Below are positions 1 to 64,000 of a stretch of DNA of 64,000 nucleotides, in pieces (position 1 is the first letter of the stretch; each line of letters opens with the position of its first letter). The notes under the pieces are model-generated. The model had not been told where the DNA came from. It made no database searches and saw nothing but the letters and a program-made list of their open reading frames with translations. Origin of the DNA: Streptomyces sp. AM 2-1-1 (GTDB lineage: Bacteria; Actinomycetota; Actinomycetes; Streptomycetales; Streptomycetaceae); contig NZ_CP119147.1 of assembly GCF_029167645.1 (NCBI RefSeq), forward strand, positions 3,862,501 to 3,926,500, given 5' to 3'. The translations under genes were made by a program, and so were the position numbers.

Positions 1-1110
<1,110 letters not shown>

Positions 1111-1181
1111 GTTGCTCGCGTCCACTGTGTTGTTCTGAAATAACAATCCGCTGTGTTTTTCCGGTTGGTTGATTTCATAGT

Positions 1182-1300
1182 GTTTCGGTGGTCATTGCGT
1201 TAGGGAAACGCCCGGTTACATTCCGAACCCGGAAGCTAAGCCTTTCAGCGCCGATGGTACTGCAGGGGGGACCCTGTGGGAGAGTAGGACGCCGCCGAAC
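1182..1300 (+). rRNA. rrf: 5S ribosomal RNA
   Basis: A full-length 5S rRNA, recognisable from GTTTCGGTGGTCATTGCG at the 5' end, the CCGAACCCGGAAG loop and the GGGAGAGTAGGACGCCGCCG 3' block. The terminal strands (GTTTCGGTGG... and ...CGCCGCCGAAC) pair to form helix I. It follows the 23S gene directly, as the last gene of an rrn operon. Ends may be off by one or two bases. Confidence 0.96.
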
Positions 1301-1312
1301 AATTTTTCCGGG

Positions 1313-1342
1313 AGACCCCCGTGCCTTGTGGCACGGGGGTCT
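1313..1342 (+). terminator. rrn operon terminator hairpin
   Basis: A perfect 13-bp stem (AGACCCCCGTGCC, loop TTGT, GGCACGGGGGTCT) begins 12 bases after the 5S gene and is followed by TTC. Its position, perfection and small loop make it the transcription end of the rRNA operon. The acetyltransferase downstream therefore probably has its own promoter. Confidence 0.9.
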
Positions 1343-1452
1343 TCTGCGTTCCAGGGCCGAATCGGCAGCGGGCACCTTCCCCTCCGCGCGGGAATGTCCG
1401 CGCCGGCGGGAATCCCGTTGAGGGCGCCGGCACGCGCGGGCAGCATGAGTCC

Positions 1453-2019
1453 ATGAGAAGTAGTGATGTGGTGCGACGGGTTCGGGCTGCGGAGTGGCAG
1501 TCGGCCAAGGAGCTCCGGCTCGACGCCCTGCGGGATCCGGCGGCGCCGGTCGCCTTCCTGGAGACGTACGAGAGCGCCCTGGAGCAGCCGGACGTCTTCT
1601 GGCAGGAGCGCACCGCCCGCGGGGCGGAGGGCGACGAAGCCGCCCAGTTCGTCGCCGAGGCCGCCGACGGGACGTGGGCGGGCACGGTCACGGTCCTCGT
1701 CGAGCGGCCCGATCGGGCTGCCCGTTTCGGCGGTGCGGTGGATGCCGTGCAGGGGCACCTCGTCGGTGTCTTCGTACGTCCGCAGGCGCGGGGGACCGGG
1801 CTCACCGACGCGCTCTTCCGGACCGCTGTGGAGTGGTCCTGGGCCCTCCACGACCCGTTTCTCACGCGGTTGCGGCTCTTCGTCCACGAGGAGAACCCGC
1901 GGGCCGCCGCGTTCTACCGGAGGTTCGGCTTCGTACCCACGGGCAGCACCGTGCCGGGGCCGGCCGGGCCGGACGGCGCTGCCTCGCTCGAGCTGGAGCA
2001 CGTCCTGGAGCGGGGCTGA
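1453..2019 (+). CDS. GNAT family N-acetyltransferase
   Basis: A 188-residue protein of the Gcn5-related acetyltransferase fold. The central GVFVRPQARGTGLTDALF stretch is the acetyl-CoA pyrophosphate-binding loop (Q/R-x-x-G-x-G/A type). The C-terminal LFVHEENPRAAAFYRRFGF segment is the usual beta5-alpha4 part of GNATs that act on small molecules or protein N-termini. The substrate cannot be read. The ATG at 1453 is chosen because the open frame upstream runs into the rrn terminator; the Shine-Dalgarno sequence is weak. It stands alone between the rRNA operon and the convergent secretion-like operon. Confidence 0.85.
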   Translation: MRSSDVVRRVRAAEWQSAKELRLDALRDPAAPVAFLETYESALEQPDVFWQERTARGAEGDEAAQFVAEAADGTWAGTVTVLVERPDRAARFGGAVDAVQGHLVGVFVRPQARGTGLTDALFRTAVEWSWALHDPFLTRLRLFVHEENPRAAAFYRRFGFVPTGSTVPGPAGPDGAASLELEHVLERG

Positions 2020-2041
2020 TCCGGTCGGCGGCCGTGTGCGT

Positions 2042-3562
2042 TCAGATCACCGGGGGTGTGGTGAGCGGGGTACGCCAGCGAGCGGCCGCCTGTTCGGGAG
2101 ACCGCAGGAGTGCCAGTGTGGCGAGACCCTGGGTCTCTCCGGTCCTCAGCAGCTCGGGGAGACACGGCAGGGGAGCGACGGCGGCGACGTCGTCGAGGAC
2201 GAGCGTGAGTGGTGGGTCGAGCCGACCGTCGGTTGACCGTGCGGCCATGCGGCGGCCGTGCTCGACCACGTGCGAGGCGAGCGCGGTGAGCAGGGGCATC
2301 GCGCCCGGGTGGTGGCGGGGGTCCTCGATGGACTCGCCGACCACATAGAGGGTTCCCCCCTCGGTGGCGAAGGAATCCAGCGCGGCGGCATCGGTTCGGT
2401 TCGGTGCGCACGCCTCGCGGATGTGGACCGTGCCCAGCGCGCCCAGCGCCCGCGCCGTCAGCTCCTGTGCGGCGCGGCGGCGTTCGGGGTGAGCGGTGAG
2501 GGCCGACTCGAGCAGACCGGCGAGACCGGACGCCGCCTTCGGGTGGGTGCGGAGCAGCCGTACGCCGTCCTGGGCGTTGCCGCCCTGTGCCCAGCGGTGC
2601 ACCTGGCGGAACGGCCGTCCGTCCACGGCCGCGGCGTGCAGCCAGCACTGCAGCAGGGTCTGCGCGGTGTCCGCGGTCGCCTCGTCGAGGCGGGCCCGCG
2701 GCCGTACCGGTGCGAGCAGGGCCTCGGCCCGGGCCGCGGCCACCTCGGGCTGTTCACAGCCGGAGACGGGCGACCAGTGCAGCCGGGCCGGGGTGTCGCA
2801 GAGGTGGCCAGGGTCGTAGACGAGGACGGGCCCGAGCTTGCTGCGGGCGTCCTTGGTCGCGGCCCACACCGCGGGGTCGGACGTGACCACCAGGGCCCCG
2901 CCGGAGGCGTTCCGTACGGCCTCGACGGCGGTCTCCCGTCGGGCGTCGGCAGCGGCGTAGAGGAGAGCGGGGGTGGCGTGTGTCCGGGGGGAAGGGAGCA
3001 GCGGGGGCGGTGTGACCGGGTACGGGGGCGCGGGATCCGCCGGGGACGCGGGCGGGGCCGCGTACCCGGGCGCGGTGAAGGCAACGGACGCCGGTGCGGG
3101 GACAGCGGCCGGTGGGGGGTACGGCGCGGGGGCGGGGGGCGTGAGGGCGGCCAGGCGCTCCTCGCGGGCGCGACGGCGTACGGCACGGCCCCGGGTCACG
3201 ACGCCCAGCAGGAACACGGCGAGGACCACCAGGATCAGCAGTTCGCTGATGAGGATGCCCCAGAAGAGGCCGTAGCCGGAGAGCTGGTCCGGTGGGGTGG
3301 CGGGCCAGGCGCCCGGGAGGTCCTGCGGTGCGGCCGCGAGCTCGCGGAGGGCGCCGGGGGTCCGGGGGAGGGACACTCCTCGGGGCCAGGCGCCATGGGC
3401 GAGCAGGCCGCCCAGGCCGGCGGCCGTCCAGGCCAGCACCGTCGCCCCGAGGAGGAAGGCGAGGCCACCGATCAGCAGACCGTCGGGAACACCGCCTCTC
3501 TCCTCGCGCCGGACGGGCGGCCGTCCGAAACCGGGACCGGGTCCCGGAGAGGTCGGCGCCAT
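2042..3562 (-). CDS. TraG/VirD4-like membrane ATPase (last gene of T4SS-like operon)
   Basis: About 506 residues. Two membrane segments lie in the first 130 residues (around GLLIGGLAFLLGATVLAW and LLILVVLAVFLLGVV), then a Pro/Ala-rich linker, then a cytoplasmic domain resembling the conjugative coupling ATPases (TraG/VirD4, TraM recognition type): ALVVTSDPAVW, GPVLVYDP, a helical insert, and a Walker-B-like LTLVLDDVAAVAPLP. No classical GxxGxGKS Walker A is visible; the equivalent position reads NASGGALVVTSD, so nucleotide hydrolysis is uncertain. The start at 3562 lies two bases after the stop of the upstream ATPase gene, so the two are translationally coupled; a GTG at 3592 is an alternative. 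Its place in the operon suggests a partner or coupling protein. Confidence 0.75.
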   Translation of the reverse strand: MAPTSPGPGPGFGRPPVRREERGGVPDGLLIGGLAFLLGATVLAWTAAGLGGLLAHGAWPRGVSLPRTPGALRELAAAPQDLPGAWPATPPDQLSGYGLFWGILISELLILVVLAVFLLGVVTRGRAVRRRAREERLAALTPPAPAPYPPPAAVPAPASVAFTAPGYAAPPASPADPAPPYPVTPPPLLPSPRTHATPALLYAAADARRETAVEAVRNASGGALVVTSDPAVWAATKDARSKLGPVLVYDPGHLCDTPARLHWSPVSGCEQPEVAAARAEALLAPVRPRARLDEATADTAQTLLQCWLHAAAVDGRPFRQVHRWAQGGNAQDGVRLLRTHPKAASGLAGLLESALTAHPERRRAAQELTARALGALGTVHIREACAPNRTDAAALDSFATEGGTLYVVGESIEDPRHHPGAMPLLTALASHVVEHGRRMAARSTDGRLDPPLTLVLDDVAAVAPLPCLPELLRTGETQGLATLALLRSPEQAAARWRTPLTTPPVI

Positions 3563-3563
3563 C

Positions 3564-5000
3564 TCAGGCCACCGTGGACTCGGACGTCTCACCGAGCCGC
3601 TGTTGCCGTTCGATGCGGGCCGCCCGCTGTGCCGTCTCCCGCTCGGCCTCGCGCGCGTACTCGGGCAGCAGGCCGTCCAGGTCGTCGTCGGGGTGGGCTG
3701 AGGACTCCGTCATCGCGCGGTCGGTGAAGACGAGCGGGCGTTCCGCCTCGGTGATCAGGTGTTTGACCACCTGGACGTTGCCGTTGACGTCCCACACCGC
3801 GATGCCCGGGGTCAGTGTCGGGATGATCTCCACGGCCCAGCGCGGGAGTCCGATGACCCGGCCCGTCGCCCGTGCTTCGTCGGCCTTCTGGGCGTAGATC
3901 GTCCGGGTGGAGGCCATCTTGAGGATCGCCGCCGCCTCACGCGCCGCCGCGCCGTCCACGACGTCGCTGAGGTGGTGCACGACGGCGACGAAGGAGAGCC
4001 CGAGCCGGCGGCCGAACTTCAGCAGGCGCTGGAAGAGCTGGGCGACGAAGGGCGAGTTGATGATGTGCCAGGCCTCCTCGACGAGGAAGATGCGTTTCTT
4101 CCGGTCCGGCCTGATCCAGGTGTGCTCCAGCCAGACCCCGACGATCGCCATCAGGATCGGCATGGCGATCGAGTTGCGGTCGATGTGCGAGAGGTCGAAG
4201 ACGATCAGCGGGGAGTCGAGGTCGATGCCGTCGGTCGTCGGCCCGTCGAACATGCCGCGCAGGTCACCGTCGACGAGCCGGTCCAGGACGAGCGCGACGT
4301 CGAGCCCCCAGGCCCGTACGTCGTCCAGGTCGACGTTCATCGCCTCGGCCGACTCGGGCTCGGGGTGGCGCAGTTGCTCGACGATGTCCATCAGGACCGG
4401 CTGGCGGTCGGTGATGGTCAGGTTGACGTAGGCGTGGGCGACCTTCAGGGCGAAGCCGGAACGCTCGTCGAGACCATGGCCCATGGCCACTTCGATGATC
4501 GTGCGGAGCAGGGCGAGCTGGCCGGTGGTCGCGATCGCGGGATCGAGCGGGTTGAGCCGGATGCCACCGTTCAGGGCGGCGGTGGGGTCGAGCCGGACGG
4601 GGGTGATCCCCAGCTCCTCGGCGATGAGGTTCCACTCACCGTGCCCGTCCTCGCCCTGCGCGTCGAGCACCACGACCTGGCGGTCGCGGAAGCGGAGCTG
4701 ACGGAGGACGTACGTCTTCTCCAGCGCAGACTTGCCGTTGCCGGACTCGCCGAGCACCAGCCAGTGCGGCGCCGGCAGCTGCTGCCCGTACAACTGGAAG
4801 GGGTCGTAGATGTACCCCTTGCCGGAGTACACCTCGCGCCCGATGATCACTCCCGAGTCGCCGAGACCGGGCGCCGCGGTGGGCAGGTAGACGGCCTGGG
4901 CCTGGCCCGTGGACGTACGTACGGGGAGGCGGGTCGTCTCCACCTTGCCGAAGAGGAACGCGGTGAAGGCTTCCGACAATGCGGACAGTGGGTCGCGCAT
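3564..5000 (-). CDS. VirB4-like ATPase, C-terminal (motor) half
   Basis: 478 residues of HerA/FtsK-type ATPase corresponding to the motor domain of VirB4/TraC proteins. Walker A is GESGNGKSALEK near residue 85; Walker B is RIFLVEEAWHI near residue 300. After it comes LGLSFVAVVHHLSDV, the sensor strand, typical of VirB4. The membrane-interacting N-terminal VirB4 domain is missing here and is encoded by the preceding gene, so VirB4 is split over two polypeptides. ATG at 5000. The gene lies 175 bases after the N-half gene and just before the TraG-like gene. It probably powers assembly or transport through the membrane complex encoded upstream. Confidence 0.85.
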   Translation of the reverse strand: MRDPLSALSEAFTAFLFGKVETTRLPVRTSTGQAQAVYLPTAAPGLGDSGVIIGREVYSGKGYIYDPFQLYGQQLPAPHWLVLGESGNGKSALEKTYVLRQLRFRDRQVVVLDAQGEDGHGEWNLIAEELGITPVRLDPTAALNGGIRLNPLDPAIATTGQLALLRTIIEVAMGHGLDERSGFALKVAHAYVNLTITDRQPVLMDIVEQLRHPEPESAEAMNVDLDDVRAWGLDVALVLDRLVDGDLRGMFDGPTTDGIDLDSPLIVFDLSHIDRNSIAMPILMAIVGVWLEHTWIRPDRKKRIFLVEEAWHIINSPFVAQLFQRLLKFGRRLGLSFVAVVHHLSDVVDGAAAREAAAILKMASTRTIYAQKADEARATGRVIGLPRWAVEIIPTLTPGIAVWDVNGNVQVVKHLITEAERPLVFTDRAMTESSAHPDDDLDGLLPEYAREAERETAQRAARIERQQRLGETSESTVA

Positions 5001-5175
5001 GAGGTGGCTGCCCTCTCTCTCGACTGCTTCCGGTCGCCCGGAGGTGGGTGGTGCGGAGCGCTTGTCGCGCGGAGCGGTCCGTGGCTTTCCTGGAACGTGG
5101 CGGTGATGTCCGGGTGCTCACCGAGAGCCCCGCGCGGGGTTTCTCCCCCGGCCCGCCCGGCCCGGGGATCCCGCG

Positions 5176-6726
5176 TCAGCGGCGGATCCCGGTCGCGAAC
5201 GGCAGGGTGTTCACGAAGGCGCGGTGATGCTCGCGGTCGCACCACTCCAGCTTCAGGTACGACTTGCCGGCCGAGGCCCGGATCGTCCGCTTGTCCCGCG
5301 CGAGTGCCTCGGGGGAACGCGACGACACGGTGATGTACCCGACGAGGTTCACTCCCGCCGCGCCGCTCGCGAGGTCCTCACCGCGCTGGTCGAGCCTGCC
5401 GTGGGCGGCGATGTCACGCGGGTCGACCGTGCGGTTCATCTTGGCCTGGCGGCTGGCTTCGGCGTCGTCGTTGGTCTTCTCGGTCAGCATCCGCTCGATC
5501 GCGAGCTCGGTGGGTTCGAGATCCATCGTGACGGCGACCGTACGGATGACGTCGGGGGTGTGGACGAGGAGCGGGGCCAGGAAGTTGACGCCCACCGGCG
5601 TCATCGGCCACTCCTTCACCCAGGCCGTGGCATGGCACCACGGTGCGCGCGTGGTGGACTCCCGGGTCTTCGCCTGCAGGTAGGTCGGCTCGACCGCGTC
5701 CAGCTCGGCCGGCCACGCGTTCCGCTTCGTCATCGCCTGGATGTGGTCGATCGGGTGGTCGGGGTCGTACATCGAGTGCACGAGCGAGGCCAGCCGGCTC
5801 TGACCCAGCGGCTGGCGGACCCGGATGTCGGCCTCGGCCAGGCGGGCGCAGATGTCGGTGAGCTCACGGGCCATCACGACGGCCAGCCCGCTGTCGCGGT
5901 CGAGCTTGCGGCCGCCCTGGGGGCGTGCCGCGCGGGCCATCGCGTTGGCCTCGGCACCGAGCTCGCGGCTGTGGTGCATGCAGGCGACGAGGTACGCGCG
6001 GTGCTGTTCGCTGGAGGTGGAGACCATCGACTGCAACTGGTCGTACGAGTCCTGGAGCCAGCGCGGCGCGTGGTGGTCGCCCCGCTGGGCCACGTCCTTG
6101 GCGTGCGCGTCCGGGTCGGCGGGGAGGGTGCGGGCCAGCATCTGGATGCGGGTGACGAAGCCGTCGCCGTTGGCCACGTGCTTGAGCAGCGTCCCGAAGC
6201 GGTCGACCAGGGCCTCCTGGTCCTCGCTGTCGCGCAGCCCCACACCGGGGCCCTCGATCTCGATGGCGGCGGTCACGGTACGGCGGTCGGCGTGCAGGAG
6301 GACAGCCATCTCGTCCGGCCCGAACGGGGCGGAGAGCCAGCTGATCCGTCCGATCCCCGGAGGCGGCCCGACCTCGACCTCCCGGCCGTCGCCCCGTACG
6401 CCGGCCTCCATCACGGAGGACCGGTAGGCGGTGCCGCGGCGCAGAGACCGCTTGAAGCTGCGGTTGATCTCGAACCACTTGTAGAAGGTCCGGTGCTTGT
6501 ACGGGAAGTACACGACGGCCAGGGCCAGCATCGGGAATCCGGTGAGCAGCACGATGCGCAGCGAGAGCACCGGGACGAGGAGACCGCTCATCATCCCGAG
6601 GAACGCGCCGACGATGATGAGGGCGATCTCGCCGGTCTCGCGGTTCTTGCCGACGATCGCGTTCGGCCGGGCGCGGCCGATGAGATACGTGCGGCGGGGC
6701 GCGATCGGGTGGGACTGGATCGTCAC
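5176..6726 (-). CDS. SCO6880-family protein: PrgI-like membrane region plus VirB4 N-terminal domain
   Basis: 516 residues. The N-terminus (TYLIGRARPNAIVGKNRETGE) precedes two hydrophobic segments (GEIALIIVGAFLGMMSGLL and IVLLTGFPMLALAVVYF), the arrangement of PrgI/VirB3-like proteins. The rest resembles the non-catalytic N-terminal domain of VirB4/TraE; no Walker motifs are present. The GTG start at 6726 overlaps the previous stop in GTGA, so translation is coupled to the TrbL-like gene. It most likely forms the VirB3-VirB4N scaffold that recruits the separate motor ATPase encoded next. Confidence 0.8.
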   Translation of the reverse strand: MTIQSHPIAPRRTYLIGRARPNAIVGKNRETGEIALIIVGAFLGMMSGLLVPVLSLRIVLLTGFPMLALAVVYFPYKHRTFYKWFEINRSFKRSLRRGTAYRSSVMEAGVRGDGREVEVGPPPGIGRISWLSAPFGPDEMAVLLHADRRTVTAAIEIEGPGVGLRDSEDQEALVDRFGTLLKHVANGDGFVTRIQMLARTLPADPDAHAKDVAQRGDHHAPRWLQDSYDQLQSMVSTSSEQHRAYLVACMHHSRELGAEANAMARAARPQGGRKLDRDSGLAVVMARELTDICARLAEADIRVRQPLGQSRLASLVHSMYDPDHPIDHIQAMTKRNAWPAELDAVEPTYLQAKTRESTTRAPWCHATAWVKEWPMTPVGVNFLAPLLVHTPDVIRTVAVTMDLEPTELAIERMLTEKTNDDAEASRQAKMNRTVDPRDIAAHGRLDQRGEDLASGAAGVNLVGYITVSSRSPEALARDKRTIRASAGKSYLKLEWCDREHHRAFVNTLPFATGIRR

Positions 6727-8057
6727 CGCCCTCCACCTCCTGTGCTCGGATTACCTGTGCTGCCGGAACCGCCCCGCGGGGAGCGGCTGCTGTGGGGGGT
6801 CCCGGAGGTGGGACCGGAACCGCTGCGGGGTGCGGGGGCGGCCCCTCCGCCCCCGGTGCCCCGGGAGCTGTGGGCCGCGACACCGCCGCTGACCGGGTTG
6901 GCGGGGCGTCCGCCGCCTCCGCCGCCGCTGTTCTGGTCGTTGCGGCCGCTGTGCGTCTTGATGCCCTGGGAGACGAGTGCGGCGGGCGAACTGACCAGGG
7001 CGGCGGCCTGGGAGCCGTCGGTCGCCTGCTTGCGGTTGGTGCGCGCACCCTGAATCTCGTCGCCGAAGCCGGGGACGAAGCGGTAGATCATCGCCGAGGC
7101 GAAGATGGCGAGCAGGATGATGGAGAGGCCGGAGACGACGGCGGAGAGCGCGTCGGGGCCGTCGTCGGCGGAGAGCGCGCCCGCGAGGCCGAGGACGATC
7201 ACGATCACCGGCTTGACCATGATCACCGCGATCATGATGCCCGCCCAGCGGCGTACGTGGCCCCACATGTTCTTGTCGACCAGCCCGGCGTACACCACCA
7301 CGCCCAGCAGCGCACCGACGTAGAGGAGGGCCGCCCGGATGACCAGCTCCAGCCAGAGGATGCCGGCGGCGAGGAGGGAGACGAGGGAGACGACGATCAG
7401 CATGATCGGGCCGCCGCCCATGCCGTCGCCCTTCTCCAGCGCCTCGGCGAACGAGCCGAAGAAGACGTCGGACTGGCCGCCCGTGGCGGACGAGATCACC
7501 TCGGTGACCCCGTCGGTGGCCGAGACGACGACGTACAGGATGAGCGGCGTGAAGGCCGAGGCCAGCACGGTGAGCCAGAGGTACCCGACGGCCTCGGAGA
7601 GCGCGGTGGTGAAGGGGACACCGCGGATGGCCCGCTTGGCCACGGCGAACAGCCAGAGGACGAGGGTCAGGATGGTGGAGGCGGCGAAGACGATCGCGTA
7701 CTGCTTGCGGAAGGACTCGTTGGTGAAGTCGACGGTGGCGGTGCCCTCGACTGCCTTGCTGAGCTGGCCGATGAGGTAGGACGCGGCATCGGCGCAGCCG
7801 TGGGCGAGGGAGGTGAGGGGGTCCAGGGGGTCGTCGGTGGTGTCGGGAGGCGTGGTGCGTGCGCCGGTGTCGCCTTCGCAGTAGTCCTTGGCGGGGCCGA
7901 CAATGAGCTCGCACTTACTGTCCCCACTCGGGGAGGGGGATGGCGTGGGTGAGGGCGATGGTGCTGCGGCAGCACGTGCTGCGAAAGTCAGCAGCGTCCC
8001 TTGAAGAATCGCGAGCGCGATGCCTGCTTTAGCCGCCAGGCGGGAGCTAACGGGCAT
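6723..8057 (-). CDS. TrbL/VirB6-like polytopic membrane protein
   Basis: 444 residues with a signal-like N-terminus (LAAKAGIALAILQGTLLTFA), a Pro/Ser-rich segment, two Cys (CELIVG, DYCEG), then six or more membrane segments between about residues 120 and 340. The cytoplasmic tail is rich in Gly and Ser (GGGGGGRP). The pattern matches the TrbL/VirB6 inner-membrane channel component. The ATG at 8057 is chosen for its strong GGAGGG ribosome site seven bases upstream; it overlaps the end of the previous gene by 11 bases. The stop overlaps the next start. Confidence 0.8.
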   Translation of the reverse strand: MPVSSRLAAKAGIALAILQGTLLTFAARAAAAPSPSPTPSPSPSGDSKCELIVGPAKDYCEGDTGARTTPPDTTDDPLDPLTSLAHGCADAASYLIGQLSKAVEGTATVDFTNESFRKQYAIVFAASTILTLVLWLFAVAKRAIRGVPFTTALSEAVGYLWLTVLASAFTPLILYVVVSATDGVTEVISSATGGQSDVFFGSFAEALEKGDGMGGGPIMLIVVSLVSLLAAGILWLELVIRAALLYVGALLGVVVYAGLVDKNMWGHVRRWAGIMIAVIMVKPVIVIVLGLAGALSADDGPDALSAVVSGLSIILLAIFASAMIYRFVPGFGDEIQGARTNRKQATDGSQAAALVSSPAALVSQGIKTHSGRNDQNSGGGGGGRPANPVSGGVAAHSSRGTGGGGAAPAPRSGSGPTSGTPHSSRSPRGGSGSTGNPSTGGGGR

Positions 8058-8937
8058 AAGTGAACCCTCCGTACTCCTCGACTGCCTTGGCGATTTCATC
8101 GGCGCTCGCGGCGGTGCGATCCGTATTCACCGGCGCGGGGCCGTCTTTCTGAGTGAAGCTGTCGACTTTCCACTCGTCGGCCACCCAGTGAAGTTCGAAC
8201 GTCATGGTGAACCAGTCGTTGCTTACCGGGTTGGTCGAGCTGACCCCTGCGGTGCCGAAGACGCCCGTGCACCACACCTCGACTCTGGCGGAGGAATCCG
8301 CGTAGCTGGTCAGCTTCGTTCCCACCGGCGCGGTTCGTGAGACGTACGTGAGGCCACTGGGCGCATTGCCGCTCTTGTCCAGACCGAGCTTGTTCAAAAA
8401 GCTCTCGTTGTAGGACTGGTCGAACTTGGCCGCCAGCTCCCCGGCGCGCTCGGCGGTGAACACCTGGCTGATGATCTGCGCTCGTCGGTCCGGCTTGAGA
8501 ATGTCGGCGGATACCAGAGCCACCGCATAGTTCGCCGCCGCGCTCTGGGCCCCCTGCTCGTCGTGGGCGAAGCCCGAGGCGATGGTGCCGTTCTTGCCGG
8601 TGACGGGGTCGGTGCCGGTGGGGGCGGTCGGGGCGGTGCCTCGTGTCGTGTCCGAGCCGCCGTCGGCCGAAGTGCCGGAGGTGGTGGGCGCGGCGTCGTC
8701 GCCCTTGTCACCACCGAGGTTCGCGAACGCGATGGCGGCGACGAGCAGCACCACCACGCCGACAGCCATGACCAGCGAGCGGGAGTTGCGGGCGGGCCGC
8801 CGGCCGTGGGGCGCGCCGGGGTTGCCTTCGGGGAGGCGGGTGCGCGTCTGGCGGGTGCCGCCCAGCGTGCTGTACGCGCTGTCGTCCCGGCCGCCGGAGT
8901 CCCTGCTTCCGTAGCCCTGCTCGTCGTCGTAGCTCAT
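8047..8937 (-). CDS. VirB8/TcpC-like membrane-anchored protein with NTF2-like domain
   Basis: 296 residues: about 60 charged N-terminal residues rich in Gly, Asp and Arg, one membrane helix (SLVMAVGVVVLLVAAIAFANL), a Ser/Thr/Asp linker, and a C-terminal alpha+beta domain (SGFAHDEQGAQSAAANYAVAL to VADEWKVDSFTQ). The topology and the AAxNYxxAL...WKV pattern fit the periplasmic-type VirB8/TcpC assembly-factor fold of conjugation systems. ATG at 8937 with a GAGGGG site. The downstream TrbL-like gene overlaps its 3' end. Confidence 0.72.
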   Translation of the reverse strand: MSYDDEQGYGSRDSGGRDDSAYSTLGGTRQTRTRLPEGNPGAPHGRRPARNSRSLVMAVGVVVLLVAAIAFANLGGDKGDDAAPTTSGTSADGGSDTTRGTAPTAPTGTDPVTGKNGTIASGFAHDEQGAQSAAANYAVALVSADILKPDRRAQIISQVFTAERAGELAAKFDQSYNESFLNKLGLDKSGNAPSGLTYVSRTAPVGTKLTSYADSSARVEVWCTGVFGTAGVSSTNPVSNDWFTMTFELHWVADEWKVDSFTQKDGPAPVNTDRTAASADEIAKAVEEYGGFTYAR

Positions 8938-9116
8938 GCCGCGTACGTCCCCTCAGCCGTGTGCGGACTGCCGTCATATGACGGTAGCTCTGCTGGGCGC
9001 CTCGCGGGTGCGGTGCGGTGACTCGACATGGGATGACTCGACCTCAGCCGGGGGCGCGACGGACGGATGGTGGTGGGGAGACGGCGGACGACGGCATCCC
9101 TGGTGCCGACGGGCCG

Positions 9117-9425
9117 TCAGACCGCCATGCCGTACACGATGGTGAAGAGGGTGCCGAGGGAGCCGATGATGAAGACGCCGGTCAGACCCGCGACGATCAG
9201 GCCCTTGCCTTGTTCCGCGCTGAAGGTGTCGCGCAGGGCAGTCGCGCCGATGCGCTGCTTGGCCGCGCCCCAGATCGCGATACCGAGGCAGAGCAGGATG
9301 GCGACCGCCATCACCACCTCGATCATGATGCGCGCCTCGTTGCCCAGCGTTCCGAACGGGCCCCAGTTCGGCGCGATTCCGCCGATGATGGTGGTGATGT
9401 CGCCCTTTTCAGCTGCCAGGATCAT
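9117..9425 (-). CDS. VirB2/TrbC-like small membrane protein, first gene of the T4SS-like operon
   Basis: 102 residues with two hydrophobic helices (around IMIEVVMAVAILLCLGIAIWG and GLIVAGLTGVFIIGSLGTLF) joined by a short basic loop (AAKQRIGATA). No long signal peptide precedes them, unlike classical pilins. Size and topology fit the TrbC/VirB2-like or TcpD-like small subunits found first in such operons. The ATG at 9425 gives the compact protein; longer in-frame starts would add a charged, improbable N-terminus. The 179 bases to the next gene hold two copies of TGACTCGAC spaced 15 bases apart (9019 and 9034). Confidence 0.72.
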   Translation of the reverse strand: MILAAEKGDITTIIGGIAPNWGPFGTLGNEARIMIEVVMAVAILLCLGIAIWGAAKQRIGATALRDTFSAEQGKGLIVAGLTGVFIIGSLGTLFTIVYGMAV

Positions 9426-9781
9426 GTAAGTCACCGCCCCAGTTGGGTACTTCGCCGCCCGCGCCGGCCGGTGCGGGTCATGCCGTCTATCTTCGCTGAT
9501 GAAACCGCCGTCGTACGACGCCTTCACGGGTCTCTTTACCCGGATCTCGCACACATGACCGGAACCACCGCCCTGACCTGCGGTGCGCTCCGGACCGGCG
9601 GCGATACCGCACGATCACTCTGTGTATCACGCTCCGTGACGATGGGCAATGAGGATGGGTGCGGCATTCTGGCGCGATCGCAGCGCTCGTCGGGCCGCCC
9701 GTGTTCGGATGCGCTGTTCGAGAGCGGGTCGTACGCCGTCGCGTTCGCCACGGGGGTGACGCAACGTCATGTCCACCTGGG
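9426..9781 (-). other. 356-bp gene-free region, likely promoter of the T4SS-like operon
   Basis: No coding region is supported here; open frames in both directions have no family resemblance. It separates the XRE regulator gene (ending at 9782) from the first operon gene, both on the minus strand. It presumably holds the operon promoter and untranslated leader. I see no strong hairpin or canonical -10/-35 pair I would defend. Confidence 0.5.
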
Positions 9782-10636
9782 TCACGAGCGCTCGGTCGCG
9801 AAGGAGTGCAGAAGCTCACGGCTCCCGGATGCGTCCAGGGCGAGTGACTCGAGACGGTCCAGCACGTGGCGGTAGGTCCGGAGAGGTGCTTCGGCATCCA
9901 GCTGCGTCAGGCCGTGCGGCTGTTCCAGATGCACGGTGTCCAGCTCCGGGACGGATCCCCTTACGTACGTGATGGGTTGTCCGGTCACCGGCTGACCGCC
10001 GGAGGCGAAGGGGATGACGCGGAGGGTCACGGTCTCCCGCTCGCTCATCGCCAGAAGGTGGCGCAGTTGCGGGCCGGCGATCCGGGGGCCGCCGAGACCC
10101 ATGTGCAGGGCGGCCTCGTGGATGACCGCGCGGAACGGCACCGCGTCCGTGCGGAAGACGACTTCCTGCCGTCTGATGCGGAAGGAGAGCCGGCGCTCGA
10201 CTTCGGGTGGGGAGAGTTCGGGAACTGCCTGCGCGAGGGAGTCCCGGGCGTATTCGACGGTCTGCAGCAGGTCGGGGACGGTGCAGGTGGTGGCGGCGCG
10301 GAGTGCGGTGCCGTGGTGTTCGAGTTCGGCGAGGTCGAGCAGCCCGCCAGGCAGGTCGCTCCGGTACTCCTCCCACCAACCGCTGCGGCGTTCGCCGGTC
10401 ATCGCCGCCAGCGCCTCCACGAGAGCGCGGTCGGTGCACGCGTAGTGGCGTGACAGGGCCCGGACCCGGTCGGCGCTCACGCCGTACCGGCCGGCCTCGA
10501 TGTTGCTGATCCGCGCCTGGTTGCCGCCGAGCAGGACAGCGGCCTCCGTGGCGGTGATGCCGGCGCGCTCACGGAGCTTGCGCAACTCCGCGCCGAGTCG
10601 TCGCCGACGTGCCGTGGGAGTCGAGTTGGTCGCCAT
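9782..10636 (-). CDS. XRE-family regulator with C-terminal DUF5753
   Basis: 284 residues. An N-terminal Cro/CI helix-turn-helix (LGAELRKLRERAGITATEAA, then ISNIEAGRYGVS, residues about 14-65) is followed by a roughly 200-residue DUF5753 region (LLQTVEYARDSL to TYVRGSVPELDTVHLEQPHG). Streptomyces has dozens of such regulators, including WhiJ-type proteins, usually paired with a small DUF397 protein or an anti-sigma-like ATPase. Here it is divergent from a HATPase protein, and no DUF397 gene is present. ATG at 10636 with a GGGAGG site. Likely autoregulated from the shared upstream region. Confidence 0.9.
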   Translation of the reverse strand: MATNSTPTARRRRLGAELRKLRERAGITATEAAVLLGGNQARISNIEAGRYGVSADRVRALSRHYACTDRALVEALAAMTGERRSGWWEEYRSDLPGGLLDLAELEHHGTALRAATTCTVPDLLQTVEYARDSLAQAVPELSPPEVERRLSFRIRRQEVVFRTDAVPFRAVIHEAALHMGLGGPRIAGPQLRHLLAMSERETVTLRVIPFASGGQPVTGQPITYVRGSVPELDTVHLEQPHGLTQLDAEAPLRTYRHVLDRLESLALDASGSRELLHSFATERS

Positions 10637-10678
10637 CGGCCTCCCTTCGCCCAGTCACTCGTACGGGTGTTATAGGGC

Positions 10679-10710
10679 ATGCATTACCCCGAGTGGAGGG
10701 AATGTATTAC
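10679..10710. promoter_or_regulatory. Direct repeat in the divergent XRE/HATPase promoter region
   Basis: ATGCATTAC (10679-10687) and ATGTATTAC (10702-10710) are nearly identical, 23 bases apart, and AT-rich for this genome. They lie between the divergent regulator and ATPase genes, so they are candidate binding sites for the XRE protein or promoter elements. Function is inferred from position only. Confidence 0.35.
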
Positions 10711-10827
10711 ATGGCCCCTCTACCGTGATCGTGGGACAGGTGCCCGCGACGAGCCCGCAGGTCGGCCGGTTCGGACGTCGGGTGCCGTACGGGGCCCGCC
10801 AACCGCACCGAACGAACGGGGACTTCC

Positions 10828-11313
10828 ATGCACGCACCCACCGTATCGCCGCCGTGGGCGTACACCCTTCAACTGCCGCACGATCCGCGTTCTCCGGGCG
10901 TCGCCCGCTCGGTCCTGCGGGTCGTGCTGCGGGCACACGGGATGACTGGTCTGGCCGACACGGCCGAGCTGATGGTCAGTGAGCTGACGACCAACGCCTA
11001 CCAGCACTCCTGGGGCTCGTACTCGCTGCGGATGTGCGGCGCCGGCCAGGGGCGGATCCGGCTCAGCGTCTGGGACAGCAATCCGGAGATCCCGCCCCCC
11101 TTCCGGGACTCGGGGGAGCACGGAAGCACCCGAGGCGCCAGGGGTCCCGAAGCGTACGTACCGGCGCAGCAGACCTCGCTCACCGAGCGGGGCCGTGGTC
11201 TGGCTCTCGTACAGATGTGTGCGGACAGCTGGGGTGGACTCGCTCTGCCGGGCGCCCCGTCGGGCCAGGGCGGCAAACTGCTGTGGGTGGTGTGCGGAGA
11301 GAAACCGGAGTGA
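10828..11313 (+). CDS. ATP-binding protein, RsbW/anti-sigma-like HATPase
   Basis: 161 residues of the GHKL ATPase fold as in serine-kinase anti-sigma factors. The N box is SELTTNAYQHS, the G1 box VWDSNPEIP and the G2 box ERGRGLALVQMCAD. There are no membrane or sensor domains. Streptomyces has many orphan copies, commonly beside XRE/DUF5753 genes, as here with the divergent neighbour. It could bind a sigma factor or an anti-anti-sigma protein; the partner is not in the window. ATG at 10828. Confidence 0.85.
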   Translation: MHAPTVSPPWAYTLQLPHDPRSPGVARSVLRVVLRAHGMTGLADTAELMVSELTTNAYQHSWGSYSLRMCGAGQGRIRLSVWDSNPEIPPPFRDSGEHGSTRGARGPEAYVPAQQTSLTERGRGLALVQMCADSWGGLALPGAPSGQGGKLLWVVCGEKPE

Positions 11314-11319
11314 GCGCGT

Positions 11320-11347
11320 CCCGTCACCACCGCTCGGGTGGTACGGG
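11320..11347 (+). terminator. Hairpin after the HATPase gene
   Basis: CCCGT-ACCACC pairs with GGTGGT-ACGGG, 11 bp with one bulged C, loop of five. It starts seven bases after the stop codon and is followed by TTGACGG, so there is no strong T-run. Confidence 0.5.
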
Positions 11348-11510
11348 TTGACGGTCCGCCCTTCATTCGGGTGAAACCGCAGCCGGATCCACCCGTGTAC
11401 GCCCCCGGGATACCGGGCCCGCGCCAGGTTGGGTCGAGGAAGGGCGGCGCGTCGCCCTTCCATGATTTGGCACAGTGCTGCCGCTCCACGATCTGAGATC
11501 AAGGAACGGG

Positions 11511-12065
11511 GTGAGGGCGGTGTCCGTGATCGGACAGCCGCAGGGGCGGCAGACACTGAGAGACCTGGCCGAGCAGCCGGTGCACGGCCACGACACGGAC
11601 GGTCCGGCCGATGGGCCAGGGCCGGGCCGGGGGCCGGGAGGCTCTGTGTCCGGCCACGCGCGGTTGCAGCACAGCGACGGCCCATGGGTCAGGGCCGCGG
11701 GTGGTGCGGAGGCGCTCCACACCCATCTCGCACCGGCCCGCGCCGAACTGGAGAAGTCGCACGAAGGGCTGCTGGCCGGCGAATCCGCGGGTCACTTCGC
11801 GGTACTGCGTGAGCTCGCGGCCGTCCGTGAGTCCTGGGTGCGTCGCGTGGGGACGGCGCAGGGTGAGTGCGGAAGCCTCGCCGGCAAGTTGCGGGCCGTC
11901 GCGCGGGAACAGGGCGCGACGGACCAGGCGGTGCGGGAGAGCTTCGGCCCGCGGACGGACGTCCCGGCGCAGCCGTCGCCGGTACCGCACCTCGCCCCGT
12001 CGCCACCGGCCTCGGGGCCGACGCCCCCCTCTGCGCTGTACTTCCTCGGCGGGAGTGACACGTGA
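11511..12065 (+). CDS. Helical hypothetical protein, possible WXG100/ESX-like partner of the following hydrolase
   Basis: 184 residues from the GTG at 11511 (AAGGA six bases upstream); a GTG at 11526 is also possible. The first 60 residues are Gly/Pro/Asp-rich. Residues about 75-150 look like two long amphipathic helices (LAPARAELEKSHEGLLAG and ELAAVRESWVRRVGTAQG), in the manner of WXG100-type proteins, although no exact WxG turn is present. The C-terminus is a Pro/Ser tail. The stop overlaps the hydrolase start in GTGA, so the two are translationally coupled. The family is not recognised with certainty. Confidence 0.6.
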   Translation: MRAVSVIGQPQGRQTLRDLAEQPVHGHDTDGPADGPGPGRGPGGSVSGHARLQHSDGPWVRAAGGAEALHTHLAPARAELEKSHEGLLAGESAGHFAVLRELAAVRESWVRRVGTAQGECGSLAGKLRAVAREQGATDQAVRESFGPRTDVPAQPSPVPHLAPSPPASGPTPPSALYFLGGSDT

Positions 12066-13858
12066 AGGGGGAACTGACGTGGTCGGCGCTCCTCTCCGTA
12101 CCGTGCGGGGAGCTGGACGGCGCGGCCGACGGCTGGGGCCGCCTCAGCGGCAGAGCGGACGCGGCGCGCGACCGGATCGACCAACAGATCATCATCGGCC
12201 TGCGGGACACACAGGAAGGTGAGGCGGCGGACGCCGCCCTCGACCGCCTGCGACAGCTGGCCAGGAACTTCCAGTACGTCTATACGGAGACCGGGCTCGT
12301 ACGCACGGCGCTCAACAGCCTCGCGCACGAGGTGCGCGCGCACCAGAAGTCGGTCCGCGAGGCGTTGGCGGACGCTGCGGGTCTGCAGTTCACCGTGCAC
12401 CCGGACGGCTCGGTGTCCTACCCGGAGAAGGCCGGCCTGATCGCGGAGACGCCGCTTCCGGGGGGAAGGACCGTCGCCGGCAGCGGATTCCCTGATCTGA
12501 GAGGGCCGTCGGGTGCCCTCACCGCTCCCAATCCTCATGCGGCCACCGCGCAGGGCATCGCCGACCGGATCGCCAGGTCGGTGACGATGGCTGCCGACGC
12601 GGACGTGCGGTACGCGCGCATCCTCCGTGACCTGAAGGCCGAGGACGGCCTGAACGTCCCGAACGCGGCGTGGACCGACGCTGCGGCCGACATGGCATCC
12701 GTGCGGGCGGCCGCTCGGGCCTACCTGAACGACCACATCCCGTACCAGGCGACGGCCGCCGAGCGTAAGGAATGGTGGGCCGGCCTCCCGCAGGAGCTTC
12801 GTGACGAGTACCTGGCGACCTACCCGGACATCATCGGGAACCTCGACGGAATCCCCGCTCTTGTACGCGACGCCGCCAACCGGGACAGCCTCCAGCTGCT
12901 GATCGGCAAGTTGGAGGGGGTGGGCGGTCACGACGCGGCGGAGAAACTCGAGGCGCTGCGCTTGATCGACGAGCAATTGCAGGCGCCGCTCAAGGCGGGC
13001 GACCCGCCGATGTACCTGCTCGGCATTGGCGACGAGGGGAACGGGCGCGCGATCGTGGCCTATGGAAATCCGGATACGTCGAGGAATGTTGCGACCTACG
13101 TGCCCGGGCTAAATACATCATTGGACACAAAGTTTTTTACGTCGGATGTTAAGAGAGCCAGGGATACTGCCGTTGCGGCGCGAGAAATCGATGGGTCTAG
13201 TTCGGTCATTGTTTGGCTGGGCTACGACGCGCCGCAATCTCCTGACTGGTTCCATTCGTTTGAGGTGGCGGGATCTGCGTCGGCGACAGAGGGTGGAGCT
13301 GCTTTGGATGGATTCATGGATGGGATGCTCGTTGCGAATGAGAATGATAATCCGCATCTGACCGCCATTGGCCACTCGTATGGTTCTCGGACCGTAGGCG
13401 CTGCCTCGCAACTTGAGGGCGGCATTTCGGGCGTCGACGACATCGTCCTAGTAGGCAGTCCAGGAGTTGGCGTGGATCATGCTAGTGACATGTCGGTGGG
13501 TGCTGATCACGTCTTCGTCGGTGCTGCCGATAATGATTTTGTAACCACGTTCCCTTCAAAGACTGAAGTAGCGGCGAGTGTGGTCGGATTCCTTGCCGGT
13601 GGGCCAACTGGATCTGTCATCGCAGCCAAGGTTGCTGACCCAAATTCTGACGAAGGATGGTTTGGTAGGGATCCAGCTAGTGGGGCCTTCGGAGCACGGC
13701 GGTTCTATACGTCAGACGGTCCGTCCTTCCTTGGGTTCGGATCCGTTGCCTCGCATTCCCAATATTTTGACCCGGATTTGGATAGCGTGAGCGCAGATAA
13801 TATTGCACTGATTGCTGCTGGCCAGTCCGCGAAGATCAAAACGAAGGATCCTCGTTGA
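12062..13858 (+). CDS. Alpha/beta-hydrolase (DUF1023 type), first copy, mosaic base composition
   Basis: 598 residues. Residues 1-140 are helical (DGAADGWGRLSGRADAAR, then RNFQYVYTETGLVRTAL), followed by a linker and a DUF1023-type hydrolase domain from about 220. Near its start come RDEYLATYPDIIGNLDGIPA and LLGIGDEGNGRAIVAYGNP. The nucleophile is Ser439 in GHSYGS; candidate acid and base residues lie in HVFVGAADND and ASHSQYFDP. No signal peptide is seen. From about 13062 the DNA turns AT-richer with unusual codons to the end (27 of 60 bases G or C in 13081-13140), while the protein stays homologous to the second copy at 14587. GTG start overlaps the upstream stop. Confidence 0.82.
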   Translation: MKGELTWSALLSVPCGELDGAADGWGRLSGRADAARDRIDQQIIIGLRDTQEGEAADAALDRLRQLARNFQYVYTETGLVRTALNSLAHEVRAHQKSVREALADAAGLQFTVHPDGSVSYPEKAGLIAETPLPGGRTVAGSGFPDLRGPSGALTAPNPHAATAQGIADRIARSVTMAADADVRYARILRDLKAEDGLNVPNAAWTDAAADMASVRAAARAYLNDHIPYQATAAERKEWWAGLPQELRDEYLATYPDIIGNLDGIPALVRDAANRDSLQLLIGKLEGVGGHDAAEKLEALRLIDEQLQAPLKAGDPPMYLLGIGDEGNGRAIVAYGNPDTSRNVATYVPGLNTSLDTKFFTSDVKRARDTAVAAREIDGSSSVIVWLGYDAPQSPDWFHSFEVAGSASATEGGAALDGFMDGMLVANENDNPHLTAIGHSYGSRTVGAASQLEGGISGVDDIVLVGSPGVGVDHASDMSVGADHVFVGAADNDFVTTFPSKTEVAASVVGFLAGGPTGSVIAAKVADPNSDEGWFGRDPASGAFGARRFYTSDGPSFLGFGSVASHSQYFDPDLDSVSADNIALIAAGQSAKIKTKDPR

Positions 13859-14409
13859 TGAGTAGGAAATGCGCAATTTTAATCGCGGTGCTCGTAGCGT
13901 TGTGCGGATCGGCATGCTCCCGAGAGTGGCGGCAAGATATGGATATGCAGGAAGCTGCGCAGTACGGTGACAACGCGCTTGATGCCGTTTTCCAAGATAT
14001 TAAGCCTGCCGTTCATTGGACTCATGGTCCCACAAGCATCGGTAGTTGTGAGGTATCGCGCAGGCGGACAGTCATGACTGTCATTTCGGAAGCGAGGCGT
14101 GGCAGTTTTTTGGGGGTCGTAGATCGGTTTTGGCGAAAAAGTGGATATGAAATCACGGCGATCAATAATGATGAAACGTTCCCCGCGATTTATGCGAGGA
14201 CGCAGGAGAGTTTTACCTTGGTGTTGCGATTCGGAGGATCCGGACAAGCATTTTTCCGCGTAGACAGTCCGTGTGTTGAAAACTCCGAGGTCGTCGATTC
14301 AAAAAGCAAGCCCAACACCCCCAGTTACGAGGGCATGGAAAACATTCCGCGCCCCAACATTCACTCCGACTTCTGGTCGGCCACATCCGGAAGTTCGCCG
14401 GCCTCCTGA
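13858..14409 (+). CDS. Lipoprotein, first copy, with a TTA codon
   Basis: 183 residues. An N-terminal hydrophobic stretch ends in a Cys (ALCGSAC), a loose lipobox. The mature part is similar to the lipoprotein at 17058: shared blocks include VHWTHGPTSIGSCEVSRRRT, RFWRKSGYEI, FFRVDSPCV and the C-terminal PSYEGM. The ATG at 13858 shares one base with the hydrolase stop (TGATG). Codon 8 (13879-13881) is TTA, the rare bldA-read leucine codon, so production may be developmentally controlled. The whole gene is AT-rich relative to its neighbours. It probably works with the hydrolase as an exported partner or inhibitor; that role is inference. Confidence 0.75.
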   Translation: MSRKCAILIAVLVALCGSACSREWRQDMDMQEAAQYGDNALDAVFQDIKPAVHWTHGPTSIGSCEVSRRRTVMTVISEARRGSFLGVVDRFWRKSGYEITAINNDETFPAIYARTQESFTLVLRFGGSGQAFFRVDSPCVENSEVVDSKSKPNTPSYEGMENIPRPNIHSDFWSATSGSSPAS

Positions 14410-14531
14410 GGCAGTGACCGGGTGGTGGCCGCCGTGAAAGCCTCGTCGGTCAACTGACCTTTCCTGGAAGCTATTTGAGTCCCGGTTTGGGTCCTGGGGC
14501 CCATGCCTTGGGCGGCAGGGGTGTGGTCCTC

Positions 14532-14563
14532 TACGTGCGGTGGCTGGTCTGCCACCGCACGTA
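14532..14563 (+). promoter_or_regulatory. 13-bp hairpin 23 bases before the second hydrolase start
   Basis: TACGTGCGGTGGC (14532-14544) pairs perfectly with GCCACCGCACGTA (14551-14563), loop TGGTCT. No T-run follows. The Shine-Dalgarno sequence (GGAGG at 14574-14578) begins 10 bases later. It may end the upstream transcript, be a leader structure controlling translation, or be a protein-binding palindrome. Confidence 0.55.
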
Positions 14564-14586
14564 CTTGTGAGCTGGAGGACCCCCAC

Positions 14587-17061
14587 GTGTCTGGCATACG
14601 AGAACTTGCGGTTCCGGGGGGTGGTGCGACGGGCGCCACTCGGCTGGCGGATGGTGGACGCCGCAGACCAAGGGCGTTACAGGCCTGCTTAGTTCTCGTA
14701 CGACTGGTTTTCGCGAGCACTGTCCTGGGCGTGATCAACGTGCTCGCGTTGGCGTCCTCGGTGGATGCGGTGGACGGGCGGCTACTGGGGTGGCTTCTGT
14801 ATGCCGCGCTGCCGGGATCCGTCGGTTTTCTGCTCTCGCTCTACGCGCGTATCAGCGGGCGCGGAGTGTGGCTCGGGCTGCTGGGGATGCAGGTCTGGCT
14901 CCTGCTCGGTTCGCTGGCGACGTTGGGTCACGCGGGCGCAGGGACGGGAGGCCTTCCGCAACTGGTGCTGCCCGTAGTCGTCATGGTGCTGCTGTGTCGG
15001 CCGGCGGTGCGGGGATGGTTCCGGACGCCTGTTGCGGAACGGGAAAAGGGGCCGCGCTTCAGCGTGGGCGGTATTTTCGCTGCTCGCCGGGACAGCGGTC
15101 AGAGCGCGATGGAGTACCTCGGCCTCGTGTTGATCGTGGTGGCCTTGGTCGGGGCGATCACGGCGACGTCCGTCGGTACCCAGCTCACCGGCGAGATACG
15201 CGGTGCCATCTGCCAGTTGACCGGGAGCGCATGCTCCTCGGCAGGCGGCGACGTGGTCGCCGGAGGAGAGAACGAGAGCCGTACGGCCGGATCTTCCGGC
15301 GGGCCCGGCGCTGACGGTGGAAGGCAAGGCGGCACGGACGGCGGGGTGTCCACCGCATCCGGCGGGGGCTCGAACATAGGCGGAAGCGCCGCGACCACTG
15401 CCGGCGGCACCGCAACCGGTGCGACCAACGGCGATCAGGGCACCGTTACCGCAGGCGGGACCGGTGAAGGCTCAGCAACCGAAGGCGCCACCACCGAGCG
15501 CACCGCCCCGCAGCACGCGCAAGCAGCCGGCACGTCCGGCGCATCCGGGTCGTCGGGCACATCCGGGTCGTCCGGCACATCCGGCTCCCCCACCACCCCC
15601 GCAGCCCCCACCACCCCCGCAAGCCCCACCCCCCGCCCGAGCCACGGCGGGTTCTTCCATGGCCTGGTCACCGATGGGCTCCTGGGGGATCTCGGAGGTG
15701 CGGCCAGGGCCGTACGGCACCCGCGGGAGAGCATCGCCCGGCTCGGCGACCCGTGGTCCGGGAGGGCCGGGGGTGCCGGGGCCGAGAAGGCGTCGGGGGA
15801 CTGGGCCGGGGCGATCGGGGCGTGGGCCGAGGCGTCCGGGGGCGTCGGGGTCGGGGGGATGGGGTTGCCCGGGTCCGGATCCCGGGTAACGGCGGCGGTC
15901 CGCGAGGACGAACGGCGGTTCCTGAACGACCGGATCCCGGTGAACGCCCCGGCGGCGGCGCGCAAGGCGTGGTGGGACGGGCTGAGCGCGGCCGAGCGTG
16001 CGCGGTACCTGGAGGTGTCACCGGAACGGATCGGCAACCTGGACGGGATCCCCGCCTCGATCCGGGACCGAGCCAACCGGCAGAACCTCCAGACCCTGAT
16101 CACCCGGCTGGAAGGCCGCGGCGACACGAAGTCCAAGAGGATGCTGGAGGGGATGAGGGAGATCGACCGGCAGGTGAAGGAGGGCTCGCAGCCACCGATG
16201 TTCCTCCTGGGGATCGGTGACGAGGGCAACGGCCGGGCGATCGTCTCGTACGGGAATCCGGACCTGGCGCAGCACGTGTCGGCGTACGTGCCGGGGCTGA
16301 ACACCTCGCTGGACAAGGAGTTCGCGCAGAACGACCTGAAGCGGGCGCGGGACACCGCGATCGGGGCGCAGGGGTACGAGACGTCGAGCGCCGCCGTCGT
16401 CTGGCTGGGGTACGACGCCCCGCAGTTGCCGGACGGCGACGGGATTGCCGGGTACTTCGCCATCATGGGCACCGGGCGGGCGGTGAAGGGTGGGGCCGCC
16501 TACAGCGATTTCTGGGCCGGGCTGACGGCGACGAACACCCACGCGGACCCGCACTTCACCGCGATCGGCCACTCCTACGGCTCCCGGACGGTGGGCGCGG
16601 CCACCCAGCGGGAGGGCGGGATCCCCGGCGTCGACGACATCGTCCTCGTGGGCAGTCCGGGGGTGGGCGTCGACCAGGCGGTGGATCTGGGGGTCGGCGC
16701 CCGGCACGTGTTCGTCGGCGCGGCGGCGAACGACCCGGTGACCAAGCTGCCGTCGAAGACCCAGGCGGTCGTGGGGTCGCTGGGACTGCTGGCCCTCGGT
16801 CCGGCGGGGGCCTACTTCGCGGGGGACCTCGCGGATCCGGGCGACGACGACCTCTGGTTCGGGAAGGATCCGGCGAGCAAGGCGTTCGGGGCCGTCCGCT
16901 TTCCGGTGGACCCCGGGCCGCCGTTGATCAGCGGGCACGGCATCAGCGCGGAGGCGCACTCGCAGTACTTCGACCCGGTGCGGGACGCCATGTCGGCCGA
17001 CAGCATCGCCCTGATCGTCTCGGGGCATTCCAGCAGTCTGAAGATGGAGGAACAGCGATGA
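14587..17061 (+). CDS. Membrane-anchored DUF1023 alpha/beta-hydrolase with internal Flp-prepilin motif
   Basis: 824 residues from the GTG at 14587 (GGAGG eight bases upstream; an ATG at 14503 has no ribosome site). Three or four membrane helices fill residues about 33-140. Then RRDSGQSAMEYLGLVLIVV contains an exact Flp-type processing motif (G171, Q172, E176, Y177) followed by a hydrophobic stretch. A Gly/Ser/Thr linker with GTSGSSGTSG repeats spans about 215-370. The hydrolase domain (about 430-824) matches the protein at 12062, with nucleophile Ser663 in GHSYGS and a C-terminal EAHSQYFDP. Codons 31 and 35 are TTA, suggesting bldA control. Stop and lipoprotein start overlap in ATGA. A fusion of membrane/prepilin-like and hydrolase modules. 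Confidence 0.82.
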   Translation: MSGIRELAVPGGGATGATRLADGGRRRPRALQACLVLVRLVFASTVLGVINVLALASSVDAVDGRLLGWLLYAALPGSVGFLLSLYARISGRGVWLGLLGMQVWLLLGSLATLGHAGAGTGGLPQLVLPVVVMVLLCRPAVRGWFRTPVAEREKGPRFSVGGIFAARRDSGQSAMEYLGLVLIVVALVGAITATSVGTQLTGEIRGAICQLTGSACSSAGGDVVAGGENESRTAGSSGGPGADGGRQGGTDGGVSTASGGGSNIGGSAATTAGGTATGATNGDQGTVTAGGTGEGSATEGATTERTAPQHAQAAGTSGASGSSGTSGSSGTSGSPTTPAAPTTPASPTPRPSHGGFFHGLVTDGLLGDLGGAARAVRHPRESIARLGDPWSGRAGGAGAEKASGDWAGAIGAWAEASGGVGVGGMGLPGSGSRVTAAVREDERRFLNDRIPVNAPAAARKAWWDGLSAAERARYLEVSPERIGNLDGIPASIRDRANRQNLQTLITRLEGRGDTKSKRMLEGMREIDRQVKEGSQPPMFLLGIGDEGNGRAIVSYGNPDLAQHVSAYVPGLNTSLDKEFAQNDLKRARDTAIGAQGYETSSAAVVWLGYDAPQLPDGDGIAGYFAIMGTGRAVKGGAAYSDFWAGLTATNTHADPHFTAIGHSYGSRTVGAATQREGGIPGVDDIVLVGSPGVGVDQAVDLGVGARHVFVGAAANDPVTKLPSKTQAVVGSLGLLALGPAGAYFAGDLADPGDDDLWFGKDPASKAFGAVRFPVDPGPPLISGHGISAEAHSQYFDPVRDAMSADSIALIVSGHSSSLKMEEQR

Positions 17062-17708
17062 GGCGGAGGGTCCGGACAGCGGGCGCCCTTCTGGCGCTCG
17101 GTGTCGCGCTGGTCGGCTGCGGCGGGCAGCAGGCGGGGTCGGCCGGTTCCGGCCCCAACGGCCTCAGCAGCCCCAGCGGGAACACCACGGCTCCGAGGGC
17201 TGCGGAGACGGGGGCCACGGCGACGAGCGGGAGCACGGAGAGTGCCATGAGCGCGATGGACATGCAGGGTGCCGCCGAGCGCGCCGACGACATGCTCGAC
17301 CTCACGCTGGGGGCCATCGAGCCCGCGGTCCGGTGGGCGCACGGCCCGACCACGACCGGTTCGTGCGACGTGACGCGCCGGCGCACGGTGATGACGGTCG
17401 TCGCGCCCGAGCGGCGGCAGGAGTTCCTGGACAGGGTGGAGTCGTTCTGGCGCGAGCGCGACTACCGGATCAAGGCGGTGAACACCGACGAGGAGTTCCC
17501 CGCGGTGTACGCGCAGGCGGAGGGGTTCGGCATCAGCGTGAGCGTACGGGGCGGGGGGCAGGTGTTCTTCGAGGTGGACAGCCCGTGCGTACGGGAGTCG
17601 AAGGTGGCCGCGTCCGCGTCGAAACCGAACGGACCCTCGTACGAAGGGGTCTACCCCCTGCCGCGGCCCGATGTGGAATCCCCGTACTGGTCCGAGGGAG
17701 CCTCCTGA
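17058..17708 (+). CDS. Lipoprotein, second copy
   Basis: 216 residues. A clear lipoprotein signal peptide (LLALGVALVGC, lipobox LVGC), a 50-residue Ser/Gly/Thr linker, then a domain homologous to the lipoprotein at 13858 (VRWAHGPTTTGSCDVTRRRT, SFWRERDYRIKAVNTDEEFP, FFEVDSPCV, PSYEGV). The two conserved Cys in the domain may form a disulfide. Base composition and codon use are typical of the chromosome, unlike the first copy. Start overlaps the hydrolase stop (ATGA), so the hydrolase and lipoprotein form one unit, present twice in tandem. Confidence 0.8.
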   Translation: MRRRVRTAGALLALGVALVGCGGQQAGSAGSGPNGLSSPSGNTTAPRAAETGATATSGSTESAMSAMDMQGAAERADDMLDLTLGAIEPAVRWAHGPTTTGSCDVTRRRTVMTVVAPERRQEFLDRVESFWRERDYRIKAVNTDEEFPAVYAQAEGFGISVSVRGGGQVFFEVDSPCVRESKVAASASKPNGPSYEGVYPLPRPDVESPYWSEGAS

Positions 17709-17836
17709 GCGGGATGTCGCGGAGAGGTGGAGCACCGGTGCGGCCGTCCTGACAGTGCGTCGGGCGGCTTCCCCTGGACGAGTCCCGCAGGTCCGCCCGG
17801 GACACAGCCCTCGGACGGCGTCCGGCAGACTCAGCC

Positions 17837-17893
17837 GCGAACACCGTCCGGCGAACACCGTCCCGCGAACACCGTCCCGCGAGACGCCGTCCG
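17837..17893. repeat. 14-bp tandem repeat in a 389-bp gene-free region
   Basis: Three copies of GCGAACACCGTCC plus one variable base (17837-17878), then a degenerate fourth copy (GCGAGACGCCGTCCG). The surrounding region 17709-18097, between the second lipoprotein and the wall hydrolase, holds no supportable gene. The repeats are not CRISPR-like. Confidence 0.7.
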
Positions 17894-18097
17894 GCGGGCG
17901 CCCACTGCCGGGCACCGTCCCGGAGAGCCACGCCCACAGGGGGCCGGGGCGGAGGGCGGGCGCTGGGGGCGGAACGCGGAGGACGTCGGTCGGGGGGAGC
18001 ACTCTGCGGAGGAGTCAGAGGTGCGTGTGCTTCGGTTGACTCGTACACACCCTCGAAAGGCCATGTGAACCACGGCTCGGTAGGGGATGGTTGAGGG

Positions 18098-19102
18098 GTG
18101 CGGAAATACTGGGTGTTCCTCGGCGGCGGGATCGGGCTGTGCCTCTGTTTCGTGGGGCTGCTCGTGGTCGGTACGTACTCCGCCGCCGCGGGCATCGCGG
18201 GGGCGGGCGGGGCGGTCGGGCTGGCCAAGGGAGCGGTGCCCGCGCGCTATCAGCCGCTCGTGGAGAAGTGGGGCACGCTCTGCGCCGCGATCAACCCGGC
18301 GCTGCTCGCCGCGCAGCTGTACCAGGAGAGCGGGTGGAATCCGCGGGCGCAGAGCGCGGCGGCCGCCCAGGGCATCGCCCAGTTCATCCCGGGTACGTGG
18401 GCGACGCACGGCCTCGACGGCGACGGTGACGGTGACCGGGACGTGTGGGACCCGGCGGACGCCATCCCCTCGGCGGCTTCGTACGACTGTGAGCTCGCCG
18501 GATACGTGAAGGACGTGCCGGGCGATCCGACCGACAACATGCTCGCCTCCTACAACGCGGGCGCCTACCGGGTCATCCGGTCCGGCGGGGTTCCCGCGAT
18601 CGCCGAGACGCAGAACTACGTGAAGATCATCCGGTCCCTGGAGAAGAGCTTCGCGAAGCCGGTCGGCCGGGTGGCGCCCTCGCAGCAGGCGGCCGGGGCG
18701 ATCTACTACGCGCAGCAGAAACTGGGCACCCCGTACCTCTGGGGCGGGAACGGCACGGCCGAGCAGGGCGGGCGGTTCGACTGCTCCGGGCTGACGCAGG
18801 CCGCGTACCGGAGCGTGGACATCGAGCTCCCCCGGGTCGCCAACGACCAGTACAACGCGGGGGCGCATCCCTCGCGGGACGAACTGCTCCCCGGTGATCT
18901 GGTCTTCTTCTCCGACGACTTGACCAATTCGCGGGCCATCCACCACGTGGGGATCTACGTCGGTGGCGGGTACATGATCAACGCGCCGTACACCGGTGCG
19001 GTGATCCGGTTCGACTCGATCGACAGTCCCGACTACTTCGGCGCGACGCGGGTCACCAAGGACGGCGCGGCGGCGCTTCCCACCGCTCTCCCGCAGGCCT
19101 GA
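18098..19102 (+). CDS. Bifunctional peptidoglycan hydrolase: SLT lytic transglycosylase plus NlpC/P60
   Basis: 334 residues. An N-terminal membrane anchor (VFLGGGIGLCLCFVGLLVVG) is followed by a lytic transglycosylase domain (about 55-190) with catalytic Glu in AAQLYQESGWNPRAQS, then AAQGIAQFIPGTW and ASYNAGAY. An NlpC/P60 endopeptidase domain (about 205-325) follows, with Cys in GGRFDCSGLTQAAY and His in IHHVGIYVGGGYMI. This pairing is typical of wall-degrading enzymes of conjugative and T4SS-like machines in Gram-positive bacteria, and the secretion-like operon ends only 8.7 kb away. GTG start at 18098; the ribosome site is weak. Confidence 0.9.
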   Translation: MRKYWVFLGGGIGLCLCFVGLLVVGTYSAAAGIAGAGGAVGLAKGAVPARYQPLVEKWGTLCAAINPALLAAQLYQESGWNPRAQSAAAAQGIAQFIPGTWATHGLDGDGDGDRDVWDPADAIPSAASYDCELAGYVKDVPGDPTDNMLASYNAGAYRVIRSGGVPAIAETQNYVKIIRSLEKSFAKPVGRVAPSQQAAGAIYYAQQKLGTPYLWGGNGTAEQGGRFDCSGLTQAAYRSVDIELPRVANDQYNAGAHPSRDELLPGDLVFFSDDLTNSRAIHHVGIYVGGGYMINAPYTGAVIRFDSIDSPDYFGATRVTKDGAAALPTALPQA

Positions 19103-19422
19103 GGATCCGACGTGACCCGGGAGGTGGCGGTGGCCGGAACATGGCGGAAGGCCCGGGGTCTGAACTGCGACGACGAGTCACTCTTCGATAACGTCATGGT
19201 GATCATTCGGTGGAGGGCGGAACCGTTGCCACCGGTAAGCCGTTCCCTGGGGGTGGGACGGCCGGCGCACTGACCGTGCGGCGGGCGCCCCGTGCCGTGC
19301 CGCGTCGCAGGACGCCCCGGCACGCACGCGGTACCGGATCACACCGGATGCGGGGGGTTCGACCACAGGCGGCGCGCAAGGACGCGCGCCGCGGCAGCAG
19401 ACAAGGCAAGGGGCCTCGGCAG

Positions 19423-20148
19423 ATGGCTGGACTCGCACTCGATGGGTCGAACCCCGACGTCAGCCTGCTCTACGACATCAACGGGCTGGCCAAGTCCGCA
19501 CCCACCTGGCTCGACCACGTCATGGAGTTCGTCGGTGAGTACGGGATCATGCTCGGCATGGCCCTGGTGGTCCTGTGGTGCTGGTGGAGCGTGCGCCGGC
19601 GCGGCACGGCCGAGGACTCGGTGGCCGGGGTCGCGGCGCTCGTCTGGGCGCCGCTCGCCGCGGGCATCGCCCTCCTCGTCAACATCCCCATCCGGGGATT
19701 CGTGGAGCGCCCCCGCCCGTTCAAGGACCACCAAGGGCTCGACGTCCTCGTCGACGGCAAGAACGACTTCTCCTTCGTGAGCGACCACGCCACCATGGCG
19801 ATGGCCGTCGCCGTCGGGATCTTCGTGGCCGGCCGCAAGTTCGGCCTGGTCGCGCTGGGCCTCGCGTTCGCGGAGGGGTTCTGCCGCGTCTACATGGGCG
19901 TGCACTACCCGACCGACGTCATCGGCGGCCTCGCCCTCGGCACGGCCGTGGTGCTCCTTCTGGCCCCTCTGGCGACGGCGCTGCTGACTCCGTTGGTGGC
20001 CGCGGTGTCGCGGTCACCGCGGGTGGGCTTCCTCGTGCGGTCCCGGCGGGTGGGCCTCCCGGCCGCCGGCCTCGGCTCCGCGCTCGGTGTTCCCGAGCCG
20101 AGGACGGGCCGCGACGGCGGAACGAGCGACAAGGATCTCGCCGCCTGA
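19423..20148 (+). CDS. PAP2-family membrane phosphatase
   Basis: 241 residues with about five membrane helices. The three phosphatase motifs are degenerate but recognisable: VNIPIRGFVERPRPF (motif 1), FVSDHATMAMAV (motif 2, SDH in place of SGH) and CRVYMGVHYPTDVIGG (motif 3 with His and Asp). Likely acts on lipid phosphates such as undecaprenyl pyrophosphate or phosphatidic acid at the outer membrane face. ATG at 19423 is favoured; the longer frame upstream adds an Arg-rich, unlikely N-terminus. The 320 bases before it contain no other gene. Confidence 0.82.
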   Translation: MAGLALDGSNPDVSLLYDINGLAKSAPTWLDHVMEFVGEYGIMLGMALVVLWCWWSVRRRGTAEDSVAGVAALVWAPLAAGIALLVNIPIRGFVERPRPFKDHQGLDVLVDGKNDFSFVSDHATMAMAVAVGIFVAGRKFGLVALGLAFAEGFCRVYMGVHYPTDVIGGLALGTAVVLLLAPLATALLTPLVAAVSRSPRVGFLVRSRRVGLPAAGLGSALGVPEPRTGRDGGTSDKDLAA

Positions 20149-20405
20149 CGGAGCGTCGGGCACAGGCACGCACGGCACGCGGGCGCACACGGCGCACGCG
20201 ACCCACAGCAGGGCGCCGGACGACTTCCCGCAGGGCGTCGGTCTCCGTCAGGGACCGGCGCCCTGTCGCGTACGGCCACGGAGCAAGGCTCCCGTAGCGG
20301 TCGGCGCGGACGGGACCGCTGTCCCAGCCGCGGCCGTCCCAGACCCAGCCACGGCCATCACACACCCAGCCGCCGCCACCGCCGTCCCCGCCGCCGCCAC
20401 CTCCC

Positions 20406-22112
20406 TCACGGCGTCTGCGGGCCGGCGAAGAGCTGCCCGGGGTCGTACCGCCCGCGGAGTTTGCCGAGGCGGTCGGCCGAGGTGCCGAAGTAGGCGTGAC
20501 GCCAGTCGGTCAGCGTGGGGTCGGCGTAGTTCTGGTACGCCTCCCCGGAGGCGTGGGGGCGCATCGCCGCATGGGTGTTTTTCAGCCATCCCTGTGCCAC
20601 GCTGCCGGCGGTGTTCGGCGGCCAGGAGGCGAGGTACTGGGCGAGCATCCGCGAGTCGCGGTGCACGAAGGCGGTCGCGTCCCGGGCGACCCGGTTGACC
20701 GCCCCTCCCAGCGCGGTGAGGATGACCGATCCCTCCGAGCCCCCGGCGCCGGCGAGGCGGCTGAACGCCTCGGCGCGGCCGGTGAGGGCGCGGATCCCCT
20801 CCGGCGGCAGCGAGCGGCTGAAGAAGTCGGAGGCCGCCGCGTACGTCTCGCGCCCGAGGGCTCCCCGGGCGGTGCGCCCCGGGGTCGTACCGGGCAGGTG
20901 GCACTCCTCGGCGGTGAGGCCCGCGCAGCCGGCGTAGAGCAGCATCGCCTCCTCGTAGCCGCGCCGGCGCAGGGAGACGGTGGACGCGGAGGAACCGGCG
21001 CGGTCGGCGAGCCGGTCCACCGCGTTCTGGAGGTCGCCGTAGGTGCCGAGGCTGAACGCGGAGAGCGTCACGGTCGGTTCGGCGCCGCCCGGTCTCGCCG
21101 AGAGGTGGAGGGAGGACCAGATCTCGTCCGGTTGGTCGGGGCCCCACTCCTGCCAGGCGGCGAGCACCGCACCGGCCCGGGACCACGGCCAGCTGAGGTC
21201 GCAGACGACGGTCCGCGGGGCGGGGGAGGTACGGAAGCGGAGGCGGGTGACGACGCCGAAGCCGCCGTTGCCCCCGCCGCGCAGTGCCCAGAAGAGGTCC
21301 TGGTTCCGGACGGTGTCGGCGGTCAGGGTGGCACCGTCCGCGGTGACCAGGGTGGCGGAGGTGAGGCTGTCGCAGGTCAGGCCGTACGCGCGGGACGCGA
21401 CGCCGTGGCCGCCGCCGAGGGTGAGGCCGGATATCCCGACGGTGGCGCAGGAGCCGCCCGGGATCGTGAGGCCGTGGGCGCCGAGGCCCCGGTAGACGTC
21501 ACCGAGCCGGGCACCCGCGCCGATGGTGCCGTCCCGGTCGACTCCGGACAGGGCCGAGACGTCGACGACGAGGCGTCCGTCGCCGCCGGAGCGGCCCGTG
21601 TAGGAGTGGCCGCCGCTGCGGATCGCCACGGGGGTGCCGGTGCGACGGGCGAAGGCGAGGCACTCGCGGATGTCGTCCTCGTGCCGTACGTAAGCGACGG
21701 CCGCGGGCCGCTGGGTGTCGAAGCGGGTGTTGTAGACCCGGCGGGCGGTGGCGTAGGCGGCGTCGTCGGGCCGTACGAGCGAGCCGTCGAGGCTGCGGCC
21801 GAGCGCGGGCCAGTCCGCCGGGGCGCCGCCGGTGGGGGTGGCGGCCGGGCCGGGAGACCCCGTCGTGCGCGGACGGGGGGAGGCGGCGGAGGGGCGGGGT
21901 GCGCCGGGGCGGCCGTCGTCCGGGTCGCCCGGTGCGGAGCAGCTCGCGGCGGCAGAGGCGAGCGCGGCGAGAGCGCCGGCGACCAGCACGGTGCGCCGGG
22001 CCGACGGCGACGCCGCGGAGGGCGGAGCCGTGGGCCGCCGGGTCGCGGTCTCCGGGGCGGGGACGGTCCGGGCCGGGGGTACGACCGGGCGCGGGGGACG
22101 GGGCTGGTTCAT
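20406..22112 (-). CDS. FAD-dependent oxidoreductase, berberine-bridge type, exported
   Basis: 568 residues. A twin-arginine-like signal (SARRTVLVAGALAALASAAASC) could also be a lipoprotein signal. FAD-binding PCMH fold: IRSGGHSYTG supplies the His, and IPGGSCATVGISGLTLGGGHG the Cys, expected for bicovalent flavin attachment as in glucooligosaccharide oxidase and berberine-bridge enzymes. The C-terminal BBE motif (YQNYADPTLTDW) completes the cofactor site. It probably oxidises a sugar or secondary metabolite outside the cell. ATG at 22112 with GGAGG eight bases upstream. Convergent with the PAP2 gene; the 257 bases between hold only G+C-rich sequence with GCC-repeat runs. Confidence 0.88.
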   Translation of the reverse strand: MNQPRPPRPVVPPARTVPAPETATRRPTAPPSAASPSARRTVLVAGALAALASAAASCSAPGDPDDGRPGAPRPSAASPRPRTTGSPGPAATPTGGAPADWPALGRSLDGSLVRPDDAAYATARRVYNTRFDTQRPAAVAYVRHEDDIRECLAFARRTGTPVAIRSGGHSYTGRSGGDGRLVVDVSALSGVDRDGTIGAGARLGDVYRGLGAHGLTIPGGSCATVGISGLTLGGGHGVASRAYGLTCDSLTSATLVTADGATLTADTVRNQDLFWALRGGGNGGFGVVTRLRFRTSPAPRTVVCDLSWPWSRAGAVLAAWQEWGPDQPDEIWSSLHLSARPGGAEPTVTLSAFSLGTYGDLQNAVDRLADRAGSSASTVSLRRRGYEEAMLLYAGCAGLTAEECHLPGTTPGRTARGALGRETYAAASDFFSRSLPPEGIRALTGRAEAFSRLAGAGGSEGSVILTALGGAVNRVARDATAFVHRDSRMLAQYLASWPPNTAGSVAQGWLKNTHAAMRPHASGEAYQNYADPTLTDWRHAYFGTSADRLGKLRGRYDPGQLFAGPQTP

Positions 22113-22394
22113 CGGGGAGACCTCCGGGGCCCGGGGCGGTGGTGACACGGCCGACCGGGACGCCGGCGCCGCCGTGTGCGCGGCGGTCCGGTGCGCCGGC
22201 CGGGAGGGGGACGGCGGTACGAGGACGCGGTAAGGGGACATCGGACGTCGGTACGGGGACATCGGTACGCCTGGCCGGTCGGGTGGGCTCGGCGCGGTAC
22301 GCCCGGCCGGTCCGGTGGGCCCGGCGCGGTGGGATCGGGGGGACGGGAGGCAGGGGCGGGGGACAGAGGCCGGGGATCGGGGGCGCGCGGCCGG

Positions 22395-22625
22395 TCAGGC
22401 GGCCGTGCGGTGACGTTCGGCGTCGGTTCGGGCCAGGTCGCGCGAGCGGCGGGCCGGTCCGGACCAGCCGCAGGTACAGCGGGCGAGGCAGAACGAGCCC
22501 CGCTCGGTGGTGCTGGTGGTGTGGTCCTGACCAGCGGGAACGGTGGGAGGCGGGGCGGCGGGGCCGTCCGGCCGGGCGGTGCGCGCCGGGGTGCGCCGGA
22601 CGGGGGGAAAAGCTTCCTGATGCAC
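22395..22625 (-). CDS. Small Cys-containing hypothetical protein
   Basis: A 76-residue frame with a Pro/Arg-rich first half and a conserved-looking C-terminal block, RGSFCLARCTCGWSGPARRS, then RDLARTDAERHRTA. The C-x3-C-x-C-G-W pattern followed by a basic helix resembles small proteins I associate with Streptomyces, possibly a metal-binding knuckle. The GTG at 22625 has no good ribosome site, so the start is uncertain. It lies alone between the flavoenzyme and the divergent lipoprotein gene. Confidence 0.45.
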   Translation of the reverse strand: MHQEAFPPVRRTPARTARPDGPAAPPPTVPAGQDHTTSTTERGSFCLARCTCGWSGPARRSRDLARTDAERHRTAA

Positions 22626-22781
22626 GCGCCCACGGTACTGGCGGGGCCGTCCGGGCGGGAGGGGTGCCGGGGTGCCCGCCGCCGATCGGGGTGGCCCGCC
22701 GTGACGGGGGACGGGGGCCGTCGTTATGCGGAACGGGCGAGGGCCCGGTTCCGGCGTGAGGTCGTTGGGGATTGGCAGGCG

Positions 22782-23624
22782 ATGGTGGTGCGGCAGCACA
22801 GGTGCGAAGGCGCGGCACTGGCTGTCCGCGCGCTGGCCGTGGCGGGGGCGCTCGCGGTGCTCGCCGGCTGCTCCGGTGGGGGGAGCGGGACCGTCGAGGG
22901 CGCTCCTGCGGGCGAGCCGCCCGGCCAGGTGCTCGACCGGGCCGCGGACGTGCTCGCCGCATCCGGTGGGGCGGAGACGAACACCTCGATGGAGACCTCG
23001 GCCGGTGGCACGCGGGTCACGATCCGGGGGCAGGGGGCGTACGACTTCGGCAAGCAGCTCGGCCGCATCAAGGTGGTGCTGCCGAAGGACGCGGCCGGAT
23101 CGGACGAGCACCGGCCGATCACCGAGCTGCTGACGCCCGGAGCGCTCTACATGAAGAACCGGGGCGCGGGCGTCCCCGAGGGCAAGTGGGTGCGGATCGA
23201 CACCACGGTGCTGGCGGACGGCAACCTCGTCACCGGCGGGGTCACCGACCCGATGGCCGCCGCCGAGCTGCTGCGCCGGGCGCGGGGCGTGACGTACGTG
23301 GGGCGGACGGAGCTGGCGGGCGTCGGGGTCCGGCACTACCGGGGGACGGCCGACATCGGCAGCGCGGCGGGGGCCGCCTCGTCGCTGTCGAAGGCGGCGC
23401 TGAACGCGGCGGCGGACGGGTTCCGTACGCACGCGGTGCCCTTCGACGCGTACCTCGACGACGAGGGCCGGCTGCGGAAGGTCCGTCACCGCTTCACCTT
23501 CGCGGCCGAGGGACCGGCGGTGACGGTCGTCTCGACGATGCTCCTGTACGGCTTCGGGACACCGGTCACCGTGGAGCTGCCGAACCGGGCGGACCTCTAC
23601 ACGGGCGAGATCCGGCAGAGCTGA
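22782..23624 (+). CDS. Lipoprotein, LppX/LprG-like fold suspected
   Basis: 280 residues with a clear lipoprotein signal (VAGALAVLAGC followed by Ser/Gly). The mature part (VLDRAADVLAASGGAETNTS, LYMKNRGAGVPEGKWVRID, GVRHYRGTADI, FDAYLDDEGRLRKV) has the layout of the LolA/LppX-like half-barrel lipoproteins of actinobacteria, which bind or carry lipids. The ATG at 22782 is chosen because longer frames upstream have no hydrophobic signal. It stands alone; no operon partners. Confidence 0.78.
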   Translation: MVVRQHRCEGAALAVRALAVAGALAVLAGCSGGGSGTVEGAPAGEPPGQVLDRAADVLAASGGAETNTSMETSAGGTRVTIRGQGAYDFGKQLGRIKVVLPKDAAGSDEHRPITELLTPGALYMKNRGAGVPEGKWVRIDTTVLADGNLVTGGVTDPMAAAELLRRARGVTYVGRTELAGVGVRHYRGTADIGSAAGAASSLSKAALNAAADGFRTHAVPFDAYLDDEGRLRKVRHRFTFAAEGPAVTVVSTMLLYGFGTPVTVELPNRADLYTGEIRQS

Positions 23625-23960
23625 GGCGGCGGTGGCGACGGCAGCCGGTGCGGCGGCGGCGACGGCGGCCAAGACACGGGTGGCGAAGGCGGCCGAGACA
23701 CGGGTGACGACGGCGGTACGGACGGTGGCGGGAGCAGTGCCGGGGGAGCAGCGCCCCCGTCGCCGATGGCTGGTTCTCGCCGCTCGTTCCGTCGTCGGCG
23801 GGCCGATTTCCCTCGGCGCCGACCGGGTGCACGGGTGTTCGGCGGGGGAGAGCGGCCCCCTTGGAAGCGGCCGAAATGGCCCGTCCGTGTCATGCGCGCG
23901 GCGCTTGACGATCCCTAGGCTTGGAGCCTGTGCGCCAAGGGCCGGCGACGGCAGAGAGAG
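23625..23960. other. 336-bp gene-free region with a 24-bp repeat
   Basis: No supportable gene. Low-complexity GCGGCG sequence occupies the left part, including two copies of a 24-base unit (23665-23688 and 23689-23712) that differ at three positions. An open frame on the plus strand here is Ala/Thr-rich only because of this repeat. The right end presumably holds the promoter of the next small gene. Confidence 0.5.
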
Positions 23961-24188
23961 GTGACGCAGGTGGTGACGCTCAGCGCTCCGAACGCGCAGG
24001 AATACGTGGCTCTCGCCGAGATCGAGCTCTGCGGCGAGCTGATGATCGCCGCGGCGTCCAGCCCCGAGGACCGGCTCAGCCCGGACCGCATCGACGAGGT
24101 GCTCAACGCGGGCGAGGTCCCCGGCGCGGCCGACGTCCCGCGCCGGACGGAGCGCCGGACGGAGTTCCGGACCGAGCGCCGGACCTGA
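23961..24188 (+). CDS. Small conserved-looking hypothetical protein
   Basis: 75 residues (GTG at 23961; a GTG at 23970 is also possible, with AGAGAGG upstream). The first 50 residues (SAPNAQEYVALAEIELCGEL and AAASSPEDRLSPDRIDEVLN) are compositionally normal and read like a helical domain. The last 16 residues are made of a 12-base tandem repeat (RRTE/FRTE). Function unknown; convergent with csoR. Confidence 0.65.
   Translation: MTQVVTLSAPNAQEYVALAEIELCGELMIAAASSPEDRLSPDRIDEVLNAGEVPGAADVPRRTERRTEFRTERRT
24141..24188 (+). repeat. 12-bp tandem repeat inside the 3' end of the small gene
   Basis: Four copies of CGCCGGACGGAG-like units (24141, 24153, 24165, 24177). The last ends in the TGA stop. 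The repeat is in frame, so copy-number changes would lengthen or shorten the basic tail without a frameshift. Confidence 0.75.
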
Positions 24189-24277
24189 CGGAGAGGGCCC
24201 GGCCCCGGATCCCGCGACCCGGGCCCGCGCACCCCGCGTGCACGTCGGGCCCCGGCCCGCTTCTCCGTACGCGGACC

Positions 24278-24664
24278 TCAGGTACGCAGCAGGCGGGCGA
24301 TGGCCTTGGTGGCCTCCTCGACCTTCGCGTCGATCTCGTCGCCGCCCTTGACGGCGGCGTCCGCGACGCAGTGGCGGAGGTGTTCCTCCAGCAGTTGGAG
24401 CGCGAAGGACTGCAGCGCCTTGGTGGACGCCGAGACCTGGGTGAGTATGTCGATGCAGTAGGTGTCCTCGTCGACCATGCGCTGGAGGCCGCGGATCTGG
24501 CCCTCGATCCGGCGCAGCCGCTTGAGGTGCTCGTCCTTCTGATGGTGATAGCCGTGGATGCCCCGGTCATGGTCGGTGACGATCTCCGCCGGGGGCGCGG
24601 CCGGGCTCGTGGCGGTCTCCGGGGGCGTGGGTCCCGCGGGCCCGGGGGCCTCGGTGGCGGTCAT
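24278..24664 (-). CDS. csoR: CsoR-family copper-sensing repressor
   Basis: 128 residues. After a 40-residue Pro/Ala-rich N-terminus comes the CsoR/DUF156 helical core (LKRLRRIEGQIRGLQRMVDE). The three Cu(I) ligands are Cys70, His95 and Cys99, with the same 25- and 4-residue spacings as in Mycobacterium CsoR, so copper rather than formaldehyde or nickel is the likely signal. ATG at 24664 with GGGAGG upstream. A palindromic operator lies 115 bases upstream. I recall the S. coelicolor csoR occupying the same place next to the phosphate genes. No copper ATPase gene is nearby, so its main targets are elsewhere. Confidence 0.93.
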   Translation of the reverse strand: MTATEAPGPAGPTPPETATSPAAPPAEIVTDHDRGIHGYHHQKDEHLKRLRRIEGQIRGLQRMVDEDTYCIDILTQVSASTKALQSFALQLLEEHLRHCVADAAVKGGDEIDAKVEEATKAIARLLRT

Positions 24665-24778
24665 GGGGTCCTCCCGTTGGTGTGCGAGTCCGGGCCAGCC
24701 GGCGGCCGTACGGGCTGACGTACCCGCTCCGACCGGCCCGGACGCGGGGTGGCCGACCCCAGGACTCTCAAGGGCCGG

Positions 24779-24797
24779 TATACCCCGGGTGGGTATA
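24779..24797. promoter_or_regulatory. CsoR operator palindrome
   Basis: TATACCC-N5-GGGTATA, a perfect inverted repeat with a G+C centre, the form known for actinobacterial CsoR sites (TACCC...GGGTA). It lies between csoR and the divergent phosphate-transport pair and is the only AT-flanked palindrome there, so it most likely mediates csoR autoregulation. It sits 147 bases before the DUF47 gene, so control of that gene is possible but unproven. Confidence 0.82.
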
Positions 24798-24943
24798 TGG
24801 TAACGAATCGAGCCGAAACGTGACCCGGGGGCCGTGCTGATCACGCGGGTCGATGGGCGACACTGAATGACGCCGGTTAGCCGTGGCCGGATGATGCGCC
24901 TAGCATCAGCCTGACCGAATCCAAAGCACCCCGAGGACCCCAC

Positions 24944-25564
24944 GTGCGCTTTCGTCTGACCCCCAGGGAGACGAGCTTCTACGACATGTTCTCCGCATCA
25001 GCGGACAACATCGTCACGGGCTCGAAACTCCTGATGGAACTGCTCGGAGCGGATTCTTCCTCCCGGGCCGAGATCGCGGAGCGCATGCGGGCGGCGGAAC
25101 ACGCGGGGGACGACGCCACCCACGCGATCTTCCACCAGCTGAACTCCTCCTTCATCACGCCGTTCGACCGCGAGGACATCTACAACCTCGCGTCCTCGCT
25201 CGACGACATCATGGACTTCATGGAGGAGGCCGTCGACCTGGTCGTCCTGTACCAGGTCGAGGAGCTCCCCAAGGGTGTCGAGCAGCAGATCGAGGTGCTG
25301 GCCAGGGCGGCGGAGCTGACCGCCGAGGCCATGCCGGGGCTGCGGACCATGGACAACCTCACCGAGTACTGGATCGAGGTCAACCGGCTGGAGAACCAGG
25401 CGGACCAGATCCACCGCAAGCTGCTCGCCCAGCTCTTCAACGGCAAGTACGACGCCATGGAGGTGCTGAAGCTGAAGCAGATCGTGGACGTGCTGGAAGA
25501 GGCGGCCGACGCGTTCGAGCACGTCGCCAACACCGTGGAGACCATCGCGGTCAAGGAGTCCTGA
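24944..25564 (+). CDS. DUF47/PhoU-like accessory protein of the Pit transporter
   Basis: 206 residues, all-helical, of the PhoU-like DUF47 family. The metal-binding E/D-rich motifs are visible: FDREDIYNLASSLDDIMDF and DVLEEAADAFEHV. Its stop is six bases before the start of the phosphate permease gene, the usual arrangement for DUF47-Pit pairs, where it is thought to regulate or assist the permease. GTG start at 24944 with GAGG nine bases upstream. No PHO box is visible before it. Confidence 0.92.
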   Translation: MRFRLTPRETSFYDMFSASADNIVTGSKLLMELLGADSSSRAEIAERMRAAEHAGDDATHAIFHQLNSSFITPFDREDIYNLASSLDDIMDFMEEAVDLVVLYQVEELPKGVEQQIEVLARAAELTAEAMPGLRTMDNLTEYWIEVNRLENQADQIHRKLLAQLFNGKYDAMEVLKLKQIVDVLEEAADAFEHVANTVETIAVKES

Positions 25565-25569
25565 ACCTC

Positions 25570-26568
25570 GTGGACACCTTTGCGCTGATCGTGACCATCG
25601 GTGTCGCGCTCGGCTTCACGTATACGAACGGCTTCCACGACTCCGCGAACGCCATCGCCACCTCGGTCTCCACCCGCGCGCTGACCCCGCGGGCGGCCCT
25701 GGGGATGGCCGCGGTGATGAACCTGGCCGGCGCGTTCCTCGGACAGGGGGTCGCGAAGACGGTCAGTGAGGGGCTCATCGCCACGCCCGAGGGCCAGAAG
25801 GGGATGGGCATCCTCTTCGCGGCGCTGGTCGGCGCGATCGTCTGGAACCTCGTCACCTGGTACTTCGGCCTGCCGTCCTCCTCCTCGCACGCGCTCTTCG
25901 GCGGCATGGTCGGTGCGGCGCTGGCCGGCGGCACGCTGGTGCACTGGGACGGAGTGCTGGAGAAGATCGTCATCCCGATGTTCCTCTCCCCGTTCGTGGG
26001 CCTGGTCGTCGGTTACCTGTTCATGGTCGCGATCATGTGGATGTTCCGGAGGTCCAACCCGCACAAGGCCAAGCGCGGTTTCCGGATCGCGCAGACGGTC
26101 TCGGCGGCGGCCATGGCGCTCGGTCACGGTCTCCAGGACGCGCAGAAGACGATGGGCATCGTCGTGATGGCCCTGGTCATCGCCGACGTCGAGGGCCCGA
26201 ACGACGAGATCCCGGTCTGGGTCAAGATCGTCTGTGCGCTGATGCTCTCGCTCGGTACGTACGCGGGCGGCTGGCGCATCATGCGGACACTCGGCCGGAA
26301 GATCATCGAGCTGGACCCGCCGCAGGGTTTCGCGGCCGAGATGACCGGCGCGTCGATCATGTTCGGTTCGTCCTTCCTCTTCCACGCCCCGATCTCCACC
26401 ACGCACGTCATCACCTCCGCGATCATGGGTGTCGGTGCGACGAAGCGGGTCAACGCGGTCCGCTGGGGTGTCGCCAAGAACATCATCCTGGGCTGGTTCA
26501 TCACCATGCCGGCGGCGGCGCTCGTCGCCGCGGCGAGTTACGGCGTCGTCTACCTGCTCTTCGGCTGA
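25570..26568 (+). CDS. pit: Low-affinity inorganic phosphate transporter, Pit family
   Basis: 332 residues, about ten membrane helices. The Pit signature occurs twice as expected: GFTYTNGFHDSANAIATSVS near the N-terminus and GASIMFGSSFLFHAPISTTH near the C-terminus, each with the conserved Asn/Asp or Thr/Ser pairs. Imports metal-phosphate by proton symport when phosphate is plentiful, complementing the high-affinity Pst system encoded convergently just downstream. GTG start, tightly coupled to DUF47. Confidence 0.95.
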   Translation: MDTFALIVTIGVALGFTYTNGFHDSANAIATSVSTRALTPRAALGMAAVMNLAGAFLGQGVAKTVSEGLIATPEGQKGMGILFAALVGAIVWNLVTWYFGLPSSSSHALFGGMVGAALAGGTLVHWDGVLEKIVIPMFLSPFVGLVVGYLFMVAIMWMFRRSNPHKAKRGFRIAQTVSAAAMALGHGLQDAQKTMGIVVMALVIADVEGPNDEIPVWVKIVCALMLSLGTYAGGWRIMRTLGRKIIELDPPQGFAAEMTGASIMFGSSFLFHAPISTTHVITSAIMGVGATKRVNAVRWGVAKNIILGWFITMPAAALVAAASYGVVYLLFG

Positions 26569-26587
26569 CGCCCGTAACGGCTGGGTC

Positions 26588-26647
26588 CGCGAGCGCTGAG
26601 CCCGCGAGCGCTGAGCCCGTGCGTGCTGGGCCCGTGAGCGCTCACCC
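26588..26647. repeat. 15-bp tandem repeat after the pit gene
   Basis: Four units of CGCGAGCGCTGAGCC, the first two identical, the last two diverged (26588, 26603, 26618, 26633). Each unit carries the small palindrome GAGCGCT or a variant. It lies in the 3' untranslated region between pit and the terminator. Confidence 0.7.
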
Positions 26648-26701
26648 CGTGGACGCCGACGCCGACGACCGCGGACGCCCGTACCGACGGGTTCCGGATG
26701 T

Positions 26702-26743
26702 GGGGCCGCCCCCGTTCTCCTCCAGGAGAACGGGGGCGGCCCC
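26702..26743. terminator. Strong bidirectional terminator between pit and pstB
   Basis: A perfect 20-bp inverted repeat with a 2-base centre (in practice a loop of six or more), followed on the plus strand by TTTTCC. It lies between two convergent transcription units and probably ends both. Confidence 0.92.
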
Positions 26744-26838
26744 TTTTCCGCCTCGCGGTGGCACCGCCATGCAGCACCGCGAGGCAGTCTGGGGGAAGGC
26801 CCGCCGCCGGAGGTGTCCGGGGCGGCGGGGGTTCCGGT

Positions 26839-27615
26839 CTATCCGAAGCGGCCCGAGATGTAGTCCTCGGTGGCCTGGACCGACGGGTTGGAGAAGATCC
26901 GTTCCGTCTCGTCTATCTCGATGAGGCGGCCCGGCATGCCGACCGCGGAGAGGTTGAAGAAGGCCGTGCGGTCGGAGACGCGCGCCGCCTGCTGCATGTT
27001 GTGCGTCACGATGACGATCGTGAAGCGCTCCTTCAACTCGCTGATCAGGTCCTCGACCGCGAGGGTCGAGATCGGGTCGAGCGCCGAGCAGGGCTCGTCC
27101 ATCAGCAGGACCTCGGGCTCGACCGCGATGGCGCGGGCGATGCAGAGCCGCTGCTGCTGGCCGCCGGAGAGGCCGGAGCCCGGCTTGTTCAGGCGGTCCT
27201 TGACCTCGTTCCAGAGGTTGGCGCCCTGGAGCGACTTCTCGACGACGTCGTTCAGCTCGTTCTTGCGGTACGTGCCGTTCAGCCGCAGGCCCGCCGCGAC
27301 GTTGTCGAAGATCGACATGGTCGGGAACGGGTTGGGGCGCTGGAAGACCATGCCGACCGTGCGGCGCACGGTGACCGGGTCGACGTTCGAGCCGTACAGG
27401 TTCTCGTCGTCGAGCATCACCTTGCCCTCGACGCGGCCCCCGGGGGTGACCTCGTGCATCCGGTTCAGGGTGCGCAGGAAGGTGGACTTGCCGCAGCCGG
27501 ACGGGCCGATGAAAGCGGTCACGGAGCGGGGTTCCACGGTCATCGAGATGTCCTCGATGGCCTTGTGGCTGCCGTAGTAGGCGGTGAGGCCGCTGATGTC
27601 GATGCGCTTGGCCAT
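26839..27615 (-). CDS. pstB: Phosphate ABC transporter ATPase PstB
   Basis: 258 residues. Walker [13 protein letters not shown] signature [14 protein letters not shown], Walker [14 protein letters not shown] and the switch His in [13 protein letters not shown] are all intact. N-terminus [15 protein letters not shown] matches other PstB proteins, so the ATG at 27615 is preferred over the GTG at 27624. Last gene of the pstSCAB operon; powers phosphate uptake through PstC/PstA. Confidence 0.97.
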
Positions 27616-27677
27616 CTGAATCACTGCTTCTTTCTGTTGGCCGCGTCAGCGGCCGGCCACGCGGCGGAGCCGCATAT

Positions 27678-28751
27678 TCAGTGCTGCGGGGCTTTCCAGC
27701 GGGCGATGCCGCGGGCCACCAGATTGAGGATCATGACGAAGGCGATCAGCACCAGAGCGGCGCCCCAGGCACGGTCGTACGACGCCTCGGAGCCGACCTT
27801 GTACTGCTCCCAGATGTAGAAGGGGAGCGACGACTGCGGACCTTCGAAGGGGTTCGTGTTGATCAGCTGGCTGCCGAAGACCAGCAGGATGATCGGCGCG
27901 GTCTCACCGGCGACACGGGCGATGGCGAGCATGACGCCCGTGGTGATGCCGCCGATCGCGGTCGGCAGGACCACCTTCAGGATGGTGCGCCACTTCGGGA
28001 TGCCGAGGGCGAGCGACGCCTCGCGCAGCTCGTTGGGGACGAGCTTGAGCATCTCCTCGGTGGAGCGGACCACGACCGGGATCATCAGGATCGTCAGGGC
28101 GAGCGCGCCCAGCATGCCGGAGGGCCCCAGGTCGGTCATGAGCATGATCGACAGGATGAAGAGGCCGGCGACGATGGAGGGGATGCCCGTCATCACGTCG
28201 ACGAAGAAGGTGACGGCCTTGGCGAGCGCGCCCTTGCCGTACTCCACCAGGTAGACGGCGGTCAGCAGGCCGATCGGGGCGGAGATGACGGTCGCGATGC
28301 CGACCTGCTCCAGGGTGCCGACCAGCGCGTGGTAGACGCCGCCGCCCGCCTCGGTGGAGAGCACCCCGGCCATCGAGTGGGAGAGGAAGTAGCCGTCGAG
28401 GACCTTCGCGCCCCGGCTCACCGTCGTCCAGATGAGGGAGGCGAGCGGGATGATCGCGAGGATGAAGCAGACCCAGACCACGCTGGTCGCGAGGCGGTCC
28501 TTCGCCTGGCGCTGGTTCTCCACCGCGGTGGTGGTGACGTAGGAGATCGCGAGGAAGAGCAGGGCGGAGATCAGGCCCCACTGCACGCGGCTGTCCAGGC
28601 CGGCCGCGGTGCCGATGCCGACACCGAGGACGATCGCGGCGACGGCGAACCCGAGCGGCGCCCAGCGCGGGAGGGCGCGGCGGCTGAGGTTGCCGGCGGA
28701 CGGGGGCGTGGGCGTCGGACGGTCCTGGACGCCGGTCGGTGCGTGGCTCAT
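27678..28751 (-). CDS. pstA: Phosphate ABC transporter permease PstA
   Basis: 357 residues. About 50 N-terminal residues are rich in Pro and Thr, then six membrane helices. The permease EAA loop is LREASLALGIPKWRTILKVV. The ATG at 28751 overlaps the pstC stop (ATGA). Forms the inner-membrane channel with PstC. 62 bases separate it from pstB. Confidence 0.96.
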   Translation of the reverse strand: MSHAPTGVQDRPTPTPPSAGNLSRRALPRWAPLGFAVAAIVLGVGIGTAAGLDSRVQWGLISALLFLAISYVTTTAVENQRQAKDRLATSVVWVCFILAIIPLASLIWTTVSRGAKVLDGYFLSHSMAGVLSTEAGGGVYHALVGTLEQVGIATVISAPIGLLTAVYLVEYGKGALAKAVTFFVDVMTGIPSIVAGLFILSIMLMTDLGPSGMLGALALTILMIPVVVRSTEEMLKLVPNELREASLALGIPKWRTILKVVLPTAIGGITTGVMLAIARVAGETAPIILLVFGSQLINTNPFEGPQSSLPFYIWEQYKVGSEASYDRAWGAALVLIAFVMILNLVARGIARWKAPQH

Positions 28752-29743
28752 GCGTTGGCCCCCGAGTACTCCTTGCGGCGGGCGATGATGAGCCGGGCCG
28801 CGCCGTTGACCAGCAGGGTGAGCACGAAGAGGACGAGACCGGAAGCGATCAGGGCGTCACGCCCGAGCTGGTTGGCCTCGTCGAACTTCGCGGCGATGTT
28901 CTGGGCGAAGGTGCCGCCGCCCGGGTTGAGCAGGTGGAACGAGATGAGGAAGCTCGGCGACAGGACGGTGGCGACGGCCATCGTCTCGCCGAGGGCGCGG
29001 CCGAGGCCGAGCATCGAGGCGGAGATCACGCCGGAGCGGCCGAAGGGCAGCACCGAGAGGCGGATGACCTCCCAGCGGGTGGCGCCGAGGGCCAGGGCGG
29101 CTTCCTCGTTCATCTTCGGGACCTGGAGGAAGACCTCGCGGCTGACGCTGGTCACGATCGGCAGGATCATGATCGCGAGCAGGATGCCGACGGTGAAGAG
29201 CGAGCGGGCGACGCCGACCTCGGTCTTCTCGAAGAGGTAGGTCCAGCCGAAGAACTGGTCGAGCCAGAGGTTGAGCCCCTCCAGGTTCGGGACCAGGACG
29301 AGGGCGCCCCAGATGCCGTAGACGATCGAGGGGACCGCGGCGAGCAGGTCGACGACGTAGGCGAGCGGCGCGGCCAGCTTGCGCGGCGCGTAGTGCGAGA
29401 TGAAGAGGGCGATGCCGACGGCGATCGGGACCGCGATGACCATCGCGACGATCGAGCTGACGACGGTGCCGAAGAGCAGGACCGCGATGCCGAAGACCGG
29501 CGGGTCGCCCGCCGGGTTCCAGTCGAAGGTGGTGAGGAAGTTGCCTTCGTCCTTCGAGACGGCGAGTACGGCGCGGTAGGTGAGGAACACGGCGATGGAC
29601 GCCATGATCACGAGCAGCAGGATGCCCGAACCCCGGGAGAGCCCCAGGAAGACTTTGTCGCCGGCGCGCCCGGTGGACTTCGCCGGAGGGACCTGACGGG
29701 CCGGCGGCGCCGGCGGACTGTCTATCGGTGTGGTGGAGGCCAT
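28748..29743 (-). CDS. pstC: Phosphate ABC transporter permease PstC
   Basis: 331 residues with six membrane helices and the EAA loop EEAALALGATRWEVIRLSVL. The N-terminal 30 residues are Pro-rich, as is usual in actinobacteria. Start at the ATG at 29743 (GGAAAG just upstream); the open frame extends much further upstream but only through the hairpin region. Overlaps pstA by four bases. Confidence 0.96.
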   Translation of the reverse strand: MASTTPIDSPPAPPARQVPPAKSTGRAGDKVFLGLSRGSGILLLVIMASIAVFLTYRAVLAVSKDEGNFLTTFDWNPAGDPPVFGIAVLLFGTVVSSIVAMVIAVPIAVGIALFISHYAPRKLAAPLAYVVDLLAAVPSIVYGIWGALVLVPNLEGLNLWLDQFFGWTYLFEKTEVGVARSLFTVGILLAIMILPIVTSVSREVFLQVPKMNEEAALALGATRWEVIRLSVLPFGRSGVISASMLGLGRALGETMAVATVLSPSFLISFHLLNPGGGTFAQNIAAKFDEANQLGRDALIASGLVLFVLTLLVNGAARLIIARRKEYSGANA

Positions 29744-29820
29744 GGTCTTTCCGGTCTGTGTGAGGGAGCGGGGCTCCCCTGGCGGCGGTGCACCGGATGG
29801 GATTGCGCGGCGGCCGGCGG

Positions 29821-29910
29821 CGGGCGCCCCGCGCGGGGCGCCCGCCGGACCGGGAGCCGGTCGTACGGGTCCGTGCGGCCCGGTCCGGCTGGGAGGACCG
29901 GACCGCACGG
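29821..29910 (-). promoter_or_regulatory. Two hairpins between pstS and pstC
   Basis: On the transcribed strand a long stem (29871-29886 with 29895-29910, 15 paired bases and one mismatch) comes first, then a second palindrome (29821-29844, CGGGCGCCCC, centre GCGC, GGGGCGCCCG). Neither has a T-run. Such hairpins after a binding-protein gene usually stabilise its mRNA or cause partial termination, giving far more PstS than permease. That role is inferred from position. Confidence 0.75.
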
Positions 29911-29934
29911 GGTTCCGCCGGAGCGGAGGTGTGG

Positions 29935-31080
29935 TTACGAGAGGGCGGCGATGGTCTCGCGGACCTTCGCGTTGATCTCGGCCGGGATCGGGGCGTAGCC
30001 GGCCTCGGTGAGGACCTTCTGGCCCGCGTCCGAAGCGGTGTAGGTCAGGAAGGACTTGACCGTCGGGAGGGTCTCGGCCTTGTTGCCGGTGTCGCAGACG
30101 ACCTCGTACGTGACCAGGACGATCGGGTAGGCGCCCTCGGCCTTGGTGGTGTAGTCGAGGTCGAGCGCCAGGTCCTTGCCGGTGCCCTTGATCTTGGCGG
30201 CGGCGATGGCGGTGGAGGCGTTCTCCGAGGAGGCCTTGACCGGGGCGGCCGCGCCGGTGTTGATGTCGACGGTGGAGATCGACTGCGAGGTGGCGTAGGA
30301 GAGCTCGAAGTAACCGATCGAGCCGTCGACCTGCTTCACCTGGGTGGCGACGCCTGAGGAGCCGCTCGCGGCCTGGCCACCGGGGGCCGGCCACTTCTTC
30401 TCGGGCTCGTACTTCCAGTTGTCACCGGCGGTGGCGGCGAGGTACTTGCCGAGGTTCTGCGTGGTGCCGGAGTCCTCGGAGCGGTGGAAGGGCTGGATCG
30501 CCTTGTCCGGCAGGTCGACGCCCGGGTTGAGCTTGGCGATGGCCTCGTCGTTCCACTTCTTGATCTTCGTGTCGAAGATCTTGGCGAGGGTGGGGGCGTC
30601 CAGCGTCAGGCTGTCGACACCTTCGAGGTGGAAGCCGATCGCGATCGGACCGCCGACCATCGGGAGGTTGATGCCCTGACCGGTCTTGCAGATCTTCTTC
30701 GAGTCGGCGACCTCTTCCGGCTTGAGCGCGGAGTCGGAGCCGGCGAAGCCGACGGAGCCCTGGTTGAAGGCGATGATGCCTTCGCCGGAGGAGGAGGACT
30801 TGTAGTTGACCTCGACGCCGGGACAGGCGGCCATGTAGTTCTTGACCCAGAGGTCGACGGCGTTCTTCTGCGCGCTGGAACCGGAAGCCAGCAGCTGGCC
30901 GGTCGCGCCGTCGCAGGAGATGTCCGAGGCGGCGGGGGCCGAGGCCGCGCTGCTGCTGCCGCCCGTCGTGTCGTTGCTGGTGTTGTCGTCCGAACCGCAC
31001 GCCGTGAGGACCAGGGCGCCGGAGACGGCGAGGGCACCGAGCGCGGTGGCACGAAGCCGGTTCTTGCGCTGAAGCTTCAC
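29935..31080 (-). CDS. pstS: Phosphate-binding lipoprotein PstS
   Basis: 381 residues. Lipoprotein signal ALAVSGALVLTAC, then the periplasmic phosphate-binding fold. Phosphate-contact motifs are visible: ASGSSAQKNA, KSSSSGEGIIAF, GFAGSDSAL, and HRSEDSGTTQNLGKYL. GTG start at 31080. First gene of the operon, preceded by a PHO box, so expression should rise sharply when phosphate is limiting through PhoR-PhoP. Confidence 0.97.
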   Translation of the reverse strand: MKLQRKNRLRATALGALAVSGALVLTACGSDDNTSNDTTGGSSSAASAPAASDISCDGATGQLLASGSSAQKNAVDLWVKNYMAACPGVEVNYKSSSSGEGIIAFNQGSVGFAGSDSALKPEEVADSKKICKTGQGINLPMVGGPIAIGFHLEGVDSLTLDAPTLAKIFDTKIKKWNDEAIAKLNPGVDLPDKAIQPFHRSEDSGTTQNLGKYLAATAGDNWKYEPEKKWPAPGGQAASGSSGVATQVKQVDGSIGYFELSYATSQSISTVDINTGAAAPVKASSENASTAIAAAKIKGTGKDLALDLDYTTKAEGAYPIVLVTYEVVCDTGNKAETLPTVKSFLTYTASDAGQKVLTEAGYAPIPAEINAKVRETIAALS

Positions 31081-31183
31081 TTTCGGGTGTTTCCTTCCAG
31101 AAGCCGCCGTGGTCGGTACGTTCTACGACGGCGTGCGATGAGGAGTGGTGGGTTGGCTGAGCGCCTCGCACCGTGTACGTCCG

Positions 31184-31238
31184 AAATTAGGCAGAACAGG
31201 TGAAGCCGCCTACGGGGCGGAGTGAACGGAAGGTGAAC
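31184..31238 (-). promoter_or_regulatory. pstS promoter with PHO box
   Basis: On the minus strand, GTTCACC (31238-31232) and GTTCACT (31227-31221) are direct repeats 11 bases apart, the PhoP-binding unit of Streptomyces. A third unit in the same phase, CTTCACC (31205-31199), lies 22 bases further; the intervening unit (31216-31210) is degenerate. A -10-like TAATTT (31189-31184) follows. PhoP would bind at the -35 position and activate. Confidence 0.9.
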
Positions 31239-31285
31239 CGTGTCGGGCGGTGCGGGGTTGCCCGGGGCGTGCCGCACGCGACGGT

Positions 31286-31326
31286 ACGCCCCGCGGCCCC
31301 GACGGCCGGGTGGGGCCGCGGGGCGT
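31286..31326 (-). terminator. Hairpin after the ppk operon
   Basis: A perfect 15-bp stem (31286-31300 with 31312-31326), loop of 11 bases, no T-run. It follows the Nudix gene in its direction of transcription and separates the ppk operon from the pstS promoter region. Confidence 0.72.
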
Positions 31327-31408
31327 CGGGGCCCTGCGGGGCAGGGGCGCCGGTGGAGCGGCGGGCCGGGACGCGGGTCGCGTACCGCTCACGGGCCCGC
31401 TGTCCGGG

Positions 31409-31840
31409 TCAGGCGCCCGGGTCGGACACGGTCCGGGCGGCGCTGATCAGCGCGTCGAGGGGGACCCGGTCGGCGGGACGGGTCAGCCGGGCGCGTGCGG
31501 CGGCGGGGGAGAGCCAGGCGATGCGGTCGACCTCGTCGTTGGGCACGAACGAGCCGCCCGTGGCCGGGGCCTCCCAGTAGAGGACCTCCTTGGGGTGCCC
31601 GTTCACCTCGTACCGCAGGGTGGGCAGCGGGGTGCCGGGGGTGCAGTGGTGCCCGGTCTCCTCCAGTACCTCGCGGACCGCCGCGTCCCGTGCGTTCTCG
31701 CCGCGCTTCAGCTTGCCCTTGGGGTGCGACCAGTCGTCGTACCGCGGCCGGTGGACGAGGCACACCTCCAGCCCGCCGCCCTCGGGTGAGCGGCGCCAGA
31801 GCACGCAGCCGGCGGCGAGCACCGGCCCGGGGGCGCTCAT
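31409..31840 (-). CDS. Nudix hydrolase
   Basis: 143 residues. A complete Nudix box is present (GKLKRGE, then REVLEETGH: G-x5-E-x7-REU-x-EE-x-G-U). The N-terminus VLAAGCVLWRR with LEVCLVHRPRYDDWSHPKG is typical of the MutT/Ap4A-type subgroup often placed beside CHAD-domain proteins. It hydrolyses nucleoside diphosphates linked to another moiety, possibly a (di)nucleoside polyphosphate. Start overlaps the CHAD stop (ATGA), so it is the last gene of the ppk operon. Confidence 0.92.
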   Translation of the reverse strand: MSAPGPVLAAGCVLWRRSPEGGGLEVCLVHRPRYDDWSHPKGKLKRGENARDAAVREVLEETGHHCTPGTPLPTLRYEVNGHPKEVLYWEAPATGGSFVPNDEVDRIAWLSPAAARARLTRPADRVPLDALISAARTVSDPGA

Positions 31841-32859
31841 GGCGCCGCCACGGCCGGGGCGTAGGGCCAGGTCTCGCGGAAGACGCAGCGGGCGGCGTCC
31901 ACCTCGTGGCGCTGGTCGGCGTGGAGCACGCCCAGGGCGTACGCGGTGGCGGGGGCGATGCGCGGGGTGCGAGCCGCCGCCGAGGCGGCCGAGGCGGCCT
32001 CGGCGGCTTCCCGGTGCAGGTCGAGGGCGCGTTCCGGGCCGGTGAGGACCGGGTCGGGTCGGCCCGCGACCACTTCGCGGGCGTAGCGGTGCAGCCGGAG
32101 CAGCAGCCGGATCTGGTGCCAGTGCGCGTCGTGGGCCTCGTTGTAGACGTCGGCCGCGCCGGCGGCCGGCAGGACGTCGACCGCGCCGAGGAGGCGTTGC
32201 CGGGCGTGCTCGGCGGGGCCGTGGAGGGTCTCCGCGGCGGGGGCGCCGGCGTCGGGGGTCAGCGGTACCTCGGAGGCGAGCAGGGCGACGGAGTCGGCGA
32301 CCGCGTGGAAGCGGGAGGAGCCGAGTGCCTGGAGGGCGGCCGAGTGGGCGCGGGTGCGGGCCAGGGTGAGCTGGCGTTCCAGCAGGGCTCCGGCGCGGGC
32401 GGCACCGACGTCCAGGGCGGCCCGGTCGGTGGCCGCGCCGCCGGTGGCGGGACCGGTCCCCGAGGCGCCGGCCTTGCCGGTGCGGGCGGCCGGGAGGTGG
32501 GCGCCGGAGAGCCGGTGGAGGGCTTCGAGCAGCCGCAGCAGCCGGGTGGAGCAGTCGTGCTCGCGCGCGAGGGTGCCGGAGAGCCAGGCGAGCTCGGCGC
32601 GGAGCTGGTCGGCCCAGCCGGGGTCGAGGAGCCCTCTGAACGTGTGCAGCGAGCCGCTGATGCGGCGGGCCGACCGGCGCAGTGCGCGGGCGGCCTCCTC
32701 CGCGCCCCGGGGGCCGGAGTCCGTGGGGGCACTCTGTTCGCGGTGCAGGCGCAGACTCCGCAGGAAGTCGGCCGCCTGGGCCCGCAGGTACGGCGCCAGG
32801 AGCGCCTCGGCGGTCAGTGCCGTGGCGGTACCGGGCATCTGCTGGTCAGGGCGTCGCAC
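31837..32859 (-). CDS. CHAD-domain protein
   Basis: 340 residues, helical, with the conserved His/Arg/Lys-rich pattern of CHAD proteins ([52 protein letters not shown]). CHAD domains bind polyphosphate and associate with polyP granules. The GTG at 32859 has a GGAGG seven bases upstream, which makes it the best start; it lies inside the last codons of ppk (14-base overlap). Operon ppk-CHAD-Nudix suggests a polyphosphate-binding or storage function. Confidence 0.88.
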
Positions 32860-35116
32860 GCCTGCGCCTCCGTGCATCAATGAGCATTTCCTGTACGTGC
32901 CGCAGGGGCTGGCCGTCCGCGTCCGTGGAGTGGCGGGTCCACTCGCCGTCGGGGCCCAGGTGCCACGACGAGGTGGTGTCGGCCATGCCGGTCTCCAGGA
33001 GCCGGCTGAGTGCGGCCCGGTGGGCGGGGTCGGTGACCCGGACCAGTGCTTCGATCCGGCGGTCGAGGTTGCGGTGCATCATGTCGGCGCTGCCGAACCA
33101 GACCTCGGGCTCGCCCCCGTTGCCGAAGGAGAAGAGCCGGGAGTGTTCGAGGAAGCGGCCGAGTATCGACCGGACCCGGATGTTCTCGGAGAGGCCCGGG
33201 ACGCCGGGGCGGATCGCGCAGATGCCGCGGACCCAGATGTCGACGGGGACGCCCGCCTGCGAGGCCCGGTAGCAGGCGTCGATGATCGCTTCGTCGACCA
33301 TGGAGTTGACCTTGAAGCGGACGGAGGCGGGGCGTCCGGCGCGGTGGTGGGCGATCTCCTTGTTGACGCGGGCGACCAGCCCGTCGCGGAGCGACTTGGG
33401 GGCGACCAGCAGCCGGCGGTAGGTCTCGCGGCGGGAGTAGCCGGAGAGCCGGTTGAAGAGGTCGGAGAGGTCGGCGCCGACCTGGGGGTCCGCGGTGAGC
33501 AGGCCGATGTCCTCGTAGAGGCGGGCCGTCTTGGGGTGGTAGTTGCCGGTGCCGACGTGGGAGTAGCGGCGCAGGGTGTCGCCCTCCTGACGGACGACGA
33601 GCGACAGCTTGCAGTGGGTCTTCAGCCCGACGAGGCCGTAGACGACGTGGCAGCCGGCCTCTTCCAGCTTGCGGGCCCACTTGATGTTGGCCTGCTCGTC
33701 GAAGCGTGCCTTGATCTCGACGAGGACGAGGACCTGCTTGCCGGACTCGGCGGCGTCGATCAGGGCGTCGACTATGGGGGAGTCGCCGGAGGTGCGGTAG
33801 AGCGTCTGCTTGATCGCGAGGACGTCGGGGTCGCCCGCGGCCTGCTCCAGGAACGCCTGGACGGAGGTGGAGAAGGAGTCGTACGGGTGGTGGAGCAGCA
33901 CGTCCCGTTCGCGGAGCGCGGCGAAGACGTCCGGCGCGGAGGCGGACTCGACCTCGGCGAGGTCGCGGTGGGTGCCGGCGATGAACTTGGGGTACTTCAG
34001 CTCCTGCCGGTCCAGCGACGCTATGCCGAAGAGTCCGGTGAGGTCGAGCGGGCCGGGGAGCGGGTAGACCTCGGCGTCGGTGACCTTCAGCTCGCGGACG
34101 AGCAGGTCGAGGACGTACGGGTCGATGGACTCCTCGACCTCCAGGCGCACCGGCGGGCCGAAGCGGCGCCGCATGAGTTCCTTCTCCAGGGCCTGGAGGA
34201 GGTTCTCGGCGTCGTCCTCCTCGACCTCCAGGTCCTCGTTCCGGGTGACCCGGAACATGTGGTGGGCGAGCACCTCCATGCCGGGGAAGAGCTCTTCCAG
34301 GTGGGCGGCGATGACGTCCTCGATGGGGACGTGGCGCTGCGGGGACGCCTCCAGGAACCGGGTGAGCAGCGGCGGCACCTTGACCCGGGCGAAGTGGCGG
34401 TGGCCGCTGACCGGGTTGCGTACGACGACGGCGAGGTTGAGCGAGAGGCCGGAGATGTACGGGAAGGGGTGCGCCGGGTCGACCGCGAGCGGGGTGAGGA
34501 CGGGGAAGACGCGCTGGCGGAAGAAGGTGAAGAGGCGGGCCTGTTCCTTCTCCGTGAGGTCGGGCCAGCGGATCAGCTGGATGCCTTCGTCGGAGAGGGC
34601 CGGGGCGATGTCCTGCTGGTAGCAGGCGGCGTGCCGGGCCATGAGCTCGCGGGAGCGGGTCCAGATCTGTTCCAGCACCTCGCGGGGCTGGAGCCCGGAG
34701 GCGGAGCGGGTGGCGACGCCGGTGGCGATGCGGCGCTTGAGTCCGGCGACCCGGACCATGAAGAACTCGTCGAGGTTCGACGCGAAGATGGCGAGGAAGT
34801 TAGCCCGTTCGAGGAGGGGCGTCGTGGGGTCCTCGGCCAGTTCGAGAACGCGTTCGTTGAATGCGAGCCAGCTGCGTTCCCGGTCCAGGAAGCGGTCCGG
34901 GGGCAGGCCGCCGCCGTCCCGGCGCGGCTCGTAGGAGTCGGCGTCGGCGTCGAGGCCGGGGTCCAGGTCGGCGGAGGTGGAGAAGCCCGTCGCGCCCCGG
35001 GAACCGGAGGAGACCGCGGGCGGGCGGTGTGCGGCGAGCGAGCCGGCCGTCGGCTGGGCCGGCGGGGTCGACTGGGCGGGCTGGACCGGGACCTCGGCGC
35101 TGGGCTGCTGGCTCAT
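32846..35116 (-). CDS. ppk: Polyphosphate kinase Ppk1
   Basis: 756 residues. After 85 low-complexity residues the four PPK1 domains follow: N-terminal ([20 protein letters not shown]), head, and two phospholipase-D-like catalytic domains. The autophosphorylated His lies in [16 protein letters not shown]; the second conserved His motif is [14 protein letters not shown]. Makes polyphosphate from ATP, reversibly. The ATG at 35116 has GGAAG upstream; the frame stays open further 5' without homology. In Streptomyces ppk is under PhoP control, but no convincing PHO box is visible here. Confidence 0.97.
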
Positions 35117-35376
35117 GGACCCATTCTTCCCGCTGAATGGCCCTATGGGCGCGTCGGAGCCGGGAAAGATCGCGGAAGGTCCGGGAGGGCGCTGAGGCTT
35201 TCCGTTGCGGGGGGCGGGCACAGCTGGCTGCATTCCGTGAGCGTCGCAAGCGAGTCTGAATGGCTGGTAACGGCGACATGACATGCAGGGAGCGGTAGGG
35301 ACGCGGGGTGGGGACGTGCGGGGGCGCCCGCGGGCCGGTGAGCGCCCCTCCCGGGTGACCTGTGCGTACCGGCGCG

Positions 35377-35417
35377 CGTCCCGTCCGTGCTCTCCCCCGT
35401 GGAGCCCGGACGGGACG
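35377..35417 (-). terminator. Hairpin in the 318-bp region between ppk and the ABC permease
   Basis: CGTCCCGTCCG (35377-35387) pairs perfectly with CGGACGGGACG (35407-35417), loop of 19. It follows the ABC permease gene in its direction of transcription. The rest of 35117-35434, including the ppk promoter, holds no gene. Confidence 0.5.
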
Positions 35418-35434
35418 GCGGTGGTCGCGCCGGA

Positions 35435-36448
35435 TCAGGCGTGCGGGCGGCGCAGCAACCGGTACGCGGTGTACACGGCCAGGGCCGCGACGGCGAGCAG
35501 GACGCCGCTCTCGACGAGCTGGAGCGGCCAGCGGTGGGATTCCGGGTGGTAGTCCACGAAGCGGCCGGTGATGCCCAGCGCGTCCCGGCACGCCTCGCCG
35601 GCCCCGGAGTCGCCGACGCAGGTGCCGGCGGGCAGGCGCTCGCCGGTGGGGGTGAGGTAGCCGGTGTCCACCACCCACCGGTCCCGCTGGAAGCCGCCGG
35701 TCGAGGCGGTGGGATGGGTCGCCGTCACGACCGGCCAGAGGTGAGCGCGTACCGCGTCGAACCCGTACACCGCGATGCCCTGGGCGGCCAGCGCCGCGGC
35801 CATGGACCGGAGAGTGACGCGCAGCAGCAGTCCGGCGAGGGTGCCGACGGCCAGGGCGAAGAGCGCGTAGGCGAGGGGGAGCACCCCGGTCGCGCTGCGC
35901 AGCCCGTCGTACCAGCTGTCGGAGTACTCCTCCGCTCTTCCCGAGGCCCAGGCTCGCGCGGTCCCCAGGACGAGGGTCGCTGCCACGACCGCCGTCGCGG
36001 GGACGGCCAGCTTCGCGGTCAGCCAGCGGGCGGGCGACACGGACTGGGTCCACGCGAGGCGGTGGGTCCCGCTCTCCAGTTCCCGTCCGATCGCGGGGCC
36101 CGCCATGAACGCCCCGTACACGGCGGGCAGGAGCGTCAGCATCAGGGCGGCGCAGCGCTGTGCGCGGTAGAGGAGGAACTGGCTGTCCATGTGGTCACGG
36201 ACGGTCTGCGCGCAGGTGAGGGTCGGGGTCGTGTCACCCGTCGGGCAGCCGGCGCGGGAGAAGACGTCGGCGTCGTGGCCGACCCACAGCGTCACGGCCA
36301 CCAGCCCGGCGACGGCGAGGACGGTGAGGAGGGCCAGCAGGTGGAACGGGCGCCGGTGCTGACGGAAGACTGCCCGCGCGGGACCGCGCAGGCCCGGTGA
36401 GGTGGCTGGGGCGGCGGTTGCGGGTCGGGGCGGGGCGAGGGTGCTCAT
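35435..36448 (-). CDS. ABC transporter permease
   Basis: 337 residues with six membrane helices. The first follows an N-terminal cytoplasmic segment (FHLLALLTVLAVAGLVAVTLW). The segment MAGPAIGRELESGTHRLAWTQ is typical of the permeases of YtrA-regulated transporters. A large extracellular loop has three or four Cys (CPTG, LTCAQ, GTCVGD, EACRD) that could form disulfides. Start overlaps the ATPase stop. Substrate unknown; such systems often act in envelope stress or antimicrobial peptide resistance. Confidence 0.88.
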   Translation of the reverse strand: MSTLAPPRPATAAPATSPGLRGPARAVFRQHRRPFHLLALLTVLAVAGLVAVTLWVGHDADVFSRAGCPTGDTTPTLTCAQTVRDHMDSQFLLYRAQRCAALMLTLLPAVYGAFMAGPAIGRELESGTHRLAWTQSVSPARWLTAKLAVPATAVVAATLVLGTARAWASGRAEEYSDSWYDGLRSATGVLPLAYALFALAVGTLAGLLLRVTLRSMAAALAAQGIAVYGFDAVRAHLWPVVTATHPTASTGGFQRDRWVVDTGYLTPTGERLPAGTCVGDSGAGEACRDALGITGRFVDYHPESHRWPLQLVESGVLLAVAALAVYTAYRLLRRPHA

Positions 36449-37362
36449 GGCGCGGTCACCGTCCGGGAGTCGTCGTGGCGGGCGCTGTCGCGGCCGGAGT
36501 CGGTGATCGTCAGGGCCGGGGCGTCGGGGGACCGGAGGTGGGCGAGCAGCAGTTCCTCCAGGGAAGGGGCGGCGACCGCCCAGGCGTCACGGTCCACCGG
36601 GCCTTCGGGCCTGACCAGTGCGGTGAGCTGACGGCCCGTGGTGCGCGACTCGACCACCGTGTGCGGGGCGAGGTCGGCGGCCTGCCCGGTGAGGACGGCG
36701 TGCGCCGCGAGGATCTCCTCGGTGCCACCGGCGAGCCGGATCCGGCCGCCGTCGACGAGGAGGAGGTGGTCGCAGGCGCCCTCCAGCTCGGTGAGAACGT
36801 GCGAGGACATGACGATGGTGGTCCCCCGGTCGGCGGCATCCGCCATCAGCAGCCCCATCAACCGGTGGCGCACCAGCGGATCGAGATCGGCCATCGGCTC
36901 GTCCAGCAGCAGCAGTTCGGGCCGCTTGCCGAGGGCGAGCGCGAGAGCGAGGCGGGTGCGTGAACCGCCGGAGAGCGTGCGCACCCTGGATCCGCGCGGG
37001 AGGTCTTCGACGAAGCGCCCGGCGGCCTTGGCGTCCCAGGTGCCGGGGTTGAGGTCGGCGCCCGTCCGCAGGGTCTCCGCCACGGTCAACTGTCCGTAGA
37101 GCGGCTTCTCCTGGGCCACGTACCCGATGCGTGCGCGGGCTTCGGCGGGGGTGGTGCCGAGCACCCTCAGCGTTCCCTCGGCGGGGCGGAGCAGCCCGGC
37201 GGCGAGGGCGAGCAGGGTGGACTTGCCGGCCCCGTTGGAGCCGACCAGGGCGGAGACCCGCCCTGCGGGCAGCCGGAAGGAGCAGTGGCGCAGGGCCCAG
37301 TGCTCCTTCCCGCGCCGGTAGGTCGTGCCGAGGCCGTCGGCCTCGATCGCGGCGACTGTCAT
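36445..37362 (-). CDS. ABC transporter ATPase
   Basis: 305 residues. Walker A GSNGAGKST, signature TLSGGSRTRLALALALG, Walker B LLLLDEPMADLDP, switch His in VMSSHVLTELEG. A C-terminal 90-residue extension resembles the DUF4162-like tails of drug/peptide exporter ATPases. ATG at 37362 overlaps the GntR stop (ATGA). Works with the permease encoded next. Confidence 0.92.
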   Translation of the reverse strand: MTVAAIEADGLGTTYRRGKEHWALRHCSFRLPAGRVSALVGSNGAGKSTLLALAAGLLRPAEGTLRVLGTTPAEARARIGYVAQEKPLYGQLTVAETLRTGADLNPGTWDAKAAGRFVEDLPRGSRVRTLSGGSRTRLALALALGKRPELLLLDEPMADLDPLVRHRLMGLLMADAADRGTTIVMSSHVLTELEGACDHLLLVDGGRIRLAGGTEEILAAHAVLTGQAADLAPHTVVESRTTGRQLTALVRPEGPVDRDAWAVAAPSLEELLLAHLRSPDAPALTITDSGRDSARHDDSRTVTAP

Positions 37363-37772
37363 GCGTTCGTTTCCCCCTCGAATGCGCTGTCCAGAAGCGT
37401 GCTGAAGAGTGCGCTCATGTCGTCCCGGTCCCAACCTGCGTCGCGTGCCTGGCCGACCCAGTCGGCGAGTGCGGAACGGAGCGGGGTGTCCACCGCGGCC
37501 GCCGCGCCGCCGCCCAGGGTGCGCCGCACGAAGGTGCCGAGGCCGCGCCGGGCCTCGACCAGCCCTTCGCGTTCCAGCTCGCGGTAGGCCTTGAGCACCG
37601 TGTTCGGGTTGATCGCGGTCGCTTCGACGACCTCGCGCGCGGTGGGCAGCCGGTCCCCCGGCTCCAGCACGCCCAATCGGAGTGCCTGTTTGGTCTGCTG
37701 CACGATCTGCAGGTAGGTGGCGATACCGCTGCGCCGGTCGATGCGGAACTCGACCGCTGCGGACCCTGCCAT
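37359..37772 (-). CDS. GntR regulator, YtrA subfamily
   Basis: 137 residues. A winged helix of GntR type (SGIATYLQIVQQTKQALRLG, LPTAREVVEATAINPNTVLK, AYRELEREGLV) with a short C-terminal effector or dimerisation part, the size of YtrA proteins that autoregulate an ABC transporter. It is first in a three-gene operon with ATGA overlaps throughout. A palindrome 13 bases upstream is the likely operator. Confidence 0.93.
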   Translation of the reverse strand: MAGSAAVEFRIDRRSGIATYLQIVQQTKQALRLGVLEPGDRLPTAREVVEATAINPNTVLKAYRELEREGLVEARRGLGTFVRRTLGGGAAAAVDTPLRSALADWVGQARDAGWDRDDMSALFSTLLDSAFEGETNA

Positions 37773-37784
37773 GCGTTCACCGCC

Positions 37785-37808
37785 CTTTCACTAATTAAGT
37801 AGTGAAAG
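37785..37808. promoter_or_regulatory. YtrA-type operator palindrome
   Basis: CTTTCACTA-N6-TAGTGAAAG, a perfect 9-bp inverted repeat around an AT-rich core, 13 bases before the GntR start codon. AT-rich palindromes of this kind are the usual sites for autorepression by YtrA regulators. It probably overlaps the promoter. Confidence 0.85.
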
Positions 37809-37822
37809 ACTGGTGGAAAAGA

Positions 37823-37850
37823 GGGGGCGGCGTCAAGTGACGCCGCCCCC
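37823..37850 (-). terminator. Rho-independent terminator of mshD
   Basis: A perfect 13-bp G+C-rich stem (37823-37835 with 37838-37850) with a 2-base centre. On the minus strand it is followed by TCTTTTCC, a U-rich tail. It lies 73 bases after the mshD stop and before the GntR operon. Confidence 0.87.
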
Positions 37851-37922
37851 GGGGCGGTTCGACAGCGCTGCGGACCGTCCGGCCGCCGCGCACAGGAGGT
37901 GATGGACCGCCAGGGCAGCGGG

Positions 37923-38846
37923 TTACGACTCCGTGCGGTACATCAGGTCCACCTCGTGGGTGGTGAAGCCCATCCGCTCGTACACCGTCACGGCCGCCAC
38001 GTTGTCCGCGTCCACGTACAGCATCGCGACGGGCAGGCCCTCGGACGCCAGGTGGCGCAGTCCGGTGGCGGTCAGCGCCTTGCCGAGGCCGCCGCCCTGC
38101 GCGTCGGGCCGGATGCCGACCACGTACACCTCGCCCAGCTGCTCCTCGGCGTGCACCTTCGTCCAGTGGAAGCCGATGAGCTCACCGTCGCGCTCGGCCA
38201 GGAAGAAGCCCTTCGGGTCGAACCAGGACTCGGCCTTGCGGTCGTCCAGGTCCCGCTGGGTGAGGGCGCCCTGCTCCGGGTGGTGGGCGAACGCGGCGCT
38301 GTTCACCGCGAGCCAGGCGGTGTCGTCCTGGCCGGGCACGAAGGTGCGCACGGTGACGCCCTCGGGCAGCACCGGCTCCGGGACGTCGAGCGGGACCAGG
38401 GGGCGCCGGAGCTGGCGCAGTTCGCGGAAGAGGCTGAGCCCGAGCACCTGCGAGAGGTGGCGGGCGGCCGGGCCGCCGCCGTGCGCCCACACCCGCAGCC
38501 GCTTGCCGCTGGCTGCGAGCAGGGCGGCGCCCAGGGCCCGCCCGTGGCCGAGGCCGCGCTGTTCGGGGAGGACGACGAGCTCGGCGGCCGGGGCCTCCAC
38601 GGGGTCGGTGTCCTCCAGCTGCGCGTACCCGGCCAGGACGCCGCCGCTGGTCAGCAACAGGTGGCGGACGCCGGGGCGGTGGCCGCCCCGGAGGTAGAGC
38701 CGTCCCTGTTCGGAGACCGCCTGCCGGCCGTCCGTCCGGGCGGCCTCCGCGAGCAGGTCGAGTACGGCGTCGGCCTGGCCGGGGGCGAGCACGTCCAGCG
38801 TCTGGATCTCGCGGCCGGGCGCGGGGAGGGGTACGTCAGTCGTCAT
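37923..38846 (-). CDS. mshD: Mycothiol synthase MshD
   Basis: 307 residues with two GNAT domains, as in MshD. The C-terminal domain carries the active acetyl-CoA loop (VYVVGIRPDAQGGGLGKALTATG) and the ending AVTVYERMGFTTHEVDLMY. It transfers acetyl from acetyl-CoA to Cys-GlcN-Ins in the last step of mycothiol synthesis, the main thiol of actinobacteria. ATG at 38846. Monocistronic; followed by a clear terminator. Confidence 0.94.
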   Translation of the reverse strand: MTTDVPLPAPGREIQTLDVLAPGQADAVLDLLAEAARTDGRQAVSEQGRLYLRGGHRPGVRHLLLTSGGVLAGYAQLEDTDPVEAPAAELVVLPEQRGLGHGRALGAALLAASGKRLRVWAHGGGPAARHLSQVLGLSLFRELRQLRRPLVPLDVPEPVLPEGVTVRTFVPGQDDTAWLAVNSAAFAHHPEQGALTQRDLDDRKAESWFDPKGFFLAERDGELIGFHWTKVHAEEQLGEVYVVGIRPDAQGGGLGKALTATGLRHLASEGLPVAMLYVDADNVAAVTVYERMGFTTHEVDLMYRTES

Positions 38847-38970
38847 ACGGACGAGCGTACGGCGGACGGCCCGCCCGGTGGCGGTACGGGCGGGGTGACG
38901 GCCACCGGGGGCCGTCCCGGGCCGCCGGAATCCGATTGTCGTCGGTCACCGGTTCGGACAGGGAACCGGC

Positions 38971-39248
38971 ATGGTGAGGGGGAGCGAGAACGGCCTCAGG
39001 GGCCGGCGCGCGGACAACCTCCCGGTTCCGCGGGCCGAGCTCCACGAGGACGCGGTCAACTCCCCGCGGTCCACCGGCGCCCCGTGGCGGCCGACGGTGA
39101 CGGGACGTAGGACTCGCGGCTGGTGACGGTCGACGGGGGCGCGACGAAGGCGCCGTTCTCCGTGGTGGAGCTGGGCGGCGGCGCGCTGATCGGGAGTGCG
39201 GCGCTCCGGGGCCTCGACACCCACCACCGGAAGGCAACCAGCTCGTAA
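38971..39248 (+). pseudogene. Decayed GNAT acetyltransferase remnant
   Basis: Frame 1 from the ATG at 38971 gives LRGRRADNLPVPRAELHEDA and GAPWRPTV, resembling the start of RimJ/RimL-type acetyltransferases, and stops at 39126. A second frame (in phase with 39120) gives LVTVDGGATKAPFSVVELGG and then LIGSAALRGLDTHHRKA, the acetyltransferase strand that should follow, and stops at 39248. The acetyl-CoA-binding half is missing. So a former gene has a frameshift and a truncation. It fills most of the 522 bases between mshD and the nucleotidase gene. Confidence 0.6.
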
Positions 39249-39304
39249 CCTCGAAACCCTGTCGCGCTACGCGCGTTGACCCTAGGCTGCGGCACACACG
39301 GCAC

Positions 39305-39350
39305 ACGCATGTCAACACCACGCATGTCACCACCACGCACCTCACGCTGG
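39305..39350 (+). repeat. 15-bp direct repeats upstream of the 5'-nucleotidase
   Basis: ACGCATGTCAACACC (39305-39319) and ACGCATGTCACCACC (39320-39334) differ by one base; a third diverged copy follows. They sit just before the ribosome site of the nucleotidase gene. The 15-base spacing excludes a PHO box (11-base units). Confidence 0.6.
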
Positions 39351-39368
39351 ACACTCACAAGGGGACCG

Positions 39369-41195
39369 ATGTCAGCGACTGTGAAGAAGAACCGCGCCGC
39401 CCGGCGGCTGATGGCCCTGGCGGCCGGTGTGGCCACGGTGAGCGCGCTCGCCGCGCTGCCGGCCGGCGCCCATGACCGCGGGAACGGCCACGGAAACGGC
39501 TCCGGCCACGGCCACGGTCAGCCGTCCCGCACGGTCGACGTGCAGCTGCTCTCCTTCAACGACCTGCACGGCAATCTGGAGCCGCCGACCGGCTCGTCCG
39601 GCACGGTCTCCGAGATCCAGCCCGACGGCACCGTGAAGTCGGTGACCGCGGGTGGCGTCGAGTACCTCGCCTCCTCGCTGCGCACCGCCCGCCAGGGGCA
39701 CCCGTACTCCGTCACGGCGGCCGGCGGCGACATGGTGGGCGCGAGCCCGCTGCTCTCCGGCCTCTTCCACGACGAGCCCACGATCGAGGCGCTCAACGGA
39801 CTGGACCTGGACGTCACGGCGGTCGGCAACCACGAGTTCGACGAGGGCATCGGCGAGCTGACCCGCCTCCAGAACGGCGGCTGCCACCCGGTCGACGGCT
39901 GCTACGAGAAGGGCACGAAGTTCCAGGGCGCGGACTTCCCCTACCTCGCGGCCAACGTCACCGGCGAGAAGACCGGCAAGCCGGTCCTCAAGCCGTACTA
40001 CGTGTGGAAGAAGAACGGCGTCAAGATCGGCTTCATCGGGGTGACCCTGGAGGGTACGCCGAACATCGTCACCGCCAACGGCGTCAAGGGACTCCGGTTC
40101 CACGACGAGATCGAGACGGTCAACAAGTACGCCAAGGAGCTGGACCGCCAGGGCGTCAAGTCGATCGTCGCGCTGATCCACGAGGGCGGGGCCCCGGCCT
40201 CCGGCTCGTACAACTACGACTGCGACAGCGCGGGTGCCGGCGCCGGTGTCTCCGGCCCGATCGTGGACATCGCCAAGGGCATCAGCCCGAAGGTCGACGC
40301 CCTCGTCACCGGTCACACCCACACCGCGTACGTCTGCACCATCCCCGACCCGGCGGGCAAGCCGCGCATGGTCACCTCGGCCGCGTCCTTCGGCAAGCTC
40401 TACACGGACACGACCCTCACCTACGACCGCCGCACCGACGACATCGTGCGCACGTCGGTGAAGTCGGCGAACCACGTCGTCAGCCGCAACCAGGCCAAGG
40501 CCTCCGACATGACCGCGCTCATCGCCCGCTGGAACGCGCTGGCCGCGCCGATCGCGAGCCGTCCGCAGGGCTACATCAGCGCCGACATCAACGGCCGCGG
40601 CTCCACCGCCCTGGAGAAGCCGCTCGGCAACCTGATCGCCGACGCCCAGCGGGAGGGTCTGGCCGCCGCCGACCAGGGCGGCGCGCAGGTCGCCTTCATG
40701 AACCCGGGCGGCATCCGCGCCGACCTCGTCCACGCCAGCGCCTCCGGCGAGGGCGACGGGGTGGTGACGTACGGCGAGTCGTTCACCGTGCAGCCGTTCA
40801 CCAACATGATGAACGTCGTCGACCTGTCCGGCGCCAACCTGATCGCCGCGCTCCAGCAGCAGGTCAGCGGCTTGAACGAGGCCAGCCCGAAGATCCTCCA
40901 GATCTCGCGGGGCCTCACCTACACGCTCGACCTGACGAAGGCGGGCGCCGCCCGCGTCTCCGCGAGCAGCATCAAGCTGAACGGCGAGGCGATCGACCCG
41001 GCGAAGACCTACCGCGTCGCGATGAACGAGTTCCTCGCGGGCGGCGGCGACGGCTTCCCGGCCCTCGCCCTCGGCACGAACAAGCTGGTCGGCCCCTCCG
41101 ACCTGGACCTGTTCAACGCCTACCTCGCGGCCCACTCCACGGCGGCCGCCCCGCTGGCCCCGCCGGCCACGGACCGGATCACGATCGTGCAGTAG
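39369..41195 (+). CDS. Secreted 5'-nucleotidase / 2',3'-cyclic phosphodiesterase
   Basis: 608 residues. A signal peptide (RRLMALAAGVATVSALAALP, then AGA) is followed by a His/Gly-rich spacer. The metallophosphatase domain shows LLSFNDLHGNLEP, AAGGDMVGASPLLSG, VGNHEFDEG, and VTGHTHTAYVC. The C-terminal substrate domain has FMNPGGIRADLV and NEFLAGGGDGF. It dephosphorylates extracellular nucleotides, supplying phosphate and nucleosides. ATG at 39369 is preceded by AAGGGG. Monocistronic with a terminator behind it. Confidence 0.94.
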   Translation: MSATVKKNRAARRLMALAAGVATVSALAALPAGAHDRGNGHGNGSGHGHGQPSRTVDVQLLSFNDLHGNLEPPTGSSGTVSEIQPDGTVKSVTAGGVEYLASSLRTARQGHPYSVTAAGGDMVGASPLLSGLFHDEPTIEALNGLDLDVTAVGNHEFDEGIGELTRLQNGGCHPVDGCYEKGTKFQGADFPYLAANVTGEKTGKPVLKPYYVWKKNGVKIGFIGVTLEGTPNIVTANGVKGLRFHDEIETVNKYAKELDRQGVKSIVALIHEGGAPASGSYNYDCDSAGAGAGVSGPIVDIAKGISPKVDALVTGHTHTAYVCTIPDPAGKPRMVTSAASFGKLYTDTTLTYDRRTDDIVRTSVKSANHVVSRNQAKASDMTALIARWNALAAPIASRPQGYISADINGRGSTALEKPLGNLIADAQREGLAAADQGGAQVAFMNPGGIRADLVHASASGEGDGVVTYGESFTVQPFTNMMNVVDLSGANLIAALQQQVSGLNEASPKILQISRGLTYTLDLTKAGAARVSASSIKLNGEAIDPAKTYRVAMNEFLAGGGDGFPALALGTNKLVGPSDLDLFNAYLAAHSTAAAPLAPPATDRITIVQ

Positions 41196-41213
41196 TCCGC
41201 ACGGAACGCTCCG

Positions 41214-41245
41214 GGGGCGGTGGGCCGAGGCCGGCCCGCCGCCCC
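41214..41245. terminator. Terminator between convergent nucleotidase and CoA-transferase genes
   Basis: A 14-bp stem with one G-T pair (41214-41227 with 41232-41245), loop AGGC, followed by TTTGT on the plus strand. Confidence 0.82.
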
Positions 41246-41261
41246 TTTGTCCGTGCCGTCT

Positions 41262-42623
41262 TCAGACCCAGCGGGCCGGGTCACTGCCCCAGGGGGTCGG
41301 GGCCTGCCTCCACCTCCCGGGGGCACCGGCGTACTGGACCGGGGGCAGGGCGTGGGAGAGCAGTCCGTAGGACGACGGGGTCTCGGTGAGCCAGGGGGCG
41401 GGGTCGTAGCCGTGGCCTTCGGCGGGGACGGCGTCGATGCCGTGCAGCAGCCAGGACGCGGTGCCCGCCAGGGAGAGGCGGAGGTGGCGCCCACCGCCGT
41501 CGGCGCGGCGGTCGCTCAGCGCGCGCAGGACGGCGGCGGCGAGCAGGTAGCCCGTCGCGTGGTCCAGTGCCTGCGCGGGCAGTGCGCCGGGGCTTCCGTC
41601 GACCGTCGCCTCGACGGCGGCGATGCCGGTACCGGCCTGGACCAGGCTGTCGAAGCCGCGCCGCTTCGACCACGGACCACTCCATCCCCAGGCGCAGAGC
41701 TGGGCGACGATCAGTCCGGGGCGCCGGGCGAGGAGTGCGTCGGGGCTCAGGCCGAGCCGGTCGAGCGAGCCGGGCCGGTAGCCGGTGACCACCACGTCCG
41801 CCTCCCGGAGAAGCTCCTCGAAGGCCTGCGCGTCGGCGGGAGCCGCGAGGTCCAGCAGCGTCGAGCGCTTGCCCGGCCCGGTGTCGGCGTGCGCGTCCCG
41901 GTCCTCCTGGAGCCAGGGGGCGTCCACCCGCAGCACATCGGCGCCGAGCAGGGCGAGCGTGCGGGTGGCGACGGGGCCGGAGATGGTGCGGGTGAGGTCC
42001 AGGACCCGTACGCCGTCGGCCGGAAGGGCGGCGGGTGCCAGGGGCCGTGAGCCGCCTTCGCCGACGCGCGCCGTCTCGATCAACGGCAGCCCCGCCGGTG
42101 CGGGTTCGGGGGCCACGGCCACCGCGAGGCCACCCGCGGCGTAGACGGTCTCCTGGACCTCCAGCGACGGGCGCACGGCCAGGTCCTTCGCGACCACGTC
42201 CACGAGAGCCCGGTCCTGACCGGAGCCCGTGATGCCGAGCGCGCGGATCAACCGGGCCCGGTGGTGCGGGTAGTTGGCGTGCGTACGGACCCAGCCGTCG
42301 GCCGTCCGCCAGAACCGGGACAACGGGGCGAAGGAGGTGGGCGTGCGGCCATTGACCCGCAGGTGGCGTTCGCTGACGAACGCGGTCGCCACCGCCGCCT
42401 CGTCCACCCGTACGGCCGGGACCGGTATGCCGTTGCGGAGCGCGAGGAGTTCCGCCGCCGCGAGCGAGGCGCTTCCCACACTGGCGCGGGCGAGTTCGCG
42501 TACCGGCAGCCGGGACGGCAGGACCGCTCCGGCTCCCAGGTAGGAGACCCCCGGCACCAGTTCGCTCCGGCCCCCCAGTGCAGCCCAGGCATGTGCGGTC
42601 GCGGCGTCCTCGGTGTGCGTCAT
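41262..42623 (-). CDS. CoA-transferase family III (CaiB/BaiF) protein
   Basis: 453 residues. The family III core is visible from the middle of the protein: VRVLDLTRTISGPVATRTLA, ADVLRVDAPW, GPGKRSTLLDLAAP, DVVVTGYRPGSLDRLGL and IVAQLCAWGWSGPW. The N-terminal 200 residues are a second, degenerate CaiB-like half, so the protein may be a fused or pseudo-dimeric form; homologous S. coelicolor genes are annotated as racemase/CoA-transferase. Substrate unknown. ATG at 42623. Confidence 0.82.
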   Translation of the reverse strand: MTHTEDAATAHAWAALGGRSELVPGVSYLGAGAVLPSRLPVRELARASVGSASLAAAELLALRNGIPVPAVRVDEAAVATAFVSERHLRVNGRTPTSFAPLSRFWRTADGWVRTHANYPHHRARLIRALGITGSGQDRALVDVVAKDLAVRPSLEVQETVYAAGGLAVAVAPEPAPAGLPLIETARVGEGGSRPLAPAALPADGVRVLDLTRTISGPVATRTLALLGADVLRVDAPWLQEDRDAHADTGPGKRSTLLDLAAPADAQAFEELLREADVVVTGYRPGSLDRLGLSPDALLARRPGLIVAQLCAWGWSGPWSKRRGFDSLVQAGTGIAAVEATVDGSPGALPAQALDHATGYLLAAAVLRALSDRRADGGGRHLRLSLAGTASWLLHGIDAVPAEGHGYDPAPWLTETPSSYGLLSHALPPVQYAGAPGRWRQAPTPWGSDPARWV

Positions 42624-42851
42624 CGGGCCATTATGCGAGAGGGGGCGCGCCCGGAGGGAGGAGATCCTGACCGCCGTGCTCCCGCCCGGGGAGCGCGGCG
42701 GCGCACGCCGCAGGTGGGGCCGCGGGCCGGGACCCGACGCCCGGGAGCGGCGACCGCTGACCGACCGCGGACCGGACACGCACCGAGCCCTTCCCCGCCC
42801 GGATACCCGGAGGCGGAGGGGTTCGGGGGGCCGTACGATTCCGGGTGGGAC

Positions 42852-42925
42852 GGGGCTCGTAGCGCAGCGGTTGTCGCGCCTTCACCACATGTGGGAGGAC
42901 GCCGGTTCGAATCCGGCCGGCTCCG
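42852..42925 (+). tRNA. tRNA-like element with atypical anticodon arm (CAU-like) and extended acceptor stem
   Basis: The T arm is perfect (GCCGG-TTCGAAT-CCGGC, 42901-42917). The D arm has stem GCGC/GCGC and loop AGCGGTTGTC with GG, preceded by TA at positions 8-9. The anticodon arm is irregular: stem TTCAC/GGGAG with an A-G mismatch, loop CACATGT placing CAT at 34-36 but with A instead of the universal U33. The 7-bp acceptor has a C-C mismatch if unbulged. With C42858 bulged, GGGACGGGGCT (42847-42857) pairs continuously with GGCTCCGTCCC (42919-42929), 11 bp. A TACGAT -10-like box (42834-42839) lies just upstream. Either a non-canonical tRNA, a tRNA-derived RNA or a decaying tRNA gene. Confidence 0.5.
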
Positions 42926-43026
42926 TCCCGCCTGCGTCCGGGGCCGTCGTGACGGTGCGGACACCGAGAGAGTGCCGCCGTCCTCGTGCGGCCCGGCGGG
43001 CCTCTCCGCTGCGGCGGAGGAGGCGG

Positions 43027-44442
43027 TCAGCAGCCGATCCCGGGAGGGGGCTGGGGCGCCCCGGGGAGGCGGATGACGGCCTCCGTGCCGTCGCCGTCCG
43101 CTGCCGGACGGAGGGAGACCTCGCCGCCGGACTGCTGGATCGAGCGGGCCACGATGGACAGGCCGAGCCCGGAGCCGGGGAGTTGCCGGGCGGAGGGGGA
43201 GCGCCAGAAGCGTTCGAAGACGTGCGGGAGGTCCTCGGCGGGGATGCCGGGCCCGTGGTCGCGTACCGTCAACTCGCCCCGGTCGAGGGTGACGTCGATG
43301 GTGCCCCGGGCCGGGCTGAACTTCACCGCGTTGTCGAGGACGTTGACGATCGCCCGCTGGAGCGCGGCCGGTTCGCCGCGTACGTACCAGGGGGCCAGTT
43401 CGGCGGTGATGGTCAGCTCGGGGCCCCGGAGCCGGGCGCGTCGCAGAGCGGTACGGGTGATGTCGTGGAGGCCCACCACCTCCAGCGGTCCGGGCTGGGC
43501 GGCGTCCGGGCGGGCGAGTTCCTGGAGGTCGCCGATGAGGGCGGCCAGCTCCGTCATCTGGGCGGTGACGGAGGCCATCAGGGCCTTGCGGTCGTCCGGC
43601 GGAATGGCCCGGCCGGTCTCCTCGCTCCTGGCCAGCAGCTCGATGTTGGTCCGCAACGAGGTCAGCGGGGTGCGCAGTTCGTGGCCGGCGTCGGCGATCA
43701 GCTGCGACTGGCGGTCGCGGGAGGTGGCGAGCGAGGCGGTCATCGAGTTGAAGGAGCGGGACAGCCGGGCGATCTCGTCCTCGCCCTCCACCGGGATGCG
43801 GACGGTCAGGTCCTCGGTGCGGGCCACGTGCTCGACGGCCAGGGTCAGTTCGTCCACCGGGCGCAGGCCTGAGCGGGCGACCCACGTACCGGCCGCTCCC
43901 GCGCCGACGACGCCGAGCCCGGAGACGGCGAGCAGCAGCCAGGCGAGCGCGGAGAGCGGGTCCGTCACTTCGCTCATCGGGCGGCCGATGGTGGCCGCCG
44001 CGTCGGTGGGGGGCCGGGTCAGCAGGTGGTAGGTGTAGACCCGCATGCGGACGCCGTTCTCGGCGGTCTCGGTGTGCAGGGCATCCCGCTCCCGGCCCTC
44101 GGCCACCGCGATGTCGGCGTCGGTGACCGGGAGCTCGGCGGAGTCGTCCGCAGCGCAGACGGCGCCGCTCGCATCGATGAGCTGGACGAAGACGCCCCCG
44201 ACGAAGGGCGGCATCTGCTGCTGGCCGCCACCGTTGCAGGAGGCGACCAGACCGGCCACGGAGTTGTCGCTCAGCCGGGAGCCGCGCAGCGACTCGTCCA
44301 TGCGGTGTTCCAGCTGCTGCTTGGTGACGAACCAGCAGGCCACCGCGACCGCCGCGACCGCGACGGCCACCGCGAGGGCGACCAGCAGGGCGAGGCGGGA
44401 CCGGAGCGGCAGGGAGCGGAGCCGGCGTACCAGGCGCCTCAC
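43027..44442 (-). CDS. cssS: Sensor histidine kinase, probably CssS
   Basis: 471 residues. Two membrane helices (about 18-38 and 165-190) enclose an extracytoplasmic domain with two Cys (ASCNGG, VCAADD). HAMP follows, then the phosphoacceptor His in [15 protein letters not shown] box [11 protein letters not shown]1 DHGPGIP, F box FERFWR and G2 GSGLGLSIV. The order kinase-regulator-HtrA protease matches what I recall as CssRS of Streptomyces, which responds to misfolded secreted proteins. The name is from synteny and memory. Start overlaps the regulator stop (ATGA). Confidence 0.88.
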
Positions 44443-45167
44443 CCCTCACCGCCGGAGCGCAGGGCGTACCCCACCCCGCGCACGGTGTGCACGAGGCGGG
44501 GTTCGCCACCGGCCTCGGTCTTCCGGCGCAGGTACATCACGTACACGTCCAGGGAGTTGGAGCTGGGCTCGAAGTCGAAGCCCCAGACGGCCTTGAGGAT
44601 CTGTTCACGGGTGAGGACCTGACGCGGGTGCGCGAGGAACATCTCCAGCAGGGTGAACTCGGTGCGGGTCAGCTCGACGGGGCGGGTGCCCCGGGTGACC
44701 TCGCGGGTGGCGAGGTCCATGCGCAGGTCGGCGAAGGAGAGCACGTCGTCGTCGGCGATGTCCGTGTTCGCCGCCGACGCGTAGTGGCTGCGGCGCAGCA
44801 GGGCGCGGATGCGGGCGAAGAGCTCGTCGAGTTCGAAGGGCTTGACGAGGTAGTCGTCGGCGCCCGCGTCGAGACCGGTGACCCGGTCGCCCACGGTGTC
44901 GCGGGCGGTGAGCATCAGGATGGGCGTGGTGGTCCCGGTGGCCCGGATGCGGCGTGCGGCGGTGAGGCCGTCCATCCGGGGCATCTGGATGTCCAGCACG
45001 ATGAGGTCGGGGTGGTACGCCTCGGCCTTGGTGAGGGCGTCGTATCCGTCGACCGCGACCTCGGTGGCGTACCCCTCGAACGCGAGGCTGCGCCGGAGCG
45101 CCTCGCGTACGGCGGGTTCGTCGTCGACGATCAGGATGCGCTGCGGATCGTCTTCGGCGGGGCTCAT
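44439..45167 (-). CDS. cssR: OmpR-family response regulator, probably CssR
   Basis: 242 residues. The receiver has the acidic pair in [12 protein letters not shown], phosphoacceptor Asp in [14 protein letters not shown], Thr in LMLTARD and Lys in YLVKPFEL. A winged-helix DNA-binding domain follows ([20 protein letters not shown], then VYVMYLRRK and [11 protein letters not shown]). Cotranscribed with the kinase; expected to control protease genes including the HtrA-like gene just upstream. ATG at 45167. Confidence 0.92.
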
Positions 45168-45285
45168 CGCTCGGCGTCCTCTTCTCGGTGCGGACCTCGG
45201 GGTCGGGGTGTCGTGCGGATGTTCTCAGCCTCGCACGCCGGGCGGGCGGACCGGGGGACACGGCGGCGACCGTCGGCGGAGGCGG

Positions 45286-46512
45286 TCAGGAACCGTCGCC
45301 CGCGCGCAGGGTGTCCAGGTCGGCCTTGACGGTGTCGACCGGGATCGCGAAGCCGAGGCCGACGCTGCCCGCACCGGAGCTGCCGGTGCTGCTCGACGAG
45401 GCGGGGGAGTACATCGCCGAGTTGATGCCGACGATCTCGCCGTCCATGTTGATCAGCGCGCCGCCGGAGTTGCCCGGGTTGAGGGAGGCGTCGGTCTGCA
45501 GGGCCTTGTAGGTGGTGGTGCTGGAGCCGGTGTCGCCGTTGAACTGCCGGCCGCCGAACTCGAACGGCCACTGCTGTCCGCCGCTGCCGCCCTGGTTCCC
45601 GCTGCCGTCTCCGCCGAAGCCGTCCGCGCCGCCGGAGCCGGTCGAACCGCTCTCCTCCTTGGCGACGGTGACGTCCCGGTCCAGGGCGGAGATGATGCCG
45701 CTGGTGACGGTGCCGGTCAGGCCCTCGGGCGAACCGATCGCCACGACCTGGTCGCCGACCGCGACGTCGCCGGAGTCGCCGAGGGTGGCCGTCCTGAGGC
45801 CGGTGGCGTTCTCCAGCTTGATGAGGGCGAGGTCCTTGTCCGCGTCGGTGCCGACCACCTTCGCGGTGTAGCTCTTGCCGGTGGAGAGGGTCACCTCGAT
45901 CTGCGAGGCGCCGGTGATCACGTGGTTGTTGGTGACGATCTCGCCGTCCGAGGTGATGACGACGCCCGAGCCGGTGGAGTCACCCGCCGTGGAGGTGGCG
46001 CCGATCTCGACGATCGCGGGGGAGACGGCCGCCGCGACGCCGGCGACGGTCCCCGCGCTGCCGGTGGAGACGGTGGTGCCGCTGACGACGCTGCTCGCGC
46101 TGGTGGTGCCGGTGCCGCCGTCGGCGAGTTCGCCGACCAGGGTGGCGGTGCCGCCGCCGATCGCGGCCGCCGCGATGGCGACCGCCGCGAGCAGTGCGTA
46201 GGGACGCCTCGCCTTCCGCGCCGGCCTCGCCGGGAGGGGTGCGGGGGCCGGGTGACCGGCGTACCCGGGGAAGTCCGTGAACCCTGCGCCGCCGCCGTCC
46301 CCGCCGCCCGGCCACACCGTGGTCCGGGAGTCCAGGGCGACCGGTCGCACCGGCTCGTACGCCGGGGGAGGCGGGTACGCGCCGCTGCCGGAGGGGGCGG
46401 TGACGGGGGTCCCGGCGGGGCTTTCCGCGGGGTGCGACTCGGTGCCGTACGCGTCGTTGCCGTACGGGGGAAACGTCGGGTACTCGCCGCTCGGGCGGGG
46501 GTTCTCAGTCAT
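45286..46512 (-). CDS. HtrA/DegP-like membrane-anchored serine protease without PDZ domain
   Basis: 408 residues. A Pro/Gly/Tyr-rich cytoplasmic segment (1-105) precedes one membrane helix (RRPYALLAAVAIAAAAIGGG) and a trypsin-like domain: His in TNNHVITGA, Asp in DADKDLALIKL, Ser in LNPGNSGGALI. A Gly/Ser/Gln-rich insertion (about 285-330) sits inside the protease domain, before the Ser strand. The protein ends with LGFAIPVDTVKADLDTLRAG and lacks the PDZ domain usual in HtrA. It probably degrades misfolded secreted proteins; the adjacent two-component system is the likely regulator. ATG at 46512. Confidence 0.9.
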   Translation of the reverse strand: MTENPRPSGEYPTFPPYGNDAYGTESHPAESPAGTPVTAPSGSGAYPPPPAYEPVRPVALDSRTTVWPGGGDGGGAGFTDFPGYAGHPAPAPLPARPARKARRPYALLAAVAIAAAAIGGGTATLVGELADGGTGTTSASSVVSGTTVSTGSAGTVAGVAAAVSPAIVEIGATSTAGDSTGSGVVITSDGEIVTNNHVITGASQIEVTLSTGKSYTAKVVGTDADKDLALIKLENATGLRTATLGDSGDVAVGDQVVAIGSPEGLTGTVTSGIISALDRDVTVAKEESGSTGSGGADGFGGDGSGNQGGSGGQQWPFEFGGRQFNGDTGSSTTTYKALQTDASLNPGNSGGALINMDGEIVGINSAMYSPASSSSTGSSGAGSVGLGFAIPVDTVKADLDTLRAGDGS

Positions 46513-46643
46513 GGGGAAAGCGTGTCCGGGGAAGATGAGAAGAGGCTGAGTCCCCGCTGAGAAGCCCGGCAGAACCCCGCGGAGCACGTTTTCGAGGCCC
46601 TTCCGGGGCTCTCGTCCGCCGGCGGCCGGGGGTGCCGGGAGTG

Positions 46644-47687
46644 CTACGGCGTGTGCGGTGAGGGTTCCCCGCAGCCGCAGGAGCGGCGGACCACCAGGGC
46701 GGACGGGAACTGCTTCAGGCGTTCCCGGCGGGAGCCGGAGACCCGCAGCGAGTCGTCCAGCACCAGGTCCACCGCCGCCCGCGCCATCGCCGGGCGGTCC
46801 GAGAAGACCGTGGTCAGCGGCGGGTCGGTGAGCCCGGCTTCCTTCACGTCGTCGAAGCCCGCGACCGCCAGCTCACCGGGCACGTCGATGCGCAGCTCGC
46901 GCGCCGCCCGCAGCACCCCGATGGCCTGGTCGTCGGTGGTGCAGAAGATGGCGGGCGGCCGGTCGGGGCCGGCGAGGAGTCCCAGGGCCACCTGGTAGGC
47001 GTCGTAACGGTTGTACGGGGCCTGGAAGAGGCGGCCCTCGGTGGAGCGGCCGGACTCGTGCATCGCCCGGCGCCACCCCTCGACGTGGTCGGCGACCGGG
47101 TCGCCGACGGACGGGGTCGACTCCATGCCGCCGAGGCAGGCGACGTAGGCGTAGCCGTGTTCCAGCAGGTGGCGGGTGGCGAGTTGGGCGCCGCCGACGT
47201 CGTCGGTGACCACCGCGACGTCGTCGATCGCCTCGGGCCGCTCGTGGAGCAGCACGACCCGGGCGTCCCACGCCTCGATCTCGGCGGCGGCCCGCTCGCT
47301 GGGGCCCTGGCTGACCAGGATCAGACCGGAGACCCGCATGCCGAGGAACGCCCGGAGGTAGTGGACCTCGCGCTCGTCGCGGTAGTCGGAGTTGCCGACG
47401 AGGACCATCTTCCCGCGCTCGGCGGCGGCCTGTTCGACGGCGTGCGCCATCTCCGCGAAGAACGCCTGCCGGGCGTCCGGCACGATCATCCCTATGAGGT
47501 CGGTCCGCCTCGACGCCATCGCCTGGGCAACCCGGTCGGGCCGGTAGCCCAGCTCCTTGATGGCGGCGAGTACCCGCTCGCGCGTGGCCGGGGCGACCGG
47601 CCTGGGTCCGTTGTTGATGACGTAGCTGACGACAGCGGTCGACGTACCCGCCAGTCGTGCCACATCGTCCCGCGTCACCTTGGCCAC
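46644..47687 (-). CDS. LacI-family transcriptional regulator
   Basis: 347 residues. N-terminal LacI HTH ([20 protein letters not shown], then [10 protein letters not shown] and the hinge [16 protein letters not shown]), then a periplasmic-binding-protein-like sensor domain ([18 protein letters not shown] to [12 protein letters not shown]). The C-terminus has an RRSCGCGEP tail common in Streptomyces LacI proteins. The ligand is not readable. Lies 24 bases after glnR on the same strand, so it may be read with it in part. Confidence 0.93.
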
Positions 47688-47711
47688 GCGCGGCAGTCTA
47701 CGCGGATGGAA

Positions 47712-48512
47712 CTACCTCTTGACCGGCTCGACCACGGCTTCTTCGGTGACCTCCGCCGCAGCGGCCGGCTCCGCGGGGGCGGACTCCCGGGCCGCCGCGT
47801 CCGCGGCCGCCTTCTTCCGGTTCTCGCCGGACCGGTCGGCCTTCTCCGGGGCGACGAAGCGGTAGCCGACGTTGCGGACCGTCCCGATGAGCGCCTCGTG
47901 CTCCGGGCCGAGCTTGGCGCGCAGTCGCCGTACGTGCACGTCGACCGTGCGCGTACCGCCGAAGTAGTCGTACCCCCAGACCTCCTGCAGCAGCTGGGCG
48001 CGGGTGAAGACCCGGCCAGGGTGCTGCGCGAGGTACTTGAGCAGTTCGAACTCCTTGAAGGTCAGGTCGAGGACCCGGCCCTTCAGCTTCGCGCTGTAGG
48101 TCGCCTCGTCCACGGAGAGGTCACCGTTGCGGATCTCCATGGGGGAGTCGTCGGCGGTGATCTGCTGGCGGCCGGTGGCGAGCCGGAGCCGGGCCTCGAC
48201 CTCGGCCGGTCCCGCCGTGTCCAGCAGGACGTCGTCGATGCCCCAGTCGGCGGTGACGGCCGCGAGGCCGCCCTCGGTGACGACCAGGATCAGCGGACAG
48301 CCGGGCCCGGTGGAGCGGAGCAACTGGCAGAGGGAGCGGACCTGCGGGAGGTCGCGCCGCCCGTCGACCAGGATGACGTCGGCACCGGGGGTGTCGACGA
48401 GAGCGGGTCCTTCGGCGGGGGCCACCCGCACGCTGTGGAGCAGAAGACCGAGGGCGGGGAGCACCTCCGTCGACGGTTGAAGGGCATTCGTCAGGAGCAG
48501 CAGTGAGCTCAT
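47712..48512 (-). CDS. glnR: Global nitrogen regulator GlnR
   Basis: 266 residues. An atypical OmpR-type regulator: the receiver ([32 protein letters not shown]) lacks most phosphorylation-pocket residues, and no kinase gene is nearby, as expected for GlnR. The winged-helix domain is [20 protein letters not shown], then [19 protein letters not shown]. It controls nitrogen assimilation genes such as glnA, amtB and nirB in Streptomyces. The C-terminal 40 residues are Ala/Glu-rich. ATG at 48512. Confidence 0.96.
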
Positions 48513-48734
48513 CGCCGCTCACCTGCCTCGGTCGTCGGTCGATCGTGGTGCACGTTTCGCTCGCCCATTACGTCGGTCCTCCTCGTTCCCTGCGAGAGGG
48601 GCACTCCCGGGTCGGACCCGGGGGAGATGCGGCATCACTTCGTACGGTTGCGCTCCTGTACGACGGGGCCCTGCGGCATTCGTCATACAGGTTTTACGGG
48701 TGCGGCCCCGCGCCCTGGGGTCGCTGAGCTTGTT

Positions 48735-48761
48735 GAAACGTCTCCGTAACAACGCGCGGAA
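48735..48761. promoter_or_regulatory. Possible GlnR-like half-sites
   Basis: GAAAC (48735-48739), six bases, GTAAC (48746-48750), then a degenerate CGGAA in phase at 48757. GlnR boxes alternate GTnAC and GAAAC half-sites with six-base spacers. Only two good half-sites are present, and the site is 220 bases from the glnR start, so this is tentative. Confidence 0.35.
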
Positions 48762-48770
48762 AGCACAAAA

Positions 48771-48798
48771 GGATCCGGGGGCTGCTCTGCCCGGATCC
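48771..48798 (-). terminator. Hairpin in the glnR/hydrolase divergent region
   Basis: GGATCCGGG (48771-48779) pairs with CCCGGATCC (48790-48798), loop of ten. On the minus strand it is followed by TTTTG, a terminator-like tail; on the plus strand by TCTTCG. No minus-strand gene ends here, so it may insulate glnR from antisense transcription or act in the hydrolase leader. The rest of 48513-48847 (335 bases) holds promoters only. Confidence 0.6.
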
Positions 48799-48847
48799 TC
48801 TTCGCAGCAGAATAGCCCACATGAGTTCACTCTCCGAGGGTCGATTC

Positions 48848-49726
48848 GTGAGTTCTTCTGTTCCCTTGATCACGCGAACCCCGCACCGGGCCACATTGCT
48901 CACCGATGACGGGGTGCCGGTGGAGGCGGTGTACGAACCGTGTACGGCCGGTGCCGGGTCCGGCGGGGACGGGGTCGGGGAGCAGACCGCGATCGTGGTC
49001 GCCCACGGTTTCACCGGGGCTCTCGACCGGCCGGCGGTGCGGCGCGCCGCAGGGGTGTTCTCGCAGCGTGCGGCGGTGGTGACCTTCTCCTTTCGGGGGC
49101 ACGGAAAGTCCGGCGGAAAGTCCACCGTGGGGGATCGCGAGGTCCTGGATCTGGCCGCCGCGGTGGCCTGGGCGCGGTCCCTGGGACACCGCAGAATCGT
49201 TACGGTCGGGTTCTCCATGGGCGGCTCCGTGGTCCTGCGGCAGGCCGCTCTGTATACGAAAGAATCCGTAGCGAATGAGGGGGCCGTTCGGGGGGTGGTG
49301 AAATCCGCCGGCCGGGTCGGCGGGCCCGGCGCGGGGCCCGCCCACGTCGACGGGGTGATCTCGGTCAGCTCCCCGGCCCGCTGGTACTACCGGGGCACCG
49401 CGTCGATGCGCCGGCTGCACTGGGTGGTCACCCGTCCCACCGGCCGGCTGGTGGGACGGTACGGACTGGGTACCCGCATCCACGACGAGGACTGGGACCC
49501 GGTGCCCCTCTCCCCGGTGGAGGCGGTCCCGCTGATCGCCCCCGCCCCGCTGCTGGTGGTGCACGGCGATCGCGACCCGTACTTCCCGCTGGACCACCCC
49601 CGGATGCTGGCGGACGCGGCCGGGGGTGCGGCCGAACTGTGGCTGGAGCGGGGCATGGGACACGCCGAGAACGCGGCCGACGAGGCGCTGCTCGGGCGGA
49701 TGGCCGCCTGGGCGGTCGGCGGGTGA
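48848..49726 (+). CDS. Alpha/beta-hydrolase
   Basis: 292 residues from the GTG at 48848 (GAGGG seven bases upstream); an ATG at 48821 is an alternative without a ribosome site. Nucleophile Ser in VGFSMGGSVV, acid Asp in VVHGDRDPYFP, and His in RGMGHAENAADE. The early VVAHGFTGALDRP strand is the oxyanion-hole HG motif. A long insertion (about 140-200) forms a cap. Substrate unknown. Followed closely by a MoaD/ThiS-type gene. Confidence 0.87.
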   Translation: MSSSVPLITRTPHRATLLTDDGVPVEAVYEPCTAGAGSGGDGVGEQTAIVVAHGFTGALDRPAVRRAAGVFSQRAAVVTFSFRGHGKSGGKSTVGDREVLDLAAAVAWARSLGHRRIVTVGFSMGGSVVLRQAALYTKESVANEGAVRGVVKSAGRVGGPGAGPAHVDGVISVSSPARWYYRGTASMRRLHWVVTRPTGRLVGRYGLGTRIHDEDWDPVPLSPVEAVPLIAPAPLLVVHGDRDPYFPLDHPRMLADAAGGAAELWLERGMGHAENAADEALLGRMAAWAVGG

Positions 49727-49836
49727 CCCATCATGGACAGCGCGCCGGGACGACCGGCGCGGGCGAGCGGGCTCGTGCGTGCGACACGCACGAGCGTGTG
49801 ACGGAACGACGGACGGACGACGAGAGGGGTGCCGCC

Positions 49837-50091
49837 ATGGCGGCGGGCACGATCCGCTACTGGGCCGCGGCCAAGGCCGCCGCGGGGACGGCCGAGGAGC
49901 CGTACGCGGCGACGACACTGGCGCAGGCGCTGGACGCCGCACGCCGACGGCACCCCGGAGAGCTGGTGCGGGTCCTCATGAGGTGCTCGTTCCTGGTCGA
50001 CGGCGATCCGGTCGGCAAGCGGAACCATGAGACGGTACGCCTTGCCGAGGGCGGCACGGTCGAGGTGCTCCCGCCGTTCGCAGGAGGGTGA
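49837..50091 (+). CDS. MoaD/ThiS-family sulfur-carrier protein
   Basis: 84 residues with the ubiquitin-like beta-grasp pattern (TIRYWAAAKAAAGTAEEPYA, LVDGDPVGKRN, VEVLPPFAGG) ending in the Gly-Gly needed for activation and thiocarboxylate formation. No MoaE, MoeB or ThiF-like gene is nearby, so the pathway (molybdopterin or another sulfur-transfer route) is undecided. ATG at 49837 with GAGAGGGG upstream. Confidence 0.88.
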   Translation: MAAGTIRYWAAAKAAAGTAEEPYAATTLAQALDAARRRHPGELVRVLMRCSFLVDGDPVGKRNHETVRLAEGGTVEVLPPFAGG

Positions 50092-50101
50092 ACCGGAGAC
50101 G

Positions 50102-51775
50102 ATGAGCAACGCACAGAACAGGGACCCGGGCGGCCCCCGGCCGCAGGGCCGGGAGCCGTACGCGTACCGCGACGGCGACCCGTACCCCGAGCACGCGTAC
50201 CCGGACCGGCCGTACCCGAACGACCCGGCCGGAGCCCCGGCGCAGGGGCGGCAGCAGGGCTACGGGGACGGCCACCACGCCCCGTACACGGCTGGTCAGC
50301 AGGCCCCGGGACAGGCCCCGGGGTACGACGACCAGAGCGCCACGCAGACCTGGCAGGGGCAGACCTGGGACACCCGGTACCAGCCCGTGGTCCAGCCGCC
50401 CGCGCAGGGCCGGCAGCCGGTTCAGGACCAGCAGCAGCCGCAGTACGGGCAGCCGCAGCAGTACGCGCCGCAGCAGGCGCAGGCGTACGGACAGCAGCAG
50501 CCCCAGGGATACGGCCAGCCGCAGCAGCAGTCCCAGGGGTACGGACAGCCGCAGCAGCCCCAGGGGTACGGGCGGCCCCCGCAGGCGGCCCAGCCACACG
50601 CGCAGTACCCGCCCAGCGGCTACGAGCGGCCGCAGCAGCCCGCGCAGGCGTACGGCGAGCCGCGACAGCCCGCGCAGGCGTACGGCGAGCCGCAGCAGGC
50701 GTACGGGCAGCCGCAGCAGCCGCAGCAGGTGTACCACCAGCCGCTCCAGCCCCAGCAGGCGTACGGGCAGCCGCACCAGGCGTACGCCCCGCAGCAGGGG
50801 CCGCAGCAGGTCGTGCCCGACGCGGCGGAGACCGCCTTCCTGCCGCCGGTCGGTGGGGCGCCGGGGCACTCGGGGTCGTACCCGCTGCCGCCCGAGGTGC
50901 CGGTGGCGCCCGCGCCCGCTCCGGAGCGGCCCGCCGCGTCCGTACCGGTGGGGCCGGGGGGCGTACCCGGCGCGCCGCAGTCCGGCGCGGACGGGTACGG
51001 CGTGCCCACCACGCTCGGCAACACCCGGATCACCGACGCCCAGCGCGCCCGCGCCGAGGGCCGGTCGCCGATCATCGCGCCGGGCATGCGGCCCGCCGCC
51101 CTGACCGCCGTGCTCGGCCTGCTGCTCGCGGCCGGGGCCGCGCTCGGTCCGTACGCGCTGGCCGTGCCGCTGGTACTGCTGCAGGCGGTCACCGCGGCCG
51201 GATGGTTCCGGCTCAACGGCATGTGGCCGGCCCGGCAGGGCATCGCGCTCGCCTTCCTCGGCGGGTTCGTCGCGGACGTCGCGCTGCTCGCCGCCGGTCG
51301 GGAGCACGGACCGGCCGCTCTCCTCGGGACGCTCGGCGTCTGGGTCCTGCTCACCCTCGTGCTCCAGCTGCGGAGCCACGCGGGGGCCGACGAGCGGATG
51401 TACGGGTTGATGGCCACCGTCGTCTCGGCGGCCCTGGCCGTCCTGGCCGGCGGGCACCTCGCGGCCGATCCGGACGCGGTGGTCGTGGGCGGGATCGCGG
51501 TCGCCGTGGCCGTACTGGTCCGCGCGTTGCCGCTGCCCGGTCCCGTCTCCGTGGTCGCGGCCGCGGCGGCGGGCGCGGTGGGGGGCGGCCTCGCCGGTCC
51601 GGGCGGGGTGGGCGCGGCCCTGCTCGGCCTCGCGGCGGGTGGCTGTGCGCTCGTGGGCCTGCGGGCGGCCAGCTACGACTACCCGTCCCGGTTCGTCCAC
51701 ATGACGGCCGGGGTGGCCCTGCCGTTGACCGCCGCGGCACCCGCCGTCTATCTGGTCGGCCGGATGATCGGCTGA
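50102..51775 (+). CDS. Gln/Pro/Tyr-rich membrane protein
   Basis: 557 residues. Residues about 1-260 are low complexity, built from QAYGQPQQPQ-like and QGYGQPQQ-like units with spaced Tyr. The rest, from about 330, is a membrane domain with seven or eight helices (for example MRPAALTAVLGLLLAAGAAL and PVSVVAAAAAGAVGGGLAG). The disordered segment is cytoplasmic by the positive-inside rule and looks prone to weak multivalent contacts. The ATG at 50102 comes 10 bases after the MoaD-like stop, so they probably share a transcript. Function unknown. Confidence 0.82.
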   Translation: MSNAQNRDPGGPRPQGREPYAYRDGDPYPEHAYPDRPYPNDPAGAPAQGRQQGYGDGHHAPYTAGQQAPGQAPGYDDQSATQTWQGQTWDTRYQPVVQPPAQGRQPVQDQQQPQYGQPQQYAPQQAQAYGQQQPQGYGQPQQQSQGYGQPQQPQGYGRPPQAAQPHAQYPPSGYERPQQPAQAYGEPRQPAQAYGEPQQAYGQPQQPQQVYHQPLQPQQAYGQPHQAYAPQQGPQQVVPDAAETAFLPPVGGAPGHSGSYPLPPEVPVAPAPAPERPAASVPVGPGGVPGAPQSGADGYGVPTTLGNTRITDAQRARAEGRSPIIAPGMRPAALTAVLGLLLAAGAALGPYALAVPLVLLQAVTAAGWFRLNGMWPARQGIALAFLGGFVADVALLAAGREHGPAALLGTLGVWVLLTLVLQLRSHAGADERMYGLMATVVSAALAVLAGGHLAADPDAVVVGGIAVAVAVLVRALPLPGPVSVVAAAAAGAVGGGLAGPGGVGAALLGLAAGGCALVGLRAASYDYPSRFVHMTAGVALPLTAAAPAVYLVGRMIG

Positions 51776-51890
51776 CCGTTCCGGGAACCGACCGGGTGTC
51801 CCGCTTCGTCGCCCACTCCGGGCCTTCCGTAGCCGTCCACGGCTCTCGGGGGGCCCGGATTCCGTCGGTGGGAGTGAGAGAGGAACGGGC

Positions 51891-52580
51891 ATGCGCGCAC
51901 TGCGAATACTGCTGATCGTCGTGGTGGTGCTGGGGGGCCTGTTCGTGGCCGTCGACCGCGCCGCCGTCCACTTCGGCGAGAAGGAGGCGGCGGACCGCGT
52001 CAAGATCAGTGGCGCGACGGCCGCCTCGACCGACGTGTCGATCCACGGCTTCCCCTTCCTCACCCAGATCGCGGGCCGGGAGCTCGACCGCGTCGACGTC
52101 ACGCTGAAGGGCATCCGGGCCGGCAGCGGCGACCGCACCATCCGGATCAGCGAACTGCGGGCCGAACTCGACCGGGTGGTCATCGGCGAGGGGTACTCCA
52201 GCGCCCGGGCCGGTCTCGTCACGGGCACCGCGCTGGTCAGCTACGCGGACCTGACGGCCGCCGCCGACGACGGCGTCACCGTGCAGTACGCCGACAACGG
52301 CAAGGTCAAGGTCACGGGCACCGTCCAGGTCCTCGGCAACGACCTCACCCGCAGCGTCATCTCCTCGGTCACCCTCGTCGACGGCCGCACCGTCCGCGTC
52401 CGCGCGGACGCGGTGCCCGGTGAGGGCATCCCCGGCCTGGAAGGGCTGGTGCGGACCCGTACGGACTTCGAGCGCAGTGTCGGCGGGCTGCCGGACGGCG
52501 TGGTGCTGAGGAAGATCGAGGCGCGGCCGGAGGGCCTGGAGATCTCCGTGCAGGCCAGTGACCTCGCCCTCACCGGCTGA
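51891..52580 (+). CDS. DUF2993 / LmeA-like phospholipid-binding protein
   Basis: 229 residues. One N-terminal membrane or signal helix (LRILLIVVVVLGGLFVAVDR), then the DUF2993 domain: VSIHGFPFLTQIAGRELDRV, DVTLKGIR, ELRAELDRVVIG and GLEISVQASDLAL. Mycobacterial LmeA, in the same family, binds phospholipids and supports lipomannan elongation. ATG at 51891 with GAGAGGAA upstream. Confidence 0.87.
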   Translation: MRALRILLIVVVVLGGLFVAVDRAAVHFGEKEAADRVKISGATAASTDVSIHGFPFLTQIAGRELDRVDVTLKGIRAGSGDRTIRISELRAELDRVVIGEGYSSARAGLVTGTALVSYADLTAAADDGVTVQYADNGKVKVTGTVQVLGNDLTRSVISSVTLVDGRTVRVRADAVPGEGIPGLEGLVRTRTDFERSVGGLPDGVVLRKIEARPEGLEISVQASDLALTG

Positions 52581-52642
52581 TCCCACGAGCGGGACGCACG
52601 GGGCCGGGGCGTGCGGGGCCGGGACGCCCGGGGCTGTGGTGC

Positions 52643-52673
52643 CCGGTCGGGACCCCGGCCGGGTCCCGACCGG
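52643..52673 (+). terminator. Terminator hairpin after the LmeA-like gene
   Basis: A perfect 13-bp stem (52643-52655 with 52661-52673), loop CGGCC, no T-run. It starts 62 bases after the stop codon. Confidence 0.72.
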
Positions 52674-52874
52674 ACCCCGGCGGATCCCCGCAGCGGGATG
52701 GGACCGGATGGTGAGACCGGGTGTCCGTCCCGCAGATGGACCACCGGTCCTGGTCTGTTCCCGGGCCGGGTGGGGGCCGTCGGCCGCTCTCGTCGTCTCG
52801 CATCGCGGACGATACCGTCTCATCATCCGACATGCCGGTGACATCCCCGCCTCCTGCTCCCTACGATCGGACCC

Positions 52875-52955
52875 ATGGAACGACAGGCGGACCTCACGAA
52901 GCGGCGGGCAGTAGACCTGTGCCGCGTCGCCGCCATGCTCTGTCGTACCGCCTGA
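52875..52955 (+). CDS. Leader peptide upstream of the sulfurtransferase
   Basis: 26 codons, ATG at 52875, TGA at 52953. The start MERQADLTKRRAVDL and the ending CRVAAMLCRTA match the putative leader peptides known from actinobacteria before sulfur genes. Two Cys codons (16 and 23) could sense Cys-tRNA charging. A hairpin lies 32 bases after its stop and the sulfurtransferase gene 164 bases after, so an attenuation mechanism is likely. Too short for routine gene calling. Confidence 0.82.
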   Translation: MERQADLTKRRAVDLCRVAAMLCRTA

Positions 52956-52986
52956 GCAGGACGTTCCGTTCCCGTCCCGCTTCCGT

Positions 52987-53019
52987 CCGGCCCCTCGACC
53001 GTTGAACCGTCGGGGCCGG
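52987..53019 (+). promoter_or_regulatory. Hairpin between leader peptide and sulfurtransferase
   Basis: CCGGCCCC (52987-52994) pairs with GGGGCCGG (53012-53019); an inner GAC/GTC helix extends it with two bulged bases. It may be the attenuator responding to translation of the leader. No T-run follows, so termination would be Rho-dependent, or control may act on translation. Confidence 0.5.
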
Positions 53020-53119
53020 CCCGTGCCCCCGGTACACGCCCCACGCCCGGCGTCCGCGTGTACCCGCGGCACCACTCGCTCCGCACATCACCGCCGCAGA
53101 CTGCCCCGGAGGAGAACAC

Positions 53120-53959
53120 ATGAGCCGCAGTGACGTACTGGTCGACGCCGACTGGGTCGAGGCCCACATCGACGACCCGCAGGTCGCCATCGTCGAGGTC
53201 GACGAGGACACCTCGGCCTACGAGAAGAACCACATCAGGAACGCCATCCGGATCGACTGGACGAAGGACCTGCAGGACCCGGTCCGCCGTGACTTCGTCG
53301 ACCAGGCCGGCTTCGAGAAGCTCCTGTCGGAGAAGGGCATCGCCAACGACACGCTGGTGATCCTCTACGGCGGCAACAACAACTGGTTCGCGTCCTACGC
53401 GTACTGGTACTTCAAGCTCTACGGCCACGAGAACGTCAAGCTCCTCGACGGTGGCCGCAAGAAGTGGGAGCTCGACTCCCGCGACCTGACCGACGCCGTC
53501 CCGGCGCGTCCGGCCACGGAGTACAAGGCCAAGGCCCAGGACGAGTCGATCCGCGCCTACCGCGACGACGTCGTGGCGGCCATCGGCACGCTGAACCTGG
53601 TCGACGTGCGCTCGCCCGACGAGTTCAGCGGCAAGCTGCTCGCCCCGGCACACCTCCCGCAGGAGCAGTCGCAGCGCCCCGGCCACGTGCCCGGCGCCCG
53701 CAACATCCCGTGGTCGAAGAACGCCAACGACGACGGCACCTTCAAGTCGGACGACGAGCTCAAGGCCCTCTACGAGGGTGAGCGGGTCGACCTGTCGAAG
53801 GACACCATCGCGTACTGCCGCATCGGCGAGCGCTCCGCGCTGACCTGGTTCGTCCTGCACGAGCTGCTCGGCCAGGAGAACGTCAAGAACTACGACGGTT
53901 CGTGGACCGAGTACGGCTCCCTCGTCGGCGTGCCGATCGAGCTCGGCGCCAACAAGTAA
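53120..53959 (+). CDS. cysA: Thiosulfate sulfurtransferase (rhodanese)
   Basis: 279 residues with two rhodanese domains. The catalytic Cys233 lies in YCRIGERSALTW; the first domain has an inactive site as usual. NWFASYAYWYFKLYGHENVK and the inter-domain NLVDVRSPDEFSG are typical of actinobacterial CysA/SseA proteins (the symbol here means the rhodanese, not the sulfate ABC ATPase). Strong GGAGGAG ribosome site before the ATG. Paired with sseC, 52 bases on. Confidence 0.93.
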   Translation: MSRSDVLVDADWVEAHIDDPQVAIVEVDEDTSAYEKNHIRNAIRIDWTKDLQDPVRRDFVDQAGFEKLLSEKGIANDTLVILYGGNNNWFASYAYWYFKLYGHENVKLLDGGRKKWELDSRDLTDAVPARPATEYKAKAQDESIRAYRDDVVAAIGTLNLVDVRSPDEFSGKLLAPAHLPQEQSQRPGHVPGARNIPWSKNANDDGTFKSDDELKALYEGERVDLSKDTIAYCRIGERSALTWFVLHELLGQENVKNYDGSWTEYGSLVGVPIELGANK

Positions 53960-54011
53960 CCGCCGCGACCCCGCCATTCGCAGGACTCCCGACCCAGAAG
54001 GACTGAACACC

Positions 54012-54299
54012 ATGTGTGGAGCACAGGCCGGCGGCCCCGACGCCTCGACCATCAAGCCCGGCGAGACGACGATCCAGGGCAGCGTGACCCGCGACGGCGA
54101 GCCCGTCACCGGCTACGTCCGTCTGCTGGACTCGACCGGTGAGTTCACCGCCGAGGTCCCGACCTCGGCGACCGGACAGTTCCGTTTCTACGCGGCCGAG
54201 GGGACCTGGACGGTCCGCGCGCTGGTTCCGGGCGGCAGCGCCGACCGCACCGTCGTCGCGCAGACCGGTGGCCTCTCCGAGGTGGCCATCGCCGTCTGA
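54012..54299 (+). CDS. sseC: DUF1416 protein SseC
   Basis: 95 residues. MCGAQAGGPDA at the N-terminus with an early Cys, then a carboxypeptidase-regulatory-like beta sandwich (TTIQGSVTRDGEPVTGYVRL, TGQFRFYAAEGTWTVRAL). DUF1416/SseC always follows the rhodanese gene in actinobacteria and is thought to act in sulfur metabolism, though its reaction is unknown. AAGGA ribosome site nine bases upstream. Confidence 0.93.
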   Translation: MCGAQAGGPDASTIKPGETTIQGSVTRDGEPVTGYVRLLDSTGEFTAEVPTSATGQFRFYAAEGTWTVRALVPGGSADRTVVAQTGGLSEVAIAV

Positions 54300-54573
54300 A
54301 CGACATGAGCCGCCGATCGGTGCGGCGCCGGCGCGAACCGGTGCCGTACCGACGAGGCAGGGCCGGAGGGCCGTACCCCAGGGGGTTGGACGCCACCTGT
54401 GACTGAAGGGGTGCGGCCCTCCGTGCTGCCCGGCTCCGTGCCGCGCGGGCTCCGGTGCCGCCCGGACTCCGGTGCCGCCCGGGCTTCCGCTCGGCCCGGA
54501 CCTCCCTGGTCCCGTACCGCCCGGGCGGCGGTCCGGGCGGCCGGAACGGGCCCTTCCGGCCTACCCTGGGGTC

Positions 54574-54846
54574 ATGTACGCCCGGCGCCGGCGCGGCTAC
54601 TTCTGGCTGATGGGCGGATGCGTCGTCCTCTTCGTGTCCGCCTGGGCCGTCGTGCGCCTGTGGTCGATGCCGGTCGCCGTCGGGATGTGCGTGGTCGCCA
54701 TGGTCATCCCGCCGGTCGCGGCGATGGTCGCCAACCGGCGCGGCCCCGAGGACCGTTGGTGGGACGAGTACCCGTCCGGCGACCCGGAGTCCGACGCGTG
54801 GTGGGACGAGCTGGACGCCAGGAAGCGGCGCCGGCACGACCGTTGA
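54574..54846 (+). CDS. DUF3099 small membrane protein
   Basis: 90 residues. Two adjacent membrane helices (YFWLMGGCVVLFVSAWAVVR and VAVGMCVVAMVIPPVAAMVA), then an acidic, Trp-rich tail (EDRWWDEYPSGDPESDAWWD) typical of DUF3099. Function unknown; conserved near sseC in Streptomyces as I recall. ATG at 54574. The 274 bases before it hold no gene. Confidence 0.85.
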   Translation: MYARRRRGYFWLMGGCVVLFVSAWAVVRLWSMPVAVGMCVVAMVIPPVAAMVANRRGPEDRWWDEYPSGDPESDAWWDELDARKRRRHDR

Positions 54847-54873
54847 CCGTCCGGGGAGGCGGGTGGCGGTGCG

Positions 54874-55236
54874 TCAGTAGACGAGCGCCTGGGCGCCGTC
54901 GGCCATGGCCTCCTGGACGAACACCTGCGCCCCCGCGATCCGTACGCCCTCCAGGACGTCCCGCTCCGTGATGTCCCGCCGTGCCGCGCACTGGGTGCAG
55001 AGGGTGATCCGGCCGCCCGCCATGATCGACTCGATGAGGTCGGGCAGCGGTGCGGCGTGCGGGAGCTCGAAGTCGGCGGCGCGGCCGGGCAGGGCGAACC
55101 AGGCGGATTCGCCGGTCAGCCAGAGCGAGACCTCCACCCCGCTGGCGACGGCGACGGCCGCCACCGTGAAGGCCTGCGAGCACCGCTCGGCGGAGTCTGC
55201 CCCTGCGGTCACCTTGATCACGAGCTTCTTCGGCAT
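54874..55236 (-). CDS. DsrE-family protein
   Basis: 120 residues of the DsrE/TusD fold (KKLVIKVTAGADSAERCSQA, VEVSLWLTGESAWFAL). Two Cys in ITLCTQCAARRD are placed like the sulfur-accepting Cys of DsrE proteins. Proximity to rhodanese and SseC genes suggests a sulfur-relay function. ATG at 55236. Confidence 0.85.
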   Translation of the reverse strand: MPKKLVIKVTAGADSAERCSQAFTVAAVAVASGVEVSLWLTGESAWFALPGRAADFELPHAAPLPDLIESIMAGGRITLCTQCAARRDITERDVLEGVRIAGAQVFVQEAMADGAQALVY

Positions 55237-55329
55237 ATGCCGAACTGTAACCGTCCGCCGTGCGACTCCTCCGGTGCTCCGGGGGTCAGTTGGGTGCGCT
55301 GGTGAGGGAACCCGCGCCTCAGGTCTCTT

Positions 55330-55744
55330 ATGGGGGGCCCTTTGGAACCGAAAGACACCGATTCCGGCGATACCGTCCAGCCGTCGGTGGTGCCGCCCGC
55401 CGGACGGCACCTCGTCCCGGATCTGCCTGCTCCAGTTCAACTCGGTGGCCCTCGCCACCGACACCGCCGACGAGCTGTCCCCGGTCGGCTTCGCGCCGGT
55501 GCTGCCCGCCGGCGTCACCGAGCTGGAGCTCGACGAGTCCTGGCCGGACACCACGTTCCCGGAGACCGTCCTGCCCACCGTCTTCACCGAGACGGAGCCG
55601 TACGGGAAGGAGCACGTCCGCATCGCGTACGTCACCGCCGGGGACGTCCTCGCGCTCGTCGTGCACTCCCGCGGCGGCGGTGAGGAGGCGGCAAGGGTGC
55701 CGTTCCAGCAGACGCTGAACCTCCAGGACCAGCTGCTGGGCTGA
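55330..55744 (+). pseudogene. Small acidic hypothetical protein with a frameshift
   Basis: The N-terminal frame (55330, MGGPLEPKDTDSGDTVQPS, then VVPP) and the C-terminal frame (PPDGTSSRICLLQFNSVALA to FQQTLNLQDQLLG, stop at 55744) are both compositionally normal but in different phases. They would join if one base were removed near GTGCCGCCCGCCGG (55388-55401). The downstream frame has no good start of its own. Either a sequencing error in a G+C run or a real one-base insertion disabling an approximately 137-residue protein. No family recognised. Confidence 0.6.
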
Positions 55745-55870
55745 GAGCCCGTGCGGTGCCGCACGGCACCGCACGGACCTGAACGAGAGAGCCGGGCCCT
55801 CACCGACTAGGCTGGGGCCCGGCCCTGTATGGGCGCCATGGCCGTCATTCGCTCGTTACGAGGAGCTCCC

Positions 55871-55972
55871 GTGCTTGAGGCATTCTTCTCCACCCTGCTG
55901 GTCCTGGTCTGCGTCGGCGTCCTCGCCTTCGCCGCGGTGACCGTGAAGAAGCTCTACCAGGGCCAGCGCTGA
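55871..55972 (+). CDS. 33-residue single-helix membrane protein
   Basis: GTG at 55871 with AGGAG six bases upstream; TGA at 55970. One hydrophobic helix (FFSTLLVLVCVGVLAFAAV) is followed by a basic end, VKKLYQGQR, the layout of bacterial small membrane proteins. Clean ribosome site, G/C third positions and position just before the nitrobindin gene support it. Function unknown. Confidence 0.72.
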   Translation: MLEAFFSTLLVLVCVGVLAFAAVTVKKLYQGQR

Positions 55973-56018
55973 CCCTCGTCCCCCTCCGCCCCTCCCTCAC
56001 AGATCGTCTGAGCCGCTC

Positions 56019-56591
56019 ATGATCTCGATTCCGTCCGACCTTCACCGGGACCTCGTTCCGCTGGCATTCCTGCTGGGCAACTGGGCCGGCGCGGGCGTCG
56101 CCGACTTCCCCGGCGAGGAGAAGTGCAACTTCGGCCAGGAAGTCACCTTCAGCCACGACGGCCGCGACTTCCTCGAATACGTGTCGCACTCCTGGGTGCT
56201 CGACGCCGAGGGCAACAAGGTCCGGCCGCTGGAGTCCGAGTCCGGCTACTGGCGCATCGACGCGGACCGCAAGGTCGAGATCGTCATGGTCCGCGACCAG
56301 GGCGTGGTCGAGGTCTGGTACGGCGATCTGGCCGCGCAGAAGCCGCAGATCGACGTCGTCACCGACGCCGTCGCCCGCACCGCCGCCTCCGGCCCGTACA
56401 GCGGTGGCAAGCGCCTCTACGGTTACGTGAACAGCGACCTCATGTGGGTCGGCGAGAAGGCCACCCCCGACGTCGAGCTGCGCCCCTACATGTCGGCGCA
56501 CCTCAAGAAGGTCGTCACGGCGGAAGAGGTCCAGGAGATGGCGAAGAGCCTCGGCGACCTCCCCGACGACGGCATCGCCTTCTTCAAGTAG
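56019..56591 (+). CDS. Nitrobindin-like heme protein (peroxynitrite isomerase family)
   Basis: 190 residues of the FABP-like beta-barrel family DUF1794/THAP4. The signature GNWAGAG is at residues 20-26; the heme-ligating His is His161 in PYMSAHLKKV. These proteins bind ferric heme and isomerise peroxynitrite to nitrate. Next gene is nur, 34 bases on, an association common in Streptomyces. Confidence 0.9.
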   Translation: MISIPSDLHRDLVPLAFLLGNWAGAGVADFPGEEKCNFGQEVTFSHDGRDFLEYVSHSWVLDAEGNKVRPLESESGYWRIDADRKVEIVMVRDQGVVEVWYGDLAAQKPQIDVVTDAVARTAASGPYSGGKRLYGYVNSDLMWVGEKATPDVELRPYMSAHLKKVVTAEEVQEMAKSLGDLPDDGIAFFK

Positions 56592-56625
56592 GGGACGCCG
56601 CGCGCGGGCGCCGTACACTGGCCCC

Positions 56626-57069
56626 GTGGTGAGCACCGACTGGAAGACCGACCTCCGGCAGCGCGGTTACCGGCTCACGCCGCAGCGACAGCTCGTGCTG
56701 GAGGCGGTCGACGCACTGGAGCACGCGACGCCCGACGAGATCCTCGGCGAGGTGCGCCGGACCGCGTCCGGGGTCAACATCTCCACGGTGTACCGGACCC
56801 TGGAACTCCTGGAGGAGCTCGGGCTGGTCAGCCACGCCCACCTCGGCCACGGCGCCCCGACCTACCACCTGGCCGACCGCCACCACCACATCCATCTGGT
56901 CTGCCGCGACTGCTCGGACGTCATAGAGGCGGACACCGAGGTGGCGGCCGGTTTCACCGCCAAGCTGCGGGAGACGTTCGGCTTCGAGACGGACCTCAAG
57001 CACTTCGCGATCTTCGGCCGGTGCCGCCGCTGCACGGCCGTGGCGGAGCGCGAGGACGCCGGCGCGTAG
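56626..57069 (+). CDS. nur: Nickel-responsive Fur-family regulator Nur
   Basis: 147 residues, near-identical in the first 90 residues to what I remember of S. coelicolor Nur. The nickel-site ligands His70, His72 and His126 and the metal-site ligands His33, His86, His88 and His90 are all present; two C-x2-C pairs (CRDC, CRRC) are additional. It represses nickel uptake and the iron superoxide dismutase. The GTG start follows TACACT by six bases, so the mRNA is probably leaderless. YgfZ-like gene follows. Confidence 0.95.
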   Translation: MVSTDWKTDLRQRGYRLTPQRQLVLEAVDALEHATPDEILGEVRRTASGVNISTVYRTLELLEELGLVSHAHLGHGAPTYHLADRHHHIHLVCRDCSDVIEADTEVAAGFTAKLRETFGFETDLKHFAIFGRCRRCTAVAEREDAGA

Positions 57070-57120
57070 GCCGGGGCTCCCGGCCCCACGTCCCCGGGGC
57101 GTGCGCCGTACGCTGGTCGC

Positions 57121-58086
57121 ATGAAGAGCCCGCTGCTGTCCCTGCCCGGCGCCGTCCCCGCCGAAGGCCGCGACGAAGGTGTCGCCGCGCACTACGGTGA
57201 CCTGTTCCGCGAGCAACGCGCCCTCGCCGACGGTGCCGGGTTCGCCGACCTGTCGCACCGCGGGGTCGTCACCGTGACCGGCGACGACCGGCTGAGCTGG
57301 CTGCACCTGCTGCTCACCCAGCACGTCACCGATCTCGCGCCGAACCGGGCCACCGAGGCGCTGATCCTCTCCGCCAACGGCCACATCGAGCACGCCCTGT
57401 ACCTCGTCGACGACGGCACCACGGTGTGGATGCACGTCGAACCGGGGACCCGGGCGGACCTGGTGGCGTACCTGGAGTCGATGAAGTTCTTCTACCGGGT
57501 GGAGGTCGCCGACCGCACCGAGGAGTTCGCCGTCGTGCACCTGCCGGCCGGTTCCATCGCCGAGGTGCCCGAGGGCGTGGCCGTGCGCGAGGAGCCGCAC
57601 GGCCGGGACGTGTTCCTGCCGCGCGCCGACCTGGAGGCGTACACCGCCGGGCTGGGTCCGGCGGCGGGCATCCTCGCGTACGAGGCACTGCGCGTGGAGG
57701 CGCACCGCCCGCGCCTCGGCTTCGAGACCGACCACCGGACCATCCCGCACGAGCTGGGGTGGATCGGCACCGCCGTCCATCTGCAGAAGGGCTGCTACCG
57801 GGGGCAGGAGACCGTCGCGCGCGTCCACAACCTGGGGAAGCCGCCGCGCCGGCTGGTCTTCCTCCACCTCGACGGCAGCGAGGTGCACCTGCCCGGTCAC
57901 GGGACGCCGGTCCGGCTGGCCTCGGACGGGGCGGAGGGCCGTCAGCTCGGATTCATCACCACGTCGGCCCGCCACCACGAACTCGGCCCGATCGCCCTCG
58001 CGCTGGTCAAGCGGAACGTCGCGGTCGACGCGGAGCTGCTCGCCGGGGACACGGCCGCCGCGCAGGAGACGATCGTCGAGCCGTAG
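57121..58086 (+). CDS. ygfZ: YgfZ/GcvT-like folate-binding protein
   Basis: 321 residues. The YgfZ signature KGCYRGQE is intact, with GVVTVTGDDRLSWLHLLLTQ and the N-terminal FADLSHRG of the GcvT fold. YgfZ proteins help make or repair certain iron-sulfur clusters using tetrahydrofolate. ATG at 57121. Confidence 0.93.
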   Translation: MKSPLLSLPGAVPAEGRDEGVAAHYGDLFREQRALADGAGFADLSHRGVVTVTGDDRLSWLHLLLTQHVTDLAPNRATEALILSANGHIEHALYLVDDGTTVWMHVEPGTRADLVAYLESMKFFYRVEVADRTEEFAVVHLPAGSIAEVPEGVAVREEPHGRDVFLPRADLEAYTAGLGPAAGILAYEALRVEAHRPRLGFETDHRTIPHELGWIGTAVHLQKGCYRGQETVARVHNLGKPPRRLVFLHLDGSEVHLPGHGTPVRLASDGAEGRQLGFITTSARHHELGPIALALVKRNVAVDAELLAGDTAAAQETIVEP

Positions 58087-58167
58087 TCCCGGGACGGCCC
58101 GGGGACAGCCCCGGGGGACGGCCCCGGGACAGCCCGGGGGCGGCCCCTGCCGCGGGGGCGCGGGTTC

Positions 58168-58617
58168 TCAGATCTCGATGAGCACGGTGAACGGGCCGTG
58201 GTTGGTGAGCGTGACGCGCATGTCCGCTCCGAACCGGCCCGTCTCCACCCGTGCCCCGAGCGCGCGCAACTGCGCCACGACCTCGTCGACCAGCGGTTCG
58301 GCGACCTCACCGGGGGCGGCGGCGTTCCAGGTGGGCCGGCGCCCCTTCCGGGCGTCCCCGTAGAGGGTGAACTGCGAAATGACCAGAAGCGGTGCGTTCA
58401 CGTCGGAAGCGGACTTCTCGCCTTCGAGGATGCGCACCGACCAGAGCTTCCGGGCGAGCTGTGCCGCCTTCTCCGGGGTGTCCCCGTGCGTGACTCCGAC
58501 CAGCACGCACAGGCCCTCGCCCATGATCTCGCCGACGATTCCGGTCTCCGGGGCAGCTTCGGTGCCCTCGGACACGGAGACGCTCGCGCCGTCCACTCTC
58601 TGTACCACTGCACGCAT
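58168..58617 (-). CDS. dtd: D-aminoacyl-tRNA deacylase
   Basis: 149 residues. [15 protein letters not shown] at the start, the catalytic SQFTLYGD and the C-terminal [10 protein letters not shown] (the GP motif, here GPFT rather than GPVT). It removes D-amino acids, or glycine misloaded on tRNA-Ala. ATG at 58617. Divergent from rsiG with 115 bases between. Confidence 0.95.
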
Positions 58618-58732
58618 ACAGACCAACCTATCTTGGGCTGAACGGGTACAGAAGCCCTGCGTCGGCCCCGTACAGGGTGGCACGATGCACGATGTCGGTG
58701 TGCCGACGCACCGGCCGAGGGGACGGAACAGC

Positions 58733-59428
58733 ATGAGTACCTATGGAACGGGACGATCTCCCGGTGCCGTACCGACGACGCCCACCACCATGCGGCCGCC
58801 CGTGCAGCGGAGCGTACCGGCACCGGAAGGAGCCCCCGGGGCGGGGGGCACCGCTGCTCCGGGCCGGTCACCGCTGGCCGCGTCGGCGGGTTCCGTGCCC
58901 GAGCAGGGGGCCGGCCATCCGCTTCCCGAAGCGCTGGCCGCGGTCCTGCCGCAGGCGGGCTTCGGCGGGCTCCGGCTTCCGGAGCTGCGGACGCTGCGCC
59001 GGGAGGCCCAGCGCGACGAGGCCGACCTCAGCTACGTCCGCCGGCTGGTCCAGGGGCGGATCGACATCCTGCGGGCGGAGCTGGCACGCCGTCGGGCCCC
59101 GGAGTCCCCGGTGGTGGACCGGCTTCCGGAGATCCTCGCGGACGCCCCGTCGCGGCACCGCACCTCCGCCCGGCACGTCACCCTCCGGACACCGCGCGGC
59201 GACGAGTACGCCCGGCTCGCCGCCGAGACGCTCGCCGAGGTGGAGCTCTCCGACCTCCAAGCGCGTACGGACGAGGAGCTGCACTCCGCGATGGGGCGGC
59301 TCGTCGGTTACGAGAAGCAGGTCTCGCGCCGCCGTCACCAGCTCCAGCGCACGGCGGACCAGTGCGGTGCGGAGATCGCCCGCAGGTACCGTGACGGAGA
59401 AGCACAAGTAGACGATCTGCTCGCCTGA
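58733..59428 (+). CDS. rsiG: RsiG, c-di-GMP-dependent anti-sigma factor of WhiG
   Basis: 231 residues. After 65 low-complexity residues comes a helical core with two exact copies of the c-di-GMP-binding motif E-x3-S-x2-R-x3-Q-x3-D: E96, S100, R103, Q107, D111 in the first helix and E194, S198, R201, Q205, D209 in the second. In Streptomyces RsiG binds a c-di-GMP dimer and then sequesters the sporulation sigma factor WhiG until the nucleotide level drops. whiG is not in the window. ATG at 58733 with GAGGGGA upstream. Confidence 0.93.
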
Positions 59429-59470
59429 GGTGATCCTTCCGGGAGCGGGTCCCGCCCCCGGAAGGCCCTC

Positions 59471-60466
59471 ATGACCAGCAACGACGCCCCCGTCCCCTCC
59501 TCCGGCTCCGAAGGGCCCGACCCGGCCGTTCCTCCGGTGCTCGCCGAGGTCGTGCGGTCCGGCTTCCTGGAAGGCCGTCACCGGGGTTCGCTCGTGCTCC
59601 TGGCGGCGGACGGCAGCGTGGAGTACGCCCTCGGCGATCCGGCGGCGCCCGTCTTCCCCCGCTCCTCCAACAAGCCGATGCAGGCCGCCGCGATCCTGCG
59701 GGCCGGCCTCGACCTCTCCGGCGAGCGGCTGGCGCTCGCCGCCGCGAGCCACTCCGGGGAGGACTTCCACCTCGCGCTCGTCGCCACGATGCTGGCCGAG
59801 CACGGGCTGACCCCCGCCGACCTGCAGACCCCGCCCGATCTGCCGCTGGACCCGGTGGAGGCGGAGGCGTACCTCGCCTCCGGGCGGGTCCGGGAGCGGA
59901 TCACCATGAACTGCTCGGGCAAGCACGCGGCGATGCTCGCCGTCTGTGCGCTCAACGGCTGGGACCGGGCGAGCTACCTCGACCCGGCGCACCCGCTCCA
60001 GCGCCTGGTGCACCGGGTGATCGAGGAGGCGGCGGGCGAACCGGTCGCCTCGGTCGGTACGGACGGCTGCGGCGCACCCCTGATGGCGATCGGGCTGACC
60101 GGTCTGGCGCGGGCCTTCCGCTCCTTCGTCCTGGCAGAGCCCGGTACGGCGGAGCGGCGGGTGGCGGACGCCATGCGTGCCCACCCGGAGTACGTGGCGG
60201 GCACCCGGCGTCCGGACACCTGGCTGATGCGGGAGCTGCCGGGCACCCTCTCCAAGATGGGCGCCGAGGCGGTGCAGGCGCTGGCCCTGGCGGACGGCCG
60301 GGCACTCGCCTTCAAGATCGAAGACGGCTCGACCCGCGCGCTCGGCCCGGTGCTGGCCCGCGCCCTCGAACTCCTCGGCGTGGACGCCCCCGTCGTCGCC
60401 CGCGTCGGCCGGGCGCCCCTGACGGGCGGTGCGGTGGAGGTGGGAGAGGTGCGGGCGGCGTTCTGA
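59471..60466 (+). CDS. Asparaginase (PF06089, L-asparaginase II type)
   Basis: 331 residues. Features of this family: ARAxASSNK-like SSNKPMQAAAIL, the ASHSGE motif, MNCSGKHAAMLAVC, and GTDGCGAPLMAI. It is unrelated to the E. coli AnsB fold. It may hydrolyse asparagine or act on related amides. ATG at 59471. A short plus-strand gap to rsiG allows readthrough. Confidence 0.9.
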   Translation: MTSNDAPVPSSGSEGPDPAVPPVLAEVVRSGFLEGRHRGSLVLLAADGSVEYALGDPAAPVFPRSSNKPMQAAAILRAGLDLSGERLALAAASHSGEDFHLALVATMLAEHGLTPADLQTPPDLPLDPVEAEAYLASGRVRERITMNCSGKHAAMLAVCALNGWDRASYLDPAHPLQRLVHRVIEEAAGEPVASVGTDGCGAPLMAIGLTGLARAFRSFVLAEPGTAERRVADAMRAHPEYVAGTRRPDTWLMRELPGTLSKMGAEAVQALALADGRALAFKIEDGSTRALGPVLARALELLGVDAPVVARVGRAPLTGGAVEVGEVRAAF

Positions 60467-60550
60467 GGCGGCGGGGCCGGCCGGCCCGGCGGTCGGCCCC
60501 GGCCGGGAAACCCGGGCGACACGGCGAGGTCGGCCACTTAGCGTGGCCGT

Positions 60551-61813
60551 ATGAGCCTGGACATACGCACCCTCACCGCGACCGACTATCCCGCCTGGCT
60601 GCGGGCCGTACGGAGGGGGTTCCTGCAGACCGTGCCGGAGACTCCGCAGGAGGTGGCGGAGAAGATGGCCCATGTCGATCTCGCCCGTGCGCAGGGCGCG
60701 TTCGAGGGCGGCCGGTGCGTGGCGACGTTCCGCTCGTTCGCCCAGGAGCTGACCGTCCCGGGCGGGGCGCGGGTGGCGGCCAACGCCATCAGCGCCGTGT
60801 CGGTCCTCGGGACGCACCGCCGGCAGGGGCTGCTGCGCCGGATGATGGCGAGGGACCTCGCGGCGGCGAAGGAGCGGGGTGAGGTGGCCGCCACGCTGAT
60901 CGCCGCCGAGTACCCGATCTACGGCCGCTTCGGCTTCGGCCCCGCCACCACGCTCACCGAGTGGGAGGTGGACGTCCTCCGTTCCGGCCTCGACCGCCGC
61001 GCGCCGGTCCCCGCGGTGGGACCGGCCGGGGCCGACGGCGGCCGGATCGAGTTCGTGGAGGCGGAGGACGTGACGAAGCTGGGCCCGGAGATCCACGCCC
61101 GGCTCGCGGCGCACCGGCACGGCGTCGTCGACCGCCCCGCCCGCTGGTGGGACCTGCTCACCGGCGTGGGTGTCACGGCGGCCGACAAGTGGACCGAGCC
61201 CTTCTACGCCCTCTGCCGGTCCGCCTCCGGGGAGCCCGAAGGTCTGGTCACCTACCGCGCCGACGACACCTGGGACGACCGCAAGCAGCCGCGGAACACG
61301 GCGACCGTGGCCGATCTGATCGCGGCCACCCCGGCCGCCGAACGGGCGCTCTGGCACTTCGTCTGCTCGATCGACTGGATCACCACGGTCCGCACCGGCT
61401 ACCGCGCCCCCGACGACCTGCTCCCCTCGCTGCTGCCCGACCCGCGCGCGGCCCGGGTGGTCAGCCAGGCCGACTGGCTGTGGGTGCGGGTGCTCGACAC
61501 CGCGCGCCTGCTCGCCGCGCGTACGTACGGGCAGGAGGCGTCGCTCGTCCTCGACGTCCGGGACCCGGCGGGTCTCGCGGGAGGCGTCTTCCGGCTGGAC
61601 GCCTCCCCACAGGGCGCGGTGTGCGCGCCGGACACCCGGAGCGCCGATCTGACGCTGGGGGTGGAGGAGCTGGCCGCTCTCTGCCTCGGTGACGCGTCGG
61701 TGGAGCGGCTGGTGGCCCTGGGCCGGATCGAGGAGAACCGTCCGGGGGCGGCGGCGACGGCGGACCACACCTTCCGTACGGCCCGCCGGCCGTGGTGCCC
61801 GGACGTGTTCTGA
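60551..61813 (+). CDS. Eis-family N-acetyltransferase
   Basis: 420 residues. N-terminal GNAT domain (VLGTHRRQGLLRRMMARDLA, the acetyl-CoA loop, then AEYPIYGRFGFG), a second degenerate GNAT domain, and a C-terminal sterol-carrier-like domain (VRVLDTARLLAARTY to GAAATADHTFRT). It ends in DVF; in Eis the C-terminal Phe carboxylate helps catalysis. Mycobacterial Eis acetylates aminoglycosides at several positions and protein lysines. ATG at 60551. Confidence 0.93.
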   Translation: MSLDIRTLTATDYPAWLRAVRRGFLQTVPETPQEVAEKMAHVDLARAQGAFEGGRCVATFRSFAQELTVPGGARVAANAISAVSVLGTHRRQGLLRRMMARDLAAAKERGEVAATLIAAEYPIYGRFGFGPATTLTEWEVDVLRSGLDRRAPVPAVGPAGADGGRIEFVEAEDVTKLGPEIHARLAAHRHGVVDRPARWWDLLTGVGVTAADKWTEPFYALCRSASGEPEGLVTYRADDTWDDRKQPRNTATVADLIAATPAAERALWHFVCSIDWITTVRTGYRAPDDLLPSLLPDPRAARVVSQADWLWVRVLDTARLLAARTYGQEASLVLDVRDPAGLAGGVFRLDASPQGAVCAPDTRSADLTLGVEELAALCLGDASVERLVALGRIEENRPGAAATADHTFRTARRPWCPDVF

Positions 61814-61845
61814 CCGGGCACCCGGTGGCTCGGGTGGGGAGCCGG

Positions 61846-63075
61846 TCAGTTCGTGGCGGTGCGCAGCCGGACGAAGGCGGAGTTCAGACCCGTCTTCAGC
61901 AGCCGGGCGAGCGGGCGTTCCACGAAGCGGTGGATGACGTAGGCCAGGACGAGGAAGCCGGCGACGAGGGCCACGAGCAGCAGCCGGGGGTCCATGGTGT
62001 CCCGGAGCCGGTTGATCAGGGTGGTGCCGATCGCGTAGTGCACGAGGTAGAGCGGGTACGTCATCGTGCCGGCGGTGACCAGCCACTTCCAGCGGATGCG
62101 GTCGGTGAGGCCGAGGGAGACGCCCACCATGAGCAGCAGGAACGCGGTGAAGACGACCGTGCTGCCGCGCCAGCTGGAGACGTGCTCGACGAGGTCGATA
62201 CGGTGCCCCAGCTCCAGCTGTCCCATCAGCCAGGCCATGGCCAGGATGCCCCAGAGCAGCAGGTCCTGTCCGAACCGGTGCATCAGGTAGAGGGCGAGCC
62301 CGGCGATGAAGTACCAGGCGCCGTCGGGCTGCGCGACGAGGACGAGCAGGGGGAAGTGAGAGACCGGCGCGAGCATCGCGACGGCGCCCCACAGGCAGCA
62401 GAACACCACGACTTTGCGGTAGGTCAGTCCGGTGGCGACCACGAGCAGGAAGAGCAGGTAGAAGCGGAGCTCCGACCAGAGGGTCCAGTAGACGCCGTCG
62501 ACGTTGGGGACCCCGGAACCCGACTGCAGCATGGTGAAGTTGATCAGGACCTCGCGCAGCCTGAGCCGCTCCCAGACGCCGGGGACAGCCGCCAGGAAGC
62601 CGGTGGTGAGGATGATGGCGACCCAGTAGGCGGGGTAGAGCCGGATCACCCGCGAGACGAAGAAGTCCTTCGGGGTCCTGCCCCAGCACGACATGCAGAT
62701 CACGAAGCCGCTGATCACGAAGAAGATCTCGACGCCGATCCAGCCGTACGAGGCGAAGCGGAACACCGTCGGCATCAGCTCGGAGGCCGAGCGACCCCAG
62801 ATCACGTTGCCCGGCCGGTCGACGCGGGCGGTGCCGGCGTAGTGGTGGACGGCCACCATCAGGGCCGCGACCAGGCGGATACCGTCGATGGCGTACAACC
62901 GACGGCCCGCCCGGGCGGGGGCGGCTGCGTGCCTGCCGCCCCCGCCCGGTCCCTGCTGCGGGAGGCCGGTGGTGGTCACCGCCTCGATCCCGGCGAGCGG
63001 GGGAAGGGGATCCTGCAGCCGGCCCGTGACCCGCTGCCGTAGGGGTATCGACAATCCGCCGTCCGCGCCGCGCAT
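61846..63075 (-). CDS. Acyltransferase family 3 membrane protein (OafA/YrhL-like)
   Basis: 409 residues, ten or more membrane helices. Conserved features are YAIDGIRLVAALMVAVHHYA with the catalytic-type His, FFVISGFVICMS, RLYPAYW and YWTLWSELRFY. These enzymes O-acylate sugars of surface polysaccharides, or antibiotics. The first 55 residues are cytoplasmic and Gly/Pro-rich. GNAT and acyltransferase genes are convergent. ATG at 63075 (a later start near the first helix is possible). Confidence 0.9.
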   Translation of the reverse strand: MRGADGGLSIPLRQRVTGRLQDPLPPLAGIEAVTTTGLPQQGPGGGGRHAAAPARAGRRLYAIDGIRLVAALMVAVHHYAGTARVDRPGNVIWGRSASELMPTVFRFASYGWIGVEIFFVISGFVICMSCWGRTPKDFFVSRVIRLYPAYWVAIILTTGFLAAVPGVWERLRLREVLINFTMLQSGSGVPNVDGVYWTLWSELRFYLLFLLVVATGLTYRKVVVFCCLWGAVAMLAPVSHFPLLVLVAQPDGAWYFIAGLALYLMHRFGQDLLLWGILAMAWLMGQLELGHRIDLVEHVSSWRGSTVVFTAFLLLMVGVSLGLTDRIRWKWLVTAGTMTYPLYLVHYAIGTTLINRLRDTMDPRLLLVALVAGFLVLAYVIHRFVERPLARLLKTGLNSAFVRLRTATN

Positions 63076-63360
63076 CCGTATCCGACCATCCTCATCAGGG
63101 AACTCCGGGGCGGAGCGGCCACCGGACGGCGTCAGGCTACGACCGACTCATCGAACGGATGGGAACAGAATCCCGAGGGGTGACATGTTTCCCGCAGTGC
63201 CCGCCCGCACGTCCCGCAACGTTCCCCGAGTGTTCACCTGGGCTCGTCGGGGCGCCGGCGACAGGGGTGGAGGGGCGGCCGGGCAGCCGGAGCAGCGCGG
63301 CGGCCCTCTCCCCGGTCCGGCTCACGGGCCCGGACCGGGCGGGGCGGCTATCGTGCGGGC

Positions 63361-63870
63361 GTGAACGGTCCGGAGCTCCGCCCGCTGCTCTTCCTCGACG
63401 TCGACGGCCCCCTCATCCCTTTCGGGGCGACGGCGCGGGAGTACCCGGACGGGTACCCGGTGTACCGCTCGTCCTCCGGCCGGCCGAAGGACGTCGACAA
63501 CCCGCTGCTGTCGAGGATCAACCCCGCGTTCGGGCCACGACTGGAGGCGCTGGGGTGTGAGTTGGTGTGGGCGACGACCTGGATGGCCGAGGCGAACCTC
63601 GTCGTCGCGCCGTGGCTCGGACTCCCCGATCTGCCCGTCGTGGACTGGCCCGAGGACGTGGACGACGAGGACGGGCGGGGTGGTCTGCACTGGAAGACCC
63701 GCACGCTCGTGGAGCTGGCGGCCGGGCGTCCCTTCGTCTGGGTGGACGACGAGATCACGGAGACCGACCGGCGCTGGGTGGCGGACCACTGCCACGGACG
63801 CCGGCTGCTCCACCGCGTCGGTCTGACGGACGCGGACTTCGCGACGCTGGCGGCGTGGGCGGGCGCGTGA
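63361..63870 (+). CDS. HAD-like protein
   Basis: 169 residues. The N-terminal LLFLDVDGPLIPFGA is HAD motif 1 (DxDG), and PFVWVDDEITETDRRW carries the acidic motif 4. Between them CELVWATTWMAEANLVVAPW (Thr, motif 2). It has no large cap. Such Streptomyces proteins are annotated as HAD-domain hypothetical or secreted-protein-like; the substrate is unknown. GTG start at 63361. The 285 bases before it hold no gene. Confidence 0.82.
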   Translation: MNGPELRPLLFLDVDGPLIPFGATAREYPDGYPVYRSSSGRPKDVDNPLLSRINPAFGPRLEALGCELVWATTWMAEANLVVAPWLGLPDLPVVDWPEDVDDEDGRGGLHWKTRTLVELAAGRPFVWVDDEITETDRRWVADHCHGRRLLHRVGLTDADFATLAAWAGA

Positions 63871-63967
63871 GGACGCGGGGCCGCCCCGACCGAGCGGCGT
63901 CCTCTGCCGCGCGGGTGGCGGGTGCCCGACGCCTGCGGCCTGCCCGGACCCCGGTGGGGACGACAGA

Positions 63968-63989
63968 GGCAGGGAGAGAGCTCCCTGCC
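63968..63989. promoter_or_regulatory. Inverted repeat at the window edge
   Basis: GGCAGGGAG (63968-63976) pairs with CTCCCTGCC (63981-63989), loop AGAG. It is followed by ACTCTCAACGT. Could be a terminator of the HAD-like gene or an operator or leader of a gene beyond the window. Confidence 0.45.
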
Positions 63990-64000
63990 ACTCTCAACGT

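What the first reader, a model, noticed from the sequence alone, without database searches (positions are those of the whole stretch)
11511..17708. Tandem duplicate hydrolase-lipoprotein modules beside a T4SS-like operon
Two copies of the pair (DUF1023 hydrolase with GHSYGS plus a lipoprotein sharing the HGPT-GSC and SPCV motifs) lie in a row, each with overlapping start and stop codons. The first is coupled to a WXG100-like helical protein, the second is fused to membrane segments. The set sits between the six-gene T4SS-like operon and an SLT-NlpC/P60 wall hydrolase. It could be an exported enzyme with a surface partner, possibly antagonistic or developmental. I know no described system with this composition.
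Basis: partly seen in the sequence, partly recalled or inferred. Interest (0 to 1): 0.75.

Follow-up and report, generated by a model that had tools for sequence, protein, structure and literature searches.

The report
Exported hydrolases with LppA-like immunity lipoproteins
A soil bacterium carries two copies of a probable weapon-and-shield pair, an exported enzyme and a membrane-anchored protein that probably keeps the enzyme from harming its maker, and the shield resembles LppA, a tuberculosis lipoprotein whose job is unknown.

The parts
11511..12065 (+). Small helical protein; start uncertain (ORF from 11475); proposed T7SS partner of hydrolase 1
   Evidence: A homologue lies beside 71 of 74 first-type hydrolases in the loci held; no WXG100 family hit
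12062..13858 (+). Hydrolase 1: N-terminal helical domain, linker, catalytic Abhydrolase_8 domain
   Evidence: Pfam 326-498, E 3.4e-30; N-terminus weakly WXG100-like; AF2 helices 15-49 and 54-107 at low confidence
13022..14406 (+). Exchangeable cassette: catalytic domain of hydrolase 1 plus lipoprotein 1; GC3 0.53 and 0.58, against 0.88 just upstream and 0.93 in SLT-NlpC
13376..13378 (+). Predicted catalytic Ser439 (GHSYG); predicted partners Asp492 and His565
   Evidence: Ser439 and Asp492 identical in 104 of 104, His565 in 100 of 100 that have a residue there; roles inferred from the fold
13858..14409 (+). Lipoprotein 1 (ATG start; ORF from TTG 13855); proposed immunity protein
   Evidence: Family alignments; lipid Cys, Cys65 and Cys140 (numbered from the TTG) conserved in 95% or more of 104; its own lipobox is atypical (GSAC)
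14587..17061 (+). Hydrolase 2: about four TM helices (by inspection), class III/Flp-like signal GQSAMEYLG, low-complexity linker, Abhydrolase_8 domain
   Evidence: signal present in 30 of 30 second-type hydrolases
14587..15246 (+). 4-TM plus Flp-like module, shared with other toxin-type proteins
   Evidence: Found by search; 31 regions picked from those hits carry it over at least residues 44-218 of 220; a Tox-REase-5 version lies in the same genome near G000:C1:1.98 Mb
17058..17708 (+). Lipoprotein 2; proposed immunity protein; LppA-like fold
18098..19102 (+). SLT-NlpC/P60 wall hydrolase: conserved flank, not part of the module
   Evidence: a match at E up to 1e-60 in 196 of 199 Streptomyces genomes
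2042..9554 (-). cmdA-F-like operon: conserved flank, not part of the module

Best explanation
Two polymorphic toxin-immunity pairs. Each hydrolase is a serine alpha/beta hydrolase that probably attacks lipid or another envelope ester of competing, closely related bacteria. Copy 1 is exported by a type VII (ESX-type) system, through its helical N-terminus and the small partner. Copy 2 is anchored or exported by a four-helix plus Flp-prepilin-like module. The lipoprotein encoded immediately downstream sits on the outer face of the producer's membrane and binds and inhibits the cognate hydrolase. Shown: linkage, co-diversification in copy 1, delivery-module sharing in copy 2, conserved predicted triad, LppA-like fold of the lipoprotein, LppA/hydrolase linkage in other actinobacteria. 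Inferred: export, lipid substrate, toxicity, inhibition by binding, route of copy 2.
For: Linkage: 77 of 77 hydrolase matches at E up to 1e-50 in 199 genomes have a lipoprotein next downstream (76, the 77th), and 83 of 87 lipoprotein matches follow a hydrolase. In 43 first-type loci, hydrolase residues 375-584 co-diverge with the lipoprotein (partial r 0.58-0.69 given the flanking SLT-NlpC); residues 15-344 do not (partial r 0.02-0.27). Mantel r is 0.85 for catalytic domain with lipoprotein, 0.60 for catalytic domain with N-terminus. GC3 falls together in catalytic domain and lipoprotein: means 0.68 and 0.70 against 0.92 and 0.90 upstream. Tandem lipoproteins: three after one hydrolase in L086, three LppA after one hydrolase in G276. 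Orphans exist. Copy 2's N-module carries Tox-REase-5, ADPrib_exo_Tox or PT-HINT elsewhere. Three EccC genes over cut-off in this genome. Among 10 LppA-linked hydrolases scanned, EspA_EspE in two (E 4e-24, 7e-26), Hydro_N_hd in one, WXG100 below cut-off in one. Precedent: TslA phospholipase and TilA immunity lipoprotein (PMC10730906, passages).
Against: No assay of toxicity, secretion or binding. Physical linkage alone can make neighbouring sequences co-diverge by recombination. WXG100 similarity of copy 1 is weak and that AF2 region is of low confidence. Copy 2 evolves with the species (Mantel catalytic domain-SLT 0.96), as a housekeeping gene would. Five of 11 scanned proteins with the copy-2 module had no toxin-family hit. 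Six of 10 LppA-linked hydrolases had no T7SS-type domain hit at E 0.01. Foldseek gave no PDB match with E under 0.001 for either model.
Confidence: 0.7

Rival explanations
1. The lipoprotein is a dedicated foldase, activator or surface tether of the hydrolase (as steric foldases serve some bacterial lipases; recalled), and the pair does envelope lipid or wall-lipid turnover, not antagonism.
For: Strict linkage and a conserved LppA-like fold fit a chaperone as well. Copy 2 is conserved and species-tracking.
Against: Strings of two or three lipoproteins behind one hydrolase and orphan lipoproteins; variable cassette in copy 1; toxin-type delivery module of copy 2.
Confidence: 0.17
2. A developmental device linked to the neighbouring cmd T4SS-like operon, acting in aerial growth or sporulation.
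For: In many loci the module sits between cmdF and SLT-NlpC; cmd mutants show differentiation defects (PMC2782261, passages and Discussion).
Against: Lipoprotein found in 62 of 199 genomes against 196 of 199 for SLT-NlpC; related pairs lie elsewhere with no cmd gene in the stretch fetched; in module-free genomes cmdF and SLT-NlpC can be direct neighbours (L224, L226).
Confidence: 0.08
3. Co-divergence is only hitchhiking: the region is a recombination hot spot and the pair has no direct interaction.
For: Neighbouring genes recombine together; Mantel tests do not remove phylogeny.
Against: Residues 295-344, adjoining the cassette on its other side, do not follow the lipoprotein (partial r 0.02). 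Pairing persists at other sites and, with LppA, in other actinobacterial families.
Confidence: 0.05

Closest known systems
TslA-TilA-TlaA1/A2 of Staphylococcus aureus (T7SS phospholipase toxin, immunity lipoprotein, helical partners; PMC10730906)
   Same: Hydrolase toxin, adjacent extracytoplasmic immunity lipoprotein in variable copy number, small helical partner, T7SS theme
   Different: TslA is in reverse domain order and TilA is DUF576 (passages). Here the hydrolase is Abhydrolase_8 with the helical domain N-terminal and the lipoprotein is LppA-like; a second copy uses a pilin-type module.
LppA/LppB lipoproteins of mycobacteria (PF16708; PDB 2v7s)
   Different: About 11-12% identity; the window's own proteins do not hit the Pfam model; described as confined to pathogenic mycobacteria; I found no function for it in the passages read
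Polymorphic toxin systems with WXG/T7SS delivery (PMC3482391)
   Same: Modular N-terminal delivery domains with exchangeable C-terminal toxin and downstream immunity gene; alpha/beta hydrolase toxins (Tox-ABhydrolase1-3) are in the survey (passages)
   Different: The held text (first 300,000 of 357,715 characters) has no word DUF1023, LppA, pilin, Flp or TadE
cmdABCDEF (SCO4126-4131)
   Same: Named for the flanking operon
   Different: Not part of the hydrolase-lipoprotein module; identity assigned without a sequence comparison

Membership tests
Abhydrolase_8 (PF06259, DUF1023) | Pfam model above its cut-off (20.5 bits) | tested here: met
   105.5 and 107.3 bits
Abhydrolase_8 (PF06259, DUF1023) | Ser/Asp/His catalytic residues | tested here: met
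   Ser439 and Asp492 in 104 of 104; His565 in 100 of 100 with a residue there; catalysis itself not tested
LppA (PF16708) | Pfam model above cut-off for the window's lipoproteins | tested here: not met
   No hit at E 1; a family member, P0334, reaches 24.1 bits against 26.4
LppA-like fold superfamily | Same fold as 2v7s and profile similarity beyond controls | tested here: met
Polymorphic toxin-immunity systems | Shared delivery N-terminus with different toxin C-termini | tested here: met
   Copy-2 module with Tox-REase-5 or ADPrib_exo_Tox domains in 6 of 11 scanned; not tested for copy 1
Polymorphic toxin-immunity systems | Toxin domain and immunity gene exchanged as a unit | tested here: met
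   for copy 1; not seen for copy 2
Polymorphic toxin-immunity systems | C-terminus toxic and neutralised by the neighbouring protein | not testable with these tools
   Needs expression assays
T7SS (ESX/WXG100) substrate | WXG100/LXG/Esp-type N-terminal domain | tested here: inconclusive
   Copy 1: E 0.04 and 0.3, below cut-offs; a relative in L246 has a WSG motif by inspection. LppA-linked relatives: EspA_EspE in 2, Hydro_N_hd in 1, WXG100 below cut-off in 1, of 10 scanned
TslA-TilA family | DUF576 immunity lipoprotein and reverse-order lipase | tested here: not met
   No Pfam hit of that kind; hydrolase domain is C-terminal
Known anti-phage defence systems | PADLOC model match | tested here: not met
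   0 of 5 proteins at E 0.01

The most novel reading that the evidence does not exclude
The LppA-fold lipoproteins of Actinomycetota, including M. tuberculosis LppA and LppB, are an immunity superfamily for ESX-type exported DUF1023 hydrolases, an actinobacterial counterpart of TslA-TilA. In addition, Streptomyces delivers some toxins through a four-helix plus Flp-prepilin module that I found no description of, possibly handled by its Tad pilus machinery.
Probability: 0.45. Interest if true: 0.87.

Novelty: new variant of a known kind. Interest (0 to 1): 0.72.

Why it matters
It turns two unannotated lipoproteins into members of a wide actinobacterial pairing with DUF1023 hydrolases. It gives LppA/LppB, which show signs of recombination and positive selection in M. 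tuberculosis (PMC4770551, passages), a specific testable role. It also suggests that ESX-type systems of actinobacteria deliver hydrolase toxins between bacteria, as the Firmicutes T7SS does, and points to a further kind of toxin-delivery module.

Full report
What is there. The window lies in a Streptomyces chromosome (G000:C1:3862501-3926500; genus inferred from the named homologues). On the plus strand are a small helical protein (about 11511-12065), hydrolase 1 (12062-13858), lipoprotein 1 (13858-14409), hydrolase 2 (14587-17061) and lipoprotein 2 (17058-17708), with overlapping start and stop codons at 12062-12065, 13856-13860 and 17058-17061. Both hydrolases are Abhydrolase_8/DUF1023. They match each other only over the C-terminal ~390 residues, 57% identity; the lipoproteins are 54% identical. 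The genome has four Abhydrolase_8 matches and only these two lipoproteins; a third lipoprotein match has E 8.9.

Flanks. To the left, on the other strand, are six genes, one with AAA_10/TraG-type ATPase hits, which I equate with cmdABCDEF (SCO4126-4131) from recall and from the paper's description (PMC2782261, passages and Discussion); no sequence comparison with S. coelicolor was made. To the right is an SLT-NlpC gene. An SLT-NlpC match (E up to 1e-60) occurs in 196 of 199 Streptomyces genomes, the lipoprotein in 62 of 199, plus G191, which that profile missed. Of 12 module-free sites fetched, cmdF and SLT-NlpC are both visible in 9. In two (L224, L226) they are immediate neighbours; in the rest 0.4 to about 5 kb lie between. 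Related pairs also occur elsewhere, with no cmd gene in the stretch fetched. The flank therefore looks positional.

Linkage. The four exceptions are G092 (beside groEL, read in L113), G152 (a 3.9-kb contig), G030, and a weak fragment in G151; for L113 and L117 (the G092 and G152 stretches) no hydrolase was found even at E 10. In the other direction, a search of 199 genomes without regard to lipoproteins gave 77 hydrolase matches at E up to 1e-50 in 55 genomes (at most nine candidates per genome were scored). All 77 have a lipoprotein next downstream: 76 by the matches, the last, in G191, by a wider profile (E 2e-26). In the 49 named loci, a script found a hydrolase piece beside 72 of 73 lipoproteins; the 73rd (L016) lies in a long open frame that overlaps its hydrolase. 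Several of these contigs are short or the hydrolase frame is broken (L039, L046, L049). The named and unnamed sets overlap in part: some loci look like the same strain.

Two N-terminal types. First-type hydrolases have the helical N-terminus; a homologue of the small protein lies beside 71 of 74. Second-type ones have the transmembrane module, and the signal motif is present in 30 of 30. Of 49 named loci, 23 carry both types in full.

Cassette exchange in copy 1. In the window GC3 is 0.88 up to residue 320 of hydrolase 1, 0.53 in the catalytic domain, 0.58 in lipoprotein 1 and 0.93 in SLT-NlpC; hydrolase 2 from residue 459 and lipoprotein 2 are at 0.92-0.94. Over 43 first-type loci at this site mean GC3 is 0.92, 0.90, 0.68, 0.70 for N-terminus, linker domain, catalytic domain, lipoprotein; over 30 second-type loci 0.82, 0.95, 0.93, 0.91. 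In the 43 loci, distances of catalytic domain and lipoprotein correlate at 0.85, catalytic domain and N-terminus at 0.60, N-terminus and SLT-NlpC at 0.83; given SLT-NlpC and N-terminus, catalytic domain and lipoprotein still correlate at 0.74. In 50-residue windows the partial correlation with the lipoprotein is 0.02-0.27 up to residue 344, 0.35 at 335-384 and 0.58-0.69 from residue 375 on. Exceptions with uniformly high GC3 exist (L052, L056/L122). Caveats: Mantel permutations ignore phylogeny, and linkage alone can couple neighbours. The 104 pairs used are those of the window, the named loci and L086-L125 with a hydrolase score above 300 and a lipoprotein close downstream; 43 and 30 of them entered the distance tests. 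Copy 2 shows no such exchange: its catalytic domain tracks SLT-NlpC at 0.96.

Catalytic residues. Ser439 and Asp492 are identical in 104 of 104 aligned catalytic domains, His565 in 100 of 100 with a residue there. The hydrolase model (pLDDT 66.5) has long N-terminal helices at low confidence and an alpha/beta core; its fold matches are lipases and esterases at low significance, so lipid as substrate is an inference.

Delivery module of copy 2. The module matches in 92 of 121 Streptomyces genomes, many of these only over the pilin-like part. I fetched 31 regions from among the long matches; by that choice all 31 carry it, over at least residues 44-218 of 220, though some frames are short or cut by a contig end. 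Of 11 such proteins scanned, four carry Tox-REase-5 (one of them in the window's own genome, near C1:1.98 Mb), two ADPrib_exo_Tox, one of the four also PT-HINT, and five no toxin family. Of the 12 proteins compared, none matched hydrolase 2's catalytic domain. The same signal occurs in two other proteins of the genome near 2.53 Mb that look Flp-like and TadE-like by inspection. By the positive-inside rule (inference) the hydrolase lies outside the membrane.

LppA genes also pair with DUF1023 hydrolases. In a class-wide sample LppA passes its cut-off in 17 of 394 genomes with 26 matches; four more genomes match only below it. Of the 26, 23 lie 0.3-1.7 kb downstream (domain to domain), same strand, of an Abhydrolase_8 match, at 20 distinct hydrolases; the exceptions are G347, G434 (upstream) and a G470 fragment. 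A rough chance figure per gene is 0.0007. One hydrolase in G276 is followed by three LppA genes. Of ten such hydrolases scanned, two have EspA_EspE, one Hydro_N_hd, one WXG100 below cut-off, and six none of these. This extends the pairing, in part with ESX-type substrates, to other actinobacteria.

Mechanism. The closest worked-out parallel is TslA-TilA: a T7SS-exported phospholipase neutralised by an immunity lipoprotein of variable copy number (PMC10730906, passages). The parts are unrelated, the logic is the same. I therefore propose exported hydrolase toxins with immunity lipoproteins: copy 1 as a variable cassette on a T7SS-type carrier, copy 2 as a conserved version on a pilin-type carrier. 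Three EccC genes pass the cut-off in this genome. Recombination and positive selection reported for lppA/lppB (PMC4770551, passages) and recombination among tandem T7SS immunity genes in Firmicutes (PMC9484751, abstract) fit this view. None of export, toxicity, substrate or inhibition has been tested.

Noticed in passing
L208 (G000:C1:1981000-1985400): The same genome has a second protein with the copy-2 module, ending in Tox-REase-5: a polymorphic toxin carried by a four-helix plus Flp-like module.
   Followed up: partly
L220, L223 (G044): The same module is fused to ADP-ribosyltransferase-type domains in another Streptomyces genome.
   Followed up: partly
L086 (G116:C462): Three tandem lipoproteins follow one hydrolase, as in immunity-gene arrays.
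   Followed up: partly
L113 (G092): An orphan lipoprotein without a hydrolase lies beside groEL.
   Followed up: partly
L124, L125 (G164, G096): Distant lipoproteins appear, by inspection, to hold two repeats of the domain, beside a distant hydrolase.
   Followed up: no
window 9782-11313: A DUF5753/HTH regulator and a divergent HATPase protein lie between cmdF and the module; similar pairs occur in some other loci.
   Followed up: no
G155, G168, G110, G171, G075: The hydrolase match falls in two pieces within one open frame, near query residues 300-320, which suggests a variable insert in the catalytic domain.
   Followed up: no
L039, L046, L049: The hydrolase match is spread over different frames; these may be broken copies. 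Left as they are.
   Followed up: no
L246 (G191:C7:9000-15000): A divergent first-type hydrolase with a clear WSG motif in its N-terminal helices and a lipoprotein that the first profile missed.
   Followed up: partly
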